Source of the DNA: Chitinophagaceae bacterium
GTDB lineage: Bacteria > Bacteroidota > Bacteroidia > Chitinophagales > Chitinophagaceae
Assembly: GCA_019752295.1 (NCBI GenBank)
Contig: JAIEMK010000007.1
Location: 1 to 64,000, forward strand
Reading direction: 5' to 3'
DNA length: 64,000 bases
Within the stretch, counting starts at the first letter, position 1, and every line of letters begins with the position of its first letter. Shown here one piece after another: positions 1-64,000 of this stretch. The notes beneath the pieces are model-generated. The model saw nothing but the letters and a program-made list of their open reading frames with translations. It searched no databases and had not been told where the DNA came from. The position numbers were made by a program, and so were the translations under genes.

Positions 1-57
1 TTAGGAATAACGATAGCGCTATGTTGATTCAATACAAAACTCTAATAAAGAAATAAG

Positions 58-2172
58 TTATCGGATCAATTGCACAGCGCCTTTTTTAAAAAACTGCTTT
101 CCTGTTTTTAAAGAAGTAAGACTGATTGAATATGTGTATATTCCAGAAGGTTGAAGCTGGCCTTTGAAATTTCCATCCCATCCCTTGTTCAAGTCGGTTG
201 TTCTGAAAACAATTTCTCCCCATCGATTATAGATATCAAAACTGTTAAGTTGATAATCTGGTTGGGTAAGAATTTTGAATTTTTCGTTTAACCCATCTCC
301 GTTCGGTGTAAAAGCTGTAGGAATAAAAATTTCAGCATCACATATGGAACTAACATTGATGCTTGCAGATTTACTTCCACATTGGTTTGTTATACTTACC
401 GTATAATTTCCGGGTTGCTTAACTGTAAAATTGTTACTAGTGCTAAAGCCACTATTCCATTTATATTGATCATATCCGGGAGTAGCGCTTACTATAATTG
501 AGTCCCTTCCTTCCATGCAGGTATCTGCTCCCAGAGCAAGCGCTGAAGGATTTTTTAATATTGTTATTTTATAGTAGAGTATACTGTCGCATCCTAAAGT
601 CGTTTTATAGGTAACATAATAAGTACCTGAAAAAGTAATGGGAACTCCATTTGGTAATCGATACCCATCGTTTTCACAAACGGTCTTAGTGAGGCTGTTT
701 GTAGAATCTAAAAAGTCTTTGCAGCAACTGTTGGTGCAAATGGTTGTTGTTGTTATTGGATAGTCTTTGATAGTATAGGCGGAAGTAGAAAAAAGGTTCC
801 CTGGATTTATTTGATTATTTACTTCCATTAAAGCATCATCTTGTGATAAATAAGTAGAGGCATCCGAGCTTTGTACATTGGTTGTAGTAGCCATACAGGC
901 CAATCCCCCAATACTGTCGGTTTTTAAAAACATATTGTTGATTGGCGAGGCACTGCTATTCATTGTTATATAATATCCGCTTCCAGTATACTCAAAACTA
1001 TTTGCTTGTTGCGAGGCTTGATATGCTTTTTGCCATAACAGTTTGCCACTTGCGTCTATTTCTGCTAAAACTGTTTTGTTGTTATCGTTTAACAGAAACT
1101 GTTGATTGCCCCCATTCCCATTTTTTTTCCCATCAATAAAATAGCTCCCATGTTGCGATGTGCTATACCCTATCATTTTCTTAATATTTCCGCCGCTGCC
1201 AGTAATAATATTGATTGCTCTTGTGCTATATGGTGGAACAGATAAAAAACTGGTATCGCCAAAACCCAGAAAGGAAAGATCTCCATTTGGTAATTCATTG
1301 ATATGTTTAATGGTTAGATAGTTTGTAAAAACATTTGAAAATTGGCGTCTGATATTTAATGACTGATCCCAAATTTTTTGCCCTGTTGCATAATCAAGTC
1401 CCGTCACATAATGGTTTACGCGAACGATACTGTCTTTGTTTTTGAATCTTTCATCAATGAGTCCCGCAGTGATGATCTGACTCCCGTTTGAAGTTTGAAG
1501 GATTTGGTTTAAAAAATTAAATCTGAATTCAAAGACGGCTGAATTGTATGTGGTCAACCACTTTATATTGGCTTTCGCGTCCATCCTTATTATCAACGCC
1601 TTACTTGTAAAGGGCGGCCTTTTCCAAACCACAGCATTCAGTATAAAATCACCATCATTTGTTTTAATAATATTTTGCAGAAAAGTTGTTTCAGAAATAG
1701 CATCGAATCCCTGATCCATTTTTTTTATCCAGATCACATTTCCATATCCATCAATGCAGATCAGAATGCCCCAATTTGGATTGGGTGGAGCGGGATCGCG
1801 TACACCCCAATAAGTTTGAATAGTTGCGGTGATAAAGTACAAAGAATCGGTGACTGCAACAATATCATTGAATTGAAGCAAATCGAAATTGGGGATGGCT
1901 AATCTTTTTGACCAGATAACGGAACCTCCGGCAGTATACATACTTATCCAGCCATCGTTGTGTACAATCCCTGATTCCAGGTAATTGATATTTCCAATAT
2001 TCAAAATTGTTTTTGATGGAATGAGTAAGTTTTTAATAATGGTTTGATTTTCAGAACCTGAATATTGTTTTGCAAATTCAGTGATGCTACAGGTTTGTGC
2101 TCTTACCGTTAAAGCAAAGCAAATCAGTACAAGCGGAATAAGTAAACAACACAATACCAGATGCTTGTGCAT
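58..2172 (-). CDS. secreted protein with type IX (gliding-associated, CHU_C-type) C-terminal sorting domain
   Basis: A 704-residue exported protein. Residues 1-26 form a signal peptide (charged start, long leucine-rich core, end at RAQT). About 93 C-terminal residues (from about 612) form the gliding motility-associated C-terminal domain: IPTAFTPNGDG, then YNRWGEIVF, GWDG, PSGIYTY and a basic end KGAVQLIR. In Bacteroidota this domain directs secretion by the type IX system, type B, so the protein should reach the cell surface or medium. The middle has no recognised catalytic domain; it has beta-propeller-like segments (WDQSLN, GWDG-like turns) and an Ig-like stretch before the sorting domain (PGNYTVSITNQCG). 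The substrate is unknown. The gene stands alone, facing away from the 3349 gene. The family assignment of the sorting domain is firm; the function is not. Confidence 0.85.
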   Translation of the reverse strand: MHKHLVLCCLLIPLVLICFALTVRAQTCSITEFAKQYSGSENQTIIKNLLIPSKTILNIGNINYLESGIVHNDGWISMYTAGGSVIWSKRLAIPNFDLLQFNDIVAVTDSLYFITATIQTYWGVRDPAPPNPNWGILICIDGYGNVIWIKKMDQGFDAISETTFLQNIIKTNDGDFILNAVVWKRPPFTSKALIIRMDAKANIKWLTTYNSAVFEFRFNFLNQILQTSNGSQIITAGLIDERFKNKDSIVRVNHYVTGLDYATGQKIWDQSLNIRRQFSNVFTNYLTIKHINELPNGDLSFLGFGDTSFLSVPPYSTRAINIITGSGGNIKKMIGYSTSQHGSYFIDGKKNGNGGNQQFLLNDNNKTVLAEIDASGKLLWQKAYQASQQANSFEYTGSGYYITMNSSASPINNMFLKTDSIGGLACMATTTNVQSSDASTYLSQDDALMEVNNQINPGNLFSTSAYTIKDYPITTTTICTNSCCKDFLDSTNSLTKTVCENDGYRLPNGVPITFSGTYYVTYKTTLGCDSILYYKITILKNPSALALGADTCMEGRDSIIVSATPGYDQYKWNSGFSTSNNFTVKQPGNYTVSITNQCGSKSASINVSSICDAEIFIPTAFTPNGDGLNEKFKILTQPDYQLNSFDIYNRWGEIVFRTTDLNKGWDGNFKGQLQPSGIYTYSISLTSLKTGKQFFKKGAVQLIR

Positions 2173-2239
2173 GCAAGTTTATTATTTGTTAGGCGGGGCT
2201 TCGGAATGATATGTTCAAATCCAATTTACTTAAATTCAA

Positions 2240-3187
2240 TCACATAACCGGGTAGTAGATACGACTAATCCAAATACTGCTGTCTTTCACTGATTTTCTG
2301 TCTGTAATAAAAGAAATGAATGGGATAGCAGGGGAAGTAATTTGGTAGTCCGTTACATAATTATGCATTTGGTTTAGTGCTTCTCTTGCTCTTGCTTCGC
2401 CACCCTTTACTTCGCTAATCAATATTTTTCCGGCAACCATTTTTTTCCAGGAAAAATTAGATGTTTCATCCAGTTGCTTGTCTACAGGCAATGCTACCAT
2501 AGTTTGATAATGTGTGCTATCCAGCCTGGTTACATTCAGCATCGGATATCCTTTTTGTTTTGCCCCTTTTTGTTGTACATAATTTTTTAATGCATCAATC
2601 ATCTGATATACCTGATCGTTATTTGGATAAAAAGGGAATACAGCTTTTGTACTAACCAATAAAGTATCTACTACCATGCTATGATTGATTTTCATGCCAT
2701 ATAGTTTTTCTTCGCTCTCAAGAAAAGCTTTCATTGCGGCCAATACCTCTCCTGTATTCTTCAGGAGCGCTTTAAGTGTAAAGTAATCTGCAACTCTTTT
2801 GAACGGATTATAGCTTGATGAATACTGGTATTTCCAAAAATAAGCTACTGATTCAAGCCCTATTTGTGCATAAATAATTTCGCCCTTCAATTGCATATCA
2901 TTGAAAAGGGTATTGACACCATATCCATTAAAGAGTGCCTGAGTGGGTGTGTGGCTTGCAGTCTTATAAAAAAAACCGATATTATTTGAAGTTTGTTTTG
3001 CCACCGAATCAGAAGATGGCCACCATTGCTGCCATTTCTTAGGGTCCAGAAAATAACGATTGCTCGCAGAAATGGGAGCTTTAATGACAACCACTTTTGT
3101 TACCTGGATTTGTGATGGGATAAGTAAATAAACAGCAGCCAAAGCAACAATCAATAAAGCAACAACAATCCATATTTTTTTTTTCAT
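2240..3187 (-). CDS. membrane-anchored SRPBCC / GyrI-like effector-binding protein
   Basis: About 315 residues starting at MKKKIWIV; two in-frame ATGs lie just upstream (3196 is the furthest). Residues 4-22 are one hydrophobic anchor. The next segment (VVVIKAPISASNRYFLDPKKWQQWWPS) resembles the start of an SRPBCC/polyketide-cyclase fold. The last 120 or so residues, ending SPAIPFISFITDRKS and RIYYPVM, resemble the GyrI-like small-molecule binding region found fused to SRPBCC domains in Bacteroidota. No catalytic residues can be named. The protein probably sits in the inner membrane with its binding domains outside the cytoplasm, but ligand and role are unknown. It is a single gene, divergent from the GH65 gene at 3349. 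Confidence 0.7.
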   Translation of the reverse strand: MKKKIWIVVALLIVALAAVYLLIPSQIQVTKVVVIKAPISASNRYFLDPKKWQQWWPSSDSVAKQTSNNIGFFYKTASHTPTQALFNGYGVNTLFNDMQLKGEIIYAQIGLESVAYFWKYQYSSSYNPFKRVADYFTLKALLKNTGEVLAAMKAFLESEEKLYGMKINHSMVVDTLLVSTKAVFPFYPNNDQVYQMIDALKNYVQQKGAKQKGYPMLNVTRLDSTHYQTMVALPVDKQLDETSNFSWKKMVAGKILISEVKGGEARAREALNQMHNYVTDYQITSPAIPFISFITDRKSVKDSSIWISRIYYPVM

Positions 3188-3275
3188 AGTCATCATCCTT
3201 TCAGTCTTGCAAATTAATGAATCATTCCATTAATATAATAAATTCATCGCTCAATAACTTAATAGCGAATGAGTT

Positions 3276-3285
3276 CAAACGTTTG
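3276..3285. promoter_or_regulatory. LacI-family-like operator (CAAACGTTTG)
   Basis: A perfect 10-bp palindrome CAAACGTTTG lies 63 nt before the GH65 start. The central ACGT with A/T-rich shoulders resembles operators of LacI/GalR sugar repressors. A similar site lies before the eda gene at 45891. No repressor gene is in the window, so the regulator is inferred. Confidence 0.4.
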
Positions 3286-3348
3286 CAATAAATAGATCTG
3301 GGTACTGTAGCAGAGAATTACTTAAATTGCTAAATCAATAAAAGACAC

Positions 3349-5382
3349 ATGAAAAAAATATTTCTTTTGCCATTGCTCTTTTCGTATTTGATTGCGCAAT
3401 CACAGAATATGATTGATCCATGGAAGATCAATGCAGGAAAGATTGATCCATCAAATTATTACGGAATTACAGTTGCCAATGGCATGATTGGTATCGTGTC
3501 TGCACCCGAACCATTTAAGGTAAAAGAGGTAGTATTGGCTGGTGCGTATGACCAATATGGTAGAGGTAGGGTAAGCAATTTCTTGCGCAGTTTCAACCTC
3601 TTGAATATGCAGTTAGACATTGATGGAAAACGAATCGGAGCAAGCGATGCCATCAATATGCAACAATCACTCGACATGCATCACGCCAGTTTTACTACTT
3701 CTTTCAGCTATTCTGATAAGGCTGATATCAGTTATACTTATTATTCATTGCGCCAGCTTCCTTTTACGGTGTTAATAGATATAAATATCAAGGCAAAGAA
3801 AGACATTACAATTGGCGGGGCTAGTGTTATGGAAGCTCCCGATGCTTTAAAAGAGGTACAGAATTATTATAACGAAATCGATCGACCTCATATCGTCATC
3901 AGTTTACTCACGTCTTCGGCAAAAAGCCCTACAGGAAAATTACTCATGTGCGCCTCGAATACTTTTTTGTTTTCTGAACCGCATGGTCAGGAGCCGAGAG
4001 TGATCCACGAAATGTGGGATAACAATATGCACTTGATGAAATTCAGTCGTAAGCTCAGAGCAGGAGAAACTTATCGGTTTTCAATTGCAGGATCATCCAT
4101 CACTTCGGCGCATCACGACGATCCTTTAAATGAGGCAGAAAGGATGACCATTTTTGCTAAACTGGAGGGGCGCGAGCGTTTGATTAATTTTCATAACAAA
4201 GCATGGGACGATTTATGGAAAAGCGATATCACCATTGAAGGAGATGATCAGTCACAGCAGGATGTTCACAGTATGTTGTACCATCTCTATTCTTTTTCGA
4301 GAGAAGGCACTGCAATGAGTCCTTCGCCGATGGGATTGAGTGGTTTGGGATATAATGGGCACACATTCTGGGATACTGAACTATGGATGTATCCATCATT
4401 TCTGGTACTGCATCCCGAAATGGCAAAATCGATGGTAGAATATCGTTTTCAACGTTTAGAAGCGGCTAGAAAAAATGCTTTCAATCACGGGTATAAAGGT
4501 GCCATGTTTCCTTGGGAGAGTGCTGCAACTGGAGTGGAGGAAACGCCGGTATGGGCTTTAAGTGGTCCTTTTGAACACCATATAACAGCATGTGTAGGCA
4601 TTGCAGCATGGAATTATTATTGTGTTACTCAGGACAAAGATTGGCTACTCGAAAAAGGATGGCCGATCTTAAAAGAAACGGCCAATTTCTGGGCTAGTAG
4701 GGTAGAGCGAAATGGGGTAGGCCAATACGATATTAAAAATGTGGTAGCTGCTGATGAGTGGGCTGAGAATGTTGATAATAATGCATGGACTAATGCTGCC
4801 GCAAAAGCCAATTTAATGAACGCAACTGCTGCAGCACTAGTGTTGGGATTTAAAGCCGATCCTGACTGGACCAATGTAGCTTCCAATATTCCTATCCTGA
4901 AATTTGCAGATGGCGTAACCAAAGAACATGCAACTTATCATGGCGAAGGAATTAAACAGGCCGATGCAAACTTACTGTCGTATCCGTTAAAAGAAATAAC
5001 TGATCCCGCAGCTATTAAAAAAGATCTGGAATATTATGCAACAAGGGTGCCCAATGAAGGCACTCCTGCCATGACTCAGGCAATTTTTACATTGTTATAT
5101 GCCCGCCTTGGTGATGGTGCAAAAGCATTTCATTTTTTTCAGGACGCGTATATCCCTAACCTCAATCCACCATTGAGGGTGATAGCAGAAACCAAGGGGG
5201 GAACCAATCCCTATTTTGCAACGGGAGCGGGTGGAATAATACAAAGTGTATTAATGGGCTTTGGCGGATTGGAGATCACCCCCACCGGGATTACCCAAAT
5301 AAAGTCTGCCCTACCCCCACATTGGAAAAAGTTAACTATTTCGGGAGTTGGGCCGGAAAAGAAAACATTTATTGTTAAATAA
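3349..5382 (+). CDS. exported glycoside hydrolase family 65 protein (kojibiosidase-like alpha-glucosidase)
   Basis: 677 residues with a signal peptide (MKKIFLLPLLFSYLIAQSQ). It aligns with GH65 by the (alpha/alpha)6-barrel motifs HTFWDTELWMYPSF, GAMFPWESA and VEETPVWALSGPFEHHI, and by ADEWAENVDNNAWTN, which holds the expected general acid E470. A second acidic residue, E614 in RVIAETK, lies where hydrolytic GH65 members such as the Flavobacterium kojibiose hydrolase have a general base instead of a phosphate site. I therefore favour an inverting hydrolase acting on alpha-1,2- or related glucosides rather than a phosphorylase; substrate is inferred. Export to the periplasm fits a hydrolase, since free phosphate use would favour a cytoplasmic location. 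The next gene starts just after or within the 3' end. Confidence 0.85.
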   Translation: MKKIFLLPLLFSYLIAQSQNMIDPWKINAGKIDPSNYYGITVANGMIGIVSAPEPFKVKEVVLAGAYDQYGRGRVSNFLRSFNLLNMQLDIDGKRIGASDAINMQQSLDMHHASFTTSFSYSDKADISYTYYSLRQLPFTVLIDINIKAKKDITIGGASVMEAPDALKEVQNYYNEIDRPHIVISLLTSSAKSPTGKLLMCASNTFLFSEPHGQEPRVIHEMWDNNMHLMKFSRKLRAGETYRFSIAGSSITSAHHDDPLNEAERMTIFAKLEGRERLINFHNKAWDDLWKSDITIEGDDQSQQDVHSMLYHLYSFSREGTAMSPSPMGLSGLGYNGHTFWDTELWMYPSFLVLHPEMAKSMVEYRFQRLEAARKNAFNHGYKGAMFPWESAATGVEETPVWALSGPFEHHITACVGIAAWNYYCVTQDKDWLLEKGWPILKETANFWASRVERNGVGQYDIKNVVAADEWAENVDNNAWTNAAAKANLMNATAAALVLGFKADPDWTNVASNIPILKFADGVTKEHATYHGEGIKQADANLLSYPLKEITDPAAIKKDLEYYATRVPNEGTPAMTQAIFTLLYARLGDGAKAFHFFQDAYIPNLNPPLRVIAETKGGTNPYFATGAGGIIQSVLMGFGGLEITPTGITQIKSALPPHWKKLTISGVGPEKKTFIVK

Positions 5383-5401
5383 AAATTATTATTTTAGGGC
5401 G

Positions 5402-5965
5402 TTGAAAAAACTGTTTGCCATAGTATTGTTGGGCATTTTGCTGTTTAATTGGGGCGGTTACCGCTTTGTAACCGATTACCTAGAAGACCGTGCTGACCAG
5501 ATTCTGGAAGCAGCTTTAGATCAGGAAAACTACGATGAAGCAGCCCTGATCAGTATCAAAGTACCTACCAACCTTCCTTATTATTCCAATTCTGCTACTT
5601 ACGAAAGGGTTGATGGTTCCATCACAATTAATGGTGTTGCTTATAAATATGTTAAGCGTAGAATTTATAACGACTCTTTGGAAGTAATGTGTATTCCCAA
5701 TGTGGCAAAAGCGGGATTGCAATCAGCGAGAGACGATTTCTTTCGTTTGGCCAACGACTTAGTTTCAAATACCAATACAAAAAAATCCAACGGAAATCAC
5801 GGACATACCGTGAAGTTATCTATTCAGGATTATACAACTATTTCAACAATTGTCCTTAACCCTTCAACAAGGTATGTGGCAGTAGCAGCTAATACTACCG
5901 TGTTTGATCATTTCAAGTCGGTTTATCTCGACCAGTTGGAGAGGCCGCCTCAGGCTGAGTCTTAA
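5402..5965 (+). CDS. conserved membrane-anchored protein of unknown function
   Basis: 187 residues if started at TTG 5402, giving a clean N-terminal anchor (LKKLFAIVLLGILLFNW). An ATG at 5348 would overlap the GH65 gene by 35 nt and add a charged run that reads like out-of-frame coding, so the TTG is preferred. After the anchor the protein is a mixed acidic region with repeated VDGSITINGVAYKYVKRR-type beta segments and a polar tail. I know similar unnamed proteins in Chitinophagaceae with the same NGVxYKYVKRRI stretch but no assigned function. A strong hairpin terminator follows at 5985. Function unknown. Confidence 0.65.
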   Translation: MKKLFAIVLLGILLFNWGGYRFVTDYLEDRADQILEAALDQENYDEAALISIKVPTNLPYYSNSATYERVDGSITINGVAYKYVKRRIYNDSLEVMCIPNVAKAGLQSARDDFFRLANDLVSNTNTKKSNGNHGHTVKLSIQDYTTISTIVLNPSTRYVAVAANTTVFDHFKSVYLDQLERPPQAES

Positions 5966-5984
5966 GATGATTAACAAGATTCAG

Positions 5985-6008
5985 CCTGCGCAGTAGCAGC
6001 TGCGCAGG
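5985..6008 (+). terminator. hairpin terminator after the GH65 unit
   Basis: Eight-bp perfect arms CCTGCGCA / TGCGCAGG with an 8-nt loop, followed at once by TATTTTTATGTTTTG. It lies 19 nt after the stop of the preceding gene and fits an intrinsic terminator. Confidence 0.75.
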
Positions 6009-6110
6009 TATTTTTATGTTTTGATCGAACCTATCTTCCTTGAATTGAACGCATATTGTTGACTGATTGTGTCAAGTATATTGTTGTTCTACAAAATTTA
6101 TTTTTTACAC

Positions 6111-7436
6111 ATGAAAAAGCTTCTGATAGCGCTTAGTGTAATTGTATTATTATCTGCTTGCAAAAGCAATAGCGAATACAAAACCTATTTACACAATCCC
6201 GATTTGTTTAGCAATACTGTTCACGAACTGAATACAGTGGTGATGGGAAATAATTTTCCACCCATGGTAGCATCCAGAAACTACGCATATGCTGCAATAG
6301 CGGCTTATGAAGTAATTGCAGCAACCGACCCTTCGCATTACCAATCCTTAGCAGGTCAGCTAAATGGATTAAAGCAGATTAGCATTTCCAAAGACACAGT
6401 AGGTGTTGATGCGGAATTAGCTGCTTTATTGGCTTATATGAAAGTTGGTGAAGCCGTTACTTTTCCCGAAGGAAGTATGGAGGTTTATAAAGACAGTATT
6501 CTAAAAATAGCAAGGGCAAAAGGTTTGCCAGAAGCAGTAGAAAAAATCTCACAACAATTCGCTGATAGTATCGGCATGTCGATTATTCGCTGGAGTAAAA
6601 AAGACAATTATCTTGAAACCCGTGGAGCTGAAAAATATAATGTAACTGATGAACCCGGTCGCTGGGTTCCTACACCTCCATTGTATGCATCTGCAGCCGA
6701 GCCACACTGGAAAGAAATACGTACCATGGTGATCGACAGTGCGTCGTTTTTACCGGTACCGCCGCCACCTGCTTTCAATATCACAGATAAGAAGAGCAAA
6801 TACTATCAGGAAGTGATGCTGATTAAGAACGCAATAGATAGCTTAACACCAGAACAAAAACATATCGCAGAATTCTGGGATGATAATCCTTTCAAAATGA
6901 ATGTTACAGGACATGCCATGTTCGGAAGCAAAAAGTTCTCGCCTCCCGGACATTGGATGAGCATCGCTGGAATTGGGGCCCAAAAAATGAAAGCAGATTA
7001 TGGCACAACTGTTACTGCATTTGCAAAAACAAGTATTGCATTATTCGACGCTTTTATTCAGGCATGGTATGTGAAGTATACGTTCAATACGGTTCGCCCT
7101 GAAACAGTAATCAATAAATATATTGATGCTAACTGGCGACCTCTATTACAAACACCCGCATTCCCGGAATACACATGCGGTCATAATACCATCTCATCTT
7201 CGGCTGCAGAAGCGCTTACGAGTGTACTGGGCGATAATCTTGCTTTTACAGATTCCACAGAATTGGAATTTGGTATCAAGAACAGATCGTTCAAATCGTT
7301 CAGAGCCGCTGCTGAAGAGCTTAACTGGGCCCGCTTTTACGGCGGTGTGCATTTTCATAACTCCTGTTTGATCAGCTCTCTAAATGGCCGAAAAATCGGT
7401 GCAGTAGTAGTTGATCGACTTAAAATGAAAAAATAG
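6111..7436 (+). CDS. PAP2 / vanadium-dependent haloperoxidase-like lipoprotein
   Basis: 441 residues from MKKLLIALSVIV; a longer reading from 6069 adds residues before the signal peptide and is less likely. The lipobox LLSAC places the lipid-linked cysteine near residue 17. The phosphate/vanadate-binding residues of the PAP2/vanadium-chloroperoxidase fold are present and ordered: K322-x6-R329-P, H358 in EYTCGHNTIS, and R408 to H414 in ARFYGGVHFH. The final acidic residue seen in many PAP2 phosphatases is replaced (HNS), as in haloperoxidase-like members. The protein could be an envelope phosphatase or a peroxidase; sequence alone does not decide. It is followed closely by an outer-membrane barrel and a TonB-dependent receptor, so a joint envelope role is likely. 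Confidence 0.82.
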   Translation: MKKLLIALSVIVLLSACKSNSEYKTYLHNPDLFSNTVHELNTVVMGNNFPPMVASRNYAYAAIAAYEVIAATDPSHYQSLAGQLNGLKQISISKDTVGVDAELAALLAYMKVGEAVTFPEGSMEVYKDSILKIARAKGLPEAVEKISQQFADSIGMSIIRWSKKDNYLETRGAEKYNVTDEPGRWVPTPPLYASAAEPHWKEIRTMVIDSASFLPVPPPPAFNITDKKSKYYQEVMLIKNAIDSLTPEQKHIAEFWDDNPFKMNVTGHAMFGSKKFSPPGHWMSIAGIGAQKMKADYGTTVTAFAKTSIALFDAFIQAWYVKYTFNTVRPETVINKYIDANWRPLLQTPAFPEYTCGHNTISSSAAEALTSVLGDNLAFTDSTELEFGIKNRSFKSFRAAAEELNWARFYGGVHFHNSCLISSLNGRKIGAVVVDRLKMKK

Positions 7437-7475
7437 GCGTTTTAGAAATTAAATCACAATTTTCAAACCCCACTA

Positions 7476-8558
7476 ATGAAAAAAATATTTTCAATAATAA
7501 TACTATGCTCATTCTTGAACCTATCGGCAAATGCACAGGGCTGTGTAGCCATCAGAGGCGCCGGTGGTGCAGTTTGTAGTATGATGGATCACATGAAGAA
7601 TATAGATTCATCAGGTTGGATGTTTTCAACCAATACCAGATATTTTAGATCGTTCCGACATTTTGTTGGAACAGTAGAGCAACCTCAAAGACAGCAACTG
7701 GGTACCGAAGTAATCAATCACACATTCAGCATGGACCTTGGATTAACAAGGGTGTTCAACAAAACATGGAGTATGGCCGTTTACATTCCTATTATTGCCA
7801 ACACACGTTCCTCTTTGTACGAACATGGTGGTAAGGATCGGCATGAAACACATTCGTTCGGACTGGGCGATATTCGTGTAGCGGGTTATGCTTGGTTATT
7901 GGATCCGGCCAAACATTCCAAATTCAATATACAGGCAGGACTAGGAATTAAATTTGCAACCGGCGACTACAAATATCAGGACCGTTTTTATACTGCAACT
8001 GGACCAACCATTATTGGACCGGTTGATCAGTCCATTCAGTTAGGCGATGGTGGCACTGGATTTACTACAGAAATAAATACCTATTATTCCATATCTCATA
8101 AGCTAAATTTCTATGCCAACTTCTACTATTTACTGAATCCAAGAGAACAGAATGGTGTGTCTACTCAAAGAGGGGGAACTCCGTCTGCAAGTACCATTGC
8201 ATATACTACCGATGTAATGAGCGTGCCAGACCAGTACCTGATTAGAGGAGGTGCAAATTATCAGGTAAATAATTTTACATTCTCGGGAGGCTTACGTTTT
8301 GAGTGCATTCCGGTTAACGATCTGATTGGCGGCAGTACAGGATTTCGTAGACCCGGTCAGGTATTAACTGCCGAGCCTGGCATCACATATACGATCAAAA
8401 AATTCAACGTATATGTTTACACGCCTATTGCAATCAGTCGTAACAGAACACAAAGTGTACCCGATAAAATTAAAACAGACTTAACAGGTGTTTACGCACA
8501 GGGAGATGCAGCATTTGCTGACTATTCGGTAAACATTGGGTTTAGCGTTCGTTTCTAA
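7476..8558 (+). CDS. outer-membrane beta-barrel protein (transporter-like)
   Basis: 360 residues with a signal peptide (FLNLSANAQG). A cysteine-containing N-terminus (GCVAIRGAGGAVCSMMDH) is followed by many alternating aromatic and polar beta strands and a final phenylalanine-terminated strand (YSVNIGFSVRF), typical of outer-membrane barrels assembled by BAM. Repeated blocks such as FSMDLGLTRVFNKTWSMAVYIP look like the porin-like pathway barrels of Bacteroidota. No ligand can be named. It lies 39 nt after the PAP2-like gene and 88 nt before the TonB receptor, which suggests one unit. Confidence 0.75.
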   Translation: MKKIFSIIILCSFLNLSANAQGCVAIRGAGGAVCSMMDHMKNIDSSGWMFSTNTRYFRSFRHFVGTVEQPQRQQLGTEVINHTFSMDLGLTRVFNKTWSMAVYIPIIANTRSSLYEHGGKDRHETHSFGLGDIRVAGYAWLLDPAKHSKFNIQAGLGIKFATGDYKYQDRFYTATGPTIIGPVDQSIQLGDGGTGFTTEINTYYSISHKLNFYANFYYLLNPREQNGVSTQRGGTPSASTIAYTTDVMSVPDQYLIRGGANYQVNNFTFSGGLRFECIPVNDLIGGSTGFRRPGQVLTAEPGITYTIKKFNVYVYTPIAISRNRTQSVPDKIKTDLTGVYAQGDAAFADYSVNIGFSVRF

Positions 8559-8604
8559 AAACAAACCATATTAATTTTCAACTGAAATCTATTATTGTGA
8601 ACCA

Positions 8605-8634
8605 AAATTCCCCGCTAATTTTGCCGGGGAATTT
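8605..8634 (+). terminator. hairpin between barrel gene and TonB receptor
   Basis: Perfect 10-bp arms AAATTCCCCG / CGGGGAATTT with a 10-nt loop, then CAACCCTTTTTT directly before the receptor start at 8647. It may terminate the upstream unit or act as a stability or attenuation hairpin for the receptor. Confidence 0.6.
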
Positions 8635-8646
8635 CAACCCTTTTTT

Positions 8647-10845
8647 ATGAAGACTTTCATTTACAGTATTGCCTTATCCCTGATTTTTGTTGCAGGTATT
8701 TTTAAATTAAATGCACAACAAAAAAACGAAATCGATACCATCCCCGTAAAAGTGTTAGATAGCATATTGGTAAATAGTTACCTGCCTAATAAAGGCGTTC
8801 TTCCTGAAACGCAAGGCAGCTTTTTATTTAGTGGAAAAAAATCAGAAGTCATTTCATTAACGCTCACGGATGCAGATATGTCCTCTAAAATTGCGAGGCA
8901 ATTGTTTGCGAAAGTGCCGGGCGTATTTGTGTACGATATGGACGGAGCAGGCAATCAAATAAATATTGCTACCAGAGGCTTAGACCCACATCGCGGATGG
9001 GATTTCAATATTCGAAAAGATGGTATACTTACCAACTCCGACATGTATGGTTATCCCGCAAGTCATTATAATATGCCAATGGAAAGTATCGATAAAATAG
9101 AACTGGTGCGCGGTACGGGATCGCTTCAATACGGTGCACAATTTGGTGGCATGCTAAGTTATGTTACCAAAAAAGCAGATAGTACAAAGCCCTTTAGTTT
9201 TGAATCGATTAATACCATCGGGTCGTATAATCTGCTTAGCACTTATAATGCAATCGGGGGTACTATTGGCAAGCTAAAATATTATGCATATATCAATCGC
9301 AAATCCAGAGACGGATACAGACAGTGGGAACATACCAACGCAGAAGCAGAGGACCTGATTTTATCTTACGAACCCAATCAAAAAATTTCTTTCAGATTTG
9401 AATGGGCAAGATCGGCTTATACTTATCGAATGCCTGGTCCATTATCCGATATTATGTTTTATGCTGATCCACAAAAAGCTAGCCGAACCAGAAATTATTT
9501 CAATCCCGATATTCATGTGCCCTCACTCACATTTAATTGGCAGATAAATAAGGATACTAAAATTCAGTTTACTTCTTCAGCAGTTCTTGGAAACCGCAAC
9601 AGCGTTATGTTTGATAAGCCCACAAATATTAATGATACGATCAATGCCGCAACAATGCAATACAATAATCGTCAGGTAGATATTGATGCATTTCATAGTT
9701 ACACTTCAGAACTGAGATTATTGCAAAACTACAGTACGGGCAATTTGCATCATGTTTTGGTTGCAGGAATTCAGTATATGAACAACGATCTGCACCGTCG
9801 ACAATTAGGCAAAGGAACAACTGGTAGTGATTTTAATTTAACCCTGGTTGATCCGGCATGGGGGCGCGATCTGGATTTTAAAACAAAAAATTTGGCTTTG
9901 TTTATCGAAAATAAATTTCAGGTTTTACCAGGGTTTTCAATTACAAGTGGTGTAAGGGCAGAGAAGGGGCAAAGCAATATGAGTGGTACCATTAACTACT
10001 ATCCCAATCAAAAAATACCGCTGCAGATTGAACACCAATTCCCTTTATTCGGAGCAGGTTTTACTTATCAGGTAAATGACAAAACACAAGTCTATGGTGG
10101 CTGGGCACAATCCTATCGTCCGATGATATTTAAAGATTTAATTCCTGCATCTACTTATGAGCAGGTTGATGCTGCAATAAAAGATGCACACGGCGATAAC
10201 TCAGAATTGGGATACAGAGGTTCATGGAAATTTTTGAAATGGGATATTACAGCTTTCTTGTTAAGAGAGTATAATCGTTTTGGAACATTGGCAGAAACAG
10301 ATGCGAACGGGGCCTTGTATACTTATCGAACCAATATCGGTAATTCTATTAACAGGGGTATAGAAATATTTATTCAGGCAGATTGGCATGCAGGCCGAAA
10401 GAGTAGTTTTTCTGCTTTTACATCAACTGCTTTTATGAAGGCTCGCTATACTGATGCGATTGTAAAAAAGGGGAATGCGAATATTGATATCACTGGTAAT
10501 AAAGTAGAGAGTGCGCCAGATTTTACAAGCCGAAACGGACTCACTTATCGGTATGCAAATATGAGTATCTCTGCATTATACAGTTATACATCCGAAACCT
10601 TTGCCGATGCCCTAAATACGGTATTGCCAACACCGGGCACAGGGGCAGTTGGGCTGGTTCCTGCCTACGGACTATTTGATTTGAACAGCAGTTTCAAATT
10701 GTCGAGCAGAGTAGAATTAAGGGCTAATCTCAGCAACCTTACTAACAAACAATATTTTACAAAGCGCCCACTCTTTTATCCGGGCCCCGGTATCTGGCCT
10801 TCAGAAGGAAGAAATTTCAGTGTGAGTGTTGGAATAAAACTCTAA
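8647..10845 (+). CDS. TonB-dependent outer-membrane receptor (FecA-like)
   Basis: 732 residues with a signal peptide ending NAQQ. The plug domain (about residues 70-175) shows the usual pattern: a carrier-barrel junction with VPGVFVYDMDGAGNQINIATRG, the DGI motif and the closing IDKIELVRGTGSLQYGAQFGG. The rest is a 22-strand barrel with ARSAYTYRM and a C-terminal aromatic strand ending SVSVGIKL. There is no N-terminal signalling domain. It should take up a metal chelate or small substrate powered by TonB-ExbBD; the ligand is unknown. Its place after the barrel and the PAP2-like lipoprotein suggests uptake coupled to dephosphorylation or redox handling, which is inference. Confidence 0.85.
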   Translation: MKTFIYSIALSLIFVAGIFKLNAQQKNEIDTIPVKVLDSILVNSYLPNKGVLPETQGSFLFSGKKSEVISLTLTDADMSSKIARQLFAKVPGVFVYDMDGAGNQINIATRGLDPHRGWDFNIRKDGILTNSDMYGYPASHYNMPMESIDKIELVRGTGSLQYGAQFGGMLSYVTKKADSTKPFSFESINTIGSYNLLSTYNAIGGTIGKLKYYAYINRKSRDGYRQWEHTNAEAEDLILSYEPNQKISFRFEWARSAYTYRMPGPLSDIMFYADPQKASRTRNYFNPDIHVPSLTFNWQINKDTKIQFTSSAVLGNRNSVMFDKPTNINDTINAATMQYNNRQVDIDAFHSYTSELRLLQNYSTGNLHHVLVAGIQYMNNDLHRRQLGKGTTGSDFNLTLVDPAWGRDLDFKTKNLALFIENKFQVLPGFSITSGVRAEKGQSNMSGTINYYPNQKIPLQIEHQFPLFGAGFTYQVNDKTQVYGGWAQSYRPMIFKDLIPASTYEQVDAAIKDAHGDNSELGYRGSWKFLKWDITAFLLREYNRFGTLAETDANGALYTYRTNIGNSINRGIEIFIQADWHAGRKSSFSAFTSTAFMKARYTDAIVKKGNANIDITGNKVESAPDFTSRNGLTYRYANMSISALYSYTSETFADALNTVLPTPGTGAVGLVPAYGLFDLNSSFKLSSRVELRANLSNLTNKQYFTKRPLFYPGPGIWPSEGRNFSVSVGIKL

Positions 10846-10883
10846 TAAATTTGGAACCTGAAAAATTATTTTATGAGAACACT

Positions 10884-11008
10884 AACCCCGGCTTTTAAGC
10901 TGTGGGTTCTACATATATTCTAAAGCAGAATTTCATACGGAGGCATTAACCCCAGCTTTTAAGCTATGGTTACTATGTAACTCCCTACAACATTGGGCTT
11001 TAACCCAA
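10884..11008. repeat. three related hairpins in intergenic DNA
   Basis: Three imperfect dyads in the stretch between the TonB receptor and the M48 gene: 10884-10908 (AACCCC..GGCTT-TT-AAGC..GGGTT), 10947-10971 (TTAACC..AGCTT-TT-AAGCT..GGTTA) and 10993-11008 (TTGGG-6-CCCAA). The first two share the core CTTTTAAG. No coding signal is seen here. They look like decayed copies of a short palindromic repeat. Confidence 0.45.
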
Positions 11009-11060
11009 GCGCTTTGCTTACTTCTAAGCGATGTCAGAGTACTTAATGTTTTTCTTTGCA

Positions 11061-11098
11061 CCACATAAAAATACCGCTCTAACGGTATTTTTATGTGG
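11061..11098. terminator. bidirectional terminator (perfect 16-bp inverted repeat)
   Basis: Arms CCACATAAAAATACCG and CGGTATTTTTATGTGG are perfect complements around a 6-nt loop (CTCTAA), with poly-A and poly-T inside the arms. Because it is symmetric it can stop transcription from either side. Confidence 0.75.
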
Positions 11099-11137
11099 TT
11101 ATATTCGAATACTTTCAGAAAACTTTGTATGCTTTAT

Positions 11138-11214
11138 ATGAGCAGAACAAAATTTGTCACCAAAAAAATATTTATTGGTGAATTACATGTGGTCAAAATC
11201 AATAAACATAAACA
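11138..11214 (+). repeat. diverged copy of an 83-89 bp repeat unit (leader of M48 gene)
   Basis: The DNA just before the M48 gene (ATGAGC...ACAAAATTTGTCACC...GGTGAATTACATGTGGTCAAAATCAATAAACA) resembles units at 14619 and 33244-33415, sharing AAAATTTG(T/A)TACC..., GAATTACATGT and CAAAATCAATAA. In each case the unit ends at an ATG. It may be a conserved leader that was copied with a gene family. Similarity was judged by eye. Confidence 0.5.
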
Positions 11215-12438
11215 ATGAAAACATTATTTTCAATCCTTGTTTTTTTATTTACCACTGTGGGTTATGCTCAGGTAAAACATATCAACGCATCAGAAAGTAG
11301 TAGAATTAGTTTTGCTTGCAATTTCTTTGATCAGAATACCGAGTACAATCCTCCTCAGGCAAAAAATATTTCGGATGCCGATTCGGAAAAGTGGATGAAA
11401 GAAATGATCGATAAAATTACATCGATTGTAGGACTAAGAAATCGATTCAGGTTAACTGCTATTAAAAATTTTAATAATTGTGCTGCAATATGCTACGACA
11501 ATAATATTGGTCAGGAAAGGTTTATTCAATTCGATCGCGATTTCTTGGAAGCCTATCAGCAGAAGACACAAGATAAATGGTTTGTAATTGGTGTATTGGC
11601 ACACGAGTTAGGTCATCACCTGAACGGACACTCATTGGATGGCATCGGAAGCAGACCGGATAAGGAGTTGGAAGCAGATGAATTTGCCGGCTTTATTATG
11701 CAAAAATTAGGGGCACCATTAAATGATGCCAAACACATTTTTAGTTTCCTGAACGAAACAGACGGGCCTCCCACACATCCTGTGAGGTGGAAGCGATATG
11801 CAGCAGTTACAAAGGGCTGGGACCGGGCAGCCGGTAACAGTGTGTGGGTGGAATTGGCGCTGGAAAACGACGCCGATAAAAAAGAAAGAGCATATCAATT
11901 TTTGATTGCTGCACGAAAAGAAAATCTGGAAATAAAAAAATTAGTGTTGTTGGAAAATGCTTTAAAAATAATTCCAGAGTATGCTGAAGCAATTAGTGAA
12001 AAAGGGTTGGTTTATTTAAAGCTGAATCAATTTGCAGATGCGAATGAATACTGCGAAAAAGCTTTGAGGTTAGAACCCTATATCGGACTCCTGCGATTAA
12101 ATCTTGCAAAAGTGTACCATGCGCAAAAAAAATATGATACAGCACTTGCATTTGTTCAGGATGCTATTTATTTGAAGCCTGTTTTCCCGGAAGCATATTA
12201 TTTGAGGGCTTCATTATTTTTCGATAATAAAGAATATGCGCAAACCATATCGGACTGCAATCTGGCTCTGGCGATGAATCCGGCAACAGCATTTTTTAAG
12301 GCTGAAATATTGGAGACCAAGGGATTTGCATTAACAGAATTAAATCAAAAAGAAGATGCTACAGAATGCTTTAAAGAAGCAAAGAAATTAAACCCATTGA
12401 GCATTCGGGTATTCGATTATTTCAGATCAAAAAACTAA
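11215..12438 (+). CDS. M48-type zinc metallopeptidase with C-terminal TPRs
   Basis: 407 residues with a signal peptide (FLFTTVGYAQ). The zinc-binding motif H130-E131-LG-H134 lies in LAHELGHHLNGH, and the third ligand is probably E151 in ELEAD (ExxxD, as in M48 peptidases). Residues from about 230 on form about five TPR units (AEAISEKGLVYLKLNQFADA, LRLNLAKVYHAQKKYDTAL, PEAYYLRASLFFDNKEYAQT). M48 proteins with TPR tails, such as BepA, act in periplasmic outer-membrane quality control, so a similar role in the periplasm is plausible. It lies alone between a terminator and the minus-strand gene at 12495. Confidence 0.8.
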   Translation: MKTLFSILVFLFTTVGYAQVKHINASESSRISFACNFFDQNTEYNPPQAKNISDADSEKWMKEMIDKITSIVGLRNRFRLTAIKNFNNCAAICYDNNIGQERFIQFDRDFLEAYQQKTQDKWFVIGVLAHELGHHLNGHSLDGIGSRPDKELEADEFAGFIMQKLGAPLNDAKHIFSFLNETDGPPTHPVRWKRYAAVTKGWDRAAGNSVWVELALENDADKKERAYQFLIAARKENLEIKKLVLLENALKIIPEYAEAISEKGLVYLKLNQFADANEYCEKALRLEPYIGLLRLNLAKVYHAQKKYDTALAFVQDAIYLKPVFPEAYYLRASLFFDNKEYAQTISDCNLALAMNPATAFFKAEILETKGFALTELNQKEDATECFKEAKKLNPLSIRVFDYFRSKN

Positions 12439-12494
12439 GCGGGATAGTTTCCTGATCTGAAATTTCAAAAAACGTAATAAAAGTTAGTGCGATA

Positions 12495-12959
12495 TTATTT
12501 TAATTTGCTGGCCACTTCTTCCACTGCATTTCCTACTTGGTCAATAATCCTTTTCAGGTTTCCTGCAAGAGCACCATTAACATAAGTTTCGCAGCGAATA
12601 AAAGCTGTTCCATCCTCTTCCAAGCCTACTTTTATTAAATCAAAATTGGTATTACAAGTCAAGAGGTACTTGTATTTAGACTCATTGATAGTTAGTCCAG
12701 GAAGTTTTGATAGATTAATATAAGTAATATAAAGTCCGCCTGTTTTAAAGAAGCTCAGGTCGTACGATTTTACAACTTCACCTGTGAAGGTAATAGTGGC
12801 GATGCTGTCGTTAACCTTGGTATAAGGGTAACCTATCTCGGTCATTACCTTATCGATTCCGGTTAATACTTTTTTTGCAGGGGTTGTTTTAGCAGATTGA
12901 GCAAAGCTCATTATTGAGATCATCAATAAGCTCAATAAACAGAAGGATTTAAGTTGCAT
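12495..12959 (-). CDS. small secreted YbjN-like protein of unknown function
   Basis: 154 residues with a signal peptide (MISIMSFAQSAKTT). The mature part has the alpha-beta layout of YbjN/type III chaperone-like folds (IDKVMTEIGYPYTKVNDSIATITF, then SFFKTGGLYITYINLSKL and an end helix with IDQVGNAVEEVASKLK), but this is a structural guess. The gene runs toward the M48 gene and away from the sigma-factor gene, with whose promoter region it shares about 120 nt of upstream DNA. Confidence 0.5.
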   Translation of the reverse strand: MQLKSFCLLSLLMISIMSFAQSAKTTPAKKVLTGIDKVMTEIGYPYTKVNDSIATITFTGEVVKSYDLSFFKTGGLYITYINLSKLPGLTINESKYKYLLTCNTNFDLIKVGLEEDGTAFIRCETYVNGALAGNLKRIIDQVGNAVEEVASKLK

Positions 12960-13037
12960 GTGTTTTTTTTAAAATAAAAGATAGAAGAATGAGTTCTCGA
13001 AATCGCCACAAATTAAATCATTCCCCCATTATTCAGT

Positions 13038-13055
13038 ATACCCGCTTCAGGGTAT
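13038..13055. promoter_or_regulatory. operator palindrome ATACCC-N6-GGGTAT, site 1 (sigma-factor gene)
   Basis: ATACCC-gcttca-GGGTAT. The first G of the right half lies 16 nt before the TATATTTG box, against 27 nt at sites 14859, 15465, 20128 and 30408. The difference is 11 bp, about one helical turn, which would put the site over the -33 region. I read it as an autoregulatory site. Confidence 0.7.
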
Positions 13056-13065
13056 TTAAAATAAG

Positions 13066-13073
13066 TATATTTG
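13066..13073 (+). promoter_or_regulatory. -7 promoter box TATATTTG before the sigma-factor gene
   Basis: Matches the Bacteroidota -7 consensus TAnnTTTG exactly. With a transcription start about five nt after it, the ATG at 13083 would have a very short leader, which argues against an upstream TTG start at 13071. Confidence 0.6.
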
Positions 13074-13082
13074 AAAACGGAT

Positions 13083-13865
13083 ATGATACCAAGTACAACA
13101 GATAACGAAATAACAAAGCTATATGAAGAATTATTGCCCGAATTAAAATCAATTTTATATCGATTTACCTGTGATCGAGAAGTTTCTAACGACTTAGCGC
13201 AAGATACTTTTATTAAAGTTATCGAAAAACAAAGCCAGTTTAAAGGGCAGTCAACAATCAAAACCTGGATTTTCGCTATTGGAACAAATCTTGCCATAGA
13301 TTGGTTAAAAAAACGAAAGCGATGGAAGGAAACGGCACAGGATGATGCAAAAAAATTAGCAGAATCTGATTCTAATTTCAGGAATGAATTCCTCAACATA
13401 CATCAAAATTCTACCACCGGGGCATTTGAGTTTAAAGAACACATCAATTTCTGTTTCACCTGTATTGCTAAAACCTTAACCGTAGAACAACAGGTAACAC
13501 TAATACTGAAAGACATTTACGACTTTAAAATAAAGGAAATTGCAATAATACTGGGCTCTCCTGAAGGAACAATTAAGCACTGGTTATTTACAGCCCGTAA
13601 AACGATGACTACAATTTTCGACAGAAGATGTGCTTTAATAAATAAAAACGGAACATGCCATCAGTGCACAGAGCTTAATGGATTGTTTAACCCAAAGCAA
13701 AAAATTCAAGAAGATATTCTTATTCAATCAAGGCATTCGGGTAATAAAGGGCTTTATTCAATAAGAGCCACATTAATAAAATCCATTGATCCATTATCTT
13801 CTAGCGGGGCTGATCTGGAAGATGGCATCATGCAAGTTTTAAGATTAGCAATAGCCGATAAATAG
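13083..13865 (+). CDS. ECF-type RNA polymerase sigma factor with cysteine-rich tail
   Basis: 260 residues from ATG 13083 (a TTG at 13071 overlaps the promoter box). Region sigma2 spans about residues 5-75 (DLAQDTFIKVIEKQ, STIKTWIFAIGTNLAIDWLKKRKR). Region sigma4 (about 115-175) has QQVTLILKDIYDFKIKEIAIIL followed by SPEGTIKHWLFTARKTM. A tail after sigma4 holds C183, C192 and C195 (C-x8-C-x2-C), a cysteine cluster seen in some ECF proteins and perhaps a redox or zinc switch. A four-TM gene follows 32 nt later and may be its partner. A decayed copy of the 3' end lies at 33485. Its promoter carries the repeated palindrome. Confidence 0.85.
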   Translation: MIPSTTDNEITKLYEELLPELKSILYRFTCDREVSNDLAQDTFIKVIEKQSQFKGQSTIKTWIFAIGTNLAIDWLKKRKRWKETAQDDAKKLAESDSNFRNEFLNIHQNSTTGAFEFKEHINFCFTCIAKTLTVEQQVTLILKDIYDFKIKEIAIILGSPEGTIKHWLFTARKTMTTIFDRRCALINKNGTCHQCTELNGLFNPKQKIQEDILIQSRHSGNKGLYSIRATLIKSIDPLSSSGADLEDGIMQVLRLAIADK

Positions 13866-13897
13866 TTTCGACCGTTTTCCTTTTCCCGTGAGTCTAA

Positions 13898-14362
13898 ATG
13901 GATAAACGAAAGAAAATGCAAAACAAAACATTCAAAATTATTTATTCAGGATTGATCGCCGGTTTTATAAGCGAAGGAGTTATGGGGGCACTTTTTATGA
14001 GCCCTCCTGTTCAAAAAATTCTTTATAACCCTGAAATTCAGAGCAAACTATTTCTTGATATCACGCCAACAAGAGATCTTTTCGTTTCTATTGCTGGATT
14101 AGTAGTGTTAAGTACGATACATAGCTGGTTATTTGTTGTGTTTCAAAATGCTATACCGGGGCGTACATGGGTAAGCAAGGGTTTATTCTGGGGATTTACT
14201 ATCTGGATTATGTATTGGGTATTTCAGGAATGGTTTATTTATCACACATTGTTGCGAGAGCCCATTTTATTGAATCTGTTGGAATTGATCCTATTACTGA
14301 TAGGAAGTTTTGTGGAGGGCTTGATTGTTTCAAAGTTTTTTGACGAAAAAAAAGAATTTTAG
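13898..14362 (+). CDS. small polytopic membrane protein downstream of sigma factor
   Basis: 154 residues (or 148 from an internal ATG at 13916) with four hydrophobic segments (about 15-35, 62-82, 92-118 and 125-143) and a cytoplasmic basic end. No known family is recognised. The short gap to the sigma gene and its decayed copy beside the decayed sigma copy at 33746 suggest the two genes form a pair, perhaps as a membrane partner controlling the sigma factor. That is inference; no anti-sigma motif such as HxxxCxxC is present. Confidence 0.6.
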   Translation: MDKRKKMQNKTFKIIYSGLIAGFISEGVMGALFMSPPVQKILYNPEIQSKLFLDITPTRDLFVSIAGLVVLSTIHSWLFVVFQNAIPGRTWVSKGLFWGFTIWIMYWVFQEWFIYHTLLREPILLNLLELILLLIGSFVEGLIVSKFFDEKKEF

Positions 14363-14365
14363 GAT

Positions 14366-14512
14366 TTGGCGAAAGAATTAAACTTGGTTGTTAAGAAAAA
14401 AAAGGTTGAAAGACCTTATAACCCTGCATTTGTTGAAAAAATAAAACGAAGTTCTGCGCAAGCGAAGAAGGGCGAAACTGTTAAGATCAAAGTAGCTGAT
14501 TTATGGAAATAA
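14366..14512 (+). pseudogene. truncated DUF2683-type antitoxin remnant
   Basis: A 48-codon reading frame opening at TTG. Its end, RPYNPAFVEKIKRSSAQ then KGETVKIKVADL, has the pattern of the C-terminal end of DUF2683 antitoxins (NPxFVxKIxxS..., G...V...DL). The usual N-terminal half is missing, because the preceding gene's stop lies four nt upstream. It overlaps the next frame by 10 nt, as in intact antitoxin-toxin pairs. Confidence 0.55.
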
Positions 14513-14586
14513 TATTTTCTATTGTGGCTAAAAATGGTATTGATTTTTGGGAAAAATCAGGCATTACTGAACTTACTGCCAAATAA
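14503..14586 (+). pseudogene. truncated Txe/YoeB-family toxin remnant
   Basis: 27 codons: MEIIFS, then IDFWEKSG, then an early stop. The start matches the N-terminus of Txe/YoeB mRNA interferases, which usually run about 85 residues (MEIxFSxxAxxDIxFWxKSGN). The catalytic C-terminal part is gone. With the frame above it forms a dead toxin-antitoxin pair. Confidence 0.6.
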
Positions 14587-14618
14587 TCGCTTCTTTCCGT
14601 ATTTAAAATTTTAATAAA

Positions 14619-14698
14619 ATGAAATAAGCGTAAAAAAAATTTGATACCAACTGAAATGTTTGTTAGCGAATTACATGTAGTCAATATAAAAAAACACC
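14619..14698 (+). repeat. copy of the 83-89 bp repeat unit
   Basis: Begins ATGAAATAAGCGTAA, then AAAATTTGATACCAACTGAAATG, TTTGTTAGCGAATTACATGT and a purine-rich end. The same order of blocks is found at 33333-33415. The downstream open frame to 14838 starts inside this repeat and looks non-coding. Confidence 0.65.
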
Positions 14699-14858
14699 AC
14701 ACTCGCGATCTCTTAAAAAATTACCCGACAATACGAAGGGTACTTAGAAACGATAATGAACATTTTAAGTTTGTGCTGAATAGGGCAATGAGTGATTTCT
14801 ATTTCAGTTCTTTCGCTAATGGATTTGACAAGTCCTAAACATTGTTCATTTTGTATTT

Positions 14859-14876
14859 ATACCCTTTGGTGGGTAT
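14859..14876. promoter_or_regulatory. operator palindrome, site 2 (ATACCC-tttggt-GGGTAT)
   Basis: Perfect half sites. The right half starts 27 nt before TATATTTA at 14898-14905 (one base off TAnnTTTG), placing the dyad centre near -42 if the start site lies about 12 nt after the T of the -7 box. Confidence 0.75.
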
Positions 14877-14897
14877 TTCCAAGCTTCTTGCAATTAC

Positions 14898-14905
14898 TAT
14901 ATTTA
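14898..14905 (+). promoter_or_regulatory. -7 promoter box TATATTTA
   Basis: Seven of eight match to TAnnTTTG, at the 27-nt spacing from the palindrome. It precedes the micro-ORF at 14919 by only 13 nt, so the leader before that ATG would be very short. Confidence 0.5.
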
Positions 14906-14918
14906 CTTGTACCCATTT

Positions 14919-14984
14919 ATGGAAGAGAAAGGGCGCTTGGTAATTGCAGGTAACGTTGCTTCGATTGATGAAGGAGATCAATAA
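14919..14984 (+). CDS. 21-codon micro-ORF (possible leader peptide)
   Basis: ATG to TAA giving 21 residues (MEEKGRLVIAGN...). Its ATG is the first one after the promoter box and its stop lies 8 nt before the ATG at 14993, with GGAGAT just before the stop. It may couple translation to the next gene or encode a small peptide. Coding status is unproven. Confidence 0.35.
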   Translation: MEEKGRLVIAGNVASIDEGDQ

Positions 14985-14992
14985 TAAATTAG

Positions 14993-15430
14993 ATGAAATT
15001 TTTTTTAATTATTACAATACTATTTCTACTTTTTTGTGGACTATTCGGATATTTTTATGATGGTCGCCCACCGCAAGAATTCTATGATCATCTTGCCAAA
15101 CAAAAAAATCCATTTACTGTATCAAAAGATAGTGCTGGAATTGTGTGGCAAAGAGCTAAAGATTTTCTCGAACTACGAAAACTTATGATAGTAGGAGGAA
15201 ACTTGCAGATTAAAGATTCTCTTATCTATTTGCCATATTATAATGATTTTCATAAAGGTAATTCATTGAAAATTGAGCGCTATGCAAAAAAAGACTCAGT
15301 GAGTTTTTTTGTTGTTTGGTGGTATAGTGGAGATTCCACGAAGCCTGGATCAAAAGAAATAGCACTCTATATGCAAAAAGGGATTGATAGATACCATTTA
15401 AAGAATGGAGCCCTTAAGAAAAATAATTAA
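14993..15430 (+). CDS. small membrane-anchored or secreted protein of unknown function
   Basis: 145 residues with one N-terminal hydrophobic segment (FLIITILFLLFCGLFGYF), uncleaved or a signal anchor. The rest is a single small polar domain with a run of aromatic beta strands (VSFFVVWWYSGDS) and a basic tail. No family recognised. It is the main gene of the transcription unit controlled by site 2, and the next unit starts after 15465. Confidence 0.55.
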   Translation: MKFFLIITILFLLFCGLFGYFYDGRPPQEFYDHLAKQKNPFTVSKDSAGIVWQRAKDFLELRKLMIVGGNLQIKDSLIYLPYYNDFHKGNSLKIERYAKKDSVSFFVVWWYSGDSTKPGSKEIALYMQKGIDRYHLKNGALKKNN

Positions 15431-15464
15431 TCTAGAATAAAAATCAATTTTGATAATTATATAA

Positions 15465-15482
15465 ATACCCTCCGTTGGGTAT
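15465..15482. promoter_or_regulatory. operator palindrome, site 3 (ATACCC-tccgtt-GGGTAT)
   Basis: Perfect half sites; the right half starts 27 nt before a perfect TACATTTG box at 15504. This is the cleanest example of the shared geometry on the plus strand. Confidence 0.8.
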
Positions 15483-15503
15483 ATAGATATAATCATACTA
15501 AGA

Positions 15504-15511
15504 TACATTTG
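15504..15511 (+). promoter_or_regulatory. -7 promoter box TACATTTG
   Basis: Exact match to TAnnTTTG, followed by an untranslated leader of about 50 nt to the ATG at 15566. Confidence 0.65.
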
Positions 15512-15565
15512 ATCTATAAGATTTTAATCCGTTCTCTTTTTAACATTTATTAAAAATTATTCATC

Positions 15566-16120
15566 ATGACAGCAGTAAAACAATGGATGAGTTGGGAAAT
15601 GGGGGTTGATTTAGTAGCCGTTACAAGCCCTGATTTACAGATGCCCAATATTATTGTGCATTTAGGTAGGATGGTAAATACGCCAGTAGGGAATGCAGCT
15701 AGTGGTATGATTTTTTGGCAACCAGATGTTACAGCCCCACCTTTGGTAATGGGCTTTGTTAGTACAAATGAAAAAGTTGGTGCCTATTTTGGTCCCAATA
15801 TTTTTGCAGATACTCCTTTTGAACAAGCACCGGTACTAAATGCCGAAATAGATATTCAATATGATGGAACTACTGCATATAGCAAATGTGTAGTGGGTGG
15901 TTTTACTTTTGAAGTGGAGATGACAGAATTAAGTGCACCGTACTTAATAAATAGAGAACCAGCAGCAATGCCTCCTTTTTATCAGCAAGGTGTTGAAATG
16001 AGCTGTGGCAAAACAATATTCAAAGTAAACGGTACTGTGATTGAAATGATAATTCCTCCTATTGGAATCACTGGCGGACCAGCTAGCGTGGTTAGTCCGA
16101 ATGGAGTGTATGCGCGTTAA
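15566..16120 (+). CDS. 184-residue protein of unknown function, no signal peptide
   Basis: First gene of a five-gene unit. It has no signal peptide or membrane segment, unlike the other members, and is rich in short beta strands and proline (VTAPPLVMGFVSTNEKVGAYFGPN, GGFTFEVEMTELSAPY). It has two cysteines and no known motif. It might be a cytoplasmic or leaderless partner of the exported proteins encoded after it. I do not recognise the family. Confidence 0.55.
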   Translation: MTAVKQWMSWEMGVDLVAVTSPDLQMPNIIVHLGRMVNTPVGNAASGMIFWQPDVTAPPLVMGFVSTNEKVGAYFGPNIFADTPFEQAPVLNAEIDIQYDGTTAYSKCVVGGFTFEVEMTELSAPYLINREPAAMPPFYQQGVEMSCGKTIFKVNGTVIEMIIPPIGITGGPASVVSPNGVYAR

Positions 16121-16197
16121 TAATTACCAACACATTTCAAACAAAAAAAGTACCAGTAATTACTTGTATCCCTTATTAAAAAAATATATATAATCGC

Positions 16198-16809
16198 ATG
16201 AAAAAATTACTCCTTTTTACGCTTCTATTATCGACTACATCTTTATTGTTTGCGCAGAAAGCAAATGATTTTACACTTAGTAAAGGAACAAAACTCATTT
16301 ATAATGTTGAGCAAGGAACAAAAAATTATCAGTTTATAATGACAATAACAGAACTGAGTAAATCAGTTTCTTTTAATTGGGAAATGACTAGTCCAGTTAA
16401 CAGATCGGGTTCTATATCTATGACTGCCGATGCAATGAAAAGTGCTTATGCACTGTTCAATTATTTTAGTGGTGGTCCAACAATTTTAACAGAAGAGACC
16501 AGTGTATTTATAAGTAGTGAAGGATATCATTCGCTAATTGAAAACAAAAGTGCAAGTCTTTCTGTAAATGGAATAAAAGGCAGTAAAGAATTATTTAAAG
16601 TATTAGATGAAGTTACATCATCTGTTAATGGCAGTATCTATTTACCCTATAGTGCTGAGCTAAAAGGGAAAAGTATAAAGTTTGATGACCTGATACTAGA
16701 AAACGCTGATGGAAATAAAGTTATCCGTGTTTGGAAAAATGCAACATTCCCACTGATTCTATTTATGAAGACGAATTTCAAAATTTATCTTGCAAATATT
16801 GAACAGTAA
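16198..16809 (+). CDS. secreted protein, TapB/DUF3108-like
   Basis: 203 residues with a signal peptide ending LLFAQK. The start of the mature protein (FTLSKGTKLIYNVEQGTKNYQFIMTI) resembles the opening strands of DUF3108/TapB-type envelope proteins, which form a beta-rich fold in the periplasm or at the surface. No catalytic residues are visible. It lies 77 nt after the previous gene in the site 3 unit. The family match is weak. Confidence 0.5.
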   Translation: MKKLLLFTLLLSTTSLLFAQKANDFTLSKGTKLIYNVEQGTKNYQFIMTITELSKSVSFNWEMTSPVNRSGSISMTADAMKSAYALFNYFSGGPTILTEETSVFISSEGYHSLIENKSASLSVNGIKGSKELFKVLDEVTSSVNGSIYLPYSAELKGKSIKFDDLILENADGNKVIRVWKNATFPLILFMKTNFKIYLANIEQ

Positions 16810-16926
16810 AGAAACATAGGTATAAAAATATCATTTCCGCTTTCAATTATTTTATATTTCAATAGAGCAGTTTTTTTGTCTGCTATTTATGCTGTCCCAT
16901 TTTTTTAACTAATAAGCAACCATTAA

Positions 16927-17628
16927 ATGTCAAAAATTAAATTTTTAAGTTTTCTTTTATTTGCCGCTGTAACTTTATTTTCTTGTGCAAAAAAAGATGT
17001 TGTACCTAGCACAACATTAATGGATACGCCTACAGCAATAGCTCAATATGATGCATCAAATTATGGCATTTACAAAGGGGTATTTGTTGGTTCAAGTGGA
17101 ATAATTGTAATTGATATTAGTAATCAAGGGAAAATTTTAGCCACTTTAATAATTGAAGGAAAAACATATGCCTATACCACAACACAGACCATACTGCCAA
17201 ACCAAGTAACTTCCTTAACATTTGTAAACGGAAACGACCATTTTAACTTTTCTGTTGCTTCTAATGGTACCAATCCAACCATTACTAATTTAGTAATAAG
17301 TGGGCATGTAGATCCAGCGATAATGGTAGTTAAAGAAACATCTTTAGCCATTGTTAAATGTTATGAAGGAACATTTAGTGGAGGCGATAATGGTATTTTT
17401 AATGCCGTTATCTTTAATAACAAATTAAAAGCCTTAGTAAAAAGCACTACTGCAAATTCAAATTTTATTGCTGAAGGAACAGTTGTAAATAATGTTACTA
17501 TTTCAGCAGGTTCTGTTTCAAGTGGTTCAACATTTTCTGGAATGCTAAGTGGTAATACTTTTACTGGTACTTGGAATGATACACAAGCCGTTTTAAAAGG
17601 AACTTTTACTGGCACTAGAACATATTGA
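16927..17628 (+). CDS. lipoprotein of unknown function
   Basis: 233 residues with a lipobox (LFSCAKKD). The body is a repetitive series of short beta strands rich in asparagine, threonine, glycine and valine (GTFSGGDNGIFNAVIFNNKLKA, FSGMLSGNTFTGTWNDTQAVLKG), like a jelly-roll or avidin-like fold. Its gene is 117 nt after the last and 36 nt before a MORN-repeat gene. No family recognised. Confidence 0.6.
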   Translation: MSKIKFLSFLLFAAVTLFSCAKKDVVPSTTLMDTPTAIAQYDASNYGIYKGVFVGSSGIIVIDISNQGKILATLIIEGKTYAYTTTQTILPNQVTSLTFVNGNDHFNFSVASNGTNPTITNLVISGHVDPAIMVVKETSLAIVKCYEGTFSGGDNGIFNAVIFNNKLKALVKSTTANSNFIAEGTVVNNVTISAGSVSSGSTFSGMLSGNTFTGTWNDTQAVLKGTFTGTRTY

Positions 17629-17664
17629 TATTTTCGAGTAGGTATTTAAAATATAATCTTAAGT

Positions 17665-18303
17665 ATGAAAAAAATCTTTATTTCCCTGGCCGCCATTCTT
17701 ATTGTGTTGGTCGTTACAGCTCAATATGATAATCAATGCATATCGGGAAATTGTAATAATGGCATAGGCAAGTACTCATACTCTAATGGAAAAACGTATG
17801 ACGGAAAATTTAAGAAAGGAAAACCAAATGGAGAAGGGGTTTTAACTGAATCAAATTTAGATTCAACGATTTTACTTATAAATAGTAAGGAACAAAAACA
17901 AGCAACTACTACTATCTTACAAAAAGGTATATGGAAAGATGGAGAACTGAATGGTCAAGGATATATGCTTATAAAACGTCAAAAATTTGAAGAAAGCAAA
18001 GATGTATTGCCAGATAGTAGCAACGGTAAAAAATATGTTTATAAATCTTACTCAATTGAAAATTATATTGAAATCACCGGAAATTTTGTTAATGGTATTT
18101 TAAATGGCTATGGTGTTACAGAATCTTTCACAACCAAAAAAAATGATCCTAATTCTAAAATTGGCATAAAAAAGTATGAAGGGTATTTTAAAAATAATGA
18201 GCGTCATGGAAAAGGTAAATTGTATAAATGGGTAAATGGTTCATATCAACTTGCTAATGAGGGTGAATTTTTAAACGGAAAATTCATAGAACCTCTAAAA
18301 TAA
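17665..18303 (+). CDS. secreted MORN-repeat protein (short form)
   Basis: 212 residues with a signal peptide (ILIVLVVTAQ). The mature protein starts with a cysteine pair C-x4-C (CISGNCNNGIGKY) and then MORN-type repeats (YSNGKTYDGKFKKGKPNGEGVL, GIWKDGELNGQGYM, GYFKNNERHGKGKLY). Its end, LYKWVNGSYQLANEGEF..., is nearly the same as the end of the 517-residue protein at 22013, so it is a shortened paralogue of that protein's C-terminal half. MORN repeats form rod-like beta surfaces that can bind partners or lipids; the binding target is unknown. Confidence 0.75.
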   Translation: MKKIFISLAAILIVLVVTAQYDNQCISGNCNNGIGKYSYSNGKTYDGKFKKGKPNGEGVLTESNLDSTILLINSKEQKQATTTILQKGIWKDGELNGQGYMLIKRQKFEESKDVLPDSSNGKKYVYKSYSIENYIEITGNFVNGILNGYGVTESFTTKKNDPNSKIGIKKYEGYFKNNERHGKGKLYKWVNGSYQLANEGEFLNGKFIEPLK

Positions 18304-18331
18304 TAATTTTAAAAAATTTACCTATACGTGT

Positions 18332-19945
18332 ATGAAAACATTAATTACTACTTTTTTATTGCTTCTGTGTACATACTTTTTACATGCTCAAACTGAAGTA
18401 AAAAAAGAATATTGGCTTTCAAAAAAACTAAAATCAGAAACTACCTATTTGAATGGGATAAAAAATGGGAAAGAGATTATTTATTCTTATTGGGGTGACA
18501 AGGAGTCTGAAACTAATTGGGTTAATGGTCTTAAGCAAGGAGTGCAAAAAAATTATTACAAAGGTAATATTCAATCTGAGATTCCATTTGTCAACGGAAA
18601 AGAAGAGGGGCTTGCTTTGTATTATGATGGGAAAGGTCGTTTACGCAATGATGAACTTTGGGAAAACGGTAAAATAAAATGTAGGGACAAAGAATACTAC
18701 ACTAATGGGAACCTCTTAAAAGAATGCCCTTGCGTTGATGGTAAGAATAATGGTGTCTATAAGCGATATTTTCAAAATAGTCAAGTTTGGGAAGAGACTC
18801 AAATGCATGATGATCAATACAATGGTACATATAAACTTTATTATGATAATGGCACCTTAATTAAAGAGTATAATTATATTGAAGGTAAAAGAAATGGAAT
18901 ATGTAAAGATTTTAATGAAAAAGGGGTTCTGCAAGTAAGCCAAACATTTGCTAATGATGTTCTAGATGGGGCTAGTAAATTATATACGGATAGAGGTGTA
19001 ATATATAATGAAATAATTTATGTAAATGGAATTCAAAATGGGAAATACAAGCTCTATGATAAGGAAGGTAGAATTAAATCTGAAGAGCTGTTCATAAATG
19101 GTATATCAAAAGAGACTAATTATTTTAATGAGGAAGGTTATCTCACAAGTACACAACTACATAATGCTGAATTTTCCGATGAAATGTTTATTGTAGATAC
19201 TACTTCTAAAAAAAATGCTAGAAAAGAAAGTAAATGGGAAGTGCAGTATACCAATACATCTCGTTTTTATGGTGATCAAACACATACGATTAAAAGTGCA
19301 AAATCAAATACTGATATTAAAGTGGTTGATATTGAAGCTCATTGGCAAAAAGACACTGAAATTGAGTATGAAGGATATGTTGTAAATGGTGTAAGAGAGG
19401 GGATGGGTAAATTATACTATCACAGCGCTTCTGGTAATAAGGACGATGATGAGATTTATGTAGGGATGTTTAAAAACGGTCTTCCCAACGGATATGGATA
19501 TATGCGACCTAGATATACCCGAAAAATATTTGGGAATCCTGAAAATGAAAAGTATGATTATGGGTATTATAAAGACGGGAAATATGTTGGTGAATATCAG
19601 AATATGGAATTAGTCACGTATACAAATGGAAACACATATTATGGTCAGTTTACTAGTGGTAAATATCAAGGAAAAGGTACTCTTACCTGTAAGGAACAAA
19701 CAATCATTGTTGAACAAAATGATGGTACAAAAACATACGTATTAAAATATGAGGGTTATTGGAAAGAAGGAAAAATGCACGGTCATGGATTTTGCGATTA
19801 TGCAGATAAAACTACTTATTTCGGTAACTTCATAAATGGTAAAAGGGAAGGCGAAGGCAGTCTTCTATCTTATGAATGGAAGAAAAGCAAGATGATTAAA
19901 CATGAACTAAAAGGTATTTGGGTTGGCGATAAGTTTATAAAATAA
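18332..19945 (+). CDS. secreted MORN-repeat protein with YwqK-type (MORN_2) repeats
   Basis: 537 residues with a signal peptide ending FLHAQ. Roughly residues 25-290 carry about ten MORN_2 repeats of the YwqK type (W-x-NGxxxG..., ETNWVNGLKQGVQKNYYKG, YNYIEGKRNGICKDF). From about 345 on come classic MORN repeats (YEGYVVNGVREGMGKLYY, YVGMFKNGLPNGYGYM, YYGQFTSGKYQGKGTL). In Bacteroidota YwqK-like repeats are often secreted or toxin-linked; no toxin domain is visible here. It is the last gene of the site 3 unit, 28 nt after the 17665 gene. Function inferred only as an extracellular binding or scaffold protein. Confidence 0.75.
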   Translation: MKTLITTFLLLLCTYFLHAQTEVKKEYWLSKKLKSETTYLNGIKNGKEIIYSYWGDKESETNWVNGLKQGVQKNYYKGNIQSEIPFVNGKEEGLALYYDGKGRLRNDELWENGKIKCRDKEYYTNGNLLKECPCVDGKNNGVYKRYFQNSQVWEETQMHDDQYNGTYKLYYDNGTLIKEYNYIEGKRNGICKDFNEKGVLQVSQTFANDVLDGASKLYTDRGVIYNEIIYVNGIQNGKYKLYDKEGRIKSEELFINGISKETNYFNEEGYLTSTQLHNAEFSDEMFIVDTTSKKNARKESKWEVQYTNTSRFYGDQTHTIKSAKSNTDIKVVDIEAHWQKDTEIEYEGYVVNGVREGMGKLYYHSASGNKDDDEIYVGMFKNGLPNGYGYMRPRYTRKIFGNPENEKYDYGYYKDGKYVGEYQNMELVTYTNGNTYYGQFTSGKYQGKGTLTCKEQTIIVEQNDGTKTYVLKYEGYWKEGKMHGHGFCDYADKTTYFGNFINGKREGEGSLLSYEWKKSKMIKHELKGIWVGDKFIK

Positions 19946-20127
19946 TGCTGCTATTTTTTTATTGTATCATTGTTATGTTCAAAAAGGAGCTATTAATAAA
20001 GATTCTTAGTAGCAGCAACTTCTGATACCAATCTGCATTTAATAGTATATATGAATCTTGGGTTTACTATTAAATCAGAAGAAAAAGAAAATTAATATAC
20101 AATACCTCAATTTAATTAGTAATCAAA

Positions 20128-20145
20128 ATACCCTTCAGTGGGTAT
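20128..20145. promoter_or_regulatory. operator palindrome, site 4 (ATACCC-ttcagt-GGGTAT)
   Basis: Perfect half sites with the right half starting 27 nt before TATTTTTA (20167-20174, one base off TAnnTTTG). Controls the unit from 20223 to 25365. The roughly 270-nt gap before it, from 19946, has no coding signal; a distant GCTGCTA/TAGCAGC dyad spans 19947-20017. Confidence 0.75.
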
Positions 20146-20222
20146 AAATTAAATATTTTATATAGATATTTTTAGGAATCATTATTTATGTTATTACTAT
20201 TTCTTAATTCAACCTCATATTG

Positions 20223-20867
20223 ATGAAAAAAATTATTTTATTTACAGCAATTGTATTTTGTACTTTAATGCTGAATGCACAAGTACATATAAATACCTAT
20301 ATTGTTGGAGGAGTTTCATTACCCAACTTCAAGTACAGTTATGATAAAGTTGCTTCACCTAGAAGTATTTACCAGGGTTATACTGGAGGTTTATTATTTA
20401 ATACCGGATTTATGGGAGGAACAAAGAATGAAATGATGTTGAATTTTGGTTTGAATTATTTACAAGCTGGGGCTATTGACAAAGCACCAGTATCTGGTTC
20501 GGTTGTTGAATCAAAAATTAGACTTAATTATATACAAACAGAATTTTTCATTTCACTCCCTATCTCAATTTTTGAACTCTGTGGTGGGTTTCATTATAAT
20601 TATGCTATAAACGGAAAAAAAATAATTAACAAAAATGATGGAACAAGTGCCACAACTAGTATAAAATTTGGCAGTGAAAATGGCGTTGATGATGCTCACA
20701 GAGGTGATTTGGGACTGAGTTTGAAAGCGGTTGTAAACGTGTCTAAATTTAAATTTATAGTAGGTTATAATAAAGGACTTTTTGGATTGTCGGCAAATGC
20801 ATTAGAAGATGTATATAATAAAACATACACCGTTAGTTTGGCATATCCACTTAGTAAGAAAAAATAG
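20223..20867 (+). CDS. outer-membrane beta-barrel protein (porin-like)
   Basis: 214 residues from ATG 20223 (an in-frame TTG lies just before). Signal peptide MKKIILFTAIVFCTLMLNAQ, then paired beta strands with repeated Gly-aromatic turns (FNTGFMGGTKNEMMLNFGLNYLQ, FFISLPISIFELCGG) and a closing strand (KTYTVSLAYPLSKKK). It resembles small OmpA/W-type or PorT-like barrels of Bacteroidota (outer membrane beta-barrel family). It is the first gene of the site 4 unit. No ligand recognised. Confidence 0.65.
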   Translation: MKKIILFTAIVFCTLMLNAQVHINTYIVGGVSLPNFKYSYDKVASPRSIYQGYTGGLLFNTGFMGGTKNEMMLNFGLNYLQAGAIDKAPVSGSVVESKIRLNYIQTEFFISLPISIFELCGGFHYNYAINGKKIINKNDGTSATTSIKFGSENGVDDAHRGDLGLSLKAVVNVSKFKFIVGYNKGLFGLSANALEDVYNKTYTVSLAYPLSKKK

Positions 20868-20912
20868 TTATTAGAAAGCCATATTCTGATGTATCTTTTA
20901 ACTAAATGATTG

Positions 20913-22010
20913 ATGAAAAATAAACTAGTATTCTTTTTTGCACTTTTAGCAAATATTTGCCTTGCAAATATGGCGTCGCCACTGAGAACTGGTACTATCA
21001 ATGCAAATGCGTTAAGCAGTAAGGACGTTTCCATTTTAAAGGAACATATTGGGGTACGAATTTTCAAGGGGTTTAAAACGGCTCAGTTTGATATCGAATA
21101 TTCGATAAATACGAAGATTGAGGGCGGCCAAATTCCTTTGATATTTTTAGCTAAAGATTATAAAGGCGATTTTAAAGTTTGGGTAGATGATCAATTAGTC
21201 AATATTCAGGAAATTCCTAATTATATTATTAGACCAAAAGATTCCCCCTTTGCCAATTTTGAAAATTCATTTGATTATACTGAATCTGGGTATAACTATA
21301 TAAAAATTAATTGGACCGAAAACGGACATAATTTATATAAGTTAGACGATTTAAAATACTTTGAAGCCTCTTTAAAAAAGGGGGATCATAAAATTCGAGT
21401 ATCCTATACTGCTAATGTATGGGTGTACAATGCAGAATGGGTTAAGGAATATAGTTTTCGATATGCTCTTGCACCTGCAGCTTACTGGAAATCGTTCGGT
21501 GGACTTACAATTACCATTATTAATGAATCAGAATTAGATTCAGTAGCTACCAATTTAGGAAACCCGATTGAAGGAAAATTTGCTACTATTTCAAATTGGA
21601 AATTCAACCAATTGCCTACTGACATTTTCGAAATTAATTATAACCCAGTTATTGGCAATCTAGCATCAACGCTTATTAAGATAGATCCATTTGTACTTAT
21701 GATAATATGCGGGATATTTCTTTTTACTTTTCACTTATGGCTTAGTATTAGTTATCGAAAAAGAAACCTACATAAAAAAATTTCATGGGTTGTAATGTTA
21801 GGAAGTTTTTTGTCCCCGTTTTTGATTCTATCTACTTATATCGCGTTCTATCTAATCATTGAAAATTTATTAGGAGAACATGTAAGTTCAAGAATGGGCT
21901 ATTATTTTTTAATATTTGGCTTTTATCCATTGGTTGCATTAATATATTTATTAGTGATGATTGCAATTGACTGGCTAGTCAAAAAATATTTAGTAAAACA
22001 TATAATATAA
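20913..22010 (+). CDS. exported protein with C-terminal membrane segments, unknown function
   Basis: 365 residues from ATG 20913. It has a signal peptide ending CLANMA, a beta-rich domain to about residue 245 (LINFQ-like Ig or beta-sandwich strands), then three or four transmembrane helices (about 255-275, 287-312, 326-350) and a basic tail. The shape is of an inner-membrane protein with a large periplasmic domain. Family not recognised. Its stop is 2 nt before the ATG of the MORN gene at 22013, so they are likely translationally coupled. Confidence 0.55.
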   Translation: MKNKLVFFFALLANICLANMASPLRTGTINANALSSKDVSILKEHIGVRIFKGFKTAQFDIEYSINTKIEGGQIPLIFLAKDYKGDFKVWVDDQLVNIQEIPNYIIRPKDSPFANFENSFDYTESGYNYIKINWTENGHNLYKLDDLKYFEASLKKGDHKIRVSYTANVWVYNAEWVKEYSFRYALAPAAYWKSFGGLTITIINESELDSVATNLGNPIEGKFATISNWKFNQLPTDIFEINYNPVIGNLASTLIKIDPFVLMIICGIFLFTFHLWLSISYRKRNLHKKISWVVMLGSFLSPFLILSTYIAFYLIIENLLGEHVSSRMGYYFLIFGFYPLVALIYLLVMIAIDWLVKKYLVKHII

Positions 22011-22012
22011 AG

Positions 22013-23566
22013 ATGAAGAAAATATTTATTTCATTTATTTTTTGCTTTTTTATAATAGCCGTGACTGCGCAAAAAACTTGGACCTGTGTATCGGGTGATT
22101 GCCAAAATGGTATTGGTACATTTATTTATGATCTAGGAGAAAGCTACACAGGGCAATGGAAAAATGGGAAAGCTATGGGTGAAGGCACTATTAGAAATAA
22201 AGATGGTGTATATAATGGCCAGGTAAAATATTTTCTTACTAAGGAAGGCATGGGCACTTTTACGAATAATGCATTACAGGTATTTAAAGGGCAATGGAAA
22301 AATGATAAAATGAATGGAGAAGGTACCTATAATTGGGAAGGTAAAAGTTATTCAGGACATTGGAAGGATGGGGAATATGATGGGGAAGGGATATATAATG
22401 ATGGGAAAGGCACAATTTATTCGGGACATTGGAAGGATGGTAAACGTGACGGCAAGGGATCTGAAACCAATGCCATGTTTGGTGGCAAAATTAGCAGTGG
22501 TAATTGGGACGAAGGTTATTTAATAGGGGCTGGTATGGAAATGTATCCTACGGGCTATTATATGAAAGCTACTTTTAAAAAAGGGTTTAAAGTTGTCAAT
22601 GAAAGGTATTTTAATAAGGAAAATAAAAAGATTTCATACGAGGAGTTTAAGGCAAAAAATCCATACAAATTTTGTGCGGAGGGTAATTGCTATACTGGTT
22701 TAGGAACATGTGAATTTGATTATGTTAGTGAAATTTTTATCGGAAATTGGCTCAACGGGAAACGCCAGGGATTTGTAGCTGAGTTTTCTGGTGCTGATAA
22801 TTTTTATTATGGAATCTGGAATGAAGATACCCTTGTTAGAAAAATTGATGAAAAAGAAGCACAAAAATATTTATCAGCTCAAAGAACTAATTTCTTGAAA
22901 TTATTGAAATCTGCAATGAAGAATAATACAAGTAAGTCGAATTCTTTTGCTAAAACTGCCACTTTAATAGAAGGTTGTAACAATGGTGAATGTACTTCAG
23001 GTAATTGTGATAATGGTTTTGGTTCTTATGCTGATTGTTCTGGGGGAACCTATAATGGTAATTTTAAAAATGGGGTTCCCTTTGGTCAGGGCACTTATAC
23101 TTATGCAAGAGAACTTTCTATACAGAAGTTTACGCATATTCAGCAACAACAAATGTTTGAAAAAACAACCATGAAGGGTATTTGGAATGGTACTAAAATG
23201 AATGGGTCTGGTAGTATCTACACTGAAATTAAAAGTTATGAGGAAAAAGAGTTTGAAGCAGATGCTGGTGCAACTTCTACTGGAACCGAATGGGAGCGAA
23301 TTGAACATTTAACTGTAACAGAATATAAAGGAGATTTTGTAGACGGGAAGTTAAATGGGTATGGATATTATGAAACCTATTGGAAAATTGGTGTTCGAAG
23401 AGTAGATGATGATGAGCCGTTTACTGGTTTAGAAAAATACCTAGGTGAATTTAAAAATAACCAATTCAACGGTAAGGGCAAATTATATAAATGGTCAAAC
23501 GGATCCTATCAACTGACCAATGAGGGTGAGTTTTTAAACGGCAAATATGTAGGGCCTTCAAAATAA
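22013..23566 (+). CDS. secreted MORN-repeat protein (long form)
   Basis: 517 residues with a signal peptide (IIAVTAQKT). Two MORN blocks are separated by a linker (about 285-320). Cys-pair modules of the form C-x4-C-x2-G-x-G open or punctuate them (CVSGDCQNGIG, CAEGNCYTGLG, CTSGNCDNGFG), each followed by GxWKxGxxxGxGxY repeats. The C-terminal half closely matches the 212-residue protein at 17665, including GKLYKWSNGSYQLTNEG. It probably arose by domain duplication within the cassette. Extracellular or periplasmic scaffold is inferred. It is coupled to 20913 and precedes the TPR gene at 23581 by 14 nt. Confidence 0.75.
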   Translation: MKKIFISFIFCFFIIAVTAQKTWTCVSGDCQNGIGTFIYDLGESYTGQWKNGKAMGEGTIRNKDGVYNGQVKYFLTKEGMGTFTNNALQVFKGQWKNDKMNGEGTYNWEGKSYSGHWKDGEYDGEGIYNDGKGTIYSGHWKDGKRDGKGSETNAMFGGKISSGNWDEGYLIGAGMEMYPTGYYMKATFKKGFKVVNERYFNKENKKISYEEFKAKNPYKFCAEGNCYTGLGTCEFDYVSEIFIGNWLNGKRQGFVAEFSGADNFYYGIWNEDTLVRKIDEKEAQKYLSAQRTNFLKLLKSAMKNNTSKSNSFAKTATLIEGCNNGECTSGNCDNGFGSYADCSGGTYNGNFKNGVPFGQGTYTYARELSIQKFTHIQQQQMFEKTTMKGIWNGTKMNGSGSIYTEIKSYEEKEFEADAGATSTGTEWERIEHLTVTEYKGDFVDGKLNGYGYYETYWKIGVRRVDDDEPFTGLEKYLGEFKNNQFNGKGKLYKWSNGSYQLTNEGEFLNGKYVGPSK

Positions 23567-23580
23567 AAAATCATAAACAA

Positions 23581-25365
23581 ATGATTGAAATGCGGAAAAT
23601 ATCTATGCTATTTATTCTTTTACTATTTTGCCAGTTTATTATTGCGCAGGAGGTAAAAGTCTCAAAAGAAAAATCTGAGAATAACAGTCAATTAATTGAA
23701 AAGAAAAGGCAAGATATCTTGCACTGTAAAGGGCTGAGTAAAGACAGTGTAGTAAAGATATATGATAGGTTTTTGAAAATGATATTAGCTTATAGTAAAG
23801 ACAAGAACATAAAACTCTCTTATTCTAGTTTAGAGTACTTAGTTTCATATAACTATCAAGGGGAACAAGTAGAATATCTTGGAGATGAGAAAAGCCTAAT
23901 TATTTATTTGAATGATTTATTGAAAACCATATCAAAAAAGGCTGAATTGGAGGATGTAGCGGAGTCTTACAAGATGGCTAATTCTTTTTATTCTAAAATT
24001 TCAAATAATGCTAATGACGAAAGTTATTTTATAAATGAAGGCCCTGTAATGGAAGGATATTATTTTTGGAAATCAAAATTCGATCTTGCCCGAGTTTCGT
24101 TTAAGCAAAATCAGTTCAGAGAAGCTTGGTTTAATTATAGCCAAGCAGCGCGTTATTATTTGCCAGATTCATCTTATTATTTAGCTGCAATGGCAATGAT
24201 TAAAGAGAATGATACTGTAAAATCGAATGATAAAGATTCATTAAATAAGTCAGTCTTAGAATTTTTTTCTAAATCCATACATTTAAAACCGGATAATAAA
24301 TTATACATTGGTGAAAGAGGTAAATTTTATTTACAGAAAGTTAAAGACACTACGAATGCGTTGGCAGACCTTAATAAGGCCGCTGCACTTCAATCGATGG
24401 ATCCTGAAATTTATTTTCAGTTAGCTTTACTTAGTCATAGGAAATTGCATAATGATCAAGAAGCCATTCGCAATCTTTCAACTTGCATTAGTTTGAAACC
24501 AGAAAAAGCGGATTATTATTATTTAAGGGCTTTACTCTATAGAGATAACAACAACTTTCTTGCAGCGCTTCAGGATTTTAAAAGTGCTATTAAGTTTGGC
24601 AAAGCCAATCCAGATTATTATGCTGGCAGAGGGTATTGTAATGGTCAGCTAAATAATTTTATTGAGGCTTATGACGACTATAATGTAGTACTATTGTTAA
24701 ATCCCAAGGATGAAATTTCGAGAAGCAATGTGCAAAAACTAGACCCGATTTTAAAAGCAGAATATGCAAAAAAAGGAGTAACTGCTCAAAATGTGTTTCA
24801 ATATTTTATGAAACAAGGGGATGAATATTTAAAAAACGATGATAAATTATATGCTGCCCTGAGTTATACTAAATGCACTAAAATAGAACCTACTAACACG
24901 GAACCTTATAATAAAGCAGGAAAAATATTTGGCTTTTATAATATGAATAGTTATGCAGAACCTTATTTACATTATGCTGCTTATTCGAATGGGAAAAACT
25001 CAGAATATTTTATTGATTTAGGTAAATTTTACATGTCAAATTTGGAAGACTACCCAAAAGCATCTGGTATACTTGATACTGCGGCCTTACTTGGCTCGAA
25101 AAATGAGGAGTGTTATTTTTTAAATGGGTTATGTAAACAGTATGCATTGCAAAACAAAGAGGGGGCATTGAAGGATTATACAACAGCTATAAAACTGCTT
25201 CCTAATTTTAAAGAGGCATTAAGAAAGAGAGGAAATTTGTTAATAAGTGAATTTAAAAATTATATATCCGCCCTATCTGATTATGAAGCTTTAAATAAAT
25301 TAGAACCCAAAAACATTATTTACCTATCTAAGATAAAAGAGTGCAAAGAAAATATAAAAAAATAA
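23581..25365 (+). CDS. secreted tetratricopeptide-repeat protein
   Basis: 594 residues; the signal peptide (MLFILLLFCQFIIAQE) is clear, with starts possible at 23581 or at MRKISML (23590). About eight TPR-like helical pairs run from residue 150 (REAWFNYSQAARYYLPDSS, DLNKAAALQSMDPEIYFQLALLS, ALQDFKSAIKFGKANPDYYAGRG, and PNFKEALRKRGNLLISEFKN near the end). TPRs bind partner proteins; here the protein is exported, so the partner is likely one of the neighbouring envelope proteins. Last gene of the site 4 unit. Confidence 0.7.
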   Translation: MIEMRKISMLFILLLFCQFIIAQEVKVSKEKSENNSQLIEKKRQDILHCKGLSKDSVVKIYDRFLKMILAYSKDKNIKLSYSSLEYLVSYNYQGEQVEYLGDEKSLIIYLNDLLKTISKKAELEDVAESYKMANSFYSKISNNANDESYFINEGPVMEGYYFWKSKFDLARVSFKQNQFREAWFNYSQAARYYLPDSSYYLAAMAMIKENDTVKSNDKDSLNKSVLEFFSKSIHLKPDNKLYIGERGKFYLQKVKDTTNALADLNKAAALQSMDPEIYFQLALLSHRKLHNDQEAIRNLSTCISLKPEKADYYYLRALLYRDNNNFLAALQDFKSAIKFGKANPDYYAGRGYCNGQLNNFIEAYDDYNVVLLLNPKDEISRSNVQKLDPILKAEYAKKGVTAQNVFQYFMKQGDEYLKNDDKLYAALSYTKCTKIEPTNTEPYNKAGKIFGFYNMNSYAEPYLHYAAYSNGKNSEYFIDLGKFYMSNLEDYPKASGILDTAALLGSKNEECYFLNGLCKQYALQNKEGALKDYTTAIKLLPNFKEALRKRGNLLISEFKNYISALSDYEALNKLEPKNIIYLSKIKECKENIKK

Positions 25366-25412
25366 TTCTGATATGTTTTCCTGACTCTATTAATACTGTT
25401 ATTGTTTTATAA

Positions 25413-25430
25413 ATACCCTACAGTAGGTAT
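25413..25430. promoter_or_regulatory. operator palindrome, site 5 (ATACCC-tacagt-AGGTAT)
   Basis: One mismatch in the right half. At the 27-nt spacing lies AACGTTTA (25452-25459), a weaker -7 match, 13 nt before the next ATG. Probably controls the single gene at 25472. Confidence 0.55.
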
Positions 25431-25471
25431 GCAAATATTCCTATATCTGAAAACGTTTATTGTAAAAAAAA

Positions 25472-26185
25472 ATGAAAAAAATCGCTTTCGTACTATTTTT
25501 GATGCCTACATTTTTATTATCTTTTGCACAAAAAAGTAAAAAGAAAACTATTGAAGGAACGGCCTTTCATATTGGAGTCTCTTATTCCAATCCAACCCAA
25601 GCCGAATTTGGAAAATATTTTTCTGTAATTAGTGATTCATTAAAATTGAAGGCATCTATTGTACCTAAGACATTATATGGACTTTCCATGGCGCTAACTA
25701 TACGGAATGAACAATGGGAATTTGAAGCAGGCGGCGGTTTTAGTTCAGGCTTTAAAGTTAAAAGTAGTAATGCTGCGAACACCAGTTCTGCTTCTTTAAG
25801 TACAAGTACAATTGATATTCATTTTGGTTTTTCCAATTATATTGCTGGCCCTTTATTCATTGGACTTGATCTGGATGCAATAAGTAATTCTGGAAAATTT
25901 GAAGTAGTGGATAATTCTGGATCCCTTTTTGAATCAACACCAGAAAGCCACAACCCATTTAAGGGTTATGTTTTTTCTGTAAAACCAAAAGCAGGTTTCT
26001 TTTTCCCTTTCAAGGCGGGAACTTATTCAGGAATTAAAATAAATGCCTTTTACGATTATGGGATATCAAAATATGAGTTTTACAGCAATGATATTTTCCA
26101 ATCAAGATTAAAGAATTATAAAGGAGCAACTAAATCTTCATTTAGTGGATTTGGTGCACAGCTTGTTTTAGTATTTGGGATGTAA
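25472..26185 (+). CDS. outer-membrane beta-barrel protein of unknown function
   Basis: 237 residues with a signal peptide ending LLSFAQKS. Alternating beta strands of an 8-10 strand barrel follow (FHIGVSYSNPTQAEFGKYF, TIDIHFGFSNYIAGPLFIGLDLDA, GVFFPFKAG-type turns) and the chain ends in a hydrophobic strand (GFGAQLVLVFGM). It is similar in layout, not in sequence detail, to the barrel at 20223. A strong symmetric terminator follows, overlapping the convergent gene. No ligand can be assigned. Confidence 0.6.
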   Translation: MKKIAFVLFLMPTFLLSFAQKSKKKTIEGTAFHIGVSYSNPTQAEFGKYFSVISDSLKLKASIVPKTLYGLSMALTIRNEQWEFEAGGGFSSGFKVKSSNAANTSSASLSTSTIDIHFGFSNYIAGPLFIGLDLDAISNSGKFEVVDNSGSLFESTPESHNPFKGYVFSVKPKAGFFFPFKAGTYSGIKINAFYDYGISKYEFYSNDIFQSRLKNYKGATKSSFSGFGAQLVLVFGM

Positions 26186-26216
26186 TTTTTGAGTAACAAA
26201 TAAACCGTAGTTAATT

Positions 26217-26258
26217 ATTTTATATTAAAGCAATTATTTAATTGCTTTAATATAAAAT
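26217..26258. terminator. 42-bp perfect palindrome, bidirectional terminator
   Basis: Twenty-bp perfect arms around a 2-nt centre. The left arm starts ATTTTATATTAAAGC and the right arm mirrors it. The palindrome covers the last codons and stop of the minus-strand gene at 26234, so coding and terminator overlap. It separates convergent units. Confidence 0.8.
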
Positions 26259-26665
26259 TGTTTTGATGCTAATAATTTTTTTTCGGGACTTGAGTAAACA
26301 CTAATTGTATAGTTACTACTATAAACAAGGTCTTTCAATTTAATATAAAAATCTTTCCAGCTTGGATTGATACTTCTGCCCTTCATGGTTTGTTGATCTA
26401 CTACAACACTATCTCTAGTAGTGATTACATTTATCTGATCATACTGTATCTTGTCATAACGATGTAAAAAACCAACAATCCTAATCTCATTTTCTTTAAT
26501 GGTAAATCCATTTGTATTGTTAAATGAAGCATTAGTTTTATTAGTACCAATCATTACTTCATAGAGTGAGTCCTGTGCTTGTTGACTATTGCTTCTCTTT
26601 CCTAATTGTGCATTTGTAAATGATGAAATGCTCATTAAGGCGAGTATAAAGATTACTTTTTTCAT
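26234..26665 (-). CDS. small secreted protein of unknown function
   Basis: 143 residues with a signal peptide (FILALMSISSFTNAQ). The mature protein is a short beta-rich domain (GFTIKENEIRIVGFLHRYDKIQYDQINVITTRDS) followed by a Fn3-like strand (YTISVYSSPEKKLLASKQFYIK). It is downstream of the 26685 gene, 19 nt after its stop, and belongs to the site 6 unit. No family recognised. Confidence 0.5.
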   Translation of the reverse strand: MKKVIFILALMSISSFTNAQLGKRSNSQQAQDSLYEVMIGTNKTNASFNNTNGFTIKENEIRIVGFLHRYDKIQYDQINVITTRDSVVVDQQTMKGRSINPSWKDFYIKLKDLVYSSNYTISVYSSPEKKLLASKQFYIKAIK

Positions 26666-26684
26666 ATTTGAACATTTTTGATTA

Positions 26685-27617
26685 TTAAAACTGTCTACTA
26701 TCTGCGATACAAATCTTGTTTCTAAATACCCAACATTTAAGAATTAAGCCATCAGACAATTTGAATTCCCATTTTAATGGTAGCTCAGCAGAAACATCAT
26801 TTGGCGTATGATACATTTGTTTTGCCACTTCTAAAGCTTTTGCCTCATCTCGATATTCTACAATGAACTCATCAACCGTTTTGTCTGGAAGCATCATACA
26901 GGTTATTTGTTTAATTGTACCTGTGCTGAAATTTTCAATAAGATTATTATCGTATGCATCTTTGGGCATTTGCATTTTAGGCCTAAGCTTTTTTATAGCA
27001 TCTTGATTCATGCCAATATACAAATTTTGAATTTCAGTAGGTAAATACTTTTTTTGCAAATTGGGGTTAATGTTAATTTCAGTGTTGAAGTGGATGATCT
27101 TTCCTGCAAAGGCTTGAACATGGCTATCCATAGAAAAATCTTCTTGAGTTTTTGCAAGTAAATGAATTTCAAATGCCCCAGCACTTTCTTTATAGATCAA
27201 AAAGCTCAGGCAAAAAGGGAATTCTGCCCCAAATGTTTTATCAGTTTCAAATAATGCAAAGTAAGCTGAAGTTCCACCAAAATCTGTTTGAACATCCTCC
27301 TTGCTAGATGGTAACACTTTGATACTACCAGGGACTTTGCTTTTTGCATTATTCAAAAACAATGCTGTTGCATAGGTTTCAACTGCGTCGGGTTTTACAT
27401 TTTTCATGTCAGGCCTAAAAGTATAGCGAACTTGTACCTGATTATCGTTTGAGACAAAGATATAGTCGTAAAGTTTTGATTGTTCCTTAGTTGGAACTAC
27501 TTTTTTGAAACCTTCAAGAAGGGATTCATTGAATATAAATTCATGTGTGTCTTTCGTTTGCGCAGAAATAAAAAGACTCAAAAGCAGACTGAATAGTAAC
27601 CCGAATTGTTTTTTCAT
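26685..27617 (-). CDS. secreted protein of unknown function
   Basis: 310 residues with a signal peptide (LFSLLLSLFISAQT). The mature protein is alpha-beta, with a helix-rich start (FNESLLEGFKKVVPTKEQSKLYDYIF) and a region (LPTEIQNLYIGMNQDAIKKLRPKMQMPKDAYDNN) that looks like a BLIP-type or stress-sensor repeat, but the match is weak. A tail with FKLSDGLILKCWVFRNKICIADS closes it. First gene of the site 6 unit on the minus strand. No catalytic residues noticed. Confidence 0.5.
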   Translation of the reverse strand: MKKQFGLLFSLLLSLFISAQTKDTHEFIFNESLLEGFKKVVPTKEQSKLYDYIFVSNDNQVQVRYTFRPDMKNVKPDAVETYATALFLNNAKSKVPGSIKVLPSSKEDVQTDFGGTSAYFALFETDKTFGAEFPFCLSFLIYKESAGAFEIHLLAKTQEDFSMDSHVQAFAGKIIHFNTEININPNLQKKYLPTEIQNLYIGMNQDAIKKLRPKMQMPKDAYDNNLIENFSTGTIKQITCMMLPDKTVDEFIVEYRDEAKALEVAKQMYHTPNDVSAELPLKWEFKLSDGLILKCWVFRNKICIADSRQF

Positions 27618-27666
27618 TTTATTTTTTTGATCTAAAATGAAATTAGTATTTGGCCAGAAACTAACT

Positions 27667-27684
27667 ATACCCTCTCGTGGGTAT
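27667..27684. promoter_or_regulatory. operator palindrome, site 6 (ATACCC-tctcgt-GGGTAT)
   Basis: Perfect half sites. Read on the minus strand, 27 nt after the right half begins, lies TAATTTCA (27645 down to 27638), a weak -7 match, then the gene start at 27617. Confidence 0.65.
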
Positions 27685-27713
27685 ATTGCTGTATAATTAT
27701 TTAAACGTTTTTT

Positions 27714-29558
27714 TTAACAAGGGATATTAATAGAAACTACAGTTTCGCCGCCTATTTTTGAATCCCATTCGATGGTGCCTTTCAGGAATAATACCCGTGA
27801 TTCAATGTTTTTAAGCCCGATTCCATCTTTGGTTTTAACCTCTTTGAATTCAAACCCCTTGCCATTGTCTTCAATAAGAACGCCGATATTTGACTGTTCC
27901 TTAATTAGTGTTATATATAATTCGCTTGCTTCTGCATGCTTTATTACGTTTGATACAGCTTCCTGCACAATCCGATATAGAATTGTTTCAATTTTACCAT
28001 CAATTCTTTCATTTAAACCTTCTGTATATAGGTTAATACTTATTGATTGATTATGCAGTTCGTCTAAGAATTTCCGAACCGCATTTACTAATCCTGCTTT
28101 AATCAATGCATTTGGCATCATATTGTGTGATATAAAACGTACTTCTTTACAACTATCATCAACCATTGCAATTGCTTTCTGGTATTGATTCTTTTGTTCA
28201 ATATTTAAAAAGGGAATTTCATCCTCGATAGCAGTTAAGTTAATTTTTGCAACACTCATCATTTGGCCGATGCCGTCATGCAAATCTGACGCTATTCTTA
28301 TCCTTTCATTTTCCTCCGCTTCTAATACCGCCCTTGTTGCCATTTCCTCCGATTTTCTCAGCATTATTTGCATTTCAGCATTTTTCTTTAATTGATTTCT
28401 ATGGTAAAATGAATAAAATAACAAACTAACTAACACGGATAGAATCGATAGACCGATAATCCAATAGTTGCGTTTACTAATTTCAAAATTCTGTTCGTTG
28501 ATCTTTTTCTCTTTTTTCTCAGTTTCATATTTTGTTTCCATTTCGGCTAATTGCTTTGTAGCGGTGCTATTGAAAATGGAATCTTTTATTATTTGCTTTA
28601 AATCGGAGTAAAGAAATGCAGCATTATAGTCACCTTTTTTTCTATAAATCGTTGCTAATTGATCGTAACTAAACAGGAGAATATCCTTTAACCCATATGT
28701 TTTGGAAAGACCTATGGAAAGTTTATAGTAGATAATGGAAGAATCTAATTTTCCCTTATTCTGGTAGGCTTCAGCAATGTTACAACGGCTTAATGCAATT
28801 ACTTTTTTGTCATTCAGTTTCAGTCCAATAATTTCTGATTGTCGATAATATATTAATGCACTATCTATTTTATTTAAATAAAACAGGTAGGCGCCTGCAT
28901 TTGAAAAGCCAATAGCAGATGTTGCGTTCTGATAGAGTTTTAAATTGATATTGTTTGCAATTGACTGCTCATTGAATGCATTTCTATAGTCAGCATTATT
29001 TGCGTAGTAAATGGAAAGGTTTAACTTTATTAGACCAAGCTCATTTTCGAAGCCATTTTTTAAAGCAATCTCTTCGGCTTCCTTTAAAAATCGATATTCT
29101 AATTTATTCTTTTTCAAATAGCCATAAGCCTGAGCAATATTATTTTTAGAAAGCATTATTCCACGCTGATCATTCATTTTCTCCCAGATAGTAAGGCTTT
29201 CTAAATAAAACTGTAATGCATTGGCGTAATTACCTTTTAAGGCTTGAATAGCGCCAAGATTGGTATTACTTCTAGCCTCAGATGAAGGAGCTTTCATGAT
29301 TTTACTTTTTTTGAGCGCTATTTCAGAATAGGTAAAAGCTTGGTCTGGAATATCGTTAATGTGTTTGAAACAAAAATTAATCAGTCGATTCAACGATACT
29401 GTATCTGTTAACGAATTAGAGTAAATTTGTAAACTATCTTTATATTCCTGCGCCTCAATTTGATTAATTGAGAGGGATATTAAAAATAGTATCCTGATAG
29501 TTTTAATAAGCCATTTGAGGTTCGTTCTATTAAAATGTGTTAAACACTTTTTTTTCAT
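27714..29558 (-). CDS. sensor histidine kinase with TPR sensor domain (NarL/DesK type)
   Basis: 614 residues. About six to seven TPRs fill residues 40-330 (EARSNTNLGAIQALKGNYANALQFYLE, IIYYKLSIGLSKTYGLK), a transmembrane helix follows (YWIIGLSILSVLVSLLFYSFYH, about 366-387), then a coiled stretch, a HisKA_3 dimerisation region with the phosphorylated H427 in SDLHDGIGQMMS, and an HATPase domain (LYRIVQEAVSNVIKHAEASE, then VLIEDNGKGFEF and DGIGLKNI). This kinase class pairs with LuxR/NarL-type response regulators, none of which is in the window. Second gene of the site 7 unit. The TPR part is probably exported and may sense exported proteins of this cassette; inference. Confidence 0.85.
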   Translation of the reverse strand: MKKKCLTHFNRTNLKWLIKTIRILFLISLSINQIEAQEYKDSLQIYSNSLTDTVSLNRLINFCFKHINDIPDQAFTYSEIALKKSKIMKAPSSEARSNTNLGAIQALKGNYANALQFYLESLTIWEKMNDQRGIMLSKNNIAQAYGYLKKNKLEYRFLKEAEEIALKNGFENELGLIKLNLSIYYANNADYRNAFNEQSIANNINLKLYQNATSAIGFSNAGAYLFYLNKIDSALIYYRQSEIIGLKLNDKKVIALSRCNIAEAYQNKGKLDSSIIYYKLSIGLSKTYGLKDILLFSYDQLATIYRKKGDYNAAFLYSDLKQIIKDSIFNSTATKQLAEMETKYETEKKEKKINEQNFEISKRNYWIIGLSILSVLVSLLFYSFYHRNQLKKNAEMQIMLRKSEEMATRAVLEAEENERIRIASDLHDGIGQMMSVAKINLTAIEDEIPFLNIEQKNQYQKAIAMVDDSCKEVRFISHNMMPNALIKAGLVNAVRKFLDELHNQSISINLYTEGLNERIDGKIETILYRIVQEAVSNVIKHAEASELYITLIKEQSNIGVLIEDNGKGFEFKEVKTKDGIGLKNIESRVLFLKGTIEWDSKIGGETVVSINIPC

Positions 29559-29651
29559 AATTGGAGCCTTTGTAAAATATAAGATAAGTTTAGATTAAAT
29601 AATGCTCTGTAATAAGTGTATTTTGAATTCCTAGCTTATTCATTTGTCGTA

Positions 29652-30365
29652 TTAAATTTTAAAAGGCAAGTCGAAATTCTTTTTAATCAATTTCATATCT
29701 ACTTGCATGATTGTTCCGTGGTGTTCAAAATAATAGCCGGTGATACCAATATTAGGCTGAAACTTAAATATGCTATGGTCTGGATTGGTAGTGTATTGAA
29801 CTTCAGCAGAACTAGCGTCTGTTGCACCATGTTTCACTACCCAAGCATACATACTATCTGAACGTTCTGGCATATCAGGATCGCCACCCCATGTTTTACC
29901 TTTAGTAAGTGGAAAATCAAATAATACCAACTGGCTGTTTCTTAAATCCATTAAAGAGTCATTTAAGTCTCGCAAACGCTTCAGTAGGGTATCAAAAGAA
30001 TCGTTTGTACATAAATAAATTTTGTTGCTGTCTTGTAATAAAATTAAATCACTCTTCTCTGCTTTTCCTTCGTACCAAACTAAATCTGTTGGGAACCCTT
30101 TGATTACTGCGGCAAAATATTTTCCGTGCTTAATAGTATCAATCACTTCCATAGTCCATTCCATTTTCAGTTCAATAAGTGAATCTGTTTCTCTTTGATG
30201 GTATTTGATATTGGCTTCATAAGTCCATTTATTTCCTTTACTTAATGGAAATGGGTGGTTAGATTTTGTATCAACAGTCTTAGTATTTTGATTACAGGCA
30301 GTAATACATGCTAAAAAATAAAAGATGAATGTGTATTTAAAATATTTTTCACAAAGTAATTGCAT
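29652..30365 (-). CDS. lipoprotein of unknown function upstream of sensor kinase
   Basis: 237 residues with a lipobox (LACITACNQN, cysteine about residue 24). The mature part begins FPLSKGNKWTYEANIKYHQRETDSLI and ends FQPNIGITGYYFEHHGTIMQVDMKLIKK. Such a KGNxWTY start and a final GYYFEHHGT-like strand occur in many unnamed envelope lipoproteins of this phylum. Its position as first gene of the kinase unit, 93 nt before the kinase, suggests a role in sensing or in modulating the kinase. No enzyme motif. Confidence 0.6.
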   Translation of the reverse strand: MQLLCEKYFKYTFIFYFLACITACNQNTKTVDTKSNHPFPLSKGNKWTYEANIKYHQRETDSLIELKMEWTMEVIDTIKHGKYFAAVIKGFPTDLVWYEGKAEKSDLILLQDSNKIYLCTNDSFDTLLKRLRDLNDSLMDLRNSQLVLFDFPLTKGKTWGGDPDMPERSDSMYAWVVKHGATDASSAEVQYTTNPDHSIFKFQPNIGITGYYFEHHGTIMQVDMKLIKKNFDLPFKI

Positions 30366-30378
30366 GGTTATTTTTTAT

Positions 30379-30386
30379 CAAACATA
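30379..30386 (-). promoter_or_regulatory. -7 promoter box TATGTTTG (minus strand)
   Basis: Exact match to TAnnTTTG read on the minus strand, 13 nt before the ATG at 30365, and exactly 27 nt from the first base of the right half of palindrome 7. Confidence 0.7.
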
Positions 30387-30407
30387 GCCTCATTCATTCA
30401 TTAAAAT

Positions 30408-30425
30408 ATACCCTAAGTGGGGTAT
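30408..30425. promoter_or_regulatory. operator palindrome, site 7 (ATACCC-taagtg-GGGTAT)
   Basis: Perfect half sites upstream of the lipoprotein-kinase unit. The -7 box is exact and the 27-nt geometry holds on the opposite strand, which makes chance unlikely. Confidence 0.8.
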
Positions 30426-30467
30426 TTAAAGAAGGTGTGAGAAATTAGTTTATTGGAATATTCTAGA

Positions 30468-33182
30468 TCATAGTCCCGATTCTATTTTTCTTTTCAGCGA
30501 CTCAATTGCATTATTCAAATTGTATTCACGGTTATTTAAGATACTGTTTGTGTTGTGTTCTAAAAGCCGAAGATCTTCCCCATTGTTTTTTGAAGTATAC
30601 AAATCAATTCGGTAAGTATTGTCTTGCATTCGTTCTGCCTTTAGCTCGAACTTTCTGTATTTGAAAAAATTCTGATGATTGTAAATGAAATCATTCCGCT
30701 CTTTATCAACATCAACAACATAGTTATCATTCACTTTGAAATAGGAGACAAACCTTTTTTCTCCCAAGTCTTTTTCACATTTCATATCGTACTGACTAAA
30801 CGCAAACTGAGCCCCATTTCCTTTTCCTACGCCATATTTGCATTTTGAACTTTCGTGCAGATATGAATTAGGGACATACTCAAAAAATGGTCGCTCATCT
30901 GTGTCCATTGATTTGCCATCATTTCTTGCTTCAGGAACAGTATATTGAGACTCACAAGTTGCGGTAAGTTCACCCGCATCAGTGCTAGTAAAACTAATAC
31001 TACCGCTAAATGATAAAGAATAATTCACAGTTTTTTTGCTCCCATAACTATTGTATGTAATGGATTTTTCATAGATCCTTTGCAAGATCCAATTATGGCT
31101 TGAAAGTAATTTTTCATATTTGCCTGCTTTAAATAATGCATACGCTTGATCTGAAGCATCTCTGATCTGTTTTTTAGTACTTGCTAATTCCGCCAATAAA
31201 GAATCCATCTGAGGTTTGAATTGTATCCTCCTTTTTTCAATGGCTAATTCTTTGTCTTTTACTGCTTTCAACTTAGCAAGTTCAGTCTGTTCCTTGGCTT
31301 GCGCAACTGCTTTCTTACCTACCATTACAGTCATTTCTATTTCTTTAGCTGGCACAAATCCGCCTGTAACAATGGCCTTGTATTTAGCTTTGTCATTTAG
31401 TGTATATAGCTTGTCGGGTTCATCCATTTTATACAAACAAATGGAAGCATAATTCCCTTCCGAGGAATGCTTAAACCCAAGCGAATAGGCCAGATATTTT
31501 CCATTTGGGTCTACGTCAAAATTATAATAGTAAACAGGGTTTGATTTACCATTATATAAGCTTGCCATATTCAAATACTTGCCCTGACTATAAAACACTT
31601 TAAGGTCAATCGTTTCTGCAGAATCCTTGCTGGATATGGAATACAGATAATGTCGGTTCTGATTATCCGTTCCCAGATACCGGTAACCAGTTAGTTGATT
31701 ATAGGCTAAGTCGGCTAAGGTATTTCGAGCCATATCATACAAATCTTTTGAAGTAACGGTATTTAGATTGTAATGGATATAGCCATTGTTTTTATAGTAA
31801 GCTGACTTGGCATATAATACCAGGGATTGATTACTAAATGTCCACTGATCAGTACCCCCTTCATAATATTTCTCTGTGAACATTTTTTCTAACGCATGGG
31901 TATTCAAGTCGAAACTAAATATGCTGCAATCTCCAAAAGTATAGTTTGGATCTTTTTCAAAACGTATGAAGAAGAACTTTTTGGCCTTTTGTCTATAACA
32001 GAATTTGTAATCAACTGAGCTAAGGGTATTGTAATCCTTTAGTCCTTGAGTAAGTCGGAAAGAGTCCAAGACTACATTATTGCTGTTGTAAAAAAAGACC
32101 CATCGATTATTCATGATCACAGATGTGTCTGAATTGATCCAGATCTTTAAACTTTTATTTGCATCAACGCTATATACATTATGAGGCAAAAAAGCGGCAT
32201 AAGCTTCTCTAGCTTTTCGATTGTTTTTTAATTCGCTAAAAGGGATTTCTTCTTTTTTTTCCTTTTTTTCGAGATCCCAAACATGGTAAATACTTTGATT
32301 AGGGTCATAAAGAAACAGTTCATTTCCTGAATCACTAAAGACCAAGGATTTGTTGGTCGATGAATTACTGCCACTGTCTTTTAAACTGATATTGCCATAA
32401 TCTTTTATACCGGCATATCGTTTCACATTTGGATTGAAAAGTTTTGGAAGCCAAAGTTCGTCTTCTTTGTCTTGTTGGATCTGACGATTTTTTACAGTAT
32501 TGACTTCATTTTCGGTTTTAGTAATTTGTTCCTTAACATTTTTTATTTTATTGGTTAATGCTTCGCTTATATTGACATTAGAGTAAAATTCATATAACTT
32601 TAAAGCCAATGCATAATTCCCTTTTTTCACATAAATATCTCCTAACCTTTCAGCCATAGCATAATTGTGTGAAACTCCTGAACCGTGTACAGGATATCCA
32701 GTGCAGTTAAATTTATAATCACTTTGATCTTGAACCCAGATAAATGCCTTTAAAGCAAGATCAATATTGGATGCCACCAATTCTCGATCTCCCAATTCCA
32801 TTGTATAATGCAAAAACTTATCTAATATGTCTGGCTTATCATCTTTAAACCCCATTGGGTCGCCCTTAAACGAAAGCGTAGCAAGATCTACTGCCTCATA
32901 TAGTTTTCCCATTTTATACAAGGGTTCCACCCTAAAATTGAGCCAGCAAAGCCAGGGGAATTTCTTTTTGAAATTTTCATAATCATCAATATACGATGAA
33001 TATTTTCCTTCAGGATAGGTACTAGATTCAACAGCCAGTTTATAAGCTTCCTCGTATTTTCCTTTATTCATTAACCGTTCCCATTTTGGGTATTCTGGAC
33101 AACCTAGGCTGGTTTGGCCATTGACTAAAAATGGTAATAATAAGATTACTAGAATTGGGAAACAGATTTTCAATTGTTTCAT
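30468..33182 (-). CDS. large secreted TPR / propeller-like protein of unknown function
   Basis: 904 residues starting at MKQLKICF (33182). Starting here gives a clean signal peptide (LVILLLPFLVNGQT); a longer reading from 33275 adds an unlikely tail. Order: TPR-like N-terminal part (KYEEAYKLAVESS; GDIYVKKGNYALALKLYEF, about residues 20-215), a seven-bladed-propeller-like region with WD-like blades (LVFSDSGNELFLYDPNQSIYHVWD; YLAYSLGFKHSSEG), a coiled coil (EQTELAKLKAVKDKELAIEKRRI, about 620-670), then a beta-rich tail. No palindrome lies just upstream; the nearest is the relic at 33446. Function unknown; a scaffold is inferred. Confidence 0.65.
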   Translation of the reverse strand: MKQLKICFPILVILLLPFLVNGQTSLGCPEYPKWERLMNKGKYEEAYKLAVESSTYPEGKYSSYIDDYENFKKKFPWLCWLNFRVEPLYKMGKLYEAVDLATLSFKGDPMGFKDDKPDILDKFLHYTMELGDRELVASNIDLALKAFIWVQDQSDYKFNCTGYPVHGSGVSHNYAMAERLGDIYVKKGNYALALKLYEFYSNVNISEALTNKIKNVKEQITKTENEVNTVKNRQIQQDKEDELWLPKLFNPNVKRYAGIKDYGNISLKDSGSNSSTNKSLVFSDSGNELFLYDPNQSIYHVWDLEKKEKKEEIPFSELKNNRKAREAYAAFLPHNVYSVDANKSLKIWINSDTSVIMNNRWVFFYNSNNVVLDSFRLTQGLKDYNTLSSVDYKFCYRQKAKKFFFIRFEKDPNYTFGDCSIFSFDLNTHALEKMFTEKYYEGGTDQWTFSNQSLVLYAKSAYYKNNGYIHYNLNTVTSKDLYDMARNTLADLAYNQLTGYRYLGTDNQNRHYLYSISSKDSAETIDLKVFYSQGKYLNMASLYNGKSNPVYYYNFDVDPNGKYLAYSLGFKHSSEGNYASICLYKMDEPDKLYTLNDKAKYKAIVTGGFVPAKEIEMTVMVGKKAVAQAKEQTELAKLKAVKDKELAIEKRRIQFKPQMDSLLAELASTKKQIRDASDQAYALFKAGKYEKLLSSHNWILQRIYEKSITYNSYGSKKTVNYSLSFSGSISFTSTDAGELTATCESQYTVPEARNDGKSMDTDERPFFEYVPNSYLHESSKCKYGVGKGNGAQFAFSQYDMKCEKDLGEKRFVSYFKVNDNYVVDVDKERNDFIYNHQNFFKYRKFELKAERMQDNTYRIDLYTSKNNGEDLRLLEHNTNSILNNREYNLNNAIESLKRKIESGL

Positions 33183-33243
33183 CTTAAGGTTGATTTGTGA
33201 TGGATAAATGGTTTTGATTAACCTAGTTACAGAAAGTGATGGT

Positions 33244-33415
33244 ATGAAATGAGCCATAACAAAATTTGTTACCAACCGAAATGTTTGTTAGCGAATCCCG
33301 AGCACTCGGGACCAAAATCAATTAATAAACACATGAAATAAGCATAACGAAAATTTGATACCAACCGAAATGTTTGTTAGCGAATTACATGTAACCAAAA
33401 TCAAATAATAAACAC
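33244..33415 (+). repeat. two tandem copies of an 83-89 bp repeat
   Basis: Unit 1 is 33244-33332 (89 nt) and unit 2 is 33333-33415 (83 nt); a third ATGAAAATAGC opens at 33416. Each starts ATGAAAT(G/A)AGC, then ATAAC.AAAATTTG, TACCAACCGAAATG, TTTGTTAGCGAAT and ends ATCAAATAATAAACAC or similar. Unit 1 carries the palindrome TCCCGAGCACTCGGGA where unit 2 has TTACATGTAA. Related copies lie at 11138 and 14619. Confidence 0.75.
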
Positions 33416-33445
33416 ATGAAAATAGCTATTTCAACATTGGATTAA

Positions 33446-33463
33446 CTACCCTAAGGAGGGTAT
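33446..33463. promoter_or_regulatory. operator palindrome, site 8 (CTACCC-taagga-GGGTAT), relic
   Basis: One mismatch in the left half. It precedes the decayed sigma-factor fragment as site 1 precedes the intact gene, but no -7 box is seen at 27 nt. Probably left over from the duplicated promoter. Confidence 0.55.
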
Positions 33464-33484
33464 TTTTTAAATTGCTTAGCAATC

Positions 33485-33745
33485 ATCGATAGAAGATGCA
33501 CTTTAATAAATAAAAATGGGACATGTCATCAATGCTCCGAGCTTAATGAATTTTTTAACCCAAAGAAAAAAATTCAAAAGAACATTCTTATTCAATCAAA
33601 TCATTCGGGTAATGAAGGGCTTTATCCAATAACGGCAGCATTGGTAAAATCCATTATCTTCTAATGACGCTGATCTGGAAGATGGCATCATGCAAGTTTT
33701 CCGATTCGCAATAGCCGAAAATAGTTTTCGACCGTTTTTCTTTTC
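33485..33745 (+). pseudogene. decayed 3' part of an ECF sigma-factor gene
   Basis: About 80 codons match the last third of the 13083 gene: DRRC.LINKNGTCHQC is kept, then NPKKKIQ and IQSNHSGNEGLYPI. A deletion of about 8 nt removes the SIDP codons and shifts the frame, giving an early stop. The homology runs past the stop into the region corresponding to 13866-13885 (TAGTTT.CGACCGTTTT.CTTTTCC). The first two thirds of the gene are gone. Confidence 0.8.
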
Positions 33746-33817
33746 CTATTACTAACAGGAAGTTTTGTGGAAGGCCTGATTATTTCAAATTTTTTTGACG
33801 AAAAAAAAGTATTTTAA
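33746..33817 (+). pseudogene. decayed 3' end of the four-TM gene
   Basis: Matches the last 24 codons or so of the 13898 gene (LLLTGSFVEGLIISNFFDEKK versus the intact copy) and keeps its stop position. It follows the sigma-factor fragment with most of the gene deleted between them. Confidence 0.75.
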
Positions 33818-33819
33818 GC

Positions 33820-33858
33820 TAGAGCCATTTCTGCGATAACGCCCTTATGTCAACTAAC
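33820..33858 (-). pseudogene. short relic of a higA-type antitoxin
   Basis: On the minus strand the frame reads H-K-GVIAEMAL with a stop codon before it, like VNGHMGVSAEMALRLGK in the HigA at 35074. DNA identity to 35205-35240 is clear (AGAGCCATTTCTGC...). Only about 13 codons remain. Confidence 0.5.
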
Positions 33859-33986
33859 TAACGGCTATTGCAGTATTATGCTCTTTACTGCTGCTATATT
33901 TATTGTGGTTTATTTGTTTAACTTTTTCAAAAATATAATTAATGGTTCTATTATTTGTGCGTATATTTTCAGTATACTCTTAGTGT

Positions 33987-34979
33987 ATGAAAAATGTAAA
34001 AATGTTTTTATTGGCAGCAATGCTAGTGTTTTCAAGTTACAGTTTTGCACAATATGTAGATAAAGAAAGGTTTATAAAAATGTCGAAACAATCAGATTTC
34101 GTACCCCTTTTACAGGGGAAATGGGAGAATATAAATAATAATTATTTTAAAGCAAACGATACTTTATACGAACAATATTTTGGTGGCCTTATTAATAAAA
34201 TAGCACTTGCGGATATTGATTTTGGAACTACTATGATTAAAAAAGTATATGGCTTTAAAACAGATACCATTTATCCATATTCAATATTATTTATTAGCCC
34301 CCCCCAAAATAAGAAGGTTGTTAGTTGGTTTGATCACGATCATATTGAAATAAAATTTCCTGACCAGGCATTAGCCGAGCAGGCATTAGCAGTTTTAAAA
34401 CCAAAATCTAATGCAGGATTTTCGGCCGGCAATTCATCAAATCAAAATTCAGAACAATTACCCGACCCGGCAAGATTATGTACAAACACTGGTAAGTTTA
34501 TTAACGATCTTAGAACAAATAATCTTAAATATTATTTAGGAAGTTTTATTTCGTCGGGCATGGGATTTAATTTTTATAAATCTACCATTTCATTTCCCAA
34601 TTCTTTAGAAACTATCATTGTAGATACAAGTGCTTTGCAGCCTAATTATAGAAGAGCAGAAATATTAATGAAGAGCGAAACTGTATCGAACAAAAATGTA
34701 AGCACAAATATGCAAGCTTTGTACGATCATATTAACATGGTGTATGCAAAATGCCTTGGCGGTAAAAATGGATTTGAAACAATTAACAGAGATAATGACA
34801 AATACAGTAACAGTAAATTGCAAACTGATTATACTCGATTTTTACAAAATAATTCTACTGGCCTTTTTTCAAATTTGCAAACAAAAAGTGGATTAATTGT
34901 TCGTGTAAAAATTAAGCAAACTAGCCAATCGACAGGTATCTATACTAATAAATTATACATTTTTATTGAAGAGCAGTAA
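33987..34979 (+). CDS. exported protein of unknown function
   Basis: 330 residues with a signal peptide (LLAAMLVFSSYSFAQY). Two loosely similar parts are separated by a linker with a run of polar residues (SNAGFSAGNSSNQNSEQLPD, about 147-166). The second part begins ARLCTNTGKFINDLRTNN. No known motif; a single cysteine pair may form a disulphide. It lies outside the operator-controlled units and no palindrome precedes it. A hairpin terminator follows at 35032. Confidence 0.55.
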   Translation: MKNVKMFLLAAMLVFSSYSFAQYVDKERFIKMSKQSDFVPLLQGKWENINNNYFKANDTLYEQYFGGLINKIALADIDFGTTMIKKVYGFKTDTIYPYSILFISPPQNKKVVSWFDHDHIEIKFPDQALAEQALAVLKPKSNAGFSAGNSSNQNSEQLPDPARLCTNTGKFINDLRTNNLKYYLGSFISSGMGFNFYKSTISFPNSLETIIVDTSALQPNYRRAEILMKSETVSNKNVSTNMQALYDHINMVYAKCLGGKNGFETINRDNDKYSNSKLQTDYTRFLQNNSTGLFSNLQTKSGLIVRVKIKQTSQSTGIYTNKLYIFIEEQ

Positions 34980-35031
34980 ATTTTTCGAATACCAAATATA
35001 GTAGAACCAAACTTTCGGTAAGAATTACAGC

Positions 35032-35054
35032 TTATGATACCATGTGTATCATAA
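35032..35054. terminator. hairpin between exported-protein gene and higA
   Basis: Perfect 9-bp arms TTATGATAC / GTATCATAA with a 5-nt loop (CATGT), between convergent genes. Probably a shared terminator. Confidence 0.55.
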
Positions 35055-35073
35055 ACAAACTGCATCGAACTAG

Positions 35074-35373
35074 TTATAGTATACTCCCCCGAAAGGATAA
35101 AACCTTAGCCACGGTTATTTTAGTGCCAGCCTGCCATAGATCATAGTTGCGTTGTAGGTTGAGCCAAAGTTCAGGGGTAGTATCAAAAGCTTTTCCCAGA
35201 CGTAGAGCCATTTCTGCACTAACTCCCATATGGCCATTAACCAATTGAGAGACCGTCTTTCGGGCAACACCTAAATTATCAGCCAATTGAGTATTGTTAA
35301 CCCCAAGTGGGTTTAGGTACATCTCCTTCAGTATTTCTCCCGGATGAACCGGGGGCATTCCTTGTTTTAACAT
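35074..35373 (-). CDS. higA: HigA-family antitoxin
   Basis: 99 residues with an XRE-type helix-turn-helix (NTQLADNLGVARKTVSQLVNG, about residues 26-46) and the HigA-specific tail with AEMALRLGKAFDTTPELWLNLQRNYDLWQA. It follows the toxin gene by 18 nt in the usual HigBA order, toxin first. It should bind the operator at 35678 and neutralise HigB. A short relic of a second higA lies at 33820. The pair looks complete. Confidence 0.9.
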   Translation of the reverse strand: MLKQGMPPVHPGEILKEMYLNPLGVNNTQLADNLGVARKTVSQLVNGHMGVSAEMALRLGKAFDTTPELWLNLQRNYDLWQAGTKITVAKVLSFRGSIL

Positions 35374-35391
35374 AAAAACTGATTTTCTTTT

Positions 35392-35670
35392 TTAATGATA
35401 ATCTAAAAAATCCACTAGATGAACATTGCCATTCTCGAATTTGAAAATGATCCGATAATTGCCGAAAACCGTTATTGACCAAAATCCCTTTAGTTCTCCT
35501 TTGAGAGGATGCAGGCCTGATCCCGGATAGTTCATATCTTCTACCTTTTCTGTTGCATCTAACAGTATCAACAGGTTTCTGATCTTCTTTACCTGCTGAG
35601 CAGGAAGCTTCGACATATCGTTTTTTGTCCAAAGCAACCGAAGTCCCCTGTGCTGAATACTCACAATCAT
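35392..35670 (-). CDS. higB: HigB-family toxin (RelE/ParE superfamily)
   Basis: 92 residues from ATG 35670 (a TTG at 35676 is the longest start). The HigB pattern is clear: MIVSIQHRGLRLLWTK at the start, RNLLILLDATEKVEDM, then PLKGELKGFWSITVFGNYRI and VHLVDFLDYH at the end. HigB cuts mRNA on ribosomes in known systems; basic and histidine residues needed for that fold are present (R-K stretch; H-D ending). It is first of a two-gene unit with HigA. Confidence 0.9.
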   Translation of the reverse strand: MIVSIQHRGLRLLWTKNDMSKLPAQQVKKIRNLLILLDATEKVEDMNYPGSGLHPLKGELKGFWSITVFGNYRIIFKFENGNVHLVDFLDYH

Positions 35671-35677
35671 ACACAAA

Positions 35678-35698
35678 TGTAACCTGTTACGTTACAGG
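35678..35698. promoter_or_regulatory. HigA operator-like overlapping dyads
   Basis: TGTAAC (35678-35683) pairs with GTTACA (35691-35696), and the 16-mer CCTGTTACGTTACAGG (35683-35698) is a near-perfect palindrome differing at two central positions. It lies just before the higB start, the expected HigA autorepression site. Confidence 0.6.
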
Positions 35699-35904
35699 GT
35701 GCAAATTTATTTTTATTAGTAGACGGTAAAATGGGGGTTATTTCATGAACACTTCATCTTCTTGATTTCTTCAGGATGAATCAGGCGGTGCTAATTAATT
35801 TTGTTGTTGTGATTTGCTTTCAAATTATTTCTACCTTAGATCTTTCGCTAGGGACTTCACAATTTAATACAGAGCGTAGACAATGTATAACACTAACGGG
35901 CTAA

Positions 35905-36024
35905 AAAAATTTTAAAAAAATATTCTACCCATATCAAGCCTTAAGTAGCGTAGAAGAAATAACAACCAACATTTTTCAACTGGAAGCTGAAACAGATGGA
36001 TTATTAGAAGAAAATGCAGCATAA
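35905..36024 (+). pseudogene. possible C-terminal tail of a type I modification subunit (HsdM)
   Basis: A stop-bounded frame with no ATG reads YPYQALSSVEEI, then IFQLEAETDGLLEEN, a tail I associate with HsdM-type N-6 adenine methylases. It ends where the DinD-like gene starts, as in intact loci. The rest of the 35699-35904 stretch shows nothing coding. Confidence 0.35.
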
Positions 36025-36025
36025 T

Positions 36026-36328
36026 ATGGCAAAAAAAATAAATAAAAAAAGCCTCTCGGTTTTCGAGCAAATATGCCAAACTGATGAAAATGGAAATGAA
36101 TTTTGGTTGGCTCGTCAGTTAGCAAAAGCATTGGATTATACTGATTTTAGAAACTTTACAGGCGTAATAGAAAAAGCAGCAGAGGCCTGTGAAAAGAGCG
36201 GAAATAAAATCAATGAACACATCGTTGAAACCAACGAGGTGTTAGTGGTCGGGCAAGGTGCAAAGCATACTTACCCCAGTTATAAGCTTAGCCGTTATGC
36301 TTGTTACCTTATTGTTATAGCCACATAA
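36026..36328 (+). pseudogene. truncated DinD / BRO-family gene
   Basis: 100 codons (a second ATG lies 12 nt upstream). It matches the N-terminal BRO-type domain of DNA-damage-inducible protein D: FEQICQTDENGNEFW, ARQLAKALDYTDFRNF, then SRYACYLI, after which homology stops and the frame ends 4 codons later. Full DinD is about 280 residues, so the gene is broken. Such genes often sit inside type I restriction loci, in line with the tail before it. The stretch to 36483 has nothing recognisable. Confidence 0.7.
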
Positions 36329-36483
36329 CATGCCAAACATAAATGACAAGTAGAATTCCAGACTTATACGAGATTGCCGGGGAGGTGCTACAATTTAAGA
36401 ACATTATTCTCAAATTCCAATAAAATCGAATATACAAAAATTCCTAAATGCAGTAAAAGCAAAAATTAGTTTAATTTCGCAGC

Positions 36484-36777
36484 ATGTTCAGTACCGCTCA
36501 AATAGTAGATATTTTAAAGGCAAAGAAACCGGATTTGGTGAAAAGGTATCCAATTTCCGAACTAGGCTTATTTGGTTCCTATGCCCGTACAGATTTTAAT
36601 GCTATGAGCGATATTGATATTTTAGTTGATTTTGATAAAAATATTGATGCTTTTACTTTTATAAGACTTGCTCACGAATTAGAGGATTTGTTTCTGCATA
36701 AAATTGATTTGGTTTCAAGAAAGGGTATAAAACCGCAGTGGCTTTTATTTGTTGAAAAAAACTTAATCCATGTCTGA
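36484..36777 (+). CDS. MNT-type nucleotidyltransferase (antitoxin of a HEPN-MNT pair)
   Basis: 97 residues. The minimal nucleotidyltransferase signature is clear: GS at 31-32 in GLFGSYARTD, D43 and D45 in SDIDILVDF, and D75 in HKIDLVS. In HEPN-MNT toxin-antitoxin pairs the MNT protein adenylylates the HEPN RNase to disable it. The gene overlaps the start of a HEPN-like frame by 8 nt, the usual arrangement. The partner is cut, so this copy is an antitoxin without a working toxin in the window. Confidence 0.85.
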   Translation: MFSTAQIVDILKAKKPDLVKRYPISELGLFGSYARTDFNAMSDIDILVDFDKNIDAFTFIRLAHELEDLFLHKIDLVSRKGIKPQWLLFVEKNLIHV

Positions 36778-36799
36778 ACGGAGCATTAGACTTTTATTA
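36770..36799 (+). pseudogene. 5' fragment of a HEPN toxin gene
   Basis: MSERSIRLLL matches the first ten residues of HEPN/DUF86 toxins, then the sequence runs into the 3' end of the amylosucrase gene on the other strand. The break lies at about 36797, at that gene's stop codon. Confidence 0.6.
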
Positions 36800-38743
36800 C
36801 ACCACTTCCATTACACAAAATCCATAAGCCGGAATGATTAGATATTCCTGATCGGCGCCAATGGTATAGCTTGTGTTGTTCCAGTGATCGTATAATTTAT
36901 TTGATTTTGCGCCATGCGTTTTAAATGCATACCAAGTAACATAAGATGCCTGTGCGCTGAAATTAAATAAACAATATACTTGCTGCTCCTTAAAGCTGCG
37001 GATAAAACCTGCTACATGAATATTATAGGGGGGTAACCATATCAGATTTTTGTAATCGCCAAATGCAGCCAATTTTTTTCGGAGCGCAATCATCTTCTTT
37101 GTGGCATTAAAAATCTTTGCTTCAATAGTTTCCGGTGCTGCAATTCTTTGCTCTTTTTCCCAGTGAATAATGGGCCGATGCATCCACCTGTTATCGTAGC
37201 TTTTACCCTCGTCTTGCAAATAAGAATAATCGTTTGTGTAACCCATTTCATCGCCATAAAACAAAATGGGCAGCCCGCCAATAAACATGGTTTGTGCCTG
37301 CATTAAACAAATCTTTTTGATAGAAGTTTCAATTGCCTCCTCATTGTTTCTGCGAATGGCTTTTTCGAGCCCGCATAAGGATGCCAGCGACCCACTAATT
37401 CTGGCATCTTGCGTTTTAGGGTTTACCGAAAACAAAGCACCGGCGGCAGGTGAATCGGGTATGGCACCTGAATAATATTCTTTTAGATACCTGCGATGTT
37501 CGTAGGCATTAAATCCTGCAACGGCAATCATACTATCATCATATCCCAAACCAATATCATCGTGACATCTCGTATAAGTAATCCAGGAACAGCCATAAGG
37601 CTTCTGCAAAATTTCGTGTTGGGCTGCCAGCATCACCCTGGTGTCGCCTGTTGCTAACGCATCCCATTGCAAAGCCATTTGTGTGGCGTTATAAGCAAAG
37701 TCGCATTCTTTTGCAGTAAAGCGATCGGTACCAAAATATTTCATGATCTCTTTTGGTGCAACAATGGCTTCGCCCAATAATGCCATGCCCGGCGCAGCAA
37801 CTTGAACACACTGTTTAATCAACCTTAATAAAGTATGTGCCTGCGGCAGATTCTGACAACTGGTGCCCAATTGCTTCCATATAAATGCCGGTGCGTCGAT
37901 ACGTAAAACATCTACTCCCAGATTGGCGTAAAAAAGAATGGTGTTGAGCATTGTAACGAATACCTCAGGGTTGGTATAATTCAAGTCCCACTGATATTCA
38001 TGAAATACACTCATCACCCATTTATTACATTCAGGCACATACGAAAAACTTCCGGGAGCAGATTCCGGAAAAATTTCGGGCATGGTTTCTTCAAACCAAT
38101 TTGGCAGACTCCTGTCATCGTACATGTAAAAATAATCCTGGTATTTTTTATCACCCTGCTTTGCGAGTTCTGCCCATTCATGTCGGAACGAAGTATGGTT
38201 CAATACCATATCAATCATCAGAAACATGCCTTCTTCATTCATTTTTTTCTGAACAGATTTCAAATCTTCCAGCGATCCGAATCGTGGATCCAGTTTTCTG
38301 AAATTCGAAACGGCGTATCCTCCATCGCTCTCTCCCTCAGGGCTTTCGAATAGGGGCATAAAGTGTAAAAAATTTACGCCCAGTGTTTTAAAATAATCCA
38401 GTTTACTTTCCAGTGTTTTTAAGTTGCCACAAAAACGATCTACGTATAAACTCATTCCAACCAGTTGGTTGCTCAAAAACCAATTTCCGGATTCTTCTTT
38501 TTCTTCGTCCTTTAATTTTAATGCCTCATCTCTTAGCGAATAGGCATTTGTAATGGTTTGCAGTAGTTCTGTAAAAGCTTTTGCGCTGTTAGGATGACTG
38601 CTATATAAAGACTGGTAGAGGTCGGCGATTTCGCTGGAGTTGGCAAGGAAGCGACTATAGAAAAGATTGTCTTTCCCTGCAACATCAATATGATTTTCTA
38701 AAATAGAAAGCGAAATCTGTTGGTGTAATTGATATTGATACAC
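36797..38743 (-). CDS. amylosucrase-type GH13 enzyme
   Basis: 648 residues, the length typical of amylosucrases (about 630-650). Catalytic residues by alignment to GH13: nucleophile D283 in DVLRIDAPAF, acid/base E325 in LLGEAIV, and stabilising D395 in RCHDDIG. The offsets to the known amylosucrase residues (D286, E328, D393) fit. The enzyme would split sucrose and move glucose to a glucan or, if it acts like a sucrose hydrolase, release glucose and fructose. No signal peptide. It is the last gene of a minus-strand set with fructokinase (24 nt upstream) and the transporter. A HEPN fragment abuts its 3' end. Confidence 0.85.
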   Translation of the reverse strand: MYQYQLHQQISLSILENHIDVAGKDNLFYSRFLANSSEIADLYQSLYSSHPNSAKAFTELLQTITNAYSLRDEALKLKDEEKEESGNWFLSNQLVGMSLYVDRFCGNLKTLESKLDYFKTLGVNFLHFMPLFESPEGESDGGYAVSNFRKLDPRFGSLEDLKSVQKKMNEEGMFLMIDMVLNHTSFRHEWAELAKQGDKKYQDYFYMYDDRSLPNWFEETMPEIFPESAPGSFSYVPECNKWVMSVFHEYQWDLNYTNPEVFVTMLNTILFYANLGVDVLRIDAPAFIWKQLGTSCQNLPQAHTLLRLIKQCVQVAAPGMALLGEAIVAPKEIMKYFGTDRFTAKECDFAYNATQMALQWDALATGDTRVMLAAQHEILQKPYGCSWITYTRCHDDIGLGYDDSMIAVAGFNAYEHRRYLKEYYSGAIPDSPAAGALFSVNPKTQDARISGSLASLCGLEKAIRRNNEEAIETSIKKICLMQAQTMFIGGLPILFYGDEMGYTNDYSYLQDEGKSYDNRWMHRPIIHWEKEQRIAAPETIEAKIFNATKKMIALRKKLAAFGDYKNLIWLPPYNIHVAGFIRSFKEQQVYCLFNFSAQASYVTWYAFKTHGAKSNKLYDHWNNTSYTIGADQEYLIIPAYGFCVMEVV

Positions 38744-38767
38744 TGGTAACTATTTTTATAAAGAAAG

Positions 38768-39718
38768 TTATAAGAAGATCTGATTATTTAAATGTTTGAA
38801 AGCTTCCATGGCACCCATATATTCGCAGGTTCGTGCACCTGCTTTATTTGCATTCTTTACAATGAGTTCCCAATCGCTCTTACTCGTTTTTAAAATGGCG
38901 TCCCGATTTTTATTGCAAAGCTGATATAAAACTGCGCCAACAAAAGCATCGCCCGCACCTGTTGTGTCAACCGGTTTAATAGGGATACTGGCTATTGTGC
39001 TATTTGCCTGATGGTATCCCAACAAAGTTCCATCCTTACCCAATGTAATAGTATAAACAGCCGAAGTTTCGTTATTTAAAACTGTTATGGCATCTTGTAA
39101 GGTAGCTGTTCTGGTAATCAACATGGCCTCTTCATCGCTGAGTTTAAAATAGTGACAGCTTTTTAAAAAATACCAGGATTGCAGAATAAATGTTTCTGTA
39201 TTATTTTGAAAAAGAAGCTGCCTGTAATTGGGGTCAAAGCTGATGAATATTTTTTGTTGCTTAGCCCTTTCTAATAAACTGATATATGCTTTTTGTAGTG
39301 GCCCCGGCAGGAACGCGGTTGCAGATCCAAAATGGATGATGGATATATCGGTTAAATCAATTGCATTCACTTCCTCTTCACTGAGCGCTCCATCTGCACC
39401 TCTGTTAAAAACAAAATCTCTTTCTCCATCTTCCATCAACGAAACAAAGGCAAAACTGGTAAAATTGTTTTCATCCTCCAGCATATATTTTGTGGATACG
39501 CCAAATTCTTTCATCACCTGAATGAGTTGTTTTCCAAAGGGGTCGTTACCCACTTTTGCAGCAAGTTCTACTTCAGCACCTAAGGCTGCAACTGCTGCTG
39601 CAACATTTGTGGGAGCTCCTCCGGGCTTTTTTAAAAAGTGCTGACCTTGGGTTAAACTACTGCCCTTGTCTGTGCAGATCATGTCGATAAGCGCTTCTCC
39701 GATGCATAAAATTTTCAT
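38768..39718 (-). CDS. PfkB-family fructokinase
   Basis: 316 residues. N-terminal MKILCIGEALIDMI and GGAPTNVAAAVAALG are the substrate-facing signature of PfkB sugar kinases; the catalytic DTTGAGDAF anion-hole loop follows near residue 250. Together with an amylosucrase-type enzyme and a sucrose-type transporter it should phosphorylate the fructose released from sucrose. Second gene of the set, 43 nt after the transporter. Specificity is inferred from context. Confidence 0.85.
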   Translation of the reverse strand: MKILCIGEALIDMICTDKGSSLTQGQHFLKKPGGAPTNVAAAVAALGAEVELAAKVGNDPFGKQLIQVMKEFGVSTKYMLEDENNFTSFAFVSLMEDGERDFVFNRGADGALSEEEVNAIDLTDISIIHFGSATAFLPGPLQKAYISLLERAKQQKIFISFDPNYRQLLFQNNTETFILQSWYFLKSCHYFKLSDEEAMLITRTATLQDAITVLNNETSAVYTITLGKDGTLLGYHQANSTIASIPIKPVDTTGAGDAFVGAVLYQLCNKNRDAILKTSKSDWELIVKNANKAGARTCEYMGAMEAFKHLNNQIFL

Positions 39719-39761
39719 ATGGTCTCCTTTTCTGAACTGAGTATTTTATAATTATTCAACA

Positions 39762-41102
39762 CTAATGCCCACCACCACTTACTACCACCACATCATCTGC
39801 AGGCATTACTTTTTTAATTCGCATAGTTACGGCACAAGCTATCAATAATAATATACCGCCAAAACTGATGGCTTTTCCGGGATCGTTATCCAGAAAATGA
39901 TTCAATACAAATCCAAAAGTAGTGGTTTGCAGTATCATGGGAATTACGATCATCATATTAATAATGCCCATATACACACCATATCTTTCTTTCGGAATAT
40001 CATTTACTACCATCAAATAAGGCACCCCCATCATGCTAGCCCAGGCAATTCCAAAGCCTGTCATTGGTACAAATAAAAAATACTGATTCTCGATAAGCGG
40101 GAAAACCAATAATCCCATACCCGCTAAAAACAAACAGGTTACATGCACATTTCTGGGACTATATTTTTTTGCCAGCACCACTAATACAAAAGCAGAAAGA
40201 AAAGTAATTACATTATACCATCCATTTACCAAACCTGCCCAGCCAACTGCTTCTTCATAAAGCTTCGGATTTTTTGAAGGAGATGTTTTCCATACCGACT
40301 GTGCAATACTTTTAGAGGCATTCTGCCAGTAGCAGAAGAGTGCATACCATTGAAATAAATATACCAATGCTAATTGCCACATTACTTTTGGCATGTGTTT
40401 GATGGCACTAAAGATTTCGATGAATGGTGCCATCACCGATTTATTACCGGCCTTCAGTACGGCCAACTCTTTATCGGTAGGAGGGATCTCGGGTGTTTTG
40501 GTGATCGACCATAATACAGATGAAATAGAACAAACCGATCCCAGAAAAAAGGATCCAAAAACCCAATAGGGTATCTGTCCGTGCATTTGTTTTAAAAAGC
40601 TAATTTTTTGAAATGCAAAGAGCGAAACATTGGCAAGTGTAATACCCAGACCTGTAAAGAAACTTTGTGTTAAAAAACCATTTGCGTGTTGCGATGGGGG
40701 AAGTTTATCGGCTATAAATGCGCGATAAGGTTCCATCGCCGTATTATTAGCTGCATCTAATACCCATAGCAAACCGCCAGCCATCCAAAGACTGCTACTG
40801 AAAGGATAGATGAACAAACAAAGACTGCAAAAGAGGGCCCCGATAAAAAAATAGGGTTTACGTCTGCCAAAGCGAGGATGCCATGTTTTATCGCTCAGTG
40901 CGCCAATAATGGGTTGTATCAGCAAACCCGTCATTGGTCCGGCAAGATTTAGAATCGGAATTTGATCGGGGCTTGCTCCCAAAAAATCATAAATAGGATT
41001 TACTGCGCTTTGTTGCAGACCGAAGCTATATTGGATTCCGAAGAAACCAACATTCATATTAATAATTTGAGTAAAACTTAAACGGGGTTTCGATATAGAC
41101 AT
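39762..41102 (-). CDS. MFS sugar transporter (sucrose-proton symporter type)
   Basis: 446 residues with about 12 transmembrane helices. The loop after helix 2 contains HPRFGRRKPYFF, the RxGRR(K/R)P signature of GPH-family sucrose carriers. The N-terminal NMNVGFFGIQYSFGLQQSAVNP is also typical. It should import sucrose with protons across the inner membrane. First gene of the minus-strand sucrose set, divergent from uxaB. A weak inverted repeat at 41190-41217 lies in the shared intergenic region. Confidence 0.85.
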   Translation of the reverse strand: MSISKPRLSFTQIINMNVGFFGIQYSFGLQQSAVNPIYDFLGASPDQIPILNLAGPMTGLLIQPIIGALSDKTWHPRFGRRKPYFFIGALFCSLCLFIYPFSSSLWMAGGLLWVLDAANNTAMEPYRAFIADKLPPSQHANGFLTQSFFTGLGITLANVSLFAFQKISFLKQMHGQIPYWVFGSFFLGSVCSISSVLWSITKTPEIPPTDKELAVLKAGNKSVMAPFIEIFSAIKHMPKVMWQLALVYLFQWYALFCYWQNASKSIAQSVWKTSPSKNPKLYEEAVGWAGLVNGWYNVITFLSAFVLVVLAKKYSPRNVHVTCLFLAGMGLLVFPLIENQYFLFVPMTGFGIAWASMMGVPYLMVVNDIPKERYGVYMGIINMMIVIPMILQTTTFGFVLNHFLDNDPGKAISFGGILLLIACAVTMRIKKVMPADDVVVVSGGGH

Positions 41103-41189
41103 AGCAATCGGTTAGTAGTAACACTAAAAATAGTAAATTCATTCAGAAATATCCTTTCACAATAATAGATTCCTAAATTTGAACAATTG

Positions 41190-41217
41190 CTAACGTTTCC
41201 GGTAAGGTTTGCGTTAG
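41190..41217. promoter_or_regulatory. inverted repeat CTAACG...CGTTAG between sucrose and hexuronate units
   Basis: CTAACG (41190-41195) and CGTTAG (41212-41217) flank a 16-nt centre; the left arm continues AACGTTT, like half of a LacI-family operator. Position between two divergent sugar units suggests a regulator site; unproven. Confidence 0.35.
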
Positions 41218-41290
41218 TAAATTTTTATTTGAACAATCGCCGAGATAAACGAACTTTTTAAAAAATATCCGAAAGGGTAGTATTTTTTCT

Positions 41291-42805
41291 ATGCAACTTA
41301 ATAGCCGAAGCCTGCCAGTTATCGATTCAAATCAAGTAGAGATTCCCCCATCAGCTTTATTGTTATTGCCCGAAAAGGTTTTGCAATTTGGTACAGGCGT
41401 TCTATTAAGAGGGCTCCCCGACTTTTTTATTGACAAGGCCAATAAAAATGGGATATTCAATGGAAGGATAGTAGTTATAAAATCTACCAACCGAGAAACT
41501 ACAGATAGCTTTCAACTGCAGGATAATTTGTACACTGTAATTGTAAGAGGAATTGAAGATGGGAAAAATGTAAATAAAAAGATAATCAATGCTGCAATCA
41601 GCAGGGTTTTAAATGCTAATAATTGTTGGAACGAAATAGTATTATGTGCTGAGAACCCCGATTTAAAGATCATCTTATCAAATACTACCGAAGTAGGAAT
41701 TAGTTTGCTCAAAGAATCGATTTTTTTAAATCCTCCGGTTTCTTTTCCTGCAAAATTGTTGACAATACTATGGAAACGATACGAATATTTTAATGGCAGT
41801 TTGGAGAAGGGTATGGTGATTATTCCAACCGAACTGGTGTCGGAAAATGGAAAGGTTTTAAAATCAATTATTAAAGAACTGGCTGTATATAATCAACTCG
41901 ATTCAGGTTTCATGAAATGGTTGGATGATGCCAACGATTTTTGTAATTCATTAGTGGATCGGATAGTTCCGGGTAAATTGTCGCCCGAACAAAAACAAGT
42001 GGAAGAAAATTTGTTAGGGTATACTGATGATCTGATGATCTTATGCGAACCCTATAGTTTATGGGCAATTGAAAGCTCCAAACAAAGCACCAGAGAAATA
42101 CTTTCTTTCGCTGCTGCCAACCCAACGGTAAAAGTGGTAGATAATATTAATCAGTTCAAAGAACTCAAGTTGCGACTCCTGAATGGTACGCATAGTTTCT
42201 CTTGTGCGCTTGCAATGTTTTGCGGATTCAGTACTGTGCTAGAAGCTATGCGGGCAGATTATTTCAGGCGATTTGTGAAAAAACTGATGTTCGAAGAAAT
42301 TAAGCCACTGATCGTATTAGAAACTATTACTGACGATACAGCTCAGATATTTGCAGAGCAGGTGATAGATAGGTTTAGCAATGACTCGATAGAGCACAAA
42401 TGGATCAACATCAGCATGCAGTACAGTTCAAAAATGGCTATCAGGAATGTGCCCCTCATTTTAAAAAATGATGCATTGAAAAAAGAATTGCCTCAGTGTA
42501 TGATCCTTGGATTTGCTGCATATCTTCTGTTCATGAAAACCGAAAAGACTAAAGAAGCTGCATATGAAACTACCATCGGAGATCAGGTATATCAGGTAAC
42601 AGACGAAAAGGCGGAAATCCTCTATCAATATTGGCAAGCACAAAAAACATCCGATGCGGTAGAGGCCATTTTATCTGATGCGGGAATCTGGGGAACTAAC
42701 TTAACGCTGATACCAGGATTCAGCGATCAAATACTTGAATCAATAGAGCGCATCAAGCTGGGAGCGGAAAATATTTTGAGAAGTTTAACGGAAGAAAATA
42801 AATAG
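41291..42805 (+). CDS. uxaB: tagaturonate reductase (altronate oxidoreductase)
   Basis: 504 residues of the mannitol/altronate dehydrogenase family. The N-terminus has the nucleotide-binding start VLQFGTGVLLRGLPDFFID; the C-terminal part keeps the long-chain dehydrogenase layout with KLRLLNGTHSF and the lysine-rich region around KMAIRNVPLI. It reduces tagaturonate from uxaC to altronate using NADH. Immediately upstream of uxaC with 4 nt between them, so the two are coupled. Together they start galacturonate breakdown in the cytoplasm. Confidence 0.9.
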   Translation: MQLNSRSLPVIDSNQVEIPPSALLLLPEKVLQFGTGVLLRGLPDFFIDKANKNGIFNGRIVVIKSTNRETTDSFQLQDNLYTVIVRGIEDGKNVNKKIINAAISRVLNANNCWNEIVLCAENPDLKIILSNTTEVGISLLKESIFLNPPVSFPAKLLTILWKRYEYFNGSLEKGMVIIPTELVSENGKVLKSIIKELAVYNQLDSGFMKWLDDANDFCNSLVDRIVPGKLSPEQKQVEENLLGYTDDLMILCEPYSLWAIESSKQSTREILSFAAANPTVKVVDNINQFKELKLRLLNGTHSFSCALAMFCGFSTVLEAMRADYFRRFVKKLMFEEIKPLIVLETITDDTAQIFAEQVIDRFSNDSIEHKWINISMQYSSKMAIRNVPLILKNDALKKELPQCMILGFAAYLLFMKTEKTKEAAYETTIGDQVYQVTDEKAEILYQYWQAQKTSDAVEAILSDAGIWGTNLTLIPGFSDQILESIERIKLGAENILRSLTEENK

Positions 42806-42809
42806 GCAT

Positions 42810-44231
42810 ATGAAAAATTTTATGGATGAGGATTTTCTGTTGCAGAATAAAACAGCAGCACATTTATATCACGAATATGCAAAGCATTTGCCTGTTATCG
42901 ATTACCATTGTCACCTTTCACCGAAACAGATTGCAGAGGATCATCAATTTAAAAACATTACGGAAGCATGGCTAGCAGGAGATCATTATAAATGGAGGGC
43001 CATGCGAACAAATGGGGTACCCGAAGAATTTTGTACCGGTGATGCTTCTGATACTGAAAAATTTTTGCAATGGGCTTCCACCGTGCCATATACACTTCGA
43101 AACCCGCTTTATCACTGGACGCATCTTGAACTACAGCGCTATTTTGGAATCAGTGAAATTCTGAAACCAGAAACTGCAAATAATATCTATCAACAATGCA
43201 CAGCAGATTTACAGAAACCCGAATTTGCTGTGAAAAATTTGTTGCGGAAAATGAATGTGGCATTGGTGTGTACTACCGACGATCCGATTGATAGTTTACA
43301 ATATCATCTTCAATTAAAACGAAGTGGCTTTGAAATACCCATTCTACCTGCATTTCGCCCCGACAGGGCAATGGAAGTAAAAAGTACGGAGCACTTTATT
43401 GACTACCTACAAAAATTGGAGTCTGTTTCAAATCATTCCATTTCGAATTTTGACGATTACTTAAAAGCTCTAAAAAGCAGGCATGATTTTTTTGCTGAAA
43501 TGGGATGTTCAGTATCGGATCATGGATTAGAAGAAATTTATGCGGAGAAATACACCGACACCGATATTCAAATGATCTTTGATAAATTACTAGCCCGAAA
43601 GATTTTAAATTATGATGAGCAACTGAAATTTAAATCGGCCATGCTGGTTCATTTTGCCGAATGGGGTCGGGAGAAAGGCTGGGTGCAACAATTTCATCTG
43701 GGTGCATTAAGAAACAATAATACACGCATGTTAAGCAGGTTGGGACCCGATACAGGCTGGGATTCGATTGGGGATTTTTCACAGGCCAGATCGCTTGCGA
43801 AATTTTTAAACAAACTGGATTCGGAAGATAAGTTAGCCAAAACAATTTTGTATAATTTAAACCCCGCAGATAATGAAATATTTGCTTCCATGGCAGGTAA
43901 TTTTAATGATGGTTCTGTTGCGGGAAAAATTCAATATGGAGCGGCTTGGTGGTTTCTGGATCAAAAAGATGGCATGATAAAACAGATCAATGCATTATCC
44001 AATATGGGTTTACTCAGCAAATTTGTAGGTATGCTTACAGATTCAAGAAGTTTTCTTTCGTTTCCAAGACACGAATATTTTCGCAGAATACTTTGTAATT
44101 TGTTTGGTACGGAAATAGAAAATGGGGAATTGCCTAACGATCTGGCATGGGTCGGCCAAATAGTTCAGGATATCTGTTATCGCAATGCACGTAACTATTT
44201 TAATTGGCAAGCAATAACTCCTAATGTATAA
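42810..44231 (+). CDS. uxaC: uronate isomerase
   Basis: 473 residues. The amidohydrolase-related N-terminus DYHCHLSPKQIAEDHQF with the following AWLAGDHYKWRAMRTNG is the UxaC signature, and VALVCTTDDPIDSLQYH and HLGALRNNNTRM follow in order. It interconverts glucuronate and fructuronate, and galacturonate and tagaturonate. Second gene of the uxaB-uxaC unit. A palindrome (44253-44266) then ends it against the convergent YhcH gene. Confidence 0.92.
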   Translation: MKNFMDEDFLLQNKTAAHLYHEYAKHLPVIDYHCHLSPKQIAEDHQFKNITEAWLAGDHYKWRAMRTNGVPEEFCTGDASDTEKFLQWASTVPYTLRNPLYHWTHLELQRYFGISEILKPETANNIYQQCTADLQKPEFAVKNLLRKMNVALVCTTDDPIDSLQYHLQLKRSGFEIPILPAFRPDRAMEVKSTEHFIDYLQKLESVSNHSISNFDDYLKALKSRHDFFAEMGCSVSDHGLEEIYAEKYTDTDIQMIFDKLLARKILNYDEQLKFKSAMLVHFAEWGREKGWVQQFHLGALRNNNTRMLSRLGPDTGWDSIGDFSQARSLAKFLNKLDSEDKLAKTILYNLNPADNEIFASMAGNFNDGSVAGKIQYGAAWWFLDQKDGMIKQINALSNMGLLSKFVGMLTDSRSFLSFPRHEYFRRILCNLFGTEIENGELPNDLAWVGQIVQDICYRNARNYFNWQAITPNV

Positions 44232-44252
44232 ATCTGCTTGTAGTTAAAAAAA

Positions 44253-44266
44253 TTACAGCGCTGTAA
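44253..44266. terminator. short palindrome TTACAGCGCTGTAA between convergent genes
   Basis: A perfect 14-bp palindrome with A-runs on both sides, 22 nt after the uxaC stop and just before the YhcH stop. May be a weak bidirectional terminator. Confidence 0.4.
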
Positions 44267-44270
44267 AAAA

Positions 44271-44723
44271 TCAAATCTTTATTTTAATCACCAGTTTCTT
44301 GATGATTCCATCGCCAATCATTGGTGCATGAACATCTTCAGGATAAAAGATTGCAAACTGATTGTCGGTTAAGCCAAAGTACATATCTGGTGCGTCGTTG
44401 TAAAACAACACATCTTTTTCGGGATTATATTCTTGCTTTTGTTCTTTGCAGTCGCCACGCGGTTTCCAACCAATGGTTTCTTTACCGCGAATGCAAACCT
44501 GAATATCGATATGCGCATTGTGGCATTCGAATTCCGAAATACTTTCTTCGACGGTTGTTCCCTTCTTCTCAGAAACAATACCCCTGATATTGGCGCCATC
44601 AATATCAAATTTTCCCACTTCCAAGGCTTTCAGATCAACCGATTGGATATAGGCAAAGGCCTTTTCAAACAAGGGATTCAAGCCGGCATATTTATGTGCA
44701 GATGCTAAACTATCTAAGATCAT
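44271..44723 (-). CDS. YhcH/YjgK/YiaL-family protein
   Basis: 150 residues of the cupin-like DUF386 family: LEVGKFDIDGANIRGIVSEKKG, then SEFECHNAHIDIQVCIRGKETIGW and a tail with FAIFYPEDVHAPMIGDG. Family members bind metal and are linked to sugar-acid metabolism (for example N-acetylneuraminate or hexuronate epimers), but the reaction is not settled. Its place between uxaC and kdgK fits a helper role in uronate use. It follows kdgK by 20 nt on the minus strand. Confidence 0.8.
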   Translation of the reverse strand: MILDSLASAHKYAGLNPLFEKAFAYIQSVDLKALEVGKFDIDGANIRGIVSEKKGTTVEESISEFECHNAHIDIQVCIRGKETIGWKPRGDCKEQKQEYNPEKDVLFYNDAPDMYFGLTDNQFAIFYPEDVHAPMIGDGIIKKLVIKIKI

Positions 44724-44743
44724 AAACCTGTGTTTAATTTTAA

Positions 44744-45769
44744 TTAACGTTGTACCCTTCCCGATCCATCGCCTTTCATGAGTTCTTTTACCTCGTTGAG
44801 TGTGGCATGATTCAGATCGCCGGGAATAGTGTGTTTGAGAGCAGAAGCTGCAACACCAAACTCAGCAGCATCAGGCATGGGCATACCAGTTACCAACCCA
44901 TAAATAAATCCACTTGCAAATGAATCTCCACTTCCTACGCGGTCAACAATTCTTACTTCATAAGATTTGGTATGATAGAATTCAGTGCCATCATACACCA
45001 ATGCACTCCAACCATTGTCAGAAGCACTATGACTTTCGCGTAGGGTTGATGCAATATATTTAAACCCGAATTTTTCTTTCATCTGTTGAAAAACATCTTT
45101 GTATCCCTCCAGATTTAATTCGCCCTTGGTAACATCGGTTCCCTTACTTTTAAAACCAAGGGTGGTATCCGCATCCTCTTCGTTGCCGATACAAACATCT
45201 ACATACTGGCAAAGCCTTGTCATTACTTCTCTTGCCTTCTCCTTAGTCCACAATTTTTTTCGATAGTTTAAGTCGATCGAAGTAGTAATGCCTTTTGCTT
45301 TAGCAGCTTTCAGTGCAGCTTCTGTAAGAGCTGCTGCTTTATCGCTTAATGCAGGGGTGATACCGGTTGTGTGAAACCAACTAGCTCCTTCCAGAATTTT
45401 ATCAAAGTCGAATTCGTTGATATCCACTTCTGCTACAGAAGCGCCTGCACGATCGTAAATAACTTGTGAAGCACGCATAGATGCACCGGTTTCTAAGAAG
45501 TAGATTCCAAGTCTTGCACCTCCACGGGCAATAAATTGGGTATCAACTCCATAACGGCGAATATGATTGATGGCAGTCTGGCCCAAAGCGTTATCAGGAA
45601 CTTTAGTAACAAATACGCCATTTAGTCCATAATTACAAAGGGCAACGGCTACATTGGCTTCGCCACCACCATAGGTAATATCAAAACTATCGCTTTGAAC
45701 AAAACGCTCGTGATTGGGTGTCGACAGGCGCATCATGATTTCTCCAAGGGTTACAACTTTTTTTGGCAT
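44744..45769 (-). CDS. kdgK: 2-keto-3-deoxygluconate kinase (PfkB family)
   Basis: 341 residues. PfkB markers: VTLGEIMMRLSTPNHERF, GGGEANVAVALCNYGL and the catalytic RVGSGDSFASGFIYG. The extra stretch before the end and the length fit KDG kinases rather than ribokinases. It makes KDPG, the substrate of eda, which is divergently placed. First gene of a two-gene minus-strand unit with the YhcH-type gene. Confidence 0.85.
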   Translation of the reverse strand: MPKKVVTLGEIMMRLSTPNHERFVQSDSFDITYGGGEANVAVALCNYGLNGVFVTKVPDNALGQTAINHIRRYGVDTQFIARGGARLGIYFLETGASMRASQVIYDRAGASVAEVDINEFDFDKILEGASWFHTTGITPALSDKAAALTEAALKAAKAKGITTSIDLNYRKKLWTKEKAREVMTRLCQYVDVCIGNEEDADTTLGFKSKGTDVTKGELNLEGYKDVFQQMKEKFGFKYIASTLRESHSASDNGWSALVYDGTEFYHTKSYEVRIVDRVGSGDSFASGFIYGLVTGMPMPDAAEFGVAASALKHTIPGDLNHATLNEVKELMKGDGSGRVQR

Positions 45770-45890
45770 TTTAATCGTATTTGATAAATAAGTAGGAAGC
45801 TTTAAAAATTAATTCATTTCAAAGGAAGGGTAAAGTTGGGTATTATTCATTGTCGACACAAAAAAAAGGCTGAATTGCTGAAATAAATTA

Positions 45891-45904
45891 CGAAAACGTT
45901 TGCG
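45891..45904. promoter_or_regulatory. LacI-family-like operator in the kdgK/eda intergenic region
   Basis: CGAAAACGTTTGCG, 12 of 14 positions palindromic, sits between the divergent kdgK and eda genes, about 58 nt before the eda ATG. A sugar-acid repressor site is likely; the regulator is not in the window. Confidence 0.5.
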
Positions 45905-45961
45905 TATTATTTTTAAAAAATCATGTTCATTTAAATTACATTGCGCTACGAAAAAAGCTAT

Positions 45962-46624
45962 ATGGAAAAAAAACAAACCATTCTTGAATTGATTCCTCAA
46001 CAAGGCATTCTCCCGCTCTATTTTAATAAAGATGCAACAGTGAGTATTGAAGTGCTGAAAGCATTGTATTCGGCTGGTATTAGAGCTGTAGAGTATACCA
46101 ATCGTGGTGAAGCAGCATTAAAGAACTTCATTGAAATGCGAAAGGTTTGTGATACCGAATTAAAAGGAATGTACTTAGGCATCGGCACGATCAAAAATGG
46201 TGAAATGGCACAGACCTTTATTGATGCAGGTACGGACTACATTATTTGTCCGGGTTTAGTTGAATCGGTGGCAGCAGTTGCCGACAAAAATAAGTTGCTT
46301 TGGGTGCCAGGTTGTATGACTCCTTCTGAAATTATAAAAGCAGAAACTTTAGGTGCCAGGATGATTAAATTATTTCCTGGCAATATTTTAGGTCCCGCAT
46401 TTCTTTCTGCTATCAAAGAAATTTTTCCGAGCTTATTATTTATGCCAACAGGGGGCGTTGAATTAGATAAAGATAATATTGCAGGCTGGTATAAAGCAGG
46501 TGTTTGTGCAGTAGGTATGGGAAGTAAACTCATCAGCAAGCAATTGTTAGAGAACAAGGATTATACGCAAATTACCAAAGCAACAAAAGAGGTGCTTGCC
46601 ATTATACGCACTATCAAACCTTAA
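45962..46624 (+). CDS. eda: KDPG/KHG aldolase
   Basis: 220 residues from ATG 45962; a TTG at 45941 would add an unlikely leader. The Schiff-base lysine K136 lies in GARMIKLFPGN, and the catalytic glutamate in GIRAVEYTNRG. TGGVE near the C-terminus binds phosphate. It splits 2-keto-3-deoxy-6-phosphogluconate to pyruvate and glyceraldehyde 3-phosphate, the last step of the uronate route. Two nt separate its stop from the transporter gene. Confidence 0.9.
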   Translation: MEKKQTILELIPQQGILPLYFNKDATVSIEVLKALYSAGIRAVEYTNRGEAALKNFIEMRKVCDTELKGMYLGIGTIKNGEMAQTFIDAGTDYIICPGLVESVAAVADKNKLLWVPGCMTPSEIIKAETLGARMIKLFPGNILGPAFLSAIKEIFPSLLFMPTGGVELDKDNIAGWYKAGVCAVGMGSKLISKQLLENKDYTQITKATKEVLAIIRTIKP

Positions 46625-46626
46625 TT

Positions 46627-47937
46627 ATGTCTGCAGCTAAGATTGGAAAGTACCGTTGGTCGATTTGCGGGTTGGTGTTTTTTGCAACAACCATTAATTA
46701 TATTGATCGAAGTGTAATTAGTTTTTTGAAATCAACTTTCACGGAAACCATGGGTTGGACCGATGGAGACTATTCGAATGTGGAAATTACTTTTAAAGTT
46801 TTCTATGCGATTGGCTTATTGGGAGCGGGTAGATTAATTGATAAGTTGGGTACCAAAATGGGATATGGTATTTCTACTTTTTTGTGGAGTTTGGCGGGTA
46901 TTGCAACAGCACTGGTAAATACGGTTCCGGGTTTTCAGGTTGTTAGAGGTGCATTGGGATTATCTGAAGCCGGCAACTTTCCTTCTGCCATTAAAGCCGT
47001 AGCTGAATGGTTTCCTAAAAAAGAAAGAGCGTTAGCTACCGGCATATTTAATTCAGGTGCAAATATTGGGGCTATTCTTACGCCATTAACCGTTCCATTT
47101 ATTGTAGCAAACTGGGGATGGCAATGGGCATTTATTTTAACAGGTTTGTTGGGCTTTATATGGTTGGTATTCTGGTTTATTTTGTACGAAGTGCCCAGAA
47201 AATCAAATAAACTTTCTAAGGAAGAACTTGCTTTTATTGAAAGTGATAATGCATCTGAAGCAGGTACCATTGCCGATGATAGCAAGCCTAAAATGTCGTG
47301 GAAAAAATTGCTTGGATTCAGACAAACATGGGCTTTTTCGATTGGTAAATTATTAACAGATCCTATTTGGTGGTTTTATATTTTCTGGCTCCCCGATTTT
47401 TTTGAGAGCATGTATCATATGAAAATCACGGCTGCCAGTTGGCCTGTTGCAGCGGTATATATAGTTTCTACGGTAGGAAGTGTAGCTGGTGGATGGTTAC
47501 CGCTATATTTCATCAATAAATTAGGTTGGCCTGTTTTAAAAGCGCGTAAAATATCAATGTTGATTTATGCTTTTTGCGTAGTGCCAATTATTGCGGCCCT
47601 GATTTTGGGTGAAATTAATATGTGGCTGGCAGTTGCTGTTATTGGATTGGCGGCAGCAGCACATCAGGCTTGGAGTGCCAATATTTTTACCACAGTTAGC
47701 GATATGTTTCCAAAGTCTGCTACAGGCTCTGTAACTGGTATTGGGGGCATGTTTGGCTCTGTTGGTGGTATTTTACTTTCGCTATTTGTGCAGAAAAACA
47801 TGTTTGTGTATTATCGCTCTATCAACAAAATAGAAACTGCTTATTATATCATGTTCTTCGTCTGTGCCAGCGCGTATTTATTAGCATGGTTGATCATGCA
47901 CTTATTGGTAGGGAATAAAAAAGTAGTAGTTGTATAA
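46627..47937 (+). CDS. exuT: hexuronate transporter (MFS, ACS family)
   Basis: 436 residues with 12 predicted helices. Motifs of the anion:cation symporter group: INYIDRSVISFL in helix 1, SEAGNFPSAIKAVAEWFPKKERA and FNSGANIGAI between helices 4 and 5. It should import galacturonate or glucuronate with protons. It is right after eda in the same unit, followed 12 nt later by the DUF6807 gene. Confidence 0.82.
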   Translation: MSAAKIGKYRWSICGLVFFATTINYIDRSVISFLKSTFTETMGWTDGDYSNVEITFKVFYAIGLLGAGRLIDKLGTKMGYGISTFLWSLAGIATALVNTVPGFQVVRGALGLSEAGNFPSAIKAVAEWFPKKERALATGIFNSGANIGAILTPLTVPFIVANWGWQWAFILTGLLGFIWLVFWFILYEVPRKSNKLSKEELAFIESDNASEAGTIADDSKPKMSWKKLLGFRQTWAFSIGKLLTDPIWWFYIFWLPDFFESMYHMKITAASWPVAAVYIVSTVGSVAGGWLPLYFINKLGWPVLKARKISMLIYAFCVVPIIAALILGEINMWLAVAVIGLAAAAHQAWSANIFTTVSDMFPKSATGSVTGIGGMFGSVGGILLSLFVQKNMFVYYRSINKIETAYYIMFFVCASAYLLAWLIMHLLVGNKKVVVV

Positions 47938-47949
47938 ACAAGTTTTTTT

Positions 47950-48984
47950 ATGAACCAATTATTGATTGCACTCGCCCTCTTTTGCATGCCATCAATTCTG
48001 TTGGCACAAGAAAATATTTTTTTTGTGAAAGACATGCCTTCACAAAAAAAAGTAGTGATCAAGCTGAATGGGAAACCATTTACTGAACTGATCTATACCG
48101 ACACGATGGAGAAACCCTTTCTCTATCCGATATATGCAACAAACGGTGCAGCAATAACGAGGGGCTTTCCATTGAACCCGAAACCCAATGATCCAACAGA
48201 TCATCCCCACCATATTGGTTTATGGTTTAATTATGAGAGTGTGAACGGACTCGATTTTTGGAATAATTCTTATGCGATCGATGCAGATAAGAAAAAGAAT
48301 TATGGATGGATACGCACACAAAAAATTTTGCAAACAAAAGGCGGGAAGCAGGCTACTGTGGCTTACACGGCTAACTGGACAGATCAGCAGAGAAAAGTAT
48401 TATTAGAAGAAAAAACTGTTTTGAATTTTAGCACCATTGAGAACGATCCTGTAATAGAACACATTACTAAACTCACTGCTTTGGAGGATATTCATTTCAA
48501 TGATGTGAAAGATGGTATGTTGGGTTTGCGTGTGGCTCATGAATTAGAATTACCCATTGCTGAAACAAAAAAATATACTGACGCTAGTGGCATTGTTACC
48601 TATGTGAAATCCAATAAAGATAGCTCTGTAACAGGAAATTATCTTACCAGTGAGGGCAAACAAGGTGAAGCTGCCTGGGGTACAAGGGCTGCTTGGTGTA
48701 TGTTGTATGGAAAATTGGGAGGAGATTCAATCAGTATTGTAATGATCGATCATCCTAAAAATCCTGGTTACCCTACCTATTGGCATGCGCGGAATTATGG
48801 ATTGTTTGCTGCTAATCCACTGGGGCAAAAAGTTTTTTCCAATGGGAAAACCTCGTTGAATTTTAAATTGCCCAAGGGTGAATCAGTTATATTCAAATAT
48901 AAGATCATCATCGCTGCTGGTAAAAATAGACTGCCTAATGCAGCCATTGAAAAGCTTGCTCAAGACTTTAGTTCAGTAAAATAA
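47950..48984 (+). CDS. DUF6807 (PmoA-like) exported protein
   Basis: 344 residues with a signal peptide (LLAQENIFF). Key family strings: YPIYATNGAAITRGFPL, DHPHHIGLWFNYESVNG and AAWCMLYGKLGGDSI. DUF6807 proteins are common in plant-polysaccharide loci of Bacteroidota but have no proven reaction; the histidine pair in DHPHH suggests a metal or substrate site. It ends the eda-exuT unit and probably acts in the periplasm on uronate-containing material. Confidence 0.7.
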   Translation: MNQLLIALALFCMPSILLAQENIFFVKDMPSQKKVVIKLNGKPFTELIYTDTMEKPFLYPIYATNGAAITRGFPLNPKPNDPTDHPHHIGLWFNYESVNGLDFWNNSYAIDADKKKNYGWIRTQKILQTKGGKQATVAYTANWTDQQRKVLLEEKTVLNFSTIENDPVIEHITKLTALEDIHFNDVKDGMLGLRVAHELELPIAETKKYTDASGIVTYVKSNKDSSVTGNYLTSEGKQGEAAWGTRAAWCMLYGKLGGDSISIVMIDHPKNPGYPTYWHARNYGLFAANPLGQKVFSNGKTSLNFKLPKGESVIFKYKIIIAAGKNRLPNAAIEKLAQDFSSVK

Positions 48985-49019
48985 TTTGCGGTTTATGCAA
49001 GGGTCAATACTTTTGAACT

Positions 49020-49493
49020 ATGCATTTGAGTTTTACATACAATAAGCCGAAAGTAATTCAGGCATTACGATATCATTTTGTGCAGAGCCCCGAAATCAGG
49101 ATCTTGTTAATATTAGTAAATGTGTTTGCCATACTAGCTGCTGCATTGTTTTATACCAAAAAAATTAGACCCGAACCTTTCTTACTGGGGTCGGTGATTT
49201 GGATGGCACTGATGGCTACTTTCTGGTATTTTTTACCCAATAGCATTTATAATAAGTCGGCCACTTTTAAGGATAGCTTTATCATTTATTTTAATGCTGA
49301 CGCAGTGGTTCTTGAAAATGAAAGAGGAGAAGTTCGCTGGGACTGGAATAAGTTCAGCAAGTTTTTTGAAAGTCCGCATTTCTTTCATTTTTATTTTGAT
49401 GCGAAATCATTTTTTCTGGTACCCAAAGAAAATATGGGAGAGGAGTTTAAGCATGAGCTTAGAGGGGTTTTGAGGGAGAAGATAAAAGGCTAA
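49020..49493 (+). CDS. YcxB-like membrane protein
   Basis: 157 residues with two neighbouring transmembrane helices (about 29-48 and 55-75) and a C-terminal domain with LENERGEVRWDWNKFSKF followed by FFHFYFDAKSFFLVPKENM, the YcxB domain pattern. Function unknown. It stands 35 nt after the DUF6807 gene and may be cotranscribed. Confidence 0.65.
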   Translation: MHLSFTYNKPKVIQALRYHFVQSPEIRILLILVNVFAILAAALFYTKKIRPEPFLLGSVIWMALMATFWYFLPNSIYNKSATFKDSFIIYFNADAVVLENERGEVRWDWNKFSKFFESPHFFHFYFDAKSFFLVPKENMGEEFKHELRGVLREKIKG

Positions 49494-49503
49494 TTCAAAA
49501 GTC

Positions 49504-49524
49504 AAAATTCAAAATTCAAAATTC
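49504..49524. repeat. AAAATTC tandem repeat, three units
   Basis: Three 7-nt units AAAATTC in a row, flanked by partial units, right after the YcxB-like gene. Such short repeats are common in intergenic DNA of this phylum. No function seen. Confidence 0.7.
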
Positions 49525-49565
49525 AAAAGTGAAGAAGAGTAAAAAGTAAAAGAAAAAAAATATTT

Positions 49566-49715
49566 CCCCGCCCAAACGTGTTTGGGAGGGGTGCGAGCGC
49601 AGCGAAGTGGGGTGGGAAAAAGCTTGAACCGAGGAAAAATAATCTCTAAGAGAATCAACCACCCCGGCCATCGCTAAATCGCTCGGCCACCCCTCCAAAC
49701 CATGGTTTGGAGGGG
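49566..49715. repeat. fold-back (MITE-like) element with terminal palindromes
   Basis: Two related palindromes bound it: 49566-49590 (CCCC.CCCAAAC-GT-GTTTGGG.GGGG, one mismatch) and 49690-49715 (perfect 26 bp, CCCCTCCAAACC-AT-GGTTTGGAGGGG). Inner sequences near each end are also inverted copies of one another (GAGGGGTG..CGAGCG..AGCGA). No coding. The rest of 49525-49872 also has ATCCGCGTCATCCGCGTGCC-like repeats. Confidence 0.65.
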
Positions 49716-49872
49716 AAACTAATTTATTCAACCCTACTTAAATAAAATCCGCGCAAATCAGCTTCATCCGCGTCATCCGCGTGCCATAAAAACAGCCTCG
49801 TAGAAGAAAAAATCAAAAGAGTAAAGAATAATAGTATCCCTTACTTAGCTTGCGAGCAGGAAGAAATATTTT

Positions 49873-50307
49873 TTATAAATCTTTCACCATTTCATAATGA
49901 GGAATCGACACTTCTGCGAATTCGGGACCTTCGATTTGATAACCTAGTTTTTCATAAAAGCCAGTGGCCGCTTTACGGGCATGCATGGTTAACTTTTTAA
50001 ATCCCCGATCCCGAGCAATATTCTCTGCAAAGTTCATAATCGTTCTGCCAATACCCTTTCCCTGAAGGCCGGATAACACCGCCATTTGCCTTAAACGCAC
50101 AGTTTTTGCGTCTTCTTTTGTAAGAATACAGCAACCTTCAAGCTTTTCGTCATCAAAAAAACCGATAAGAATATCATTTTTTTCAGCTTCCAGATCTTCT
50201 TTTGAGATTCCTAATCCCAAGGGTTTCCTGAGCACAGAAAACCGCAAATCTACCATTTGGCGGTGCTGAAATGAGCCGTGGTCAATGATTTTTAGTGGCA
50301 TAGGCAT
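49873..50307 (-). CDS. GNAT-family N-acetyltransferase
   Basis: 144 residues from ATG 50307; a TTG at 50331 would extend it. GNAT motif A is in RLRQMAVLSGLQGKGIGRTIMNFAEN (the acetyl-CoA-binding Q/RxxGxG/A loop), followed by RGFKKLTMHARKAATGFYEKLGYQ. Length fits a single-domain acetyltransferase. Substrate unknown. Single gene between repeats and the acpP promoter. Confidence 0.8.
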   Translation of the reverse strand: MPMPLKIIDHGSFQHRQMVDLRFSVLRKPLGLGISKEDLEAEKNDILIGFFDDEKLEGCCILTKEDAKTVRLRQMAVLSGLQGKGIGRTIMNFAENIARDRGFKKLTMHARKAATGFYEKLGYQIEGPEFAEVSIPHYEMVKDL

Positions 50308-50416
50308 TCGTCGAGTGTTACAAGATAGCAATCATTTTTATATCTAAAAACAGGAAATTACGAAACAACTAACAAAAGTTAGTTAAAGCTTGTGGAAACA
50401 AAATTGCTATAAAAGA

Positions 50417-50445
50417 TTGCTTATTTACTAAAAAGTATATTTTTG
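50417..50445 (+). promoter_or_regulatory. acpP promoter (-33 TTG, -7 TATTTTTG)
   Basis: A TTG at 50417-50419 lies 18 nt before a perfect TAnnTTTG box (TATTTTTG, 50438-50445). The gene ATG is at 50470, so the leader is short. Confidence 0.65.
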
Positions 50446-50469
50446 CGCCTGTAACAAAAACTTTTTACA

Positions 50470-50706
50470 ATGTCAGACATCGCAACAAGAGTAAAGAAAA
50501 TCATAGTTGACAAGTTAGGCGTAGACGAAGCAGAGGTAACAAACGAAGCTTCTTTTACCAATGATCTGGGTGCCGATTCTTTGGATACCGTAGAGTTGAT
50601 TATGGAGTTCGAAAAAGAATTTAACATCTCTATTCCTGATGAGCAGGCTGAAACCATCACTACTGTTGGACAAGCTGTAGCTTACCTGGAAGAGCACGCC
50701 AAGTAA
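50470..50706 (+). CDS. acpP: acyl carrier protein
   Basis: 78 residues, the usual ACP size. The phosphopantetheine-bearing serine is S37 in [16 protein letters not shown]. Acidic helices on both sides are typical. It carries the growing acyl chain in type II fatty acid synthesis, together with the fabF product encoded next. A hairpin lies between the two genes. Confidence 0.95.
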
Positions 50707-50731
50707 GATCTCCCCTTCAATAGGAATAATT

Positions 50732-50771
50732 TAATCCGCTTTTCTTCGGCGAGGCCCGGAAAAGCGGATTA
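50732..50771 (+). terminator. intercistronic hairpin between acpP and fabF
   Basis: Perfect 13-bp arms (TAATCCGCTTTTC / GAAAAGCGGATTA) with a 14-nt loop, only 21 nt before fabF. No T-run follows. It may be a partial terminator or a processing hairpin that lets acpP be expressed more than fabF. Confidence 0.6.
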
Positions 50772-50792
50772 TCACTTCAAACAGGCTAGGAT

Positions 50793-52052
50793 ATGCAATT
50801 AAAAAGAGTAGTAGTTACCGGCATTGGAACCATCAATCCTTTGGGAAATAATTTAGAAGAGTATTGGTCTAATTTGTTGAACGGTGTTTCCGGAGCAGAT
50901 AGTATTACCTTATTTGATGCCAGCAAGTTTAAAACGCGTTTTGCTTGCGAAGTGAAAGGATTTGATCCTACCAATTTTATGGAAAGGAAAGAAGCCAGAA
51001 AGTTAGACCGATTTGCCCAGTTGGCATTAGTTGCCAGCGATATGGCAGTTGTAGATGCAGGCATTAGTAAAGAAAATGCAGAGATAGATCGGGATCGGGT
51101 AGGCGTAATTTTCGCAAGCGGCATTGGTGGGTTAACTACTTTTCAGGAAGAAGTAATCAACTTTGCAAAAGGCGATGGTACCCCCAGATTCAATCCATTC
51201 TTCATTCCGAAAATGATTCTGGATATTGCAGCAGGACAGATTTCGATGCGGCATAGTTTCCGCGGACCCAATTTTGCTGTTGTAAGTGCTTGCGCTTCCA
51301 GCACAAATGCCATCATCACAGCTTGCGACAATATTCGCCTAGGTAAGGCTGATATTATTATTAGCGGTGGTTCGGAAGCGGTAATTAGTGAAGCAGGAGT
51401 TGGAGGATTTAACGCCATGAAAGCCATGAGCGAACGCAACGATGACCCCAAAACGGCCAGTCGCCCATACGATAAAGACCGTGATGGTTTTGTGATGGGA
51501 GAAGCTGCAGGCGTTGTTGTTCTGGAAGAATACGAGCACGCTATTAAACGCGGAGCTAAAATATACTGCGAGATTGCAGGTGGCGGCGCAACTGCCGATG
51601 CCTATCATTTAACCGCTCCACATCCTGAAGGGTTGGGCGCAAAAAATGTAATGGCCGCAGCGTTGAAAGATGCAGAAATGCAAGCCGACGAAATCGACTA
51701 TATCAATACACATGGAACTTCCACTCCATTGGGTGATGGTGCAGAGGCAAAAGCAATTACTGAAGTTTTTGGTGAACACGCTTATAGCCTGAACATTAGT
51801 GCAACAAAATCAATGACCGGCCACTGCCTTGGTGCTGCCGGAGTAATTGAAGCCATCGCTTGTATCAAAGCCGTGATACACGACATTATTCCGCCTACTA
51901 TTAATCACTTTACAGACGATCCAACGCTGGATCCAAAACTGAATTTTACTTTTAACCAGCCGCAAAAAAGAATTGTACGCGCTGCCCTGAGTAATACTTT
52001 TGGATTTGGTGGCCACAATGCCTGTGTGATTGTAAAAAAATATGTAGCTTAG
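50793..52052 (+). CDS. fabF: beta-ketoacyl-ACP synthase II
   Basis: 419 residues. Catalytic residues: C167 in VSACASSTNAI, H307 in NTHGTSTPLGD, K339 and H344 in ATKSMTGHCLG. The length and the GFGGHNAC tail are those of KAS II (FabF) rather than KAS I. It extends acyl-ACP chains with malonyl-ACP in the cytoplasm. It precedes rnc by 4 nt, an arrangement (acpP-fabF-rnc) well known in bacteria. Confidence 0.93.
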   Translation: MQLKRVVVTGIGTINPLGNNLEEYWSNLLNGVSGADSITLFDASKFKTRFACEVKGFDPTNFMERKEARKLDRFAQLALVASDMAVVDAGISKENAEIDRDRVGVIFASGIGGLTTFQEEVINFAKGDGTPRFNPFFIPKMILDIAAGQISMRHSFRGPNFAVVSACASSTNAIITACDNIRLGKADIIISGGSEAVISEAGVGGFNAMKAMSERNDDPKTASRPYDKDRDGFVMGEAAGVVVLEEYEHAIKRGAKIYCEIAGGGATADAYHLTAPHPEGLGAKNVMAAALKDAEMQADEIDYINTHGTSTPLGDGAEAKAITEVFGEHAYSLNISATKSMTGHCLGAAGVIEAIACIKAVIHDIIPPTINHFTDDPTLDPKLNFTFNQPQKRIVRAALSNTFGFGGHNACVIVKKYVA

Positions 52053-52056
52053 GTTC

Positions 52057-52764
52057 GTGCAATTCTTCAAGAAATTATTAAAAAAGTCGGGCGAAACTTC
52101 TTTTGAAAATCAACTAATCAATGTATTGGGTATTAAACCCGGTAAAGAGTTGTTGTATCGTACAGCTTTGAGTCACCGCTCAGTAAAAGAAACCGCCGAC
52201 GAAAATAATGAGCGACTCGAATATCTGGGCGATGCAGTATTGAGCGCCATTGTGGCTGATTACCTTTTTAAGCGCTATCCGTACAAGGGCGAAGGCTTTT
52301 TGACAGAGATGCGCAGCAAGATGGTAAATAGGCAGCAACTCAATGATATTGCCCTTAAAATGGGTCTCAAGAAATTAACCTTCTATAACAAATTTGATAA
52401 CTCATTAAAGGGAAGTCAGATTTTCGGTAATACCCTGGAAGCCTTGGTGGGTGCTGTTTATCTGGATAAGGGATATGCTAAAACTTCAGACTGGGTATTA
52501 AAACAGATTGTTATTCCGCATATGTTTGTTGACGATCTGGAACTGATCGATATCAATTTAAAAAACAAACTGATTGGGTGGGCCAACAAAAACGGAAAGA
52601 CGCTTGCATTTGAACTGGCTCAGGAAAAAATGGAGGGTAGCCGGCGTTTGTTTACCATCAATGCCGTTCTGGATGGAGAAATGCTCGCTCAGGGAAAGGG
52701 TTATAATAAAAAAGATGCCAGTCAGGTAGCCGCACAATTGGCTGTTGAAAAACTCGGCCTATAA
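52057..52764 (+). CDS. rnc: ribonuclease III
   Basis: 235 residues starting at GTG 52057. The RNase III signature NERLEYLGDAVL holds acidic catalytic residues; a second acidic site is in GNTLEALVGAVYLDKGY. The C-terminal dsRNA-binding domain spans about residues 165-235 (NLKNKLIGWANKNGK... GKGYNKKDASQVAAQLAVEKLG). It processes rRNA and mRNA. Its stop overlaps the start of a tiny membrane ORF. Confidence 0.9.
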   Translation: MQFFKKLLKKSGETSFENQLINVLGIKPGKELLYRTALSHRSVKETADENNERLEYLGDAVLSAIVADYLFKRYPYKGEGFLTEMRSKMVNRQQLNDIALKMGLKKLTFYNKFDNSLKGSQIFGNTLEALVGAVYLDKGYAKTSDWVLKQIVIPHMFVDDLELIDINLKNKLIGWANKNGKTLAFELAQEKMEGSRRLFTINAVLDGEMLAQGKGYNKKDASQVAAQLAVEKLGL

Positions 52765-52868
52765 TGGATCAGGATCAATTTAATTTTCAGTTGAAAAAGA
52801 AATTGATACTTTTTGCAAGTCTGTTTGCAGTAGGTATGATTGCTATATTTTTCTTTACCTGTAATTAG
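52764..52868 (+). CDS. 34-residue single-pass membrane protein
   Basis: ATG overlaps the rnc stop (TAATG). The product starts with a polar MDQDQFNFQLKKK and continues with one hydrophobic helix (LILFASLFAVGMIAIFFF), ending TCN. The overlap and the clear lysine-then-helix layout support translation. Function unknown. Confidence 0.5.
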   Translation: MDQDQFNFQLKKKLILFASLFAVGMIAIFFFTCN

Positions 52869-52879
52869 TTAAAAACGCA

Positions 52880-53287
52880 TCAACTAATAACTATCTCCTG
52901 ACACAATTCAATCAAAACACCGTTGGTAGATTTGGGATGTAAAAAACAAACCAACTTATTATCTGCCCCCTTCTTTGGTGTTTCCTGTAATAAAATAAAG
53001 CCTTCATTTTTCAGACGCTGCATTTCGGCTACAATATCTTCTACGGCAAATGCCAGATGATGAACCCCTTCGCCTTTTTTTTCGATGAACTTTTCAATGA
53101 CCCCTCCCGAATCAGTATTGGCCACGAGTTCAATCTTAGTTTCCCCTTTTTGGAAAAAAGCAGTACTAACCTGCTCGCTTTCAACCCATTCGGTTTTGTA
53201 GCAAGAACTATTTAAAAGGGCTTCAAATAAAGGGATGGATACATCCAGATTTTTGACTGCTATGCCAATATGCTCCAGTTTTACCAT
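52880..53287 (-). CDS. mce: methylmalonyl-CoA epimerase
   Basis: 135 residues of the glyoxalase/VOC fold. Motifs: KLEHIGIAVKNLDVSIPLFE, VHHLAFAVEDIVAEM and NGVLIELCQE. The metal ligands H/E of the fold are at H6, H-containing VHHLAF and E near the end. It converts (S)- to (R)-methylmalonyl-CoA. Single gene, facing rnc and the small ORF. Confidence 0.85.
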   Translation of the reverse strand: MVKLEHIGIAVKNLDVSIPLFEALLNSSCYKTEWVESEQVSTAFFQKGETKIELVANTDSGGVIEKFIEKKGEGVHHLAFAVEDIVAEMQRLKNEGFILLQETPKKGADNKLVCFLHPKSTNGVLIELCQEIVIS

Positions 53288-53376
53288 ATCAGATATATTA
53301 GAATGTTAGCTTTACGAAAAGAGGAAAATCATGACAGGCAGGCTTTCCACCTCCAAATTTATAGAACCTATTGCAG

Positions 53377-53384
53377 TACTTTTG
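53377..53384 (+). promoter_or_regulatory. -7 promoter box TACTTTTG before iscS
   Basis: Exact match to TAnnTTTG, 30 nt before the iscS ATG. No clear -33 box is seen. Confidence 0.55.
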
Positions 53385-53414
53385 CGTTAACAGTTAGATT
53401 AAACAAATTAGATT

Positions 53415-54632
53415 ATGTTGAAGTTACCAATATACCTTGATAACAATGCCACTACTCAGATGGATCCACGTGTTCTGGAAACCATGTTACCTTACTTTAT
53501 GGAACATTTTGGAAATGCGGCAAGCCGTAATCACCCCTTTGGATGGGAAGCAGAAGAAGCGGTGGATTATGCACGTGAGCAGGTTGCAAAATTAGTAGGA
53601 GCAGATCCGAAAGAAATTATTTTTACTTCAGGTGCAACTGAAGCCGATAACTTGGCTATTAAAGGAGTGTTCGAAATGTATGCTACTAAGGGAAATCATA
53701 TTATTACCTGCACCACCGAACACAAAGCGGTTTTAGATACCTGTAAACATCTTGAGCGTTTAGGTGCTGAAGTAACTTATTTGGAAGTTGCTGCAAATGG
53801 TTTGATTGATCCAAAAGAATTGGAAGCTGCTATCAAGCCCAATACCATTTTGATCGCCATCATGTATGCGAATAATGAAATTGGCGTGATACAACCAGTT
53901 AAGGAAATCAGTGCCATTGCAAGAAAACATGGCGTTTTATTTTTCTCTGATGCAGTACAGGCAGTTGGAAAAGTTCCCGTTGATGTTAACAAAGATGGTA
54001 TTGATGTGATGGCTTTTACTGCGCACAAAATGTACGGGCCAAAAGGTGTGGGCGCATTATATGTGCGTCGTAAAAATCCACGCGTAAAAGTAACTGCTCA
54101 AATGGACGGTGGCGGACACGAAAGGGGCATGCGTAGCGGTACTCTGAATGTGCCCGGTATTGTTGGCTTTGGTAAAGCTTGTGAATTGGCAAGATTAGAA
54201 ATGGCTGAAGACGCAGCGCGTATTAGCATTCTTCGCGATAAACTGGAAAAAGCATTGATGCAATTAGAAGAAACATACGTAAATGGAAGTCGCGAGCACC
54301 GTTTGCCTCATGTTACCAATATTTCATTTAAATATGTTGAAGGCGAAGGATTGTTGATGGGCTTTAATAAAAACATTGCCCTTTCATCAGGCTCTGCATG
54401 TACTTCTGCATCTTTGGAACCGAGCTATGTTTTAAAAGCACTTGGTCTTGGAGATGATTTGGCTCATAGCTCTCTGCGTTTTGGCTTAGGTCGCTTTACA
54501 ACAGAAGATCAAATCGATTATACAATCAAAGCAATCAGCGAAACTGTGTTGAAGTTGAGAGAAATGAGTCCTTTATGGGAAATGTTTAAAGAAGGTGTTG
54601 ATATAGATAAAATTGAATGGGCTCATCACTAA
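53415..54632 (+). CDS. iscS: cysteine desulfurase
   Basis: 405 residues, PLP-dependent class V. The PLP lysine is K205 in [11 protein letters not shown]; the persulphide-forming cysteine is C329 in [22 protein letters not shown] at the start and the full length are typical of IscS. It supplies sulphur for Fe-S assembly. Followed 50 nt later by iscU, then iscA. Confidence 0.93.
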
Positions 54633-54682
54633 GAAAGCATATTTAATTTAATTAAAAATCACCCACAAATAAAAATACAATC

Positions 54683-55099
54683 ATGGCATACTCAGAAAAA
54701 GTAATCGATCACTATAGCAATCCCAAGAACGTAGGTACTTTGGATAAGTCAAAAAAAAATGTAGGCACCGGATTGGTAGGAGCTCCGGAATGTGGCGATG
54801 TAATGCGCTTGCAAATCGAAGTTGATGATACTACGGGTGTCATCACCGATGCTAAATTTAAAACCTTTGGTTGCGGCTCGGCTATTGCTTCTTCGTCTCT
54901 GGCAACAGAATGGCTAAAAGGAAAAACGGTTGATCAGGCAGTGGCAATCGATAATATGGATCTGGTAGAAGAACTAAATCTTCCTCCGGTGAAAATACAC
55001 TGTTCCGTTTTAGCAGAAGACGCTATCAAAGCTGCTATCAATGACTACCGTGTTAAGAATGGTCTGGAGCAATTGGTATTTGAAGAAAAAATTCATTAA
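54683..55099 (+). CDS. iscU: Fe-S cluster scaffold protein
   Basis: 138 residues with the three scaffold cysteines in order: GAPECGDVM, TFGCGSAIASSS and KIHCSVLAEDA. The start SEKVIDHYSNPKNVGTLD is typical. It assembles the transient Fe-S cluster with sulphur from IscS. A hairpin follows before iscA. Confidence 0.93.
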   Translation: MAYSEKVIDHYSNPKNVGTLDKSKKNVGTGLVGAPECGDVMRLQIEVDDTTGVITDAKFKTFGCGSAIASSSLATEWLKGKTVDQAVAIDNMDLVEELNLPPVKIHCSVLAEDAIKAAINDYRVKNGLEQLVFEEKIH

Positions 55100-55116
55100 T
55101 ATTTCTAATGCTGTAA

Positions 55117-55141
55117 GCAACTTTTTTTTTAAAAAAGTTGC
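55117..55141 (+). terminator. hairpin between iscU and iscA
   Basis: Perfect 11-bp arms GCAACTTTTTT / AAAAAAGTTGC with a 3-nt loop. No T-run beyond the arm. It lies 19 nt before the iscA start and may be a processing or partial stop signal. Confidence 0.55.
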
Positions 55142-55159
55142 GCAGCGGATTTGTACTTT

Positions 55160-55516
55160 ATGGCAGCAGTAGCAACAGAAAATAGTATTTACGTAAGCGA
55201 GAAGGCAAAGAAAAAAGTGCGGCAACTGATGGAAGAAGCAGGCGTTTTGGAAGACAATTCTTATTTCTTAAGAGTAGGTGTTGTAGGTGGAGGATGCTCA
55301 GGACTTAGCTATAAGCTTGATTTTGACAATGAGATAAAGCCGATGGATCAGGTGTTTGAAGACAATGGCATTAAAGTGGTTACCGACCTGAAAAGCTTTC
55401 TTTATTTGGTAAATACCGAGTTGGATTTCTCCGACGGATTAAATGGGAAGGGTTTTTATTTTAATAATCCGAATGCGAGCAGAAGTTGCGGATGCGGAGA
55501 GAGCTTTGCGGTATAG
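55160..55516 (+). CDS. iscA: A-type Fe-S carrier (IscA/HesB family)
   Basis: 118 residues from ATG 55160 (a TTG at 55151 lies upstream). The three metal-binding cysteines are at VGGGCSGLSY and SRSCGCGES. The length and the LDF segments fit IscA/ErpA carriers. It moves Fe-S clusters from IscU to targets. HscBA and ferredoxin genes are not in the window. Confidence 0.9.
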   Translation: MAAVATENSIYVSEKAKKKVRQLMEEAGVLEDNSYFLRVGVVGGGCSGLSYKLDFDNEIKPMDQVFEDNGIKVVTDLKSFLYLVNTELDFSDGLNGKGFYFNNPNASRSCGCGESFAV

Positions 55517-55571
55517 TGCAGCACTATGTTTAAAATTAGTGATGATAGTGCTGAAATCTAAAAATATCTAT

Positions 55572-56762
55572 TTATAACAAAGAGGGATTTACTTGCACAT
55601 ACTTAATCGATTCACCTTTATTTTCTGTTGAGTATGAATAGGTGATGTGCAAAATGCCATCTGCCGTTTCAATCAGGCTGGGATAAGAAAAACTTCCCTT
55701 TCCGGGTAATACATTTTCTAAAACTGTTTTGTATTTCCATGTCTTCCCTTCATCTGTTGAGAAATACATGCTTAACCGATAACGACCGTCTTCTAAATCG
55801 TTTCCAATAAAAGCCCATTTACCATCTTTTAATACCAGTAATTCTACACTACTTCCTGGATTAGGGATAGCGGATTTAATTGCAACGGACCAGCTTTCAC
55901 CCATATCCTTTGATTCACTTATTTGAACCCTGGTTGGTGCATTACCATTGTCGCGTAAATAGGCTGTAATACTACCATCTTTCTTTCTAACCAATGCGGG
56001 TTGTATACCTCCTCGGCTAATGATAGGTAAACTTGGGCGCCAACTATCGCCATCATCTTCTGAAATTGCTAGCATAGAAAAATTGTATCCATCAGAATAA
56101 AGTGGCAGGAGTATTTTTTCGTTTTCTAACTGCAAAGGCTTAATGCGTGTCATCCAACCAATACTCCTTTTACGTAAATCTTTACTTGCTTCTATAATCA
56201 TCTCGTCATAAGAAGGAGCAAATTCCGACCATGCCATTTCTGCCTTGGGAAGTAACTTGAAATTCTTTTCTGTTTCTGTTGCAAATTTGTCGCCCGGTTT
56301 TAGCAAAATATTATCCTGCCAATTCCAGATGGGTGCACCAGCGTTCAGGTAATCGGTTGACGTACGAAAACGTAAGATGGAATACTCCCAGCGATTTGCT
56401 TCAACTGCTACCCATACTAAAAAAAGTTTCCTCTTGCCATTTAAAAATAAAACAGGATTGCAATCGGGTATGTTTTTTGTATCGGCCATCAAAAAAGGGA
56501 TGGACCATTGAGATGCTCCTTTTTTTAGACGAGCTCCCATAATCCTAACATCATCTGCGGTTCTCTCTCCACTGCCTTGAAACCACGTGGCTAAAAAGTC
56601 GCCATTGGGAAGACTTACAATACTACTACCGTGAACATGGTTACCCTGTTGCGGAAAGATTAAAGTCTCAGAAACGATTGGAGGCTTTTTTATTTCTGGT
56701 TGTGCCAACAGTACCGTAAAACCGAGCATTACCGGTAAGTAAACAAATAGCAGTTTATTCAT
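55572..56762 (-). CDS. secreted sialidase-like BNR protein
   Basis: 396 residues with a signal peptide (VMLGFTVLLAQP). Three Asp-box (BNR) repeats of the form S-x-D-x-G-x-x-W are visible: SEDDGDSW, SKDMGESW, STDEGKTW, giving a six-bladed propeller. A start of GNHVHGSSIVSLPNGDFLATWFQGSGE matches the predicted neuraminidase group common in polysaccharide loci. Active-site residues cannot be confirmed, so it may be a sialidase-related hydrolase of another sugar. Single gene, divergent from the FecR gene. Confidence 0.7.
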   Translation of the reverse strand: MNKLLFVYLPVMLGFTVLLAQPEIKKPPIVSETLIFPQQGNHVHGSSIVSLPNGDFLATWFQGSGERTADDVRIMGARLKKGASQWSIPFLMADTKNIPDCNPVLFLNGKRKLFLVWVAVEANRWEYSILRFRTSTDYLNAGAPIWNWQDNILLKPGDKFATETEKNFKLLPKAEMAWSEFAPSYDEMIIEASKDLRKRSIGWMTRIKPLQLENEKILLPLYSDGYNFSMLAISEDDGDSWRPSLPIISRGGIQPALVRKKDGSITAYLRDNGNAPTRVQISESKDMGESWSVAIKSAIPNPGSSVELLVLKDGKWAFIGNDLEDGRYRLSMYFSTDEGKTWKYKTVLENVLPGKGSFSYPSLIETADGILHITYSYSTENKGESIKYVQVNPSLL

Positions 56763-57069
56763 GGCGTTTTATTGTAAAAATGAAAGTAGACGAATTTATT
56801 TTCATTCTATACACAAAACGAATAATATTTCTTTGATGAAGTTTTATAAAACCCTTTGTTATTAAATATTTAAGCTTTATGGTAGTTCTGATAAGGTGTA
56901 TAAAATATATTTTACGGCCATGTACTCCGAGCGCTCGATTTATTTGTATTATATGAAAGGGTCATTGGTATTTAACTGATTTGTTCCTGTTTTTAGAACG
57001 TTTTTGAATCACTGTCTGCCGATAATGTTAAATGATTAGAAGCACAGGGTTCGGTTTTAATTGCATCTT
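56763..57069. other. AT-rich divergent intergenic region, no gene seen
   Basis: About 300 bp between the BNR gene and fecR. No ORF for an ECF sigma factor is present, although FecR-type genes usually follow one. A short CGAGCGCTCG palindrome lies at 56937. Promoter boxes were not clear. Confidence 0.5.
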
Positions 57070-58191
57070 ATGATTGATAGACTGACTTATATAGAATTGC
57101 TGGAAAAGTATCTTGACGGGCATATTAGTGCCGCGGAGAAAAATGAATTTTTTAAAATGAGTACTGATAATGGCATCAGACAGTTTTTGGAGGAAATGAT
57201 TGATGAAGATTGGAAGAGCAATCAATTAACAGGTAGCGACATACCTCCTCATGTTTCAGAAAAGATGTTGCTTACTATTTTGAACTCCGAGAAAAACACC
57301 GATTCTCTGTTTAGCTATTCACCGAAGAAAAATTTCGTGCACATTTTTTCAATGGCAGCTATTTTCTTACTGATAGTCTTGGGTGGAGCATTTTATTATT
57401 ATAGTATCAGGCAAAAAGATTTTGCGAGTCAATTAGAAGCATCAATTCCTCCAACCAATATTAAAAAAGTAAATACCAACTCGCTCCCTCTTGAAGTGGT
57501 ATTAGAGGATGGTAGTTCTGTTAAACTAACACGTAACTCTACGCTGAGTTACCCCAAACGATTTGCATCAGATAAAAGGGAGGTTTACCTTACCGGAGAG
57601 GCGCTTTTTGTTGTTGCAAAGAACCCGGAAAAGCCTTTTTTGGTTTACTACAATAATATTGTAACAAGGGTATTAGGAACTTCATTTATAATCAAGACGA
57701 ATAGTAATACTAAAGATCTGGAAGTATCTGTTATCACTGGTAAAGTACATGTTTTTGAAAATAAATTATTAGCATCAAATACCAGCTCTCGCGAGGAGTT
57801 GAAGAGTGTTATTTTGGTCCCCAATCAAAAAGCGATGTACAATATTAAACGGCACGATTTTGAAACTACACTGGCTGATTCAATTCGCTCTTTAGTTGGT
57901 TCGAAAGATATACCCAAAGTGAATACATCAGAGGCTTTTCCTAAGTCTTTTATTTACGAGAAATCAACAAGTTTAAAAGAAATATTTCATCAGTTAGAAA
58001 CTGTTTATGGTATCGAAATTGTTGTTGATAATGATAATATTTATAACTGCGTTTTTATCGGAGACGTTTCTAAGCTGGAAGTATTAAAAAAGCTAAATAC
58101 AATTTGTTTAACTGTAGGGGCTACTTATGAAGTAAAAGGTACGAAAATTCTTATTTCTGGGAAAGGGTGTAATAAACCAGATAGCAAATAA
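57070..58191 (+). CDS. FecR-family anti-sigma regulator
   Basis: 373 residues from ATG 57070 (a TTG at 57061 lies upstream). Layout: short cytoplasmic part (residues 1-90), one transmembrane helix (about 93-116, AIFLLIVLGGAFYYYSI), the FecR domain (ALFVVAKNPEKPFLVYY; LGTSFIIKTNS) and a C-terminal DUF4974 region (FIYEKSTSLKEIFHQLETVYGIEI). It normally relays a signal from a TonB receptor to an ECF sigma factor; the receptor follows at 58328 but no sigma gene is adjacent. The DUF4974 part is thought to interact with the receptor's STN domain. Confidence 0.85.
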   Translation: MIDRLTYIELLEKYLDGHISAAEKNEFFKMSTDNGIRQFLEEMIDEDWKSNQLTGSDIPPHVSEKMLLTILNSEKNTDSLFSYSPKKNFVHIFSMAAIFLLIVLGGAFYYYSIRQKDFASQLEASIPPTNIKKVNTNSLPLEVVLEDGSSVKLTRNSTLSYPKRFASDKREVYLTGEALFVVAKNPEKPFLVYYNNIVTRVLGTSFIIKTNSNTKDLEVSVITGKVHVFENKLLASNTSSREELKSVILVPNQKAMYNIKRHDFETTLADSIRSLVGSKDIPKVNTSEAFPKSFIYEKSTSLKEIFHQLETVYGIEIVVDNDNIYNCVFIGDVSKLEVLKKLNTICLTVGATYEVKGTKILISGKGCNKPDSK

Positions 58192-58327
58192 AAATAGTAA
58201 AACCAAGTAGAGGAACTTGATAAAAAAATAAACCGGTTCTGACTTGTCAGCACAAGTTTCAACGTTTGTCATAGATTTTACTGGTTTTGTAAAAATAAAT
58301 ATCAAAAAGACCAAAACACTTCGATTT

Positions 58328-61300
58328 ATGAAAAAAAAGCAACTACTAGTTGCTTCAACTATTACAGCCATGAAGTTAACGATTGCACAATTTCTGCTCT
58401 CCATTGTGTTTTCTTCTTGCCTTCTTGCGAATAGTAGTGAAGCGCAATCTGCTTTAGAAAAGCCGATTAGTTTAAAAATCACCAATGTTGAATTGTACAA
58501 AGTTTTTCAGATTATTGAGAAACAAGCTGATGTTAAGTTTAACTACAGTTTGAACTCAATAAGAGTAGATCGGCAGATTACTTATAAGGCTGTAAATAAA
58601 AAGTTGAAACTACTTTTAGACGAAATTCTGCTACCTTTTTCTATTGGATATAAAGAAGAAAACAGCCAGATTATATTATTTCCCATTAAGGCAACAACCG
58701 TTGTGGAAAGCCAGAAAAAAAATGACCCAATTGCAGATGCTATAACGGTTGATACCACTATTACGGGTGTTGTAACTGACGACGCAGGAAGGGTTTTAGA
58801 AGGAGTTTCAATAAAAGAAAATGAAACAGGTTCGGTAGCCGTTTCGAAGAGCAAAGGGTTTTATTCTATTTCTGTTCTTAACCTTCATTCTACATTGGTA
58901 TTTAGTTATATTGGATATTCAACCATTCAAGTAAAATTGAATGGCAGGAAAAATATAAATATTAGTTTAAAGCCTGAAACCACTTCGTTAAATGATGTGG
59001 TGGTAACGGCTTTAGGTATTTCAAGAAAAAGGCGTTCATTAGGATACGCAGTAGCAGAAATCAAGGGTGCGGATATTACCAATGGGGGTAGTTCAAATTT
59101 GGTTAAGTCTTTAGATGGCAGAATGAGTGGGGTTAATTTTACACAGGCAAGTACCGATCCCGCAGGCTCTGTTTTTATCACAATTCGGGGAGCAACAAGT
59201 TTAAGCCTTCCAAATTCTACTGCTAATAGTCAACCCCTCTATATTATTGACGGAATACCTCTTGGAACCGCTGATATTACGAATAGAAATGGGGTGGATT
59301 TTGGCAACCTGCTTTCACAATTGAACCCAGAAGATATTGAAAGTATTTCTGTGTTAAAAGGAGCAAGTGCTGGAGCTTTATATGGTTCGCAGGCAGGTAA
59401 TGGAGTAATTATGATTACAACTAAATCCGGTAAGGCAGCTAAGAGTGGTTTAGGCGTTTCGTTCAACACTTCAATGGTGATTGATAAACCTTACAATTTC
59501 TTTCAAACTCAAACGCAATATGGTGTAGGTATCAGAAGCTCTGTATATGTACCAGGAGGTGGATATGATTGGGGACCGAAGTTAGATGGCTCATTTAACG
59601 TAACTAGGTGGAATACGCTGACACAAGCAAATGAGTCTGTTCCTTTTCTCGCTGCCAATGAAAACCGCTTGCAAGAGTTTATGCAAAATGGGGCTACTAA
59701 TAATTACAATTTGAGCGTTACAGGTAATTCTGACAAGGGTTCATTCCGTTTCTCGGTTGGCAAAATGGCAAATATTGGTGTAATGCCAAATAATGCCACC
59801 GATAGGATGACTTTTAATTTGAATGCTAATTACAACATCACAAAAAAAGTGAAGATATCTGTAAGCAGTAACTATGTATCACAATTCTCTCCAAATAAAT
59901 CTTCTTCAAATAACGATGCTGTTGAACTCTTGACGTTTGCATTTTTGTCGCATTTTCAACCGGTAAAACAAATGCAAAATATTTGGTTAACTGGATATGA
60001 AGGTGTGAAACAGAATGCACCAGCATATAAATCAAATGGTGATCCATATGCTGATAATCCATACATGTTTACCAATGCTGAAATTAATACTTATCGTAAA
60101 GACAATTTTTTTGGTAAAGCAGAATTGGAGTGGAAATTATCTAACCCTCTCAAACTATTATTAAGGTCAGGTATGGATTATAACGGAGACAATTACGAAT
60201 ACAAATTGTCAAAGGGCTTCACAGACATTTCCAAAAAAGATGGTAGATATACCGTTCAAACACAAAGCTCGTTTTCTGTAAATTCAGATATTATGCTCGT
60301 TTGGAACAAAGAGTTTAAGAAAATATCTACTAGTGCCACAGCGGGTTATAACTATGTATATGGTAATTCTTATTACAATTACGCTAATGCTGATAAACTA
60401 GTTCGCGCCAATGATTTCAGTTTAGGGAATGCAGTTGCGGGAACATTAACCGCTAATAATTCATGGGGTATCGGTAAAACGCAGAGCGGTTATATAACCA
60501 CACAAGTGGGTTACGACAACCAAATTTATTTAGACCTTGCCGGTAGATATGACCAGAGTGGTATTTTAGAAGAAGACAAGAACCATCACTTTTATCCTTC
60601 TGCCTCATTGAGCTGGATACCAACAGAAACGTTTAAACTTCCTGCCATCATCAACCTATTTAAAGTAAGGGGCGGCATTGCACAAGTGGGTCATGGTATT
60701 GGTAAGCCAAGAAGTACTAATACTTTCAGCTTTAATCCAGTTGATTATGGTGCAGTAAAAATTGTGAACATCGGTGGACAATTGGTAGATCCGAATATTA
60801 AATCGGAAGTGACTAATTCATACGAAGCCGGATTTGATGTGATCTTGGCTGATAAACGTGTTTCAGCAGATTTCACTGTCTTCAAGAAAACACATGAAAA
60901 CCAGCAGGATTTTATTCCCACTTCTCCAGGTACAGGTTATAGCGGAATGCTAACAAATGTAGGAACTGTTGAGTCGAAAGGTGTTGAAATTGGTTTAACT
61001 GTTGTTCCAGTTAAAAATAAAAATTGGACTTGGGATATCTCAGCTTTTTATACTAAATCCGATGCCTATATCACACATTTATCAAAAACATATGTCCCTA
61101 ATGGGTATACCTTTTATGGCAATGGTCCCAACGTGAATCTAAGAATGGCAGAGGGTGATCGTATCGGTACGCTATGGGAAAACAATGTTTTTCAAAGAAT
61201 GCCGGCGACAAGCAAATATGCAGGGATGTTGATATTGGATAATACGGGTAACTGGGCTTATTCAACATTGGAAAAAGATCGTAAGTCAATTGGTAACTAT

Positions 61301-62008
61301 AACCCTGATTTCATACTTGGTATGAACTCTTCAGTAAGTTATCGCTCCCTCAAATTATCTGTGGTAGCCAGCTTGCGTGTTGGTGGTCAGTATGTCTCTA
61401 ATGTAACAAGGCGATCTGTTACAAACGGACACTCATTGTTAACGATTGGCGATTTGGTAAATGGGCCGAACGACTACACGGTAGGTGGGCGAGATGCGGC
61501 ATCTGGTGGATTAAGCTGGCCAGCATGGCAAACAATGAAGTATCCCTATATGATGGCATTGGTTAGAAACTATGCAAACTATGGTGCATATGCACAAGAT
61601 GCTTCTTACTTCAAAGGTGTTTGGTTGAAACCTGGTGGAAATCCAAACAACGATGCGGATTATATTGTAAATGGTGCTGATTCTCTTGCTACATTTTATG
61701 GATTACCAGGGTTGGTCCTTGGATCTCAATACTGGAGTTTTACACAAACACTGATACGTGATGCAACAAACCTTAAAATAAAAGAAATAGTATTAGAGTG
61801 GTCTGTTCCATCTAAGTTCCTGAATAGGTATAAAATCCAAAATTTAACAGTTGGATTTGTAGCAAGAAATGCCTTTCAATGGAATAAAAGTGGAGAACAG
61901 GGAGATCCTGAGGCAGCTTTTGAGGGAATCGGTTTGAATCAGGGAATCATTGGTAAGGCACTGCCATCTATTGCTTCGTTTGGATTTAAATTATCAGTTA
62001 CCTTATAA
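58328..62008 (+). CDS. SusC/RagA-type TonB-linked outer-membrane protein
   Basis: 1226 residues from ATG 58328; the upstream in-frame start (58244) would place a long leader before the signal peptide. Order: signal peptide to about residue 42, STN signalling domain (PISLKITNVELYKVFQIIEKQ, about 45-115), carboxypeptidase-like domain (ITGVVTDDAGRVLEGVSIKENETG), TonB plug (NDVVVTALGISRKRRSLGYAV... GSVFITIRGATS... PLYIIDGIPLG) and a barrel. The STN domain shows it can signal to the FecR protein encoded just before. With the SusD protein it binds and imports an oligosaccharide or other glycan piece. Confidence 0.92.
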   Translation: MKKKQLLVASTITAMKLTIAQFLLSIVFSSCLLANSSEAQSALEKPISLKITNVELYKVFQIIEKQADVKFNYSLNSIRVDRQITYKAVNKKLKLLLDEILLPFSIGYKEENSQIILFPIKATTVVESQKKNDPIADAITVDTTITGVVTDDAGRVLEGVSIKENETGSVAVSKSKGFYSISVLNLHSTLVFSYIGYSTIQVKLNGRKNINISLKPETTSLNDVVVTALGISRKRRSLGYAVAEIKGADITNGGSSNLVKSLDGRMSGVNFTQASTDPAGSVFITIRGATSLSLPNSTANSQPLYIIDGIPLGTADITNRNGVDFGNLLSQLNPEDIESISVLKGASAGALYGSQAGNGVIMITTKSGKAAKSGLGVSFNTSMVIDKPYNFFQTQTQYGVGIRSSVYVPGGGYDWGPKLDGSFNVTRWNTLTQANESVPFLAANENRLQEFMQNGATNNYNLSVTGNSDKGSFRFSVGKMANIGVMPNNATDRMTFNLNANYNITKKVKISVSSNYVSQFSPNKSSSNNDAVELLTFAFLSHFQPVKQMQNIWLTGYEGVKQNAPAYKSNGDPYADNPYMFTNAEINTYRKDNFFGKAELEWKLSNPLKLLLRSGMDYNGDNYEYKLSKGFTDISKKDGRYTVQTQSSFSVNSDIMLVWNKEFKKISTSATAGYNYVYGNSYYNYANADKLVRANDFSLGNAVAGTLTANNSWGIGKTQSGYITTQVGYDNQIYLDLAGRYDQSGILEEDKNHHFYPSASLSWIPTETFKLPAIINLFKVRGGIAQVGHGIGKPRSTNTFSFNPVDYGAVKIVNIGGQLVDPNIKSEVTNSYEAGFDVILADKRVSADFTVFKKTHENQQDFIPTSPGTGYSGMLTNVGTVESKGVEIGLTVVPVKNKNWTWDISAFYTKSDAYITHLSKTYVPNGYTFYGNGPNVNLRMAEGDRIGTLWENNVFQRMPATSKYAGMLILDNTGNWAYSTLEKDRKSIGNYNPDFILGMNSSVSYRSLKLSVVASLRVGGQYVSNVTRRSVTNGHSLLTIGDLVNGPNDYTVGGRDAASGGLSWPAWQTMKYPYMMALVRNYANYGAYAQDASYFKGVWLKPGGNPNNDADYIVNGADSLATFYGLPGLVLGSQYWSFTQTLIRDATNLKIKEIVLEWSVPSKFLNRYKIQNLTVGFVARNAFQWNKSGEQGDPEAAFEGIGLNQGIIGKALPSIASFGFKLSVTL

Positions 62009-62030
62009 TTTAACCTTAATATTTCACTAA

Positions 62031-63665
62031 ATGAAAAAGTTCTTAATCATAATATCAATATTTGGCACATTCATAATTTCTTCCTGTCAAAAATCAACTT
62101 TTAGGGAAGATGAATTACTGGCTAGACGGAATGCAATAGAATCGGCGGAGCCAAATCTATTGTTATCCTCGGTTATTCAAAAATCAACTTTCTTGTATCA
62201 AAACAAAGGGGGCATGGGAGCAACCAACCTAGCAGTAACGATGCAGTACATGGAAGGAAACAGAAATAGTGACGACAACACTTATCTTGGTTTCAGATTG
62301 CCTAAATCTGATCTCTATGAATTCACTGGGGTCATTAAATTAGTGAATGCTGCTGTAACCAATGTGAATACAAAGGGATTAAAAACACACGAAGGTGTTT
62401 TTAGAATATTCCAAACATTGTTGTGGGCTACCGTTTCTGATTTATATGGAGATATTTACTTTACTGAAGGCCTTCGCGGTCAAGACGGAATTCTTTTCCC
62501 AAAATTTGACGAGCAGAAAGATATCTATCCCACATTGATTCAAAATTTAAAAGATGCCACTCAGTTACTTACTGATGGGAAAGATGTATTGGATAAAACT
62601 TATGATGTAATGTATGCTGGTGATAAAACCAAATGGATTAAACTGGCGAATTCACTTCGTTTGCGCTATTTAATGCGGGAAAGCAGCAAGGTTTCAAATG
62701 CTGCTGAAATCCTAACTGTATCTGCTTTGCCTATGTTAGCGGATGTTCCTGATAATGCTTCCATTCCTTATATAGATGCTGATAAATCAATGGCATCACC
62801 AATGGGTAAAACCAATTTAGACCCTGCTGGAAATTTCTTGATTTTCAGGCCTTGTAAAACTTTGGTGGATACTTTGAAAGCCTTGAATGATGAACGTTTG
62901 AAAGTTTGGGTAGCACCCTTAGAAAAACCATGGGCTGCTATAATTGATTCTGTTAACCTGAATGCCGGTAAGAGAACGCTAGTTCAAAAAGGCTACACTT
63001 ACAATTATACTTGGGAGTATATTGATAGAAATAATTCCAAAATTAGGGCTGTTGCCGCTTCTATTATGGATTCAATGACTTTGTATGCAGGATATCAAGC
63101 AGGTGTTTCTGTAACAGTACTTAATGCAAATGGTAGTTATGATTTTGCTGATACGAAGGGTAATTATAAAATCTCTACTTTCTCAAAATTATTTAATGAA
63201 AATGCTAATACTTTAATAAAAGCTTCTATAATGCAGGCAGATGAAGTTCAGTTTCTTTTGGCAGAAGCGGCTGCAAAAGGAATCATTACAGGGAATGCTG
63301 AAACTTATTATAAGAAAGGAGTTGAATATAGTTTAAAACGTTGGGGTGAGCCTTTACCCGCAAACTATTTCACAAACCCGTTGACGAGTTTTCCTGCTAC
63401 TAAAACACAGCAGTTGGCAATTATTGGCTTACAAAAATGGATCGGGCTTTTTATGAATGGTATTGAAGCATATGCTGATTATAGAAGGTCCAGAGTGCCC
63501 TATTTAGAAGCAAATGGAGCACTTAATTCGTCTATTAACGCATTTCCATTGCGATACAGATACCCTGAATCGGAGTTTAAAAATAATTCAGAAAATTACC
63601 AAGTGGCGATTGGGAGACTGGATAAAGGGGATACAGAGTTTTCAAAAATGTGGTTAATTCAGTAA
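62031..63665 (+). CDS. SusD/RagB-type outer-membrane lipoprotein (SusD-like 2 group)
   Basis: 544 residues with a lipobox (IISSCQKS, cysteine about residue 19). The start of the mature protein (ESAEPNLLLSSVIQKSTFLYQ) and the segments TLLWATVSDLYGDIYFTEGL and LAEAAAKGIITGNAETYYKKGVEYS mark the SusD-like group with TPR-like helices that caps a SusC channel. It lies 22 nt after the SusC gene and completes the pair. Ligand unknown, perhaps the substrate of the neighbouring hydrolase-like genes. Confidence 0.9.
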   Translation: MKKFLIIISIFGTFIISSCQKSTFREDELLARRNAIESAEPNLLLSSVIQKSTFLYQNKGGMGATNLAVTMQYMEGNRNSDDNTYLGFRLPKSDLYEFTGVIKLVNAAVTNVNTKGLKTHEGVFRIFQTLLWATVSDLYGDIYFTEGLRGQDGILFPKFDEQKDIYPTLIQNLKDATQLLTDGKDVLDKTYDVMYAGDKTKWIKLANSLRLRYLMRESSKVSNAAEILTVSALPMLADVPDNASIPYIDADKSMASPMGKTNLDPAGNFLIFRPCKTLVDTLKALNDERLKVWVAPLEKPWAAIIDSVNLNAGKRTLVQKGYTYNYTWEYIDRNNSKIRAVAASIMDSMTLYAGYQAGVSVTVLNANGSYDFADTKGNYKISTFSKLFNENANTLIKASIMQADEVQFLLAEAAAKGIITGNAETYYKKGVEYSLKRWGEPLPANYFTNPLTSFPATKTQQLAIIGLQKWIGLFMNGIEAYADYRRSRVPYLEANGALNSSINAFPLRYRYPESEFKNNSENYQVAIGRLDKGDTEFSKMWLIQ

Positions 63666-63705
63666 CTTATTTTCCCTGCATAATTAATTATTTAAATAGA
63701 GCATA

Positions 63706-64000
63706 ATGACTAGGAATTCATACAAATTTTGGTTGCTATTATTTTCATTTGCATTCTTGCTTTCTTCAACATACGCGCAGAAGACAACGTCAACAACCCC
63801 TACAAATGCACTGGAACATTATTTGAATAATGGCGATAAAACATTCCATTGGGAACTGAAAGAAAGTTATGATATCGGTGATGTGAAAGTATATGCATTA
63901 GTGTTGACTTCTCAAAATTGGCGTGAGCATATTTGGACACATCAGTTAAGTATTATGGTACCTAAAGATCTTCAATACAATGATGCCCTATTGTTTATAA
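63706..64000 (+). CDS. PhoPQ-activated pathogenicity-related family protein, 5' part
   Basis: Runs off the right edge; 98 codons are seen. A signal peptide (LLSSTYAQK, about residues 1-24) and the family start NALEHYLNNGDKTFHWELKE, then ALVLTSQNWREHIWTHQLSI, identify the PqaA-type alpha-beta hydrolase-like family. Members are exported and of unknown substrate. It is 40 nt after the SusD gene and likely in the same unit. Confidence 0.8.
   Translation, partial: MTRNSYKFWLLLFSFAFLLSSTYAQKTTSTTPTNALEHYLNNGDKTFHWELKESYDIGDVKVYALVLTSQNWREHIWTHQLSIMVPKDLQYNDALLFI

Follow-up and report, generated by a model that had tools for sequence, protein, structure and literature searches.

A probable pseudogene relic of a second ECF sigma factor and membrane protein module beside a probably older gene cassette in a Chitinophagaceae genome

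Within a window of 64,000 nucleotides (the whole stretch of DNA analyzed here, from a Chitinophagaceae bacterium), the segment at 33480-33816 is very likely a pseudogene relic: it preserves the 3' part of the second of two copies of a module that was acquired horizontally and arrived later than the gene cassette beside it. As we picture it, this module (an ECF sigma factor, its probable promoter and the gene for a four-TM, or 4TM, membrane protein) would have entered the lineage after the cassette was in place, and two copies of it would have come to sit to the left and to the right of the cassette, the second through local duplication or through a second acquisition from a near relative, with duplication slightly favored. 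Both copies would then have been translated and under selection for long, before the right one was broken by deletions and left able to make neither protein. The mode of duplication and the order of the deletions are those that we infer.

A preliminary description of this DNA had reported that the last third of the sigma gene and the last codons of its neighbor recur at 33.5 kb with deletions and a frameshift, in direct orientation to an intact pair at 13.0-14.4 kb (13083-14362), and a repeat search within the window confirmed each of these points. Three collinear blocks in direct orientation pair 33480-33655 with 13612-13787 (84% identity, register 19868), 33649-33746 with 13789-13886 (87%, register 19860) and 33744-33816 with 14289-14361 (90%, register 19455); the place given earlier (33485-33817) was thus right, and its exact limits are replaced by 33480-33816. 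When 33480-33820 was searched against the assembled genome (3.70 Mb in 91 contigs, assembly 98.5% complete), it matched itself and two places in the intact locus only (E 5e-78 and 5e-22), which excludes chance as the source of the homology, and the whole assembled genome held no third copy of the sigma-4TM stretch.

The first 530 bp or so of the sigma gene, coding for about 177 residues, are missing from the relic. What is left at 33480-33746 (+) runs from about residue 178 to the end of the gene and into the spacer, where the -35 half of the sigma promoter is retained and the -10 is deleted, and the last codons of the 4TM gene follow at 33744-33816 (+). Between the first two blocks, 8 nt are missing between two ATCCATT direct repeats, a deletion of the kind made by slippage, which shifts the sigma frame into a stop. 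A second gap, of 405 nt, begins in the sigma-4TM spacer and reaches into the 4TM gene, with a TCC microhomology at both ends, and at the sigma stop one base has been lost and one gained. From GGYFLNCLAIIDRRC onwards, the sigma frame stays open until the stop that follows the 8-nt deletion, and this open stretch contains no in-frame ATG, GTG or TTG. Homology to an intact gene is therefore combined with disabling changes (deletions, a frameshift and no start), as in a pseudogene; the slippage and microhomology deletions, the frameshift and the lost start are all shared with ordinary bacterial pseudogene relics, from which 33480-33816 differs in nothing notable except a long coexistence under selection. 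It is, in short, a well-preserved relic of the ordinary kind with a clear history. To its left, 17 nt separate the homologous part from the palindrome at 33447-33462; these (TTTAAATTGCTTA) were also aligned with sigma codons near 13300, a likeness too weak to count.

The two copies are close relatives. A tree built on the 78 C-terminal residues common to 81 family members and the relic joins intact copy and relic as sisters (support 0.97), and a full-length tree places the intact sigma in a clade (support 0.995) with those of locus L059, from a Cyclobacteriaceae MAG (66% identical), and L060, from Sunxiuqinia indica (62%). Differences in the sigma part of the copies fall on codon positions one, two and three 11, 5 and 19 times out of 35 (P = 0.0085 for at least 19 in position three under equal chance); block 2 was counted only up to about 13857, since the stop region beyond is misaligned, and with that region included the numbers become 12, 6 and 22. 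Over 101 codons the proportion of synonymous differences (pS) is 0.287 and dN/dS is 0.29, with a dS of 0.36 that carries a wide error as it rests on only 64.5 synonymous sites. The relic has substitutions at residues kept in 79-81 of 81 family members (F179I, A184T, R228T, G242D), and at S196 (75/81) and V232 (72/81) the family residue survives in the relic and has been replaced in the intact copy. The relic is therefore not derived from the present intact copy, and the dN/dS of about 0.29, together with each copy keeping family residues that the other has lost, argues that both worked long before one died. Near-invariant residues have changed in the relic, yet its dN/dS against the intact copy is 0.29 overall, a mix that may reflect an early phase of constraint and a later one of relaxation. 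One could argue from the persistence of the CHQC stretch and the -35 half that the relic still has a use, be it as an RNA, a small protein or a sigma-promoter decoy; given the absent start, the frameshift, the deleted -10 and the four changed near-invariant residues, we find such a role scarcely credible.

How the second copy arrived is less firmly settled than its death. The preliminary description had offered, as one option, a duplication of the sigma locus followed by the death of one copy; the death stands, preceded by a long selected coexistence, and the duplication is supported, with a second acquisition as the alternative. Under that alternative, the module would have been acquired twice, from related donors on separate occasions, with toxin-antitoxin debris at both landing spots and no duplication here, an account that agrees on the dead copy and differs only on the arrival of the second one. 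A DNA difference of 10-16% that bears the mark of selection is what two acquisitions would allow, and the homology of the copies stops at the 4TM stop codon, beyond which the two sides carry different material. On the left, an antitoxin fragment at 14363-14512 (+) follows directly behind the stop (DUF2683, profile 21-66 of 66, Pfam 7.8e-15), a family that we take to be one of antitoxins; on the right, a weak and only possible HigA-like fragment of 42 nt lies at 33820-33861 (-), 81% like 35203-35244 in the HigA-like gene at 35074-35373 (Pfam HTH_3; the HigA name was given by eye). Beyond the palindrome and the stop codon, the window repeat search found no repeat of at least 25 nt shared by the flanks of the copies, which counts against a simple segmental duplication, as that usually leaves one. 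The flank pattern would fit insertion of a unit with a fixed right end as well as it fits duplication, and for this reason the two-acquisition account keeps some standing. Against it, the tree groups the two copies together and apart from all 80 relatives, and the best 80 of 231 loci included no donor of either variant, so that we consider it possible, if rather doubtful. Among the genomes searched, no species had two intact copies or a single copy in the cassette.

The intact sigma gene at 13083-13865 (+) encodes an ECF sigma factor of 260 aa with regions 2 and 4 (Pfam Sigma70_r2, 1.3e-14, and Sigma70_r4_2, 2.6e-9, both above cut-off) and without regions 1.1 and 3, the arrangement expected of the ECF group. 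It scores 76.9 bits against the NCBIfam superfamily model sigma70-ECF (TIGR02937, cut-off 42.9), the only one above its cut-off among the 25 models listed of 91. Its C-terminal extension carries a CHQC motif and is a candidate sensor that would activate the sigma factor; no further Pfam family was found in the protein, extension included, at E 0.01. As far as titles and the beginnings of abstracts describe them, ECF41, ECF52 and ECF56 likewise have regions 2 and 4 plus an extra C-terminal part, and the extension seen here is unlike that of ECF56 in having the CHQC motif and no SnoaL domain (as named for ECF56), since no Pfam domain appears in it at E 0.01. Behind the sigma gene, the 4TM protein has an ORF of 154 aa at 13898-14362 (+) and a weak resemblance to DUF6789 below cut-off. 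Its true start is more likely the ATG at 13916 than the ORF-listed 13898, as 13916 aligns with the starts in L059 and L060 and sits behind the predicted promoter; it also leaves room for a transcription start behind the -10.

This promoter is predicted at 13869-13897 (+), where CGACCGTTTT-N12-AGTCTAA (-35/-10) resembles a motif of the sigma family. To define the motif, CGACCGTTTT (up to 2 mismatches), a gap of 8-12 and CGTCAAA (up to 1 mismatch) were searched for within 1500 bp on either side of 80 sigma genes, on the sigma strand, which gave 44 matches, one each in 44 of the 80 loci, where 1.3 were expected from the rest of the loci. The pattern was chosen after seeing L059, L060, L083 and L097, and 40 matches remain without these. 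The gap is 12 in 43 of the 44, the exception (L111, gap 11) looking like chance, and in 41 of these 43 the motif precedes the sigma gene at a distance of about 390-1070 bp. A conserved putative target promoter thus lies near the gene in 44 of 80 loci, as in ECF groups, and CGAYCGTTTT-N12-CGTC is probably the promoter read by this sigma family. In the genome, CGAYCGTTTT-N13-GTC has a single exact site, at 13869, where the -10 reads AGTC, against CGTC in the family motif. GTC-type -10 elements are common among ECF promoters. Only this site stands out, as sites with up to one mismatch are fewer than in the reversed control (12 vs. 17); another, looser pattern gave 2 sites vs. 5 in the control. 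The genome of L059 has two exact sites, one of them in its sigma-4TM spacer, and that of L060 also has two, both outside the spacer, which has one mismatch.

The position of the motif suggests what the sigma factor may control. In the window, L059 and L060, it lies between the sigma gene and the 4TM gene, from which we infer that the sigma factor, once active, would read from 13869 and drive production of the 4TM protein. Sigma genes paired with a short-chain dehydrogenase (SDR) gene in Chitinophaga, Mucilaginibacter and relatives share the sigma family and the motif CGAYCGTTTT-N12-CGTC with the window, and differ in having the motif upstream of the sigma gene, whereas here it lies behind the sigma gene and before the 4TM gene. 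The gene behind the upstream motif encodes 267 aa in the five loci read, and the one tested was a short-chain dehydrogenase (Pfam 3e-31); in motif-bearing loci between L065 and L124, the sigma factors are 47-52% identical to that of the window. The titles and abstract beginnings of the ECF-group literature searched revealed no publication on this SDR-sigma group. The motif offers a concrete predicted target for the sigma family, of which 231 relatives were found.

The module has a patchy distribution. Some ECF sigma match was found in all of the 120 genomes compared (our own, 72 of the same genus and 47 of the same order), and a sigma factor at ortholog level outside the window only in G085 and G082 (45 and 44% identity, E 3e-68 and 9e-67, next best about 1e-14), that is, in none of the 72 congeners (best E 2e-10) and in 2 of the 47 other genomes of the order. 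A scan of genome contigs yielded the 231 relatives, the best 66% identical, of which the best 80 loci were kept, so that all counts over 80 loci refer to this best part. The 4TM protein occurs in 3 of 395 genomes of the phylum at E 1e-6, our own included, and its gene adjoins a sigma gene in L059 and L060 only (69-71% identical; tblastn on the 80 loci, some of them short). It is tempting to see in sigma factor, promoter and 4TM gene a compact, self-sufficient module that would travel between distant Bacteroidota, land at toxin-antitoxin debris, control only its own membrane protein and be repeatedly lost leaving relics, an idea that we hold to be rather improbable. Viral contigs gave 86 stretches matching the search pattern, none of which encodes a sigma relative. 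As separate observations, a 4TM homolog in L190 (G510:C3; 55-58%) is broken by stops and shifts, a relic elsewhere, with no sigma gene within its 3.3-kb locus, and an IS200-like transposase gene (L059 11557-12108; Y1_Tnp, 1.2e-6), by eye resembling the REP-associated kind, adjoins the sigma-4TM pair of the Cyclobacteriaceae MAG.

The cassette itself can be followed in two other genomes. On contig G035:C21, orthologs of genes 15566, 20223, 20913, 22013, 23581, 25472 and 26685 and of the kinase gene 27714 follow one another in the same order, flanked by the sugar genes 36797-39762 and by genes 3349-7476; next to these sugar genes, G027:C22 likewise has 15566, 20913, 27714 and a small number of others. 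Neither cassette neighborhood has a sigma or 4TM gene, and the sigma gene is also absent from both whole genomes, so that a comparison of gene order in related genomes, as suggested in the preliminary description, gave the cassette without the fragment in two of them and, in the genomes searched, no fragment unlinked to the cassette. This suggests that the sigma copies neither formed nor moved the cassette, which G035 and G027 hold (in part) without them, and that the module would have arrived after the cassette, rather than having been lost in both G035 and G027. In line with this, pS between the sigma copies (0.287) is below that of each of 15 gene pairs with G035 (0.38-0.86), as for an event younger than the cassette pairs, with the wide error that comes with 64.5 sites.

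Synonymous divergence along the window also tells where a moved block would end. Seven gene pairs with G035, from 15566 to 27617, have a lower pS (0.38-0.64), whereas pairs 27714, 36797, 38768, 39762, 3349, 6111 and 7476 are near saturation (0.71-0.85); the fifteenth pair, 26234, is at 0.86 and lies in the cassette span here, its partner elsewhere in G035. With G027, two core pairs are at 0.52 and 0.61, and the other twelve at 0.67-0.84. The inner block 15566-27617 was probably exchanged between lineages, strong codon bias being an alternative source of the low pS. Its right end lies at about 27.65 kb, where base identity changes in a modest step from 0.63-0.79 to 0.79-0.89, and its left end between 8.6 and 15.6 kb. 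No blastn match to 33820-36777 was found in the stretches of G035 and G027 compared. The preliminary description had proposed that the cassette was formed or moved by recombination between the sigma copies, with the relic at its right edge, and the direct orientation of the copies, one near each end of the cassette, would agree with its having been formed, moved or amplified in this way. Copies that mobilize a cassette should, however, coincide with the ends of the moved segment, and neither end of the inner block does so, the boundary not lying at 33.5 kb because 27714 and the genes rightward are near saturation. Nor is the cassette missing where the repeats are missing, as G035 and G027 carry it in part, in the same neighborhood, without sigma. 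We thus consider recombination between the copies highly improbable, and do not regard the relic as the edge of a mobile cassette. The nature of the repeat is settled, and the cassette is separated from the sigma pair, probably a later guest.

The palindromes TACCC-N6-GGGTA belong to a system of their own. The genome has 12 sites (3 for a reversed-pattern control), 7 of them at 13.0-33.5 kb and further ones on contigs C3, C27 and C43, with a one-mismatch eighth in the cassette at 25414. In a comparison of spacings, spacing 6 gave 7 exact matches, and spacing 7 gave 20, all with 2 mismatches (12.1 expected). Among 24 oriented palindrome sites, TANNTTTR follows exactly 22 nt on in 8 and 11 nt on in 2, and at no other offset from 0 to 44. 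We take a palindrome position near -42.5 to be the place of a class II activator. The Bacteroidetes -7 element reads TANNTTTG, its first T standing at -12 (PMC6847099). This puts the palindrome center near -42.5, and many of the palindromes are thus 16-bp inverted repeats at an activator position of housekeeping-type promoters, as operators would be. The full palindrome plus -7 pattern occurs in five of 120 genomes, G000 (8), G027 (9), G035 (6), G021 (1) and G089 (1), and is absent from the remaining 115; with the pattern reversed, a single match appeared, in G020.

The cassette would accordingly belong to a palindrome regulon common to the window and two other species (G027 and G035), possibly under the control of a two-component system. 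The cassette genes include a TPR histidine kinase (27714-29558), a HisKA_3 kinase is present, and a regulator of NarL type (Response_reg, GerE) is encoded about 1 kb from a palindrome on C43, at the cassette edge in G027 and about 48 kb from the cassette in G035. This regulator is found at E 1e-45 in 18 of 120 genomes, the best two after our own being G035 and G027, and may bind the palindromes; it is also present in nine further congeners, of which eight lack any exact pattern match, and this argues against a simple one-to-one link. NarL 7-2-7 sites are likewise 16-bp inverted repeats (PMC2718512), from which the palindromes differ in having the half-site TACCC with free inner positions.

The palindromes are probably not sites of the sigma factor. 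The one at 13039-13054 (unstranded) probably serves the divergent gene 12495-12959 (-), in whose direction TTAATTTG (5 of 6) stands at 22 nt; the G027 homolog of that gene (47%) has a correspondingly placed palindrome, again with a -7-type sequence, TAAATTTA, at 22 nt. Before the sigma gene, a perfect TATATTTG (6 of 6) stands at 11 nt on the + strand, so that this palindrome may also act on sigma. The palindrome at 33447-33462 (unstranded), reported earlier as the eighth, is present left of the relic, where by eye TATTTTCA lies 22 nt on along the minus strand (4 of 6); it may, weakly, be part of the promoter of 30468-33182 (-), and its membership in a sigma unit is unsupported. The tie between sigma factor and palindromes implied by the preliminary description is weak, and the palindrome is unlikely as a sigma target, as no exact one occurs in the 80 related sigma loci and the family has a promoter motif of its own. 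L126 has a longer TACC...GGTA repeat at -138 of its sigma gene and no exact palindrome; in L014 and L015, allowing up to 3 mismatches gave 13 and 18 matches, none exact, numbers reached by 19 and 10 of 200 shuffles. By eye, the sigma start of L014 (G085) is directly preceded by an inverted repeat whose TACCCCGGA arms enclose a 21-nt loop.

Two further features of the window were noted. Debris of toxin-antitoxin-like and similar genes lies at 14363-14590 and 33820-36777, with the DUF2683 fragment, the HTH_3 (HigA-like) gene, a Bro-N fragment and a nucleotidyltransferase. An intergenic repeat of about 82 nt is found at 11124-11206, 14612-14694, 33237-33319 and 33326-33408, with tandem pairs in places; folded as RNA from the + strand, one copy forms a hairpin (z -3.6) and another does so not clearly (z -1.6), and the repeat has 58 matches in the genome, some partial and some at contig ends.
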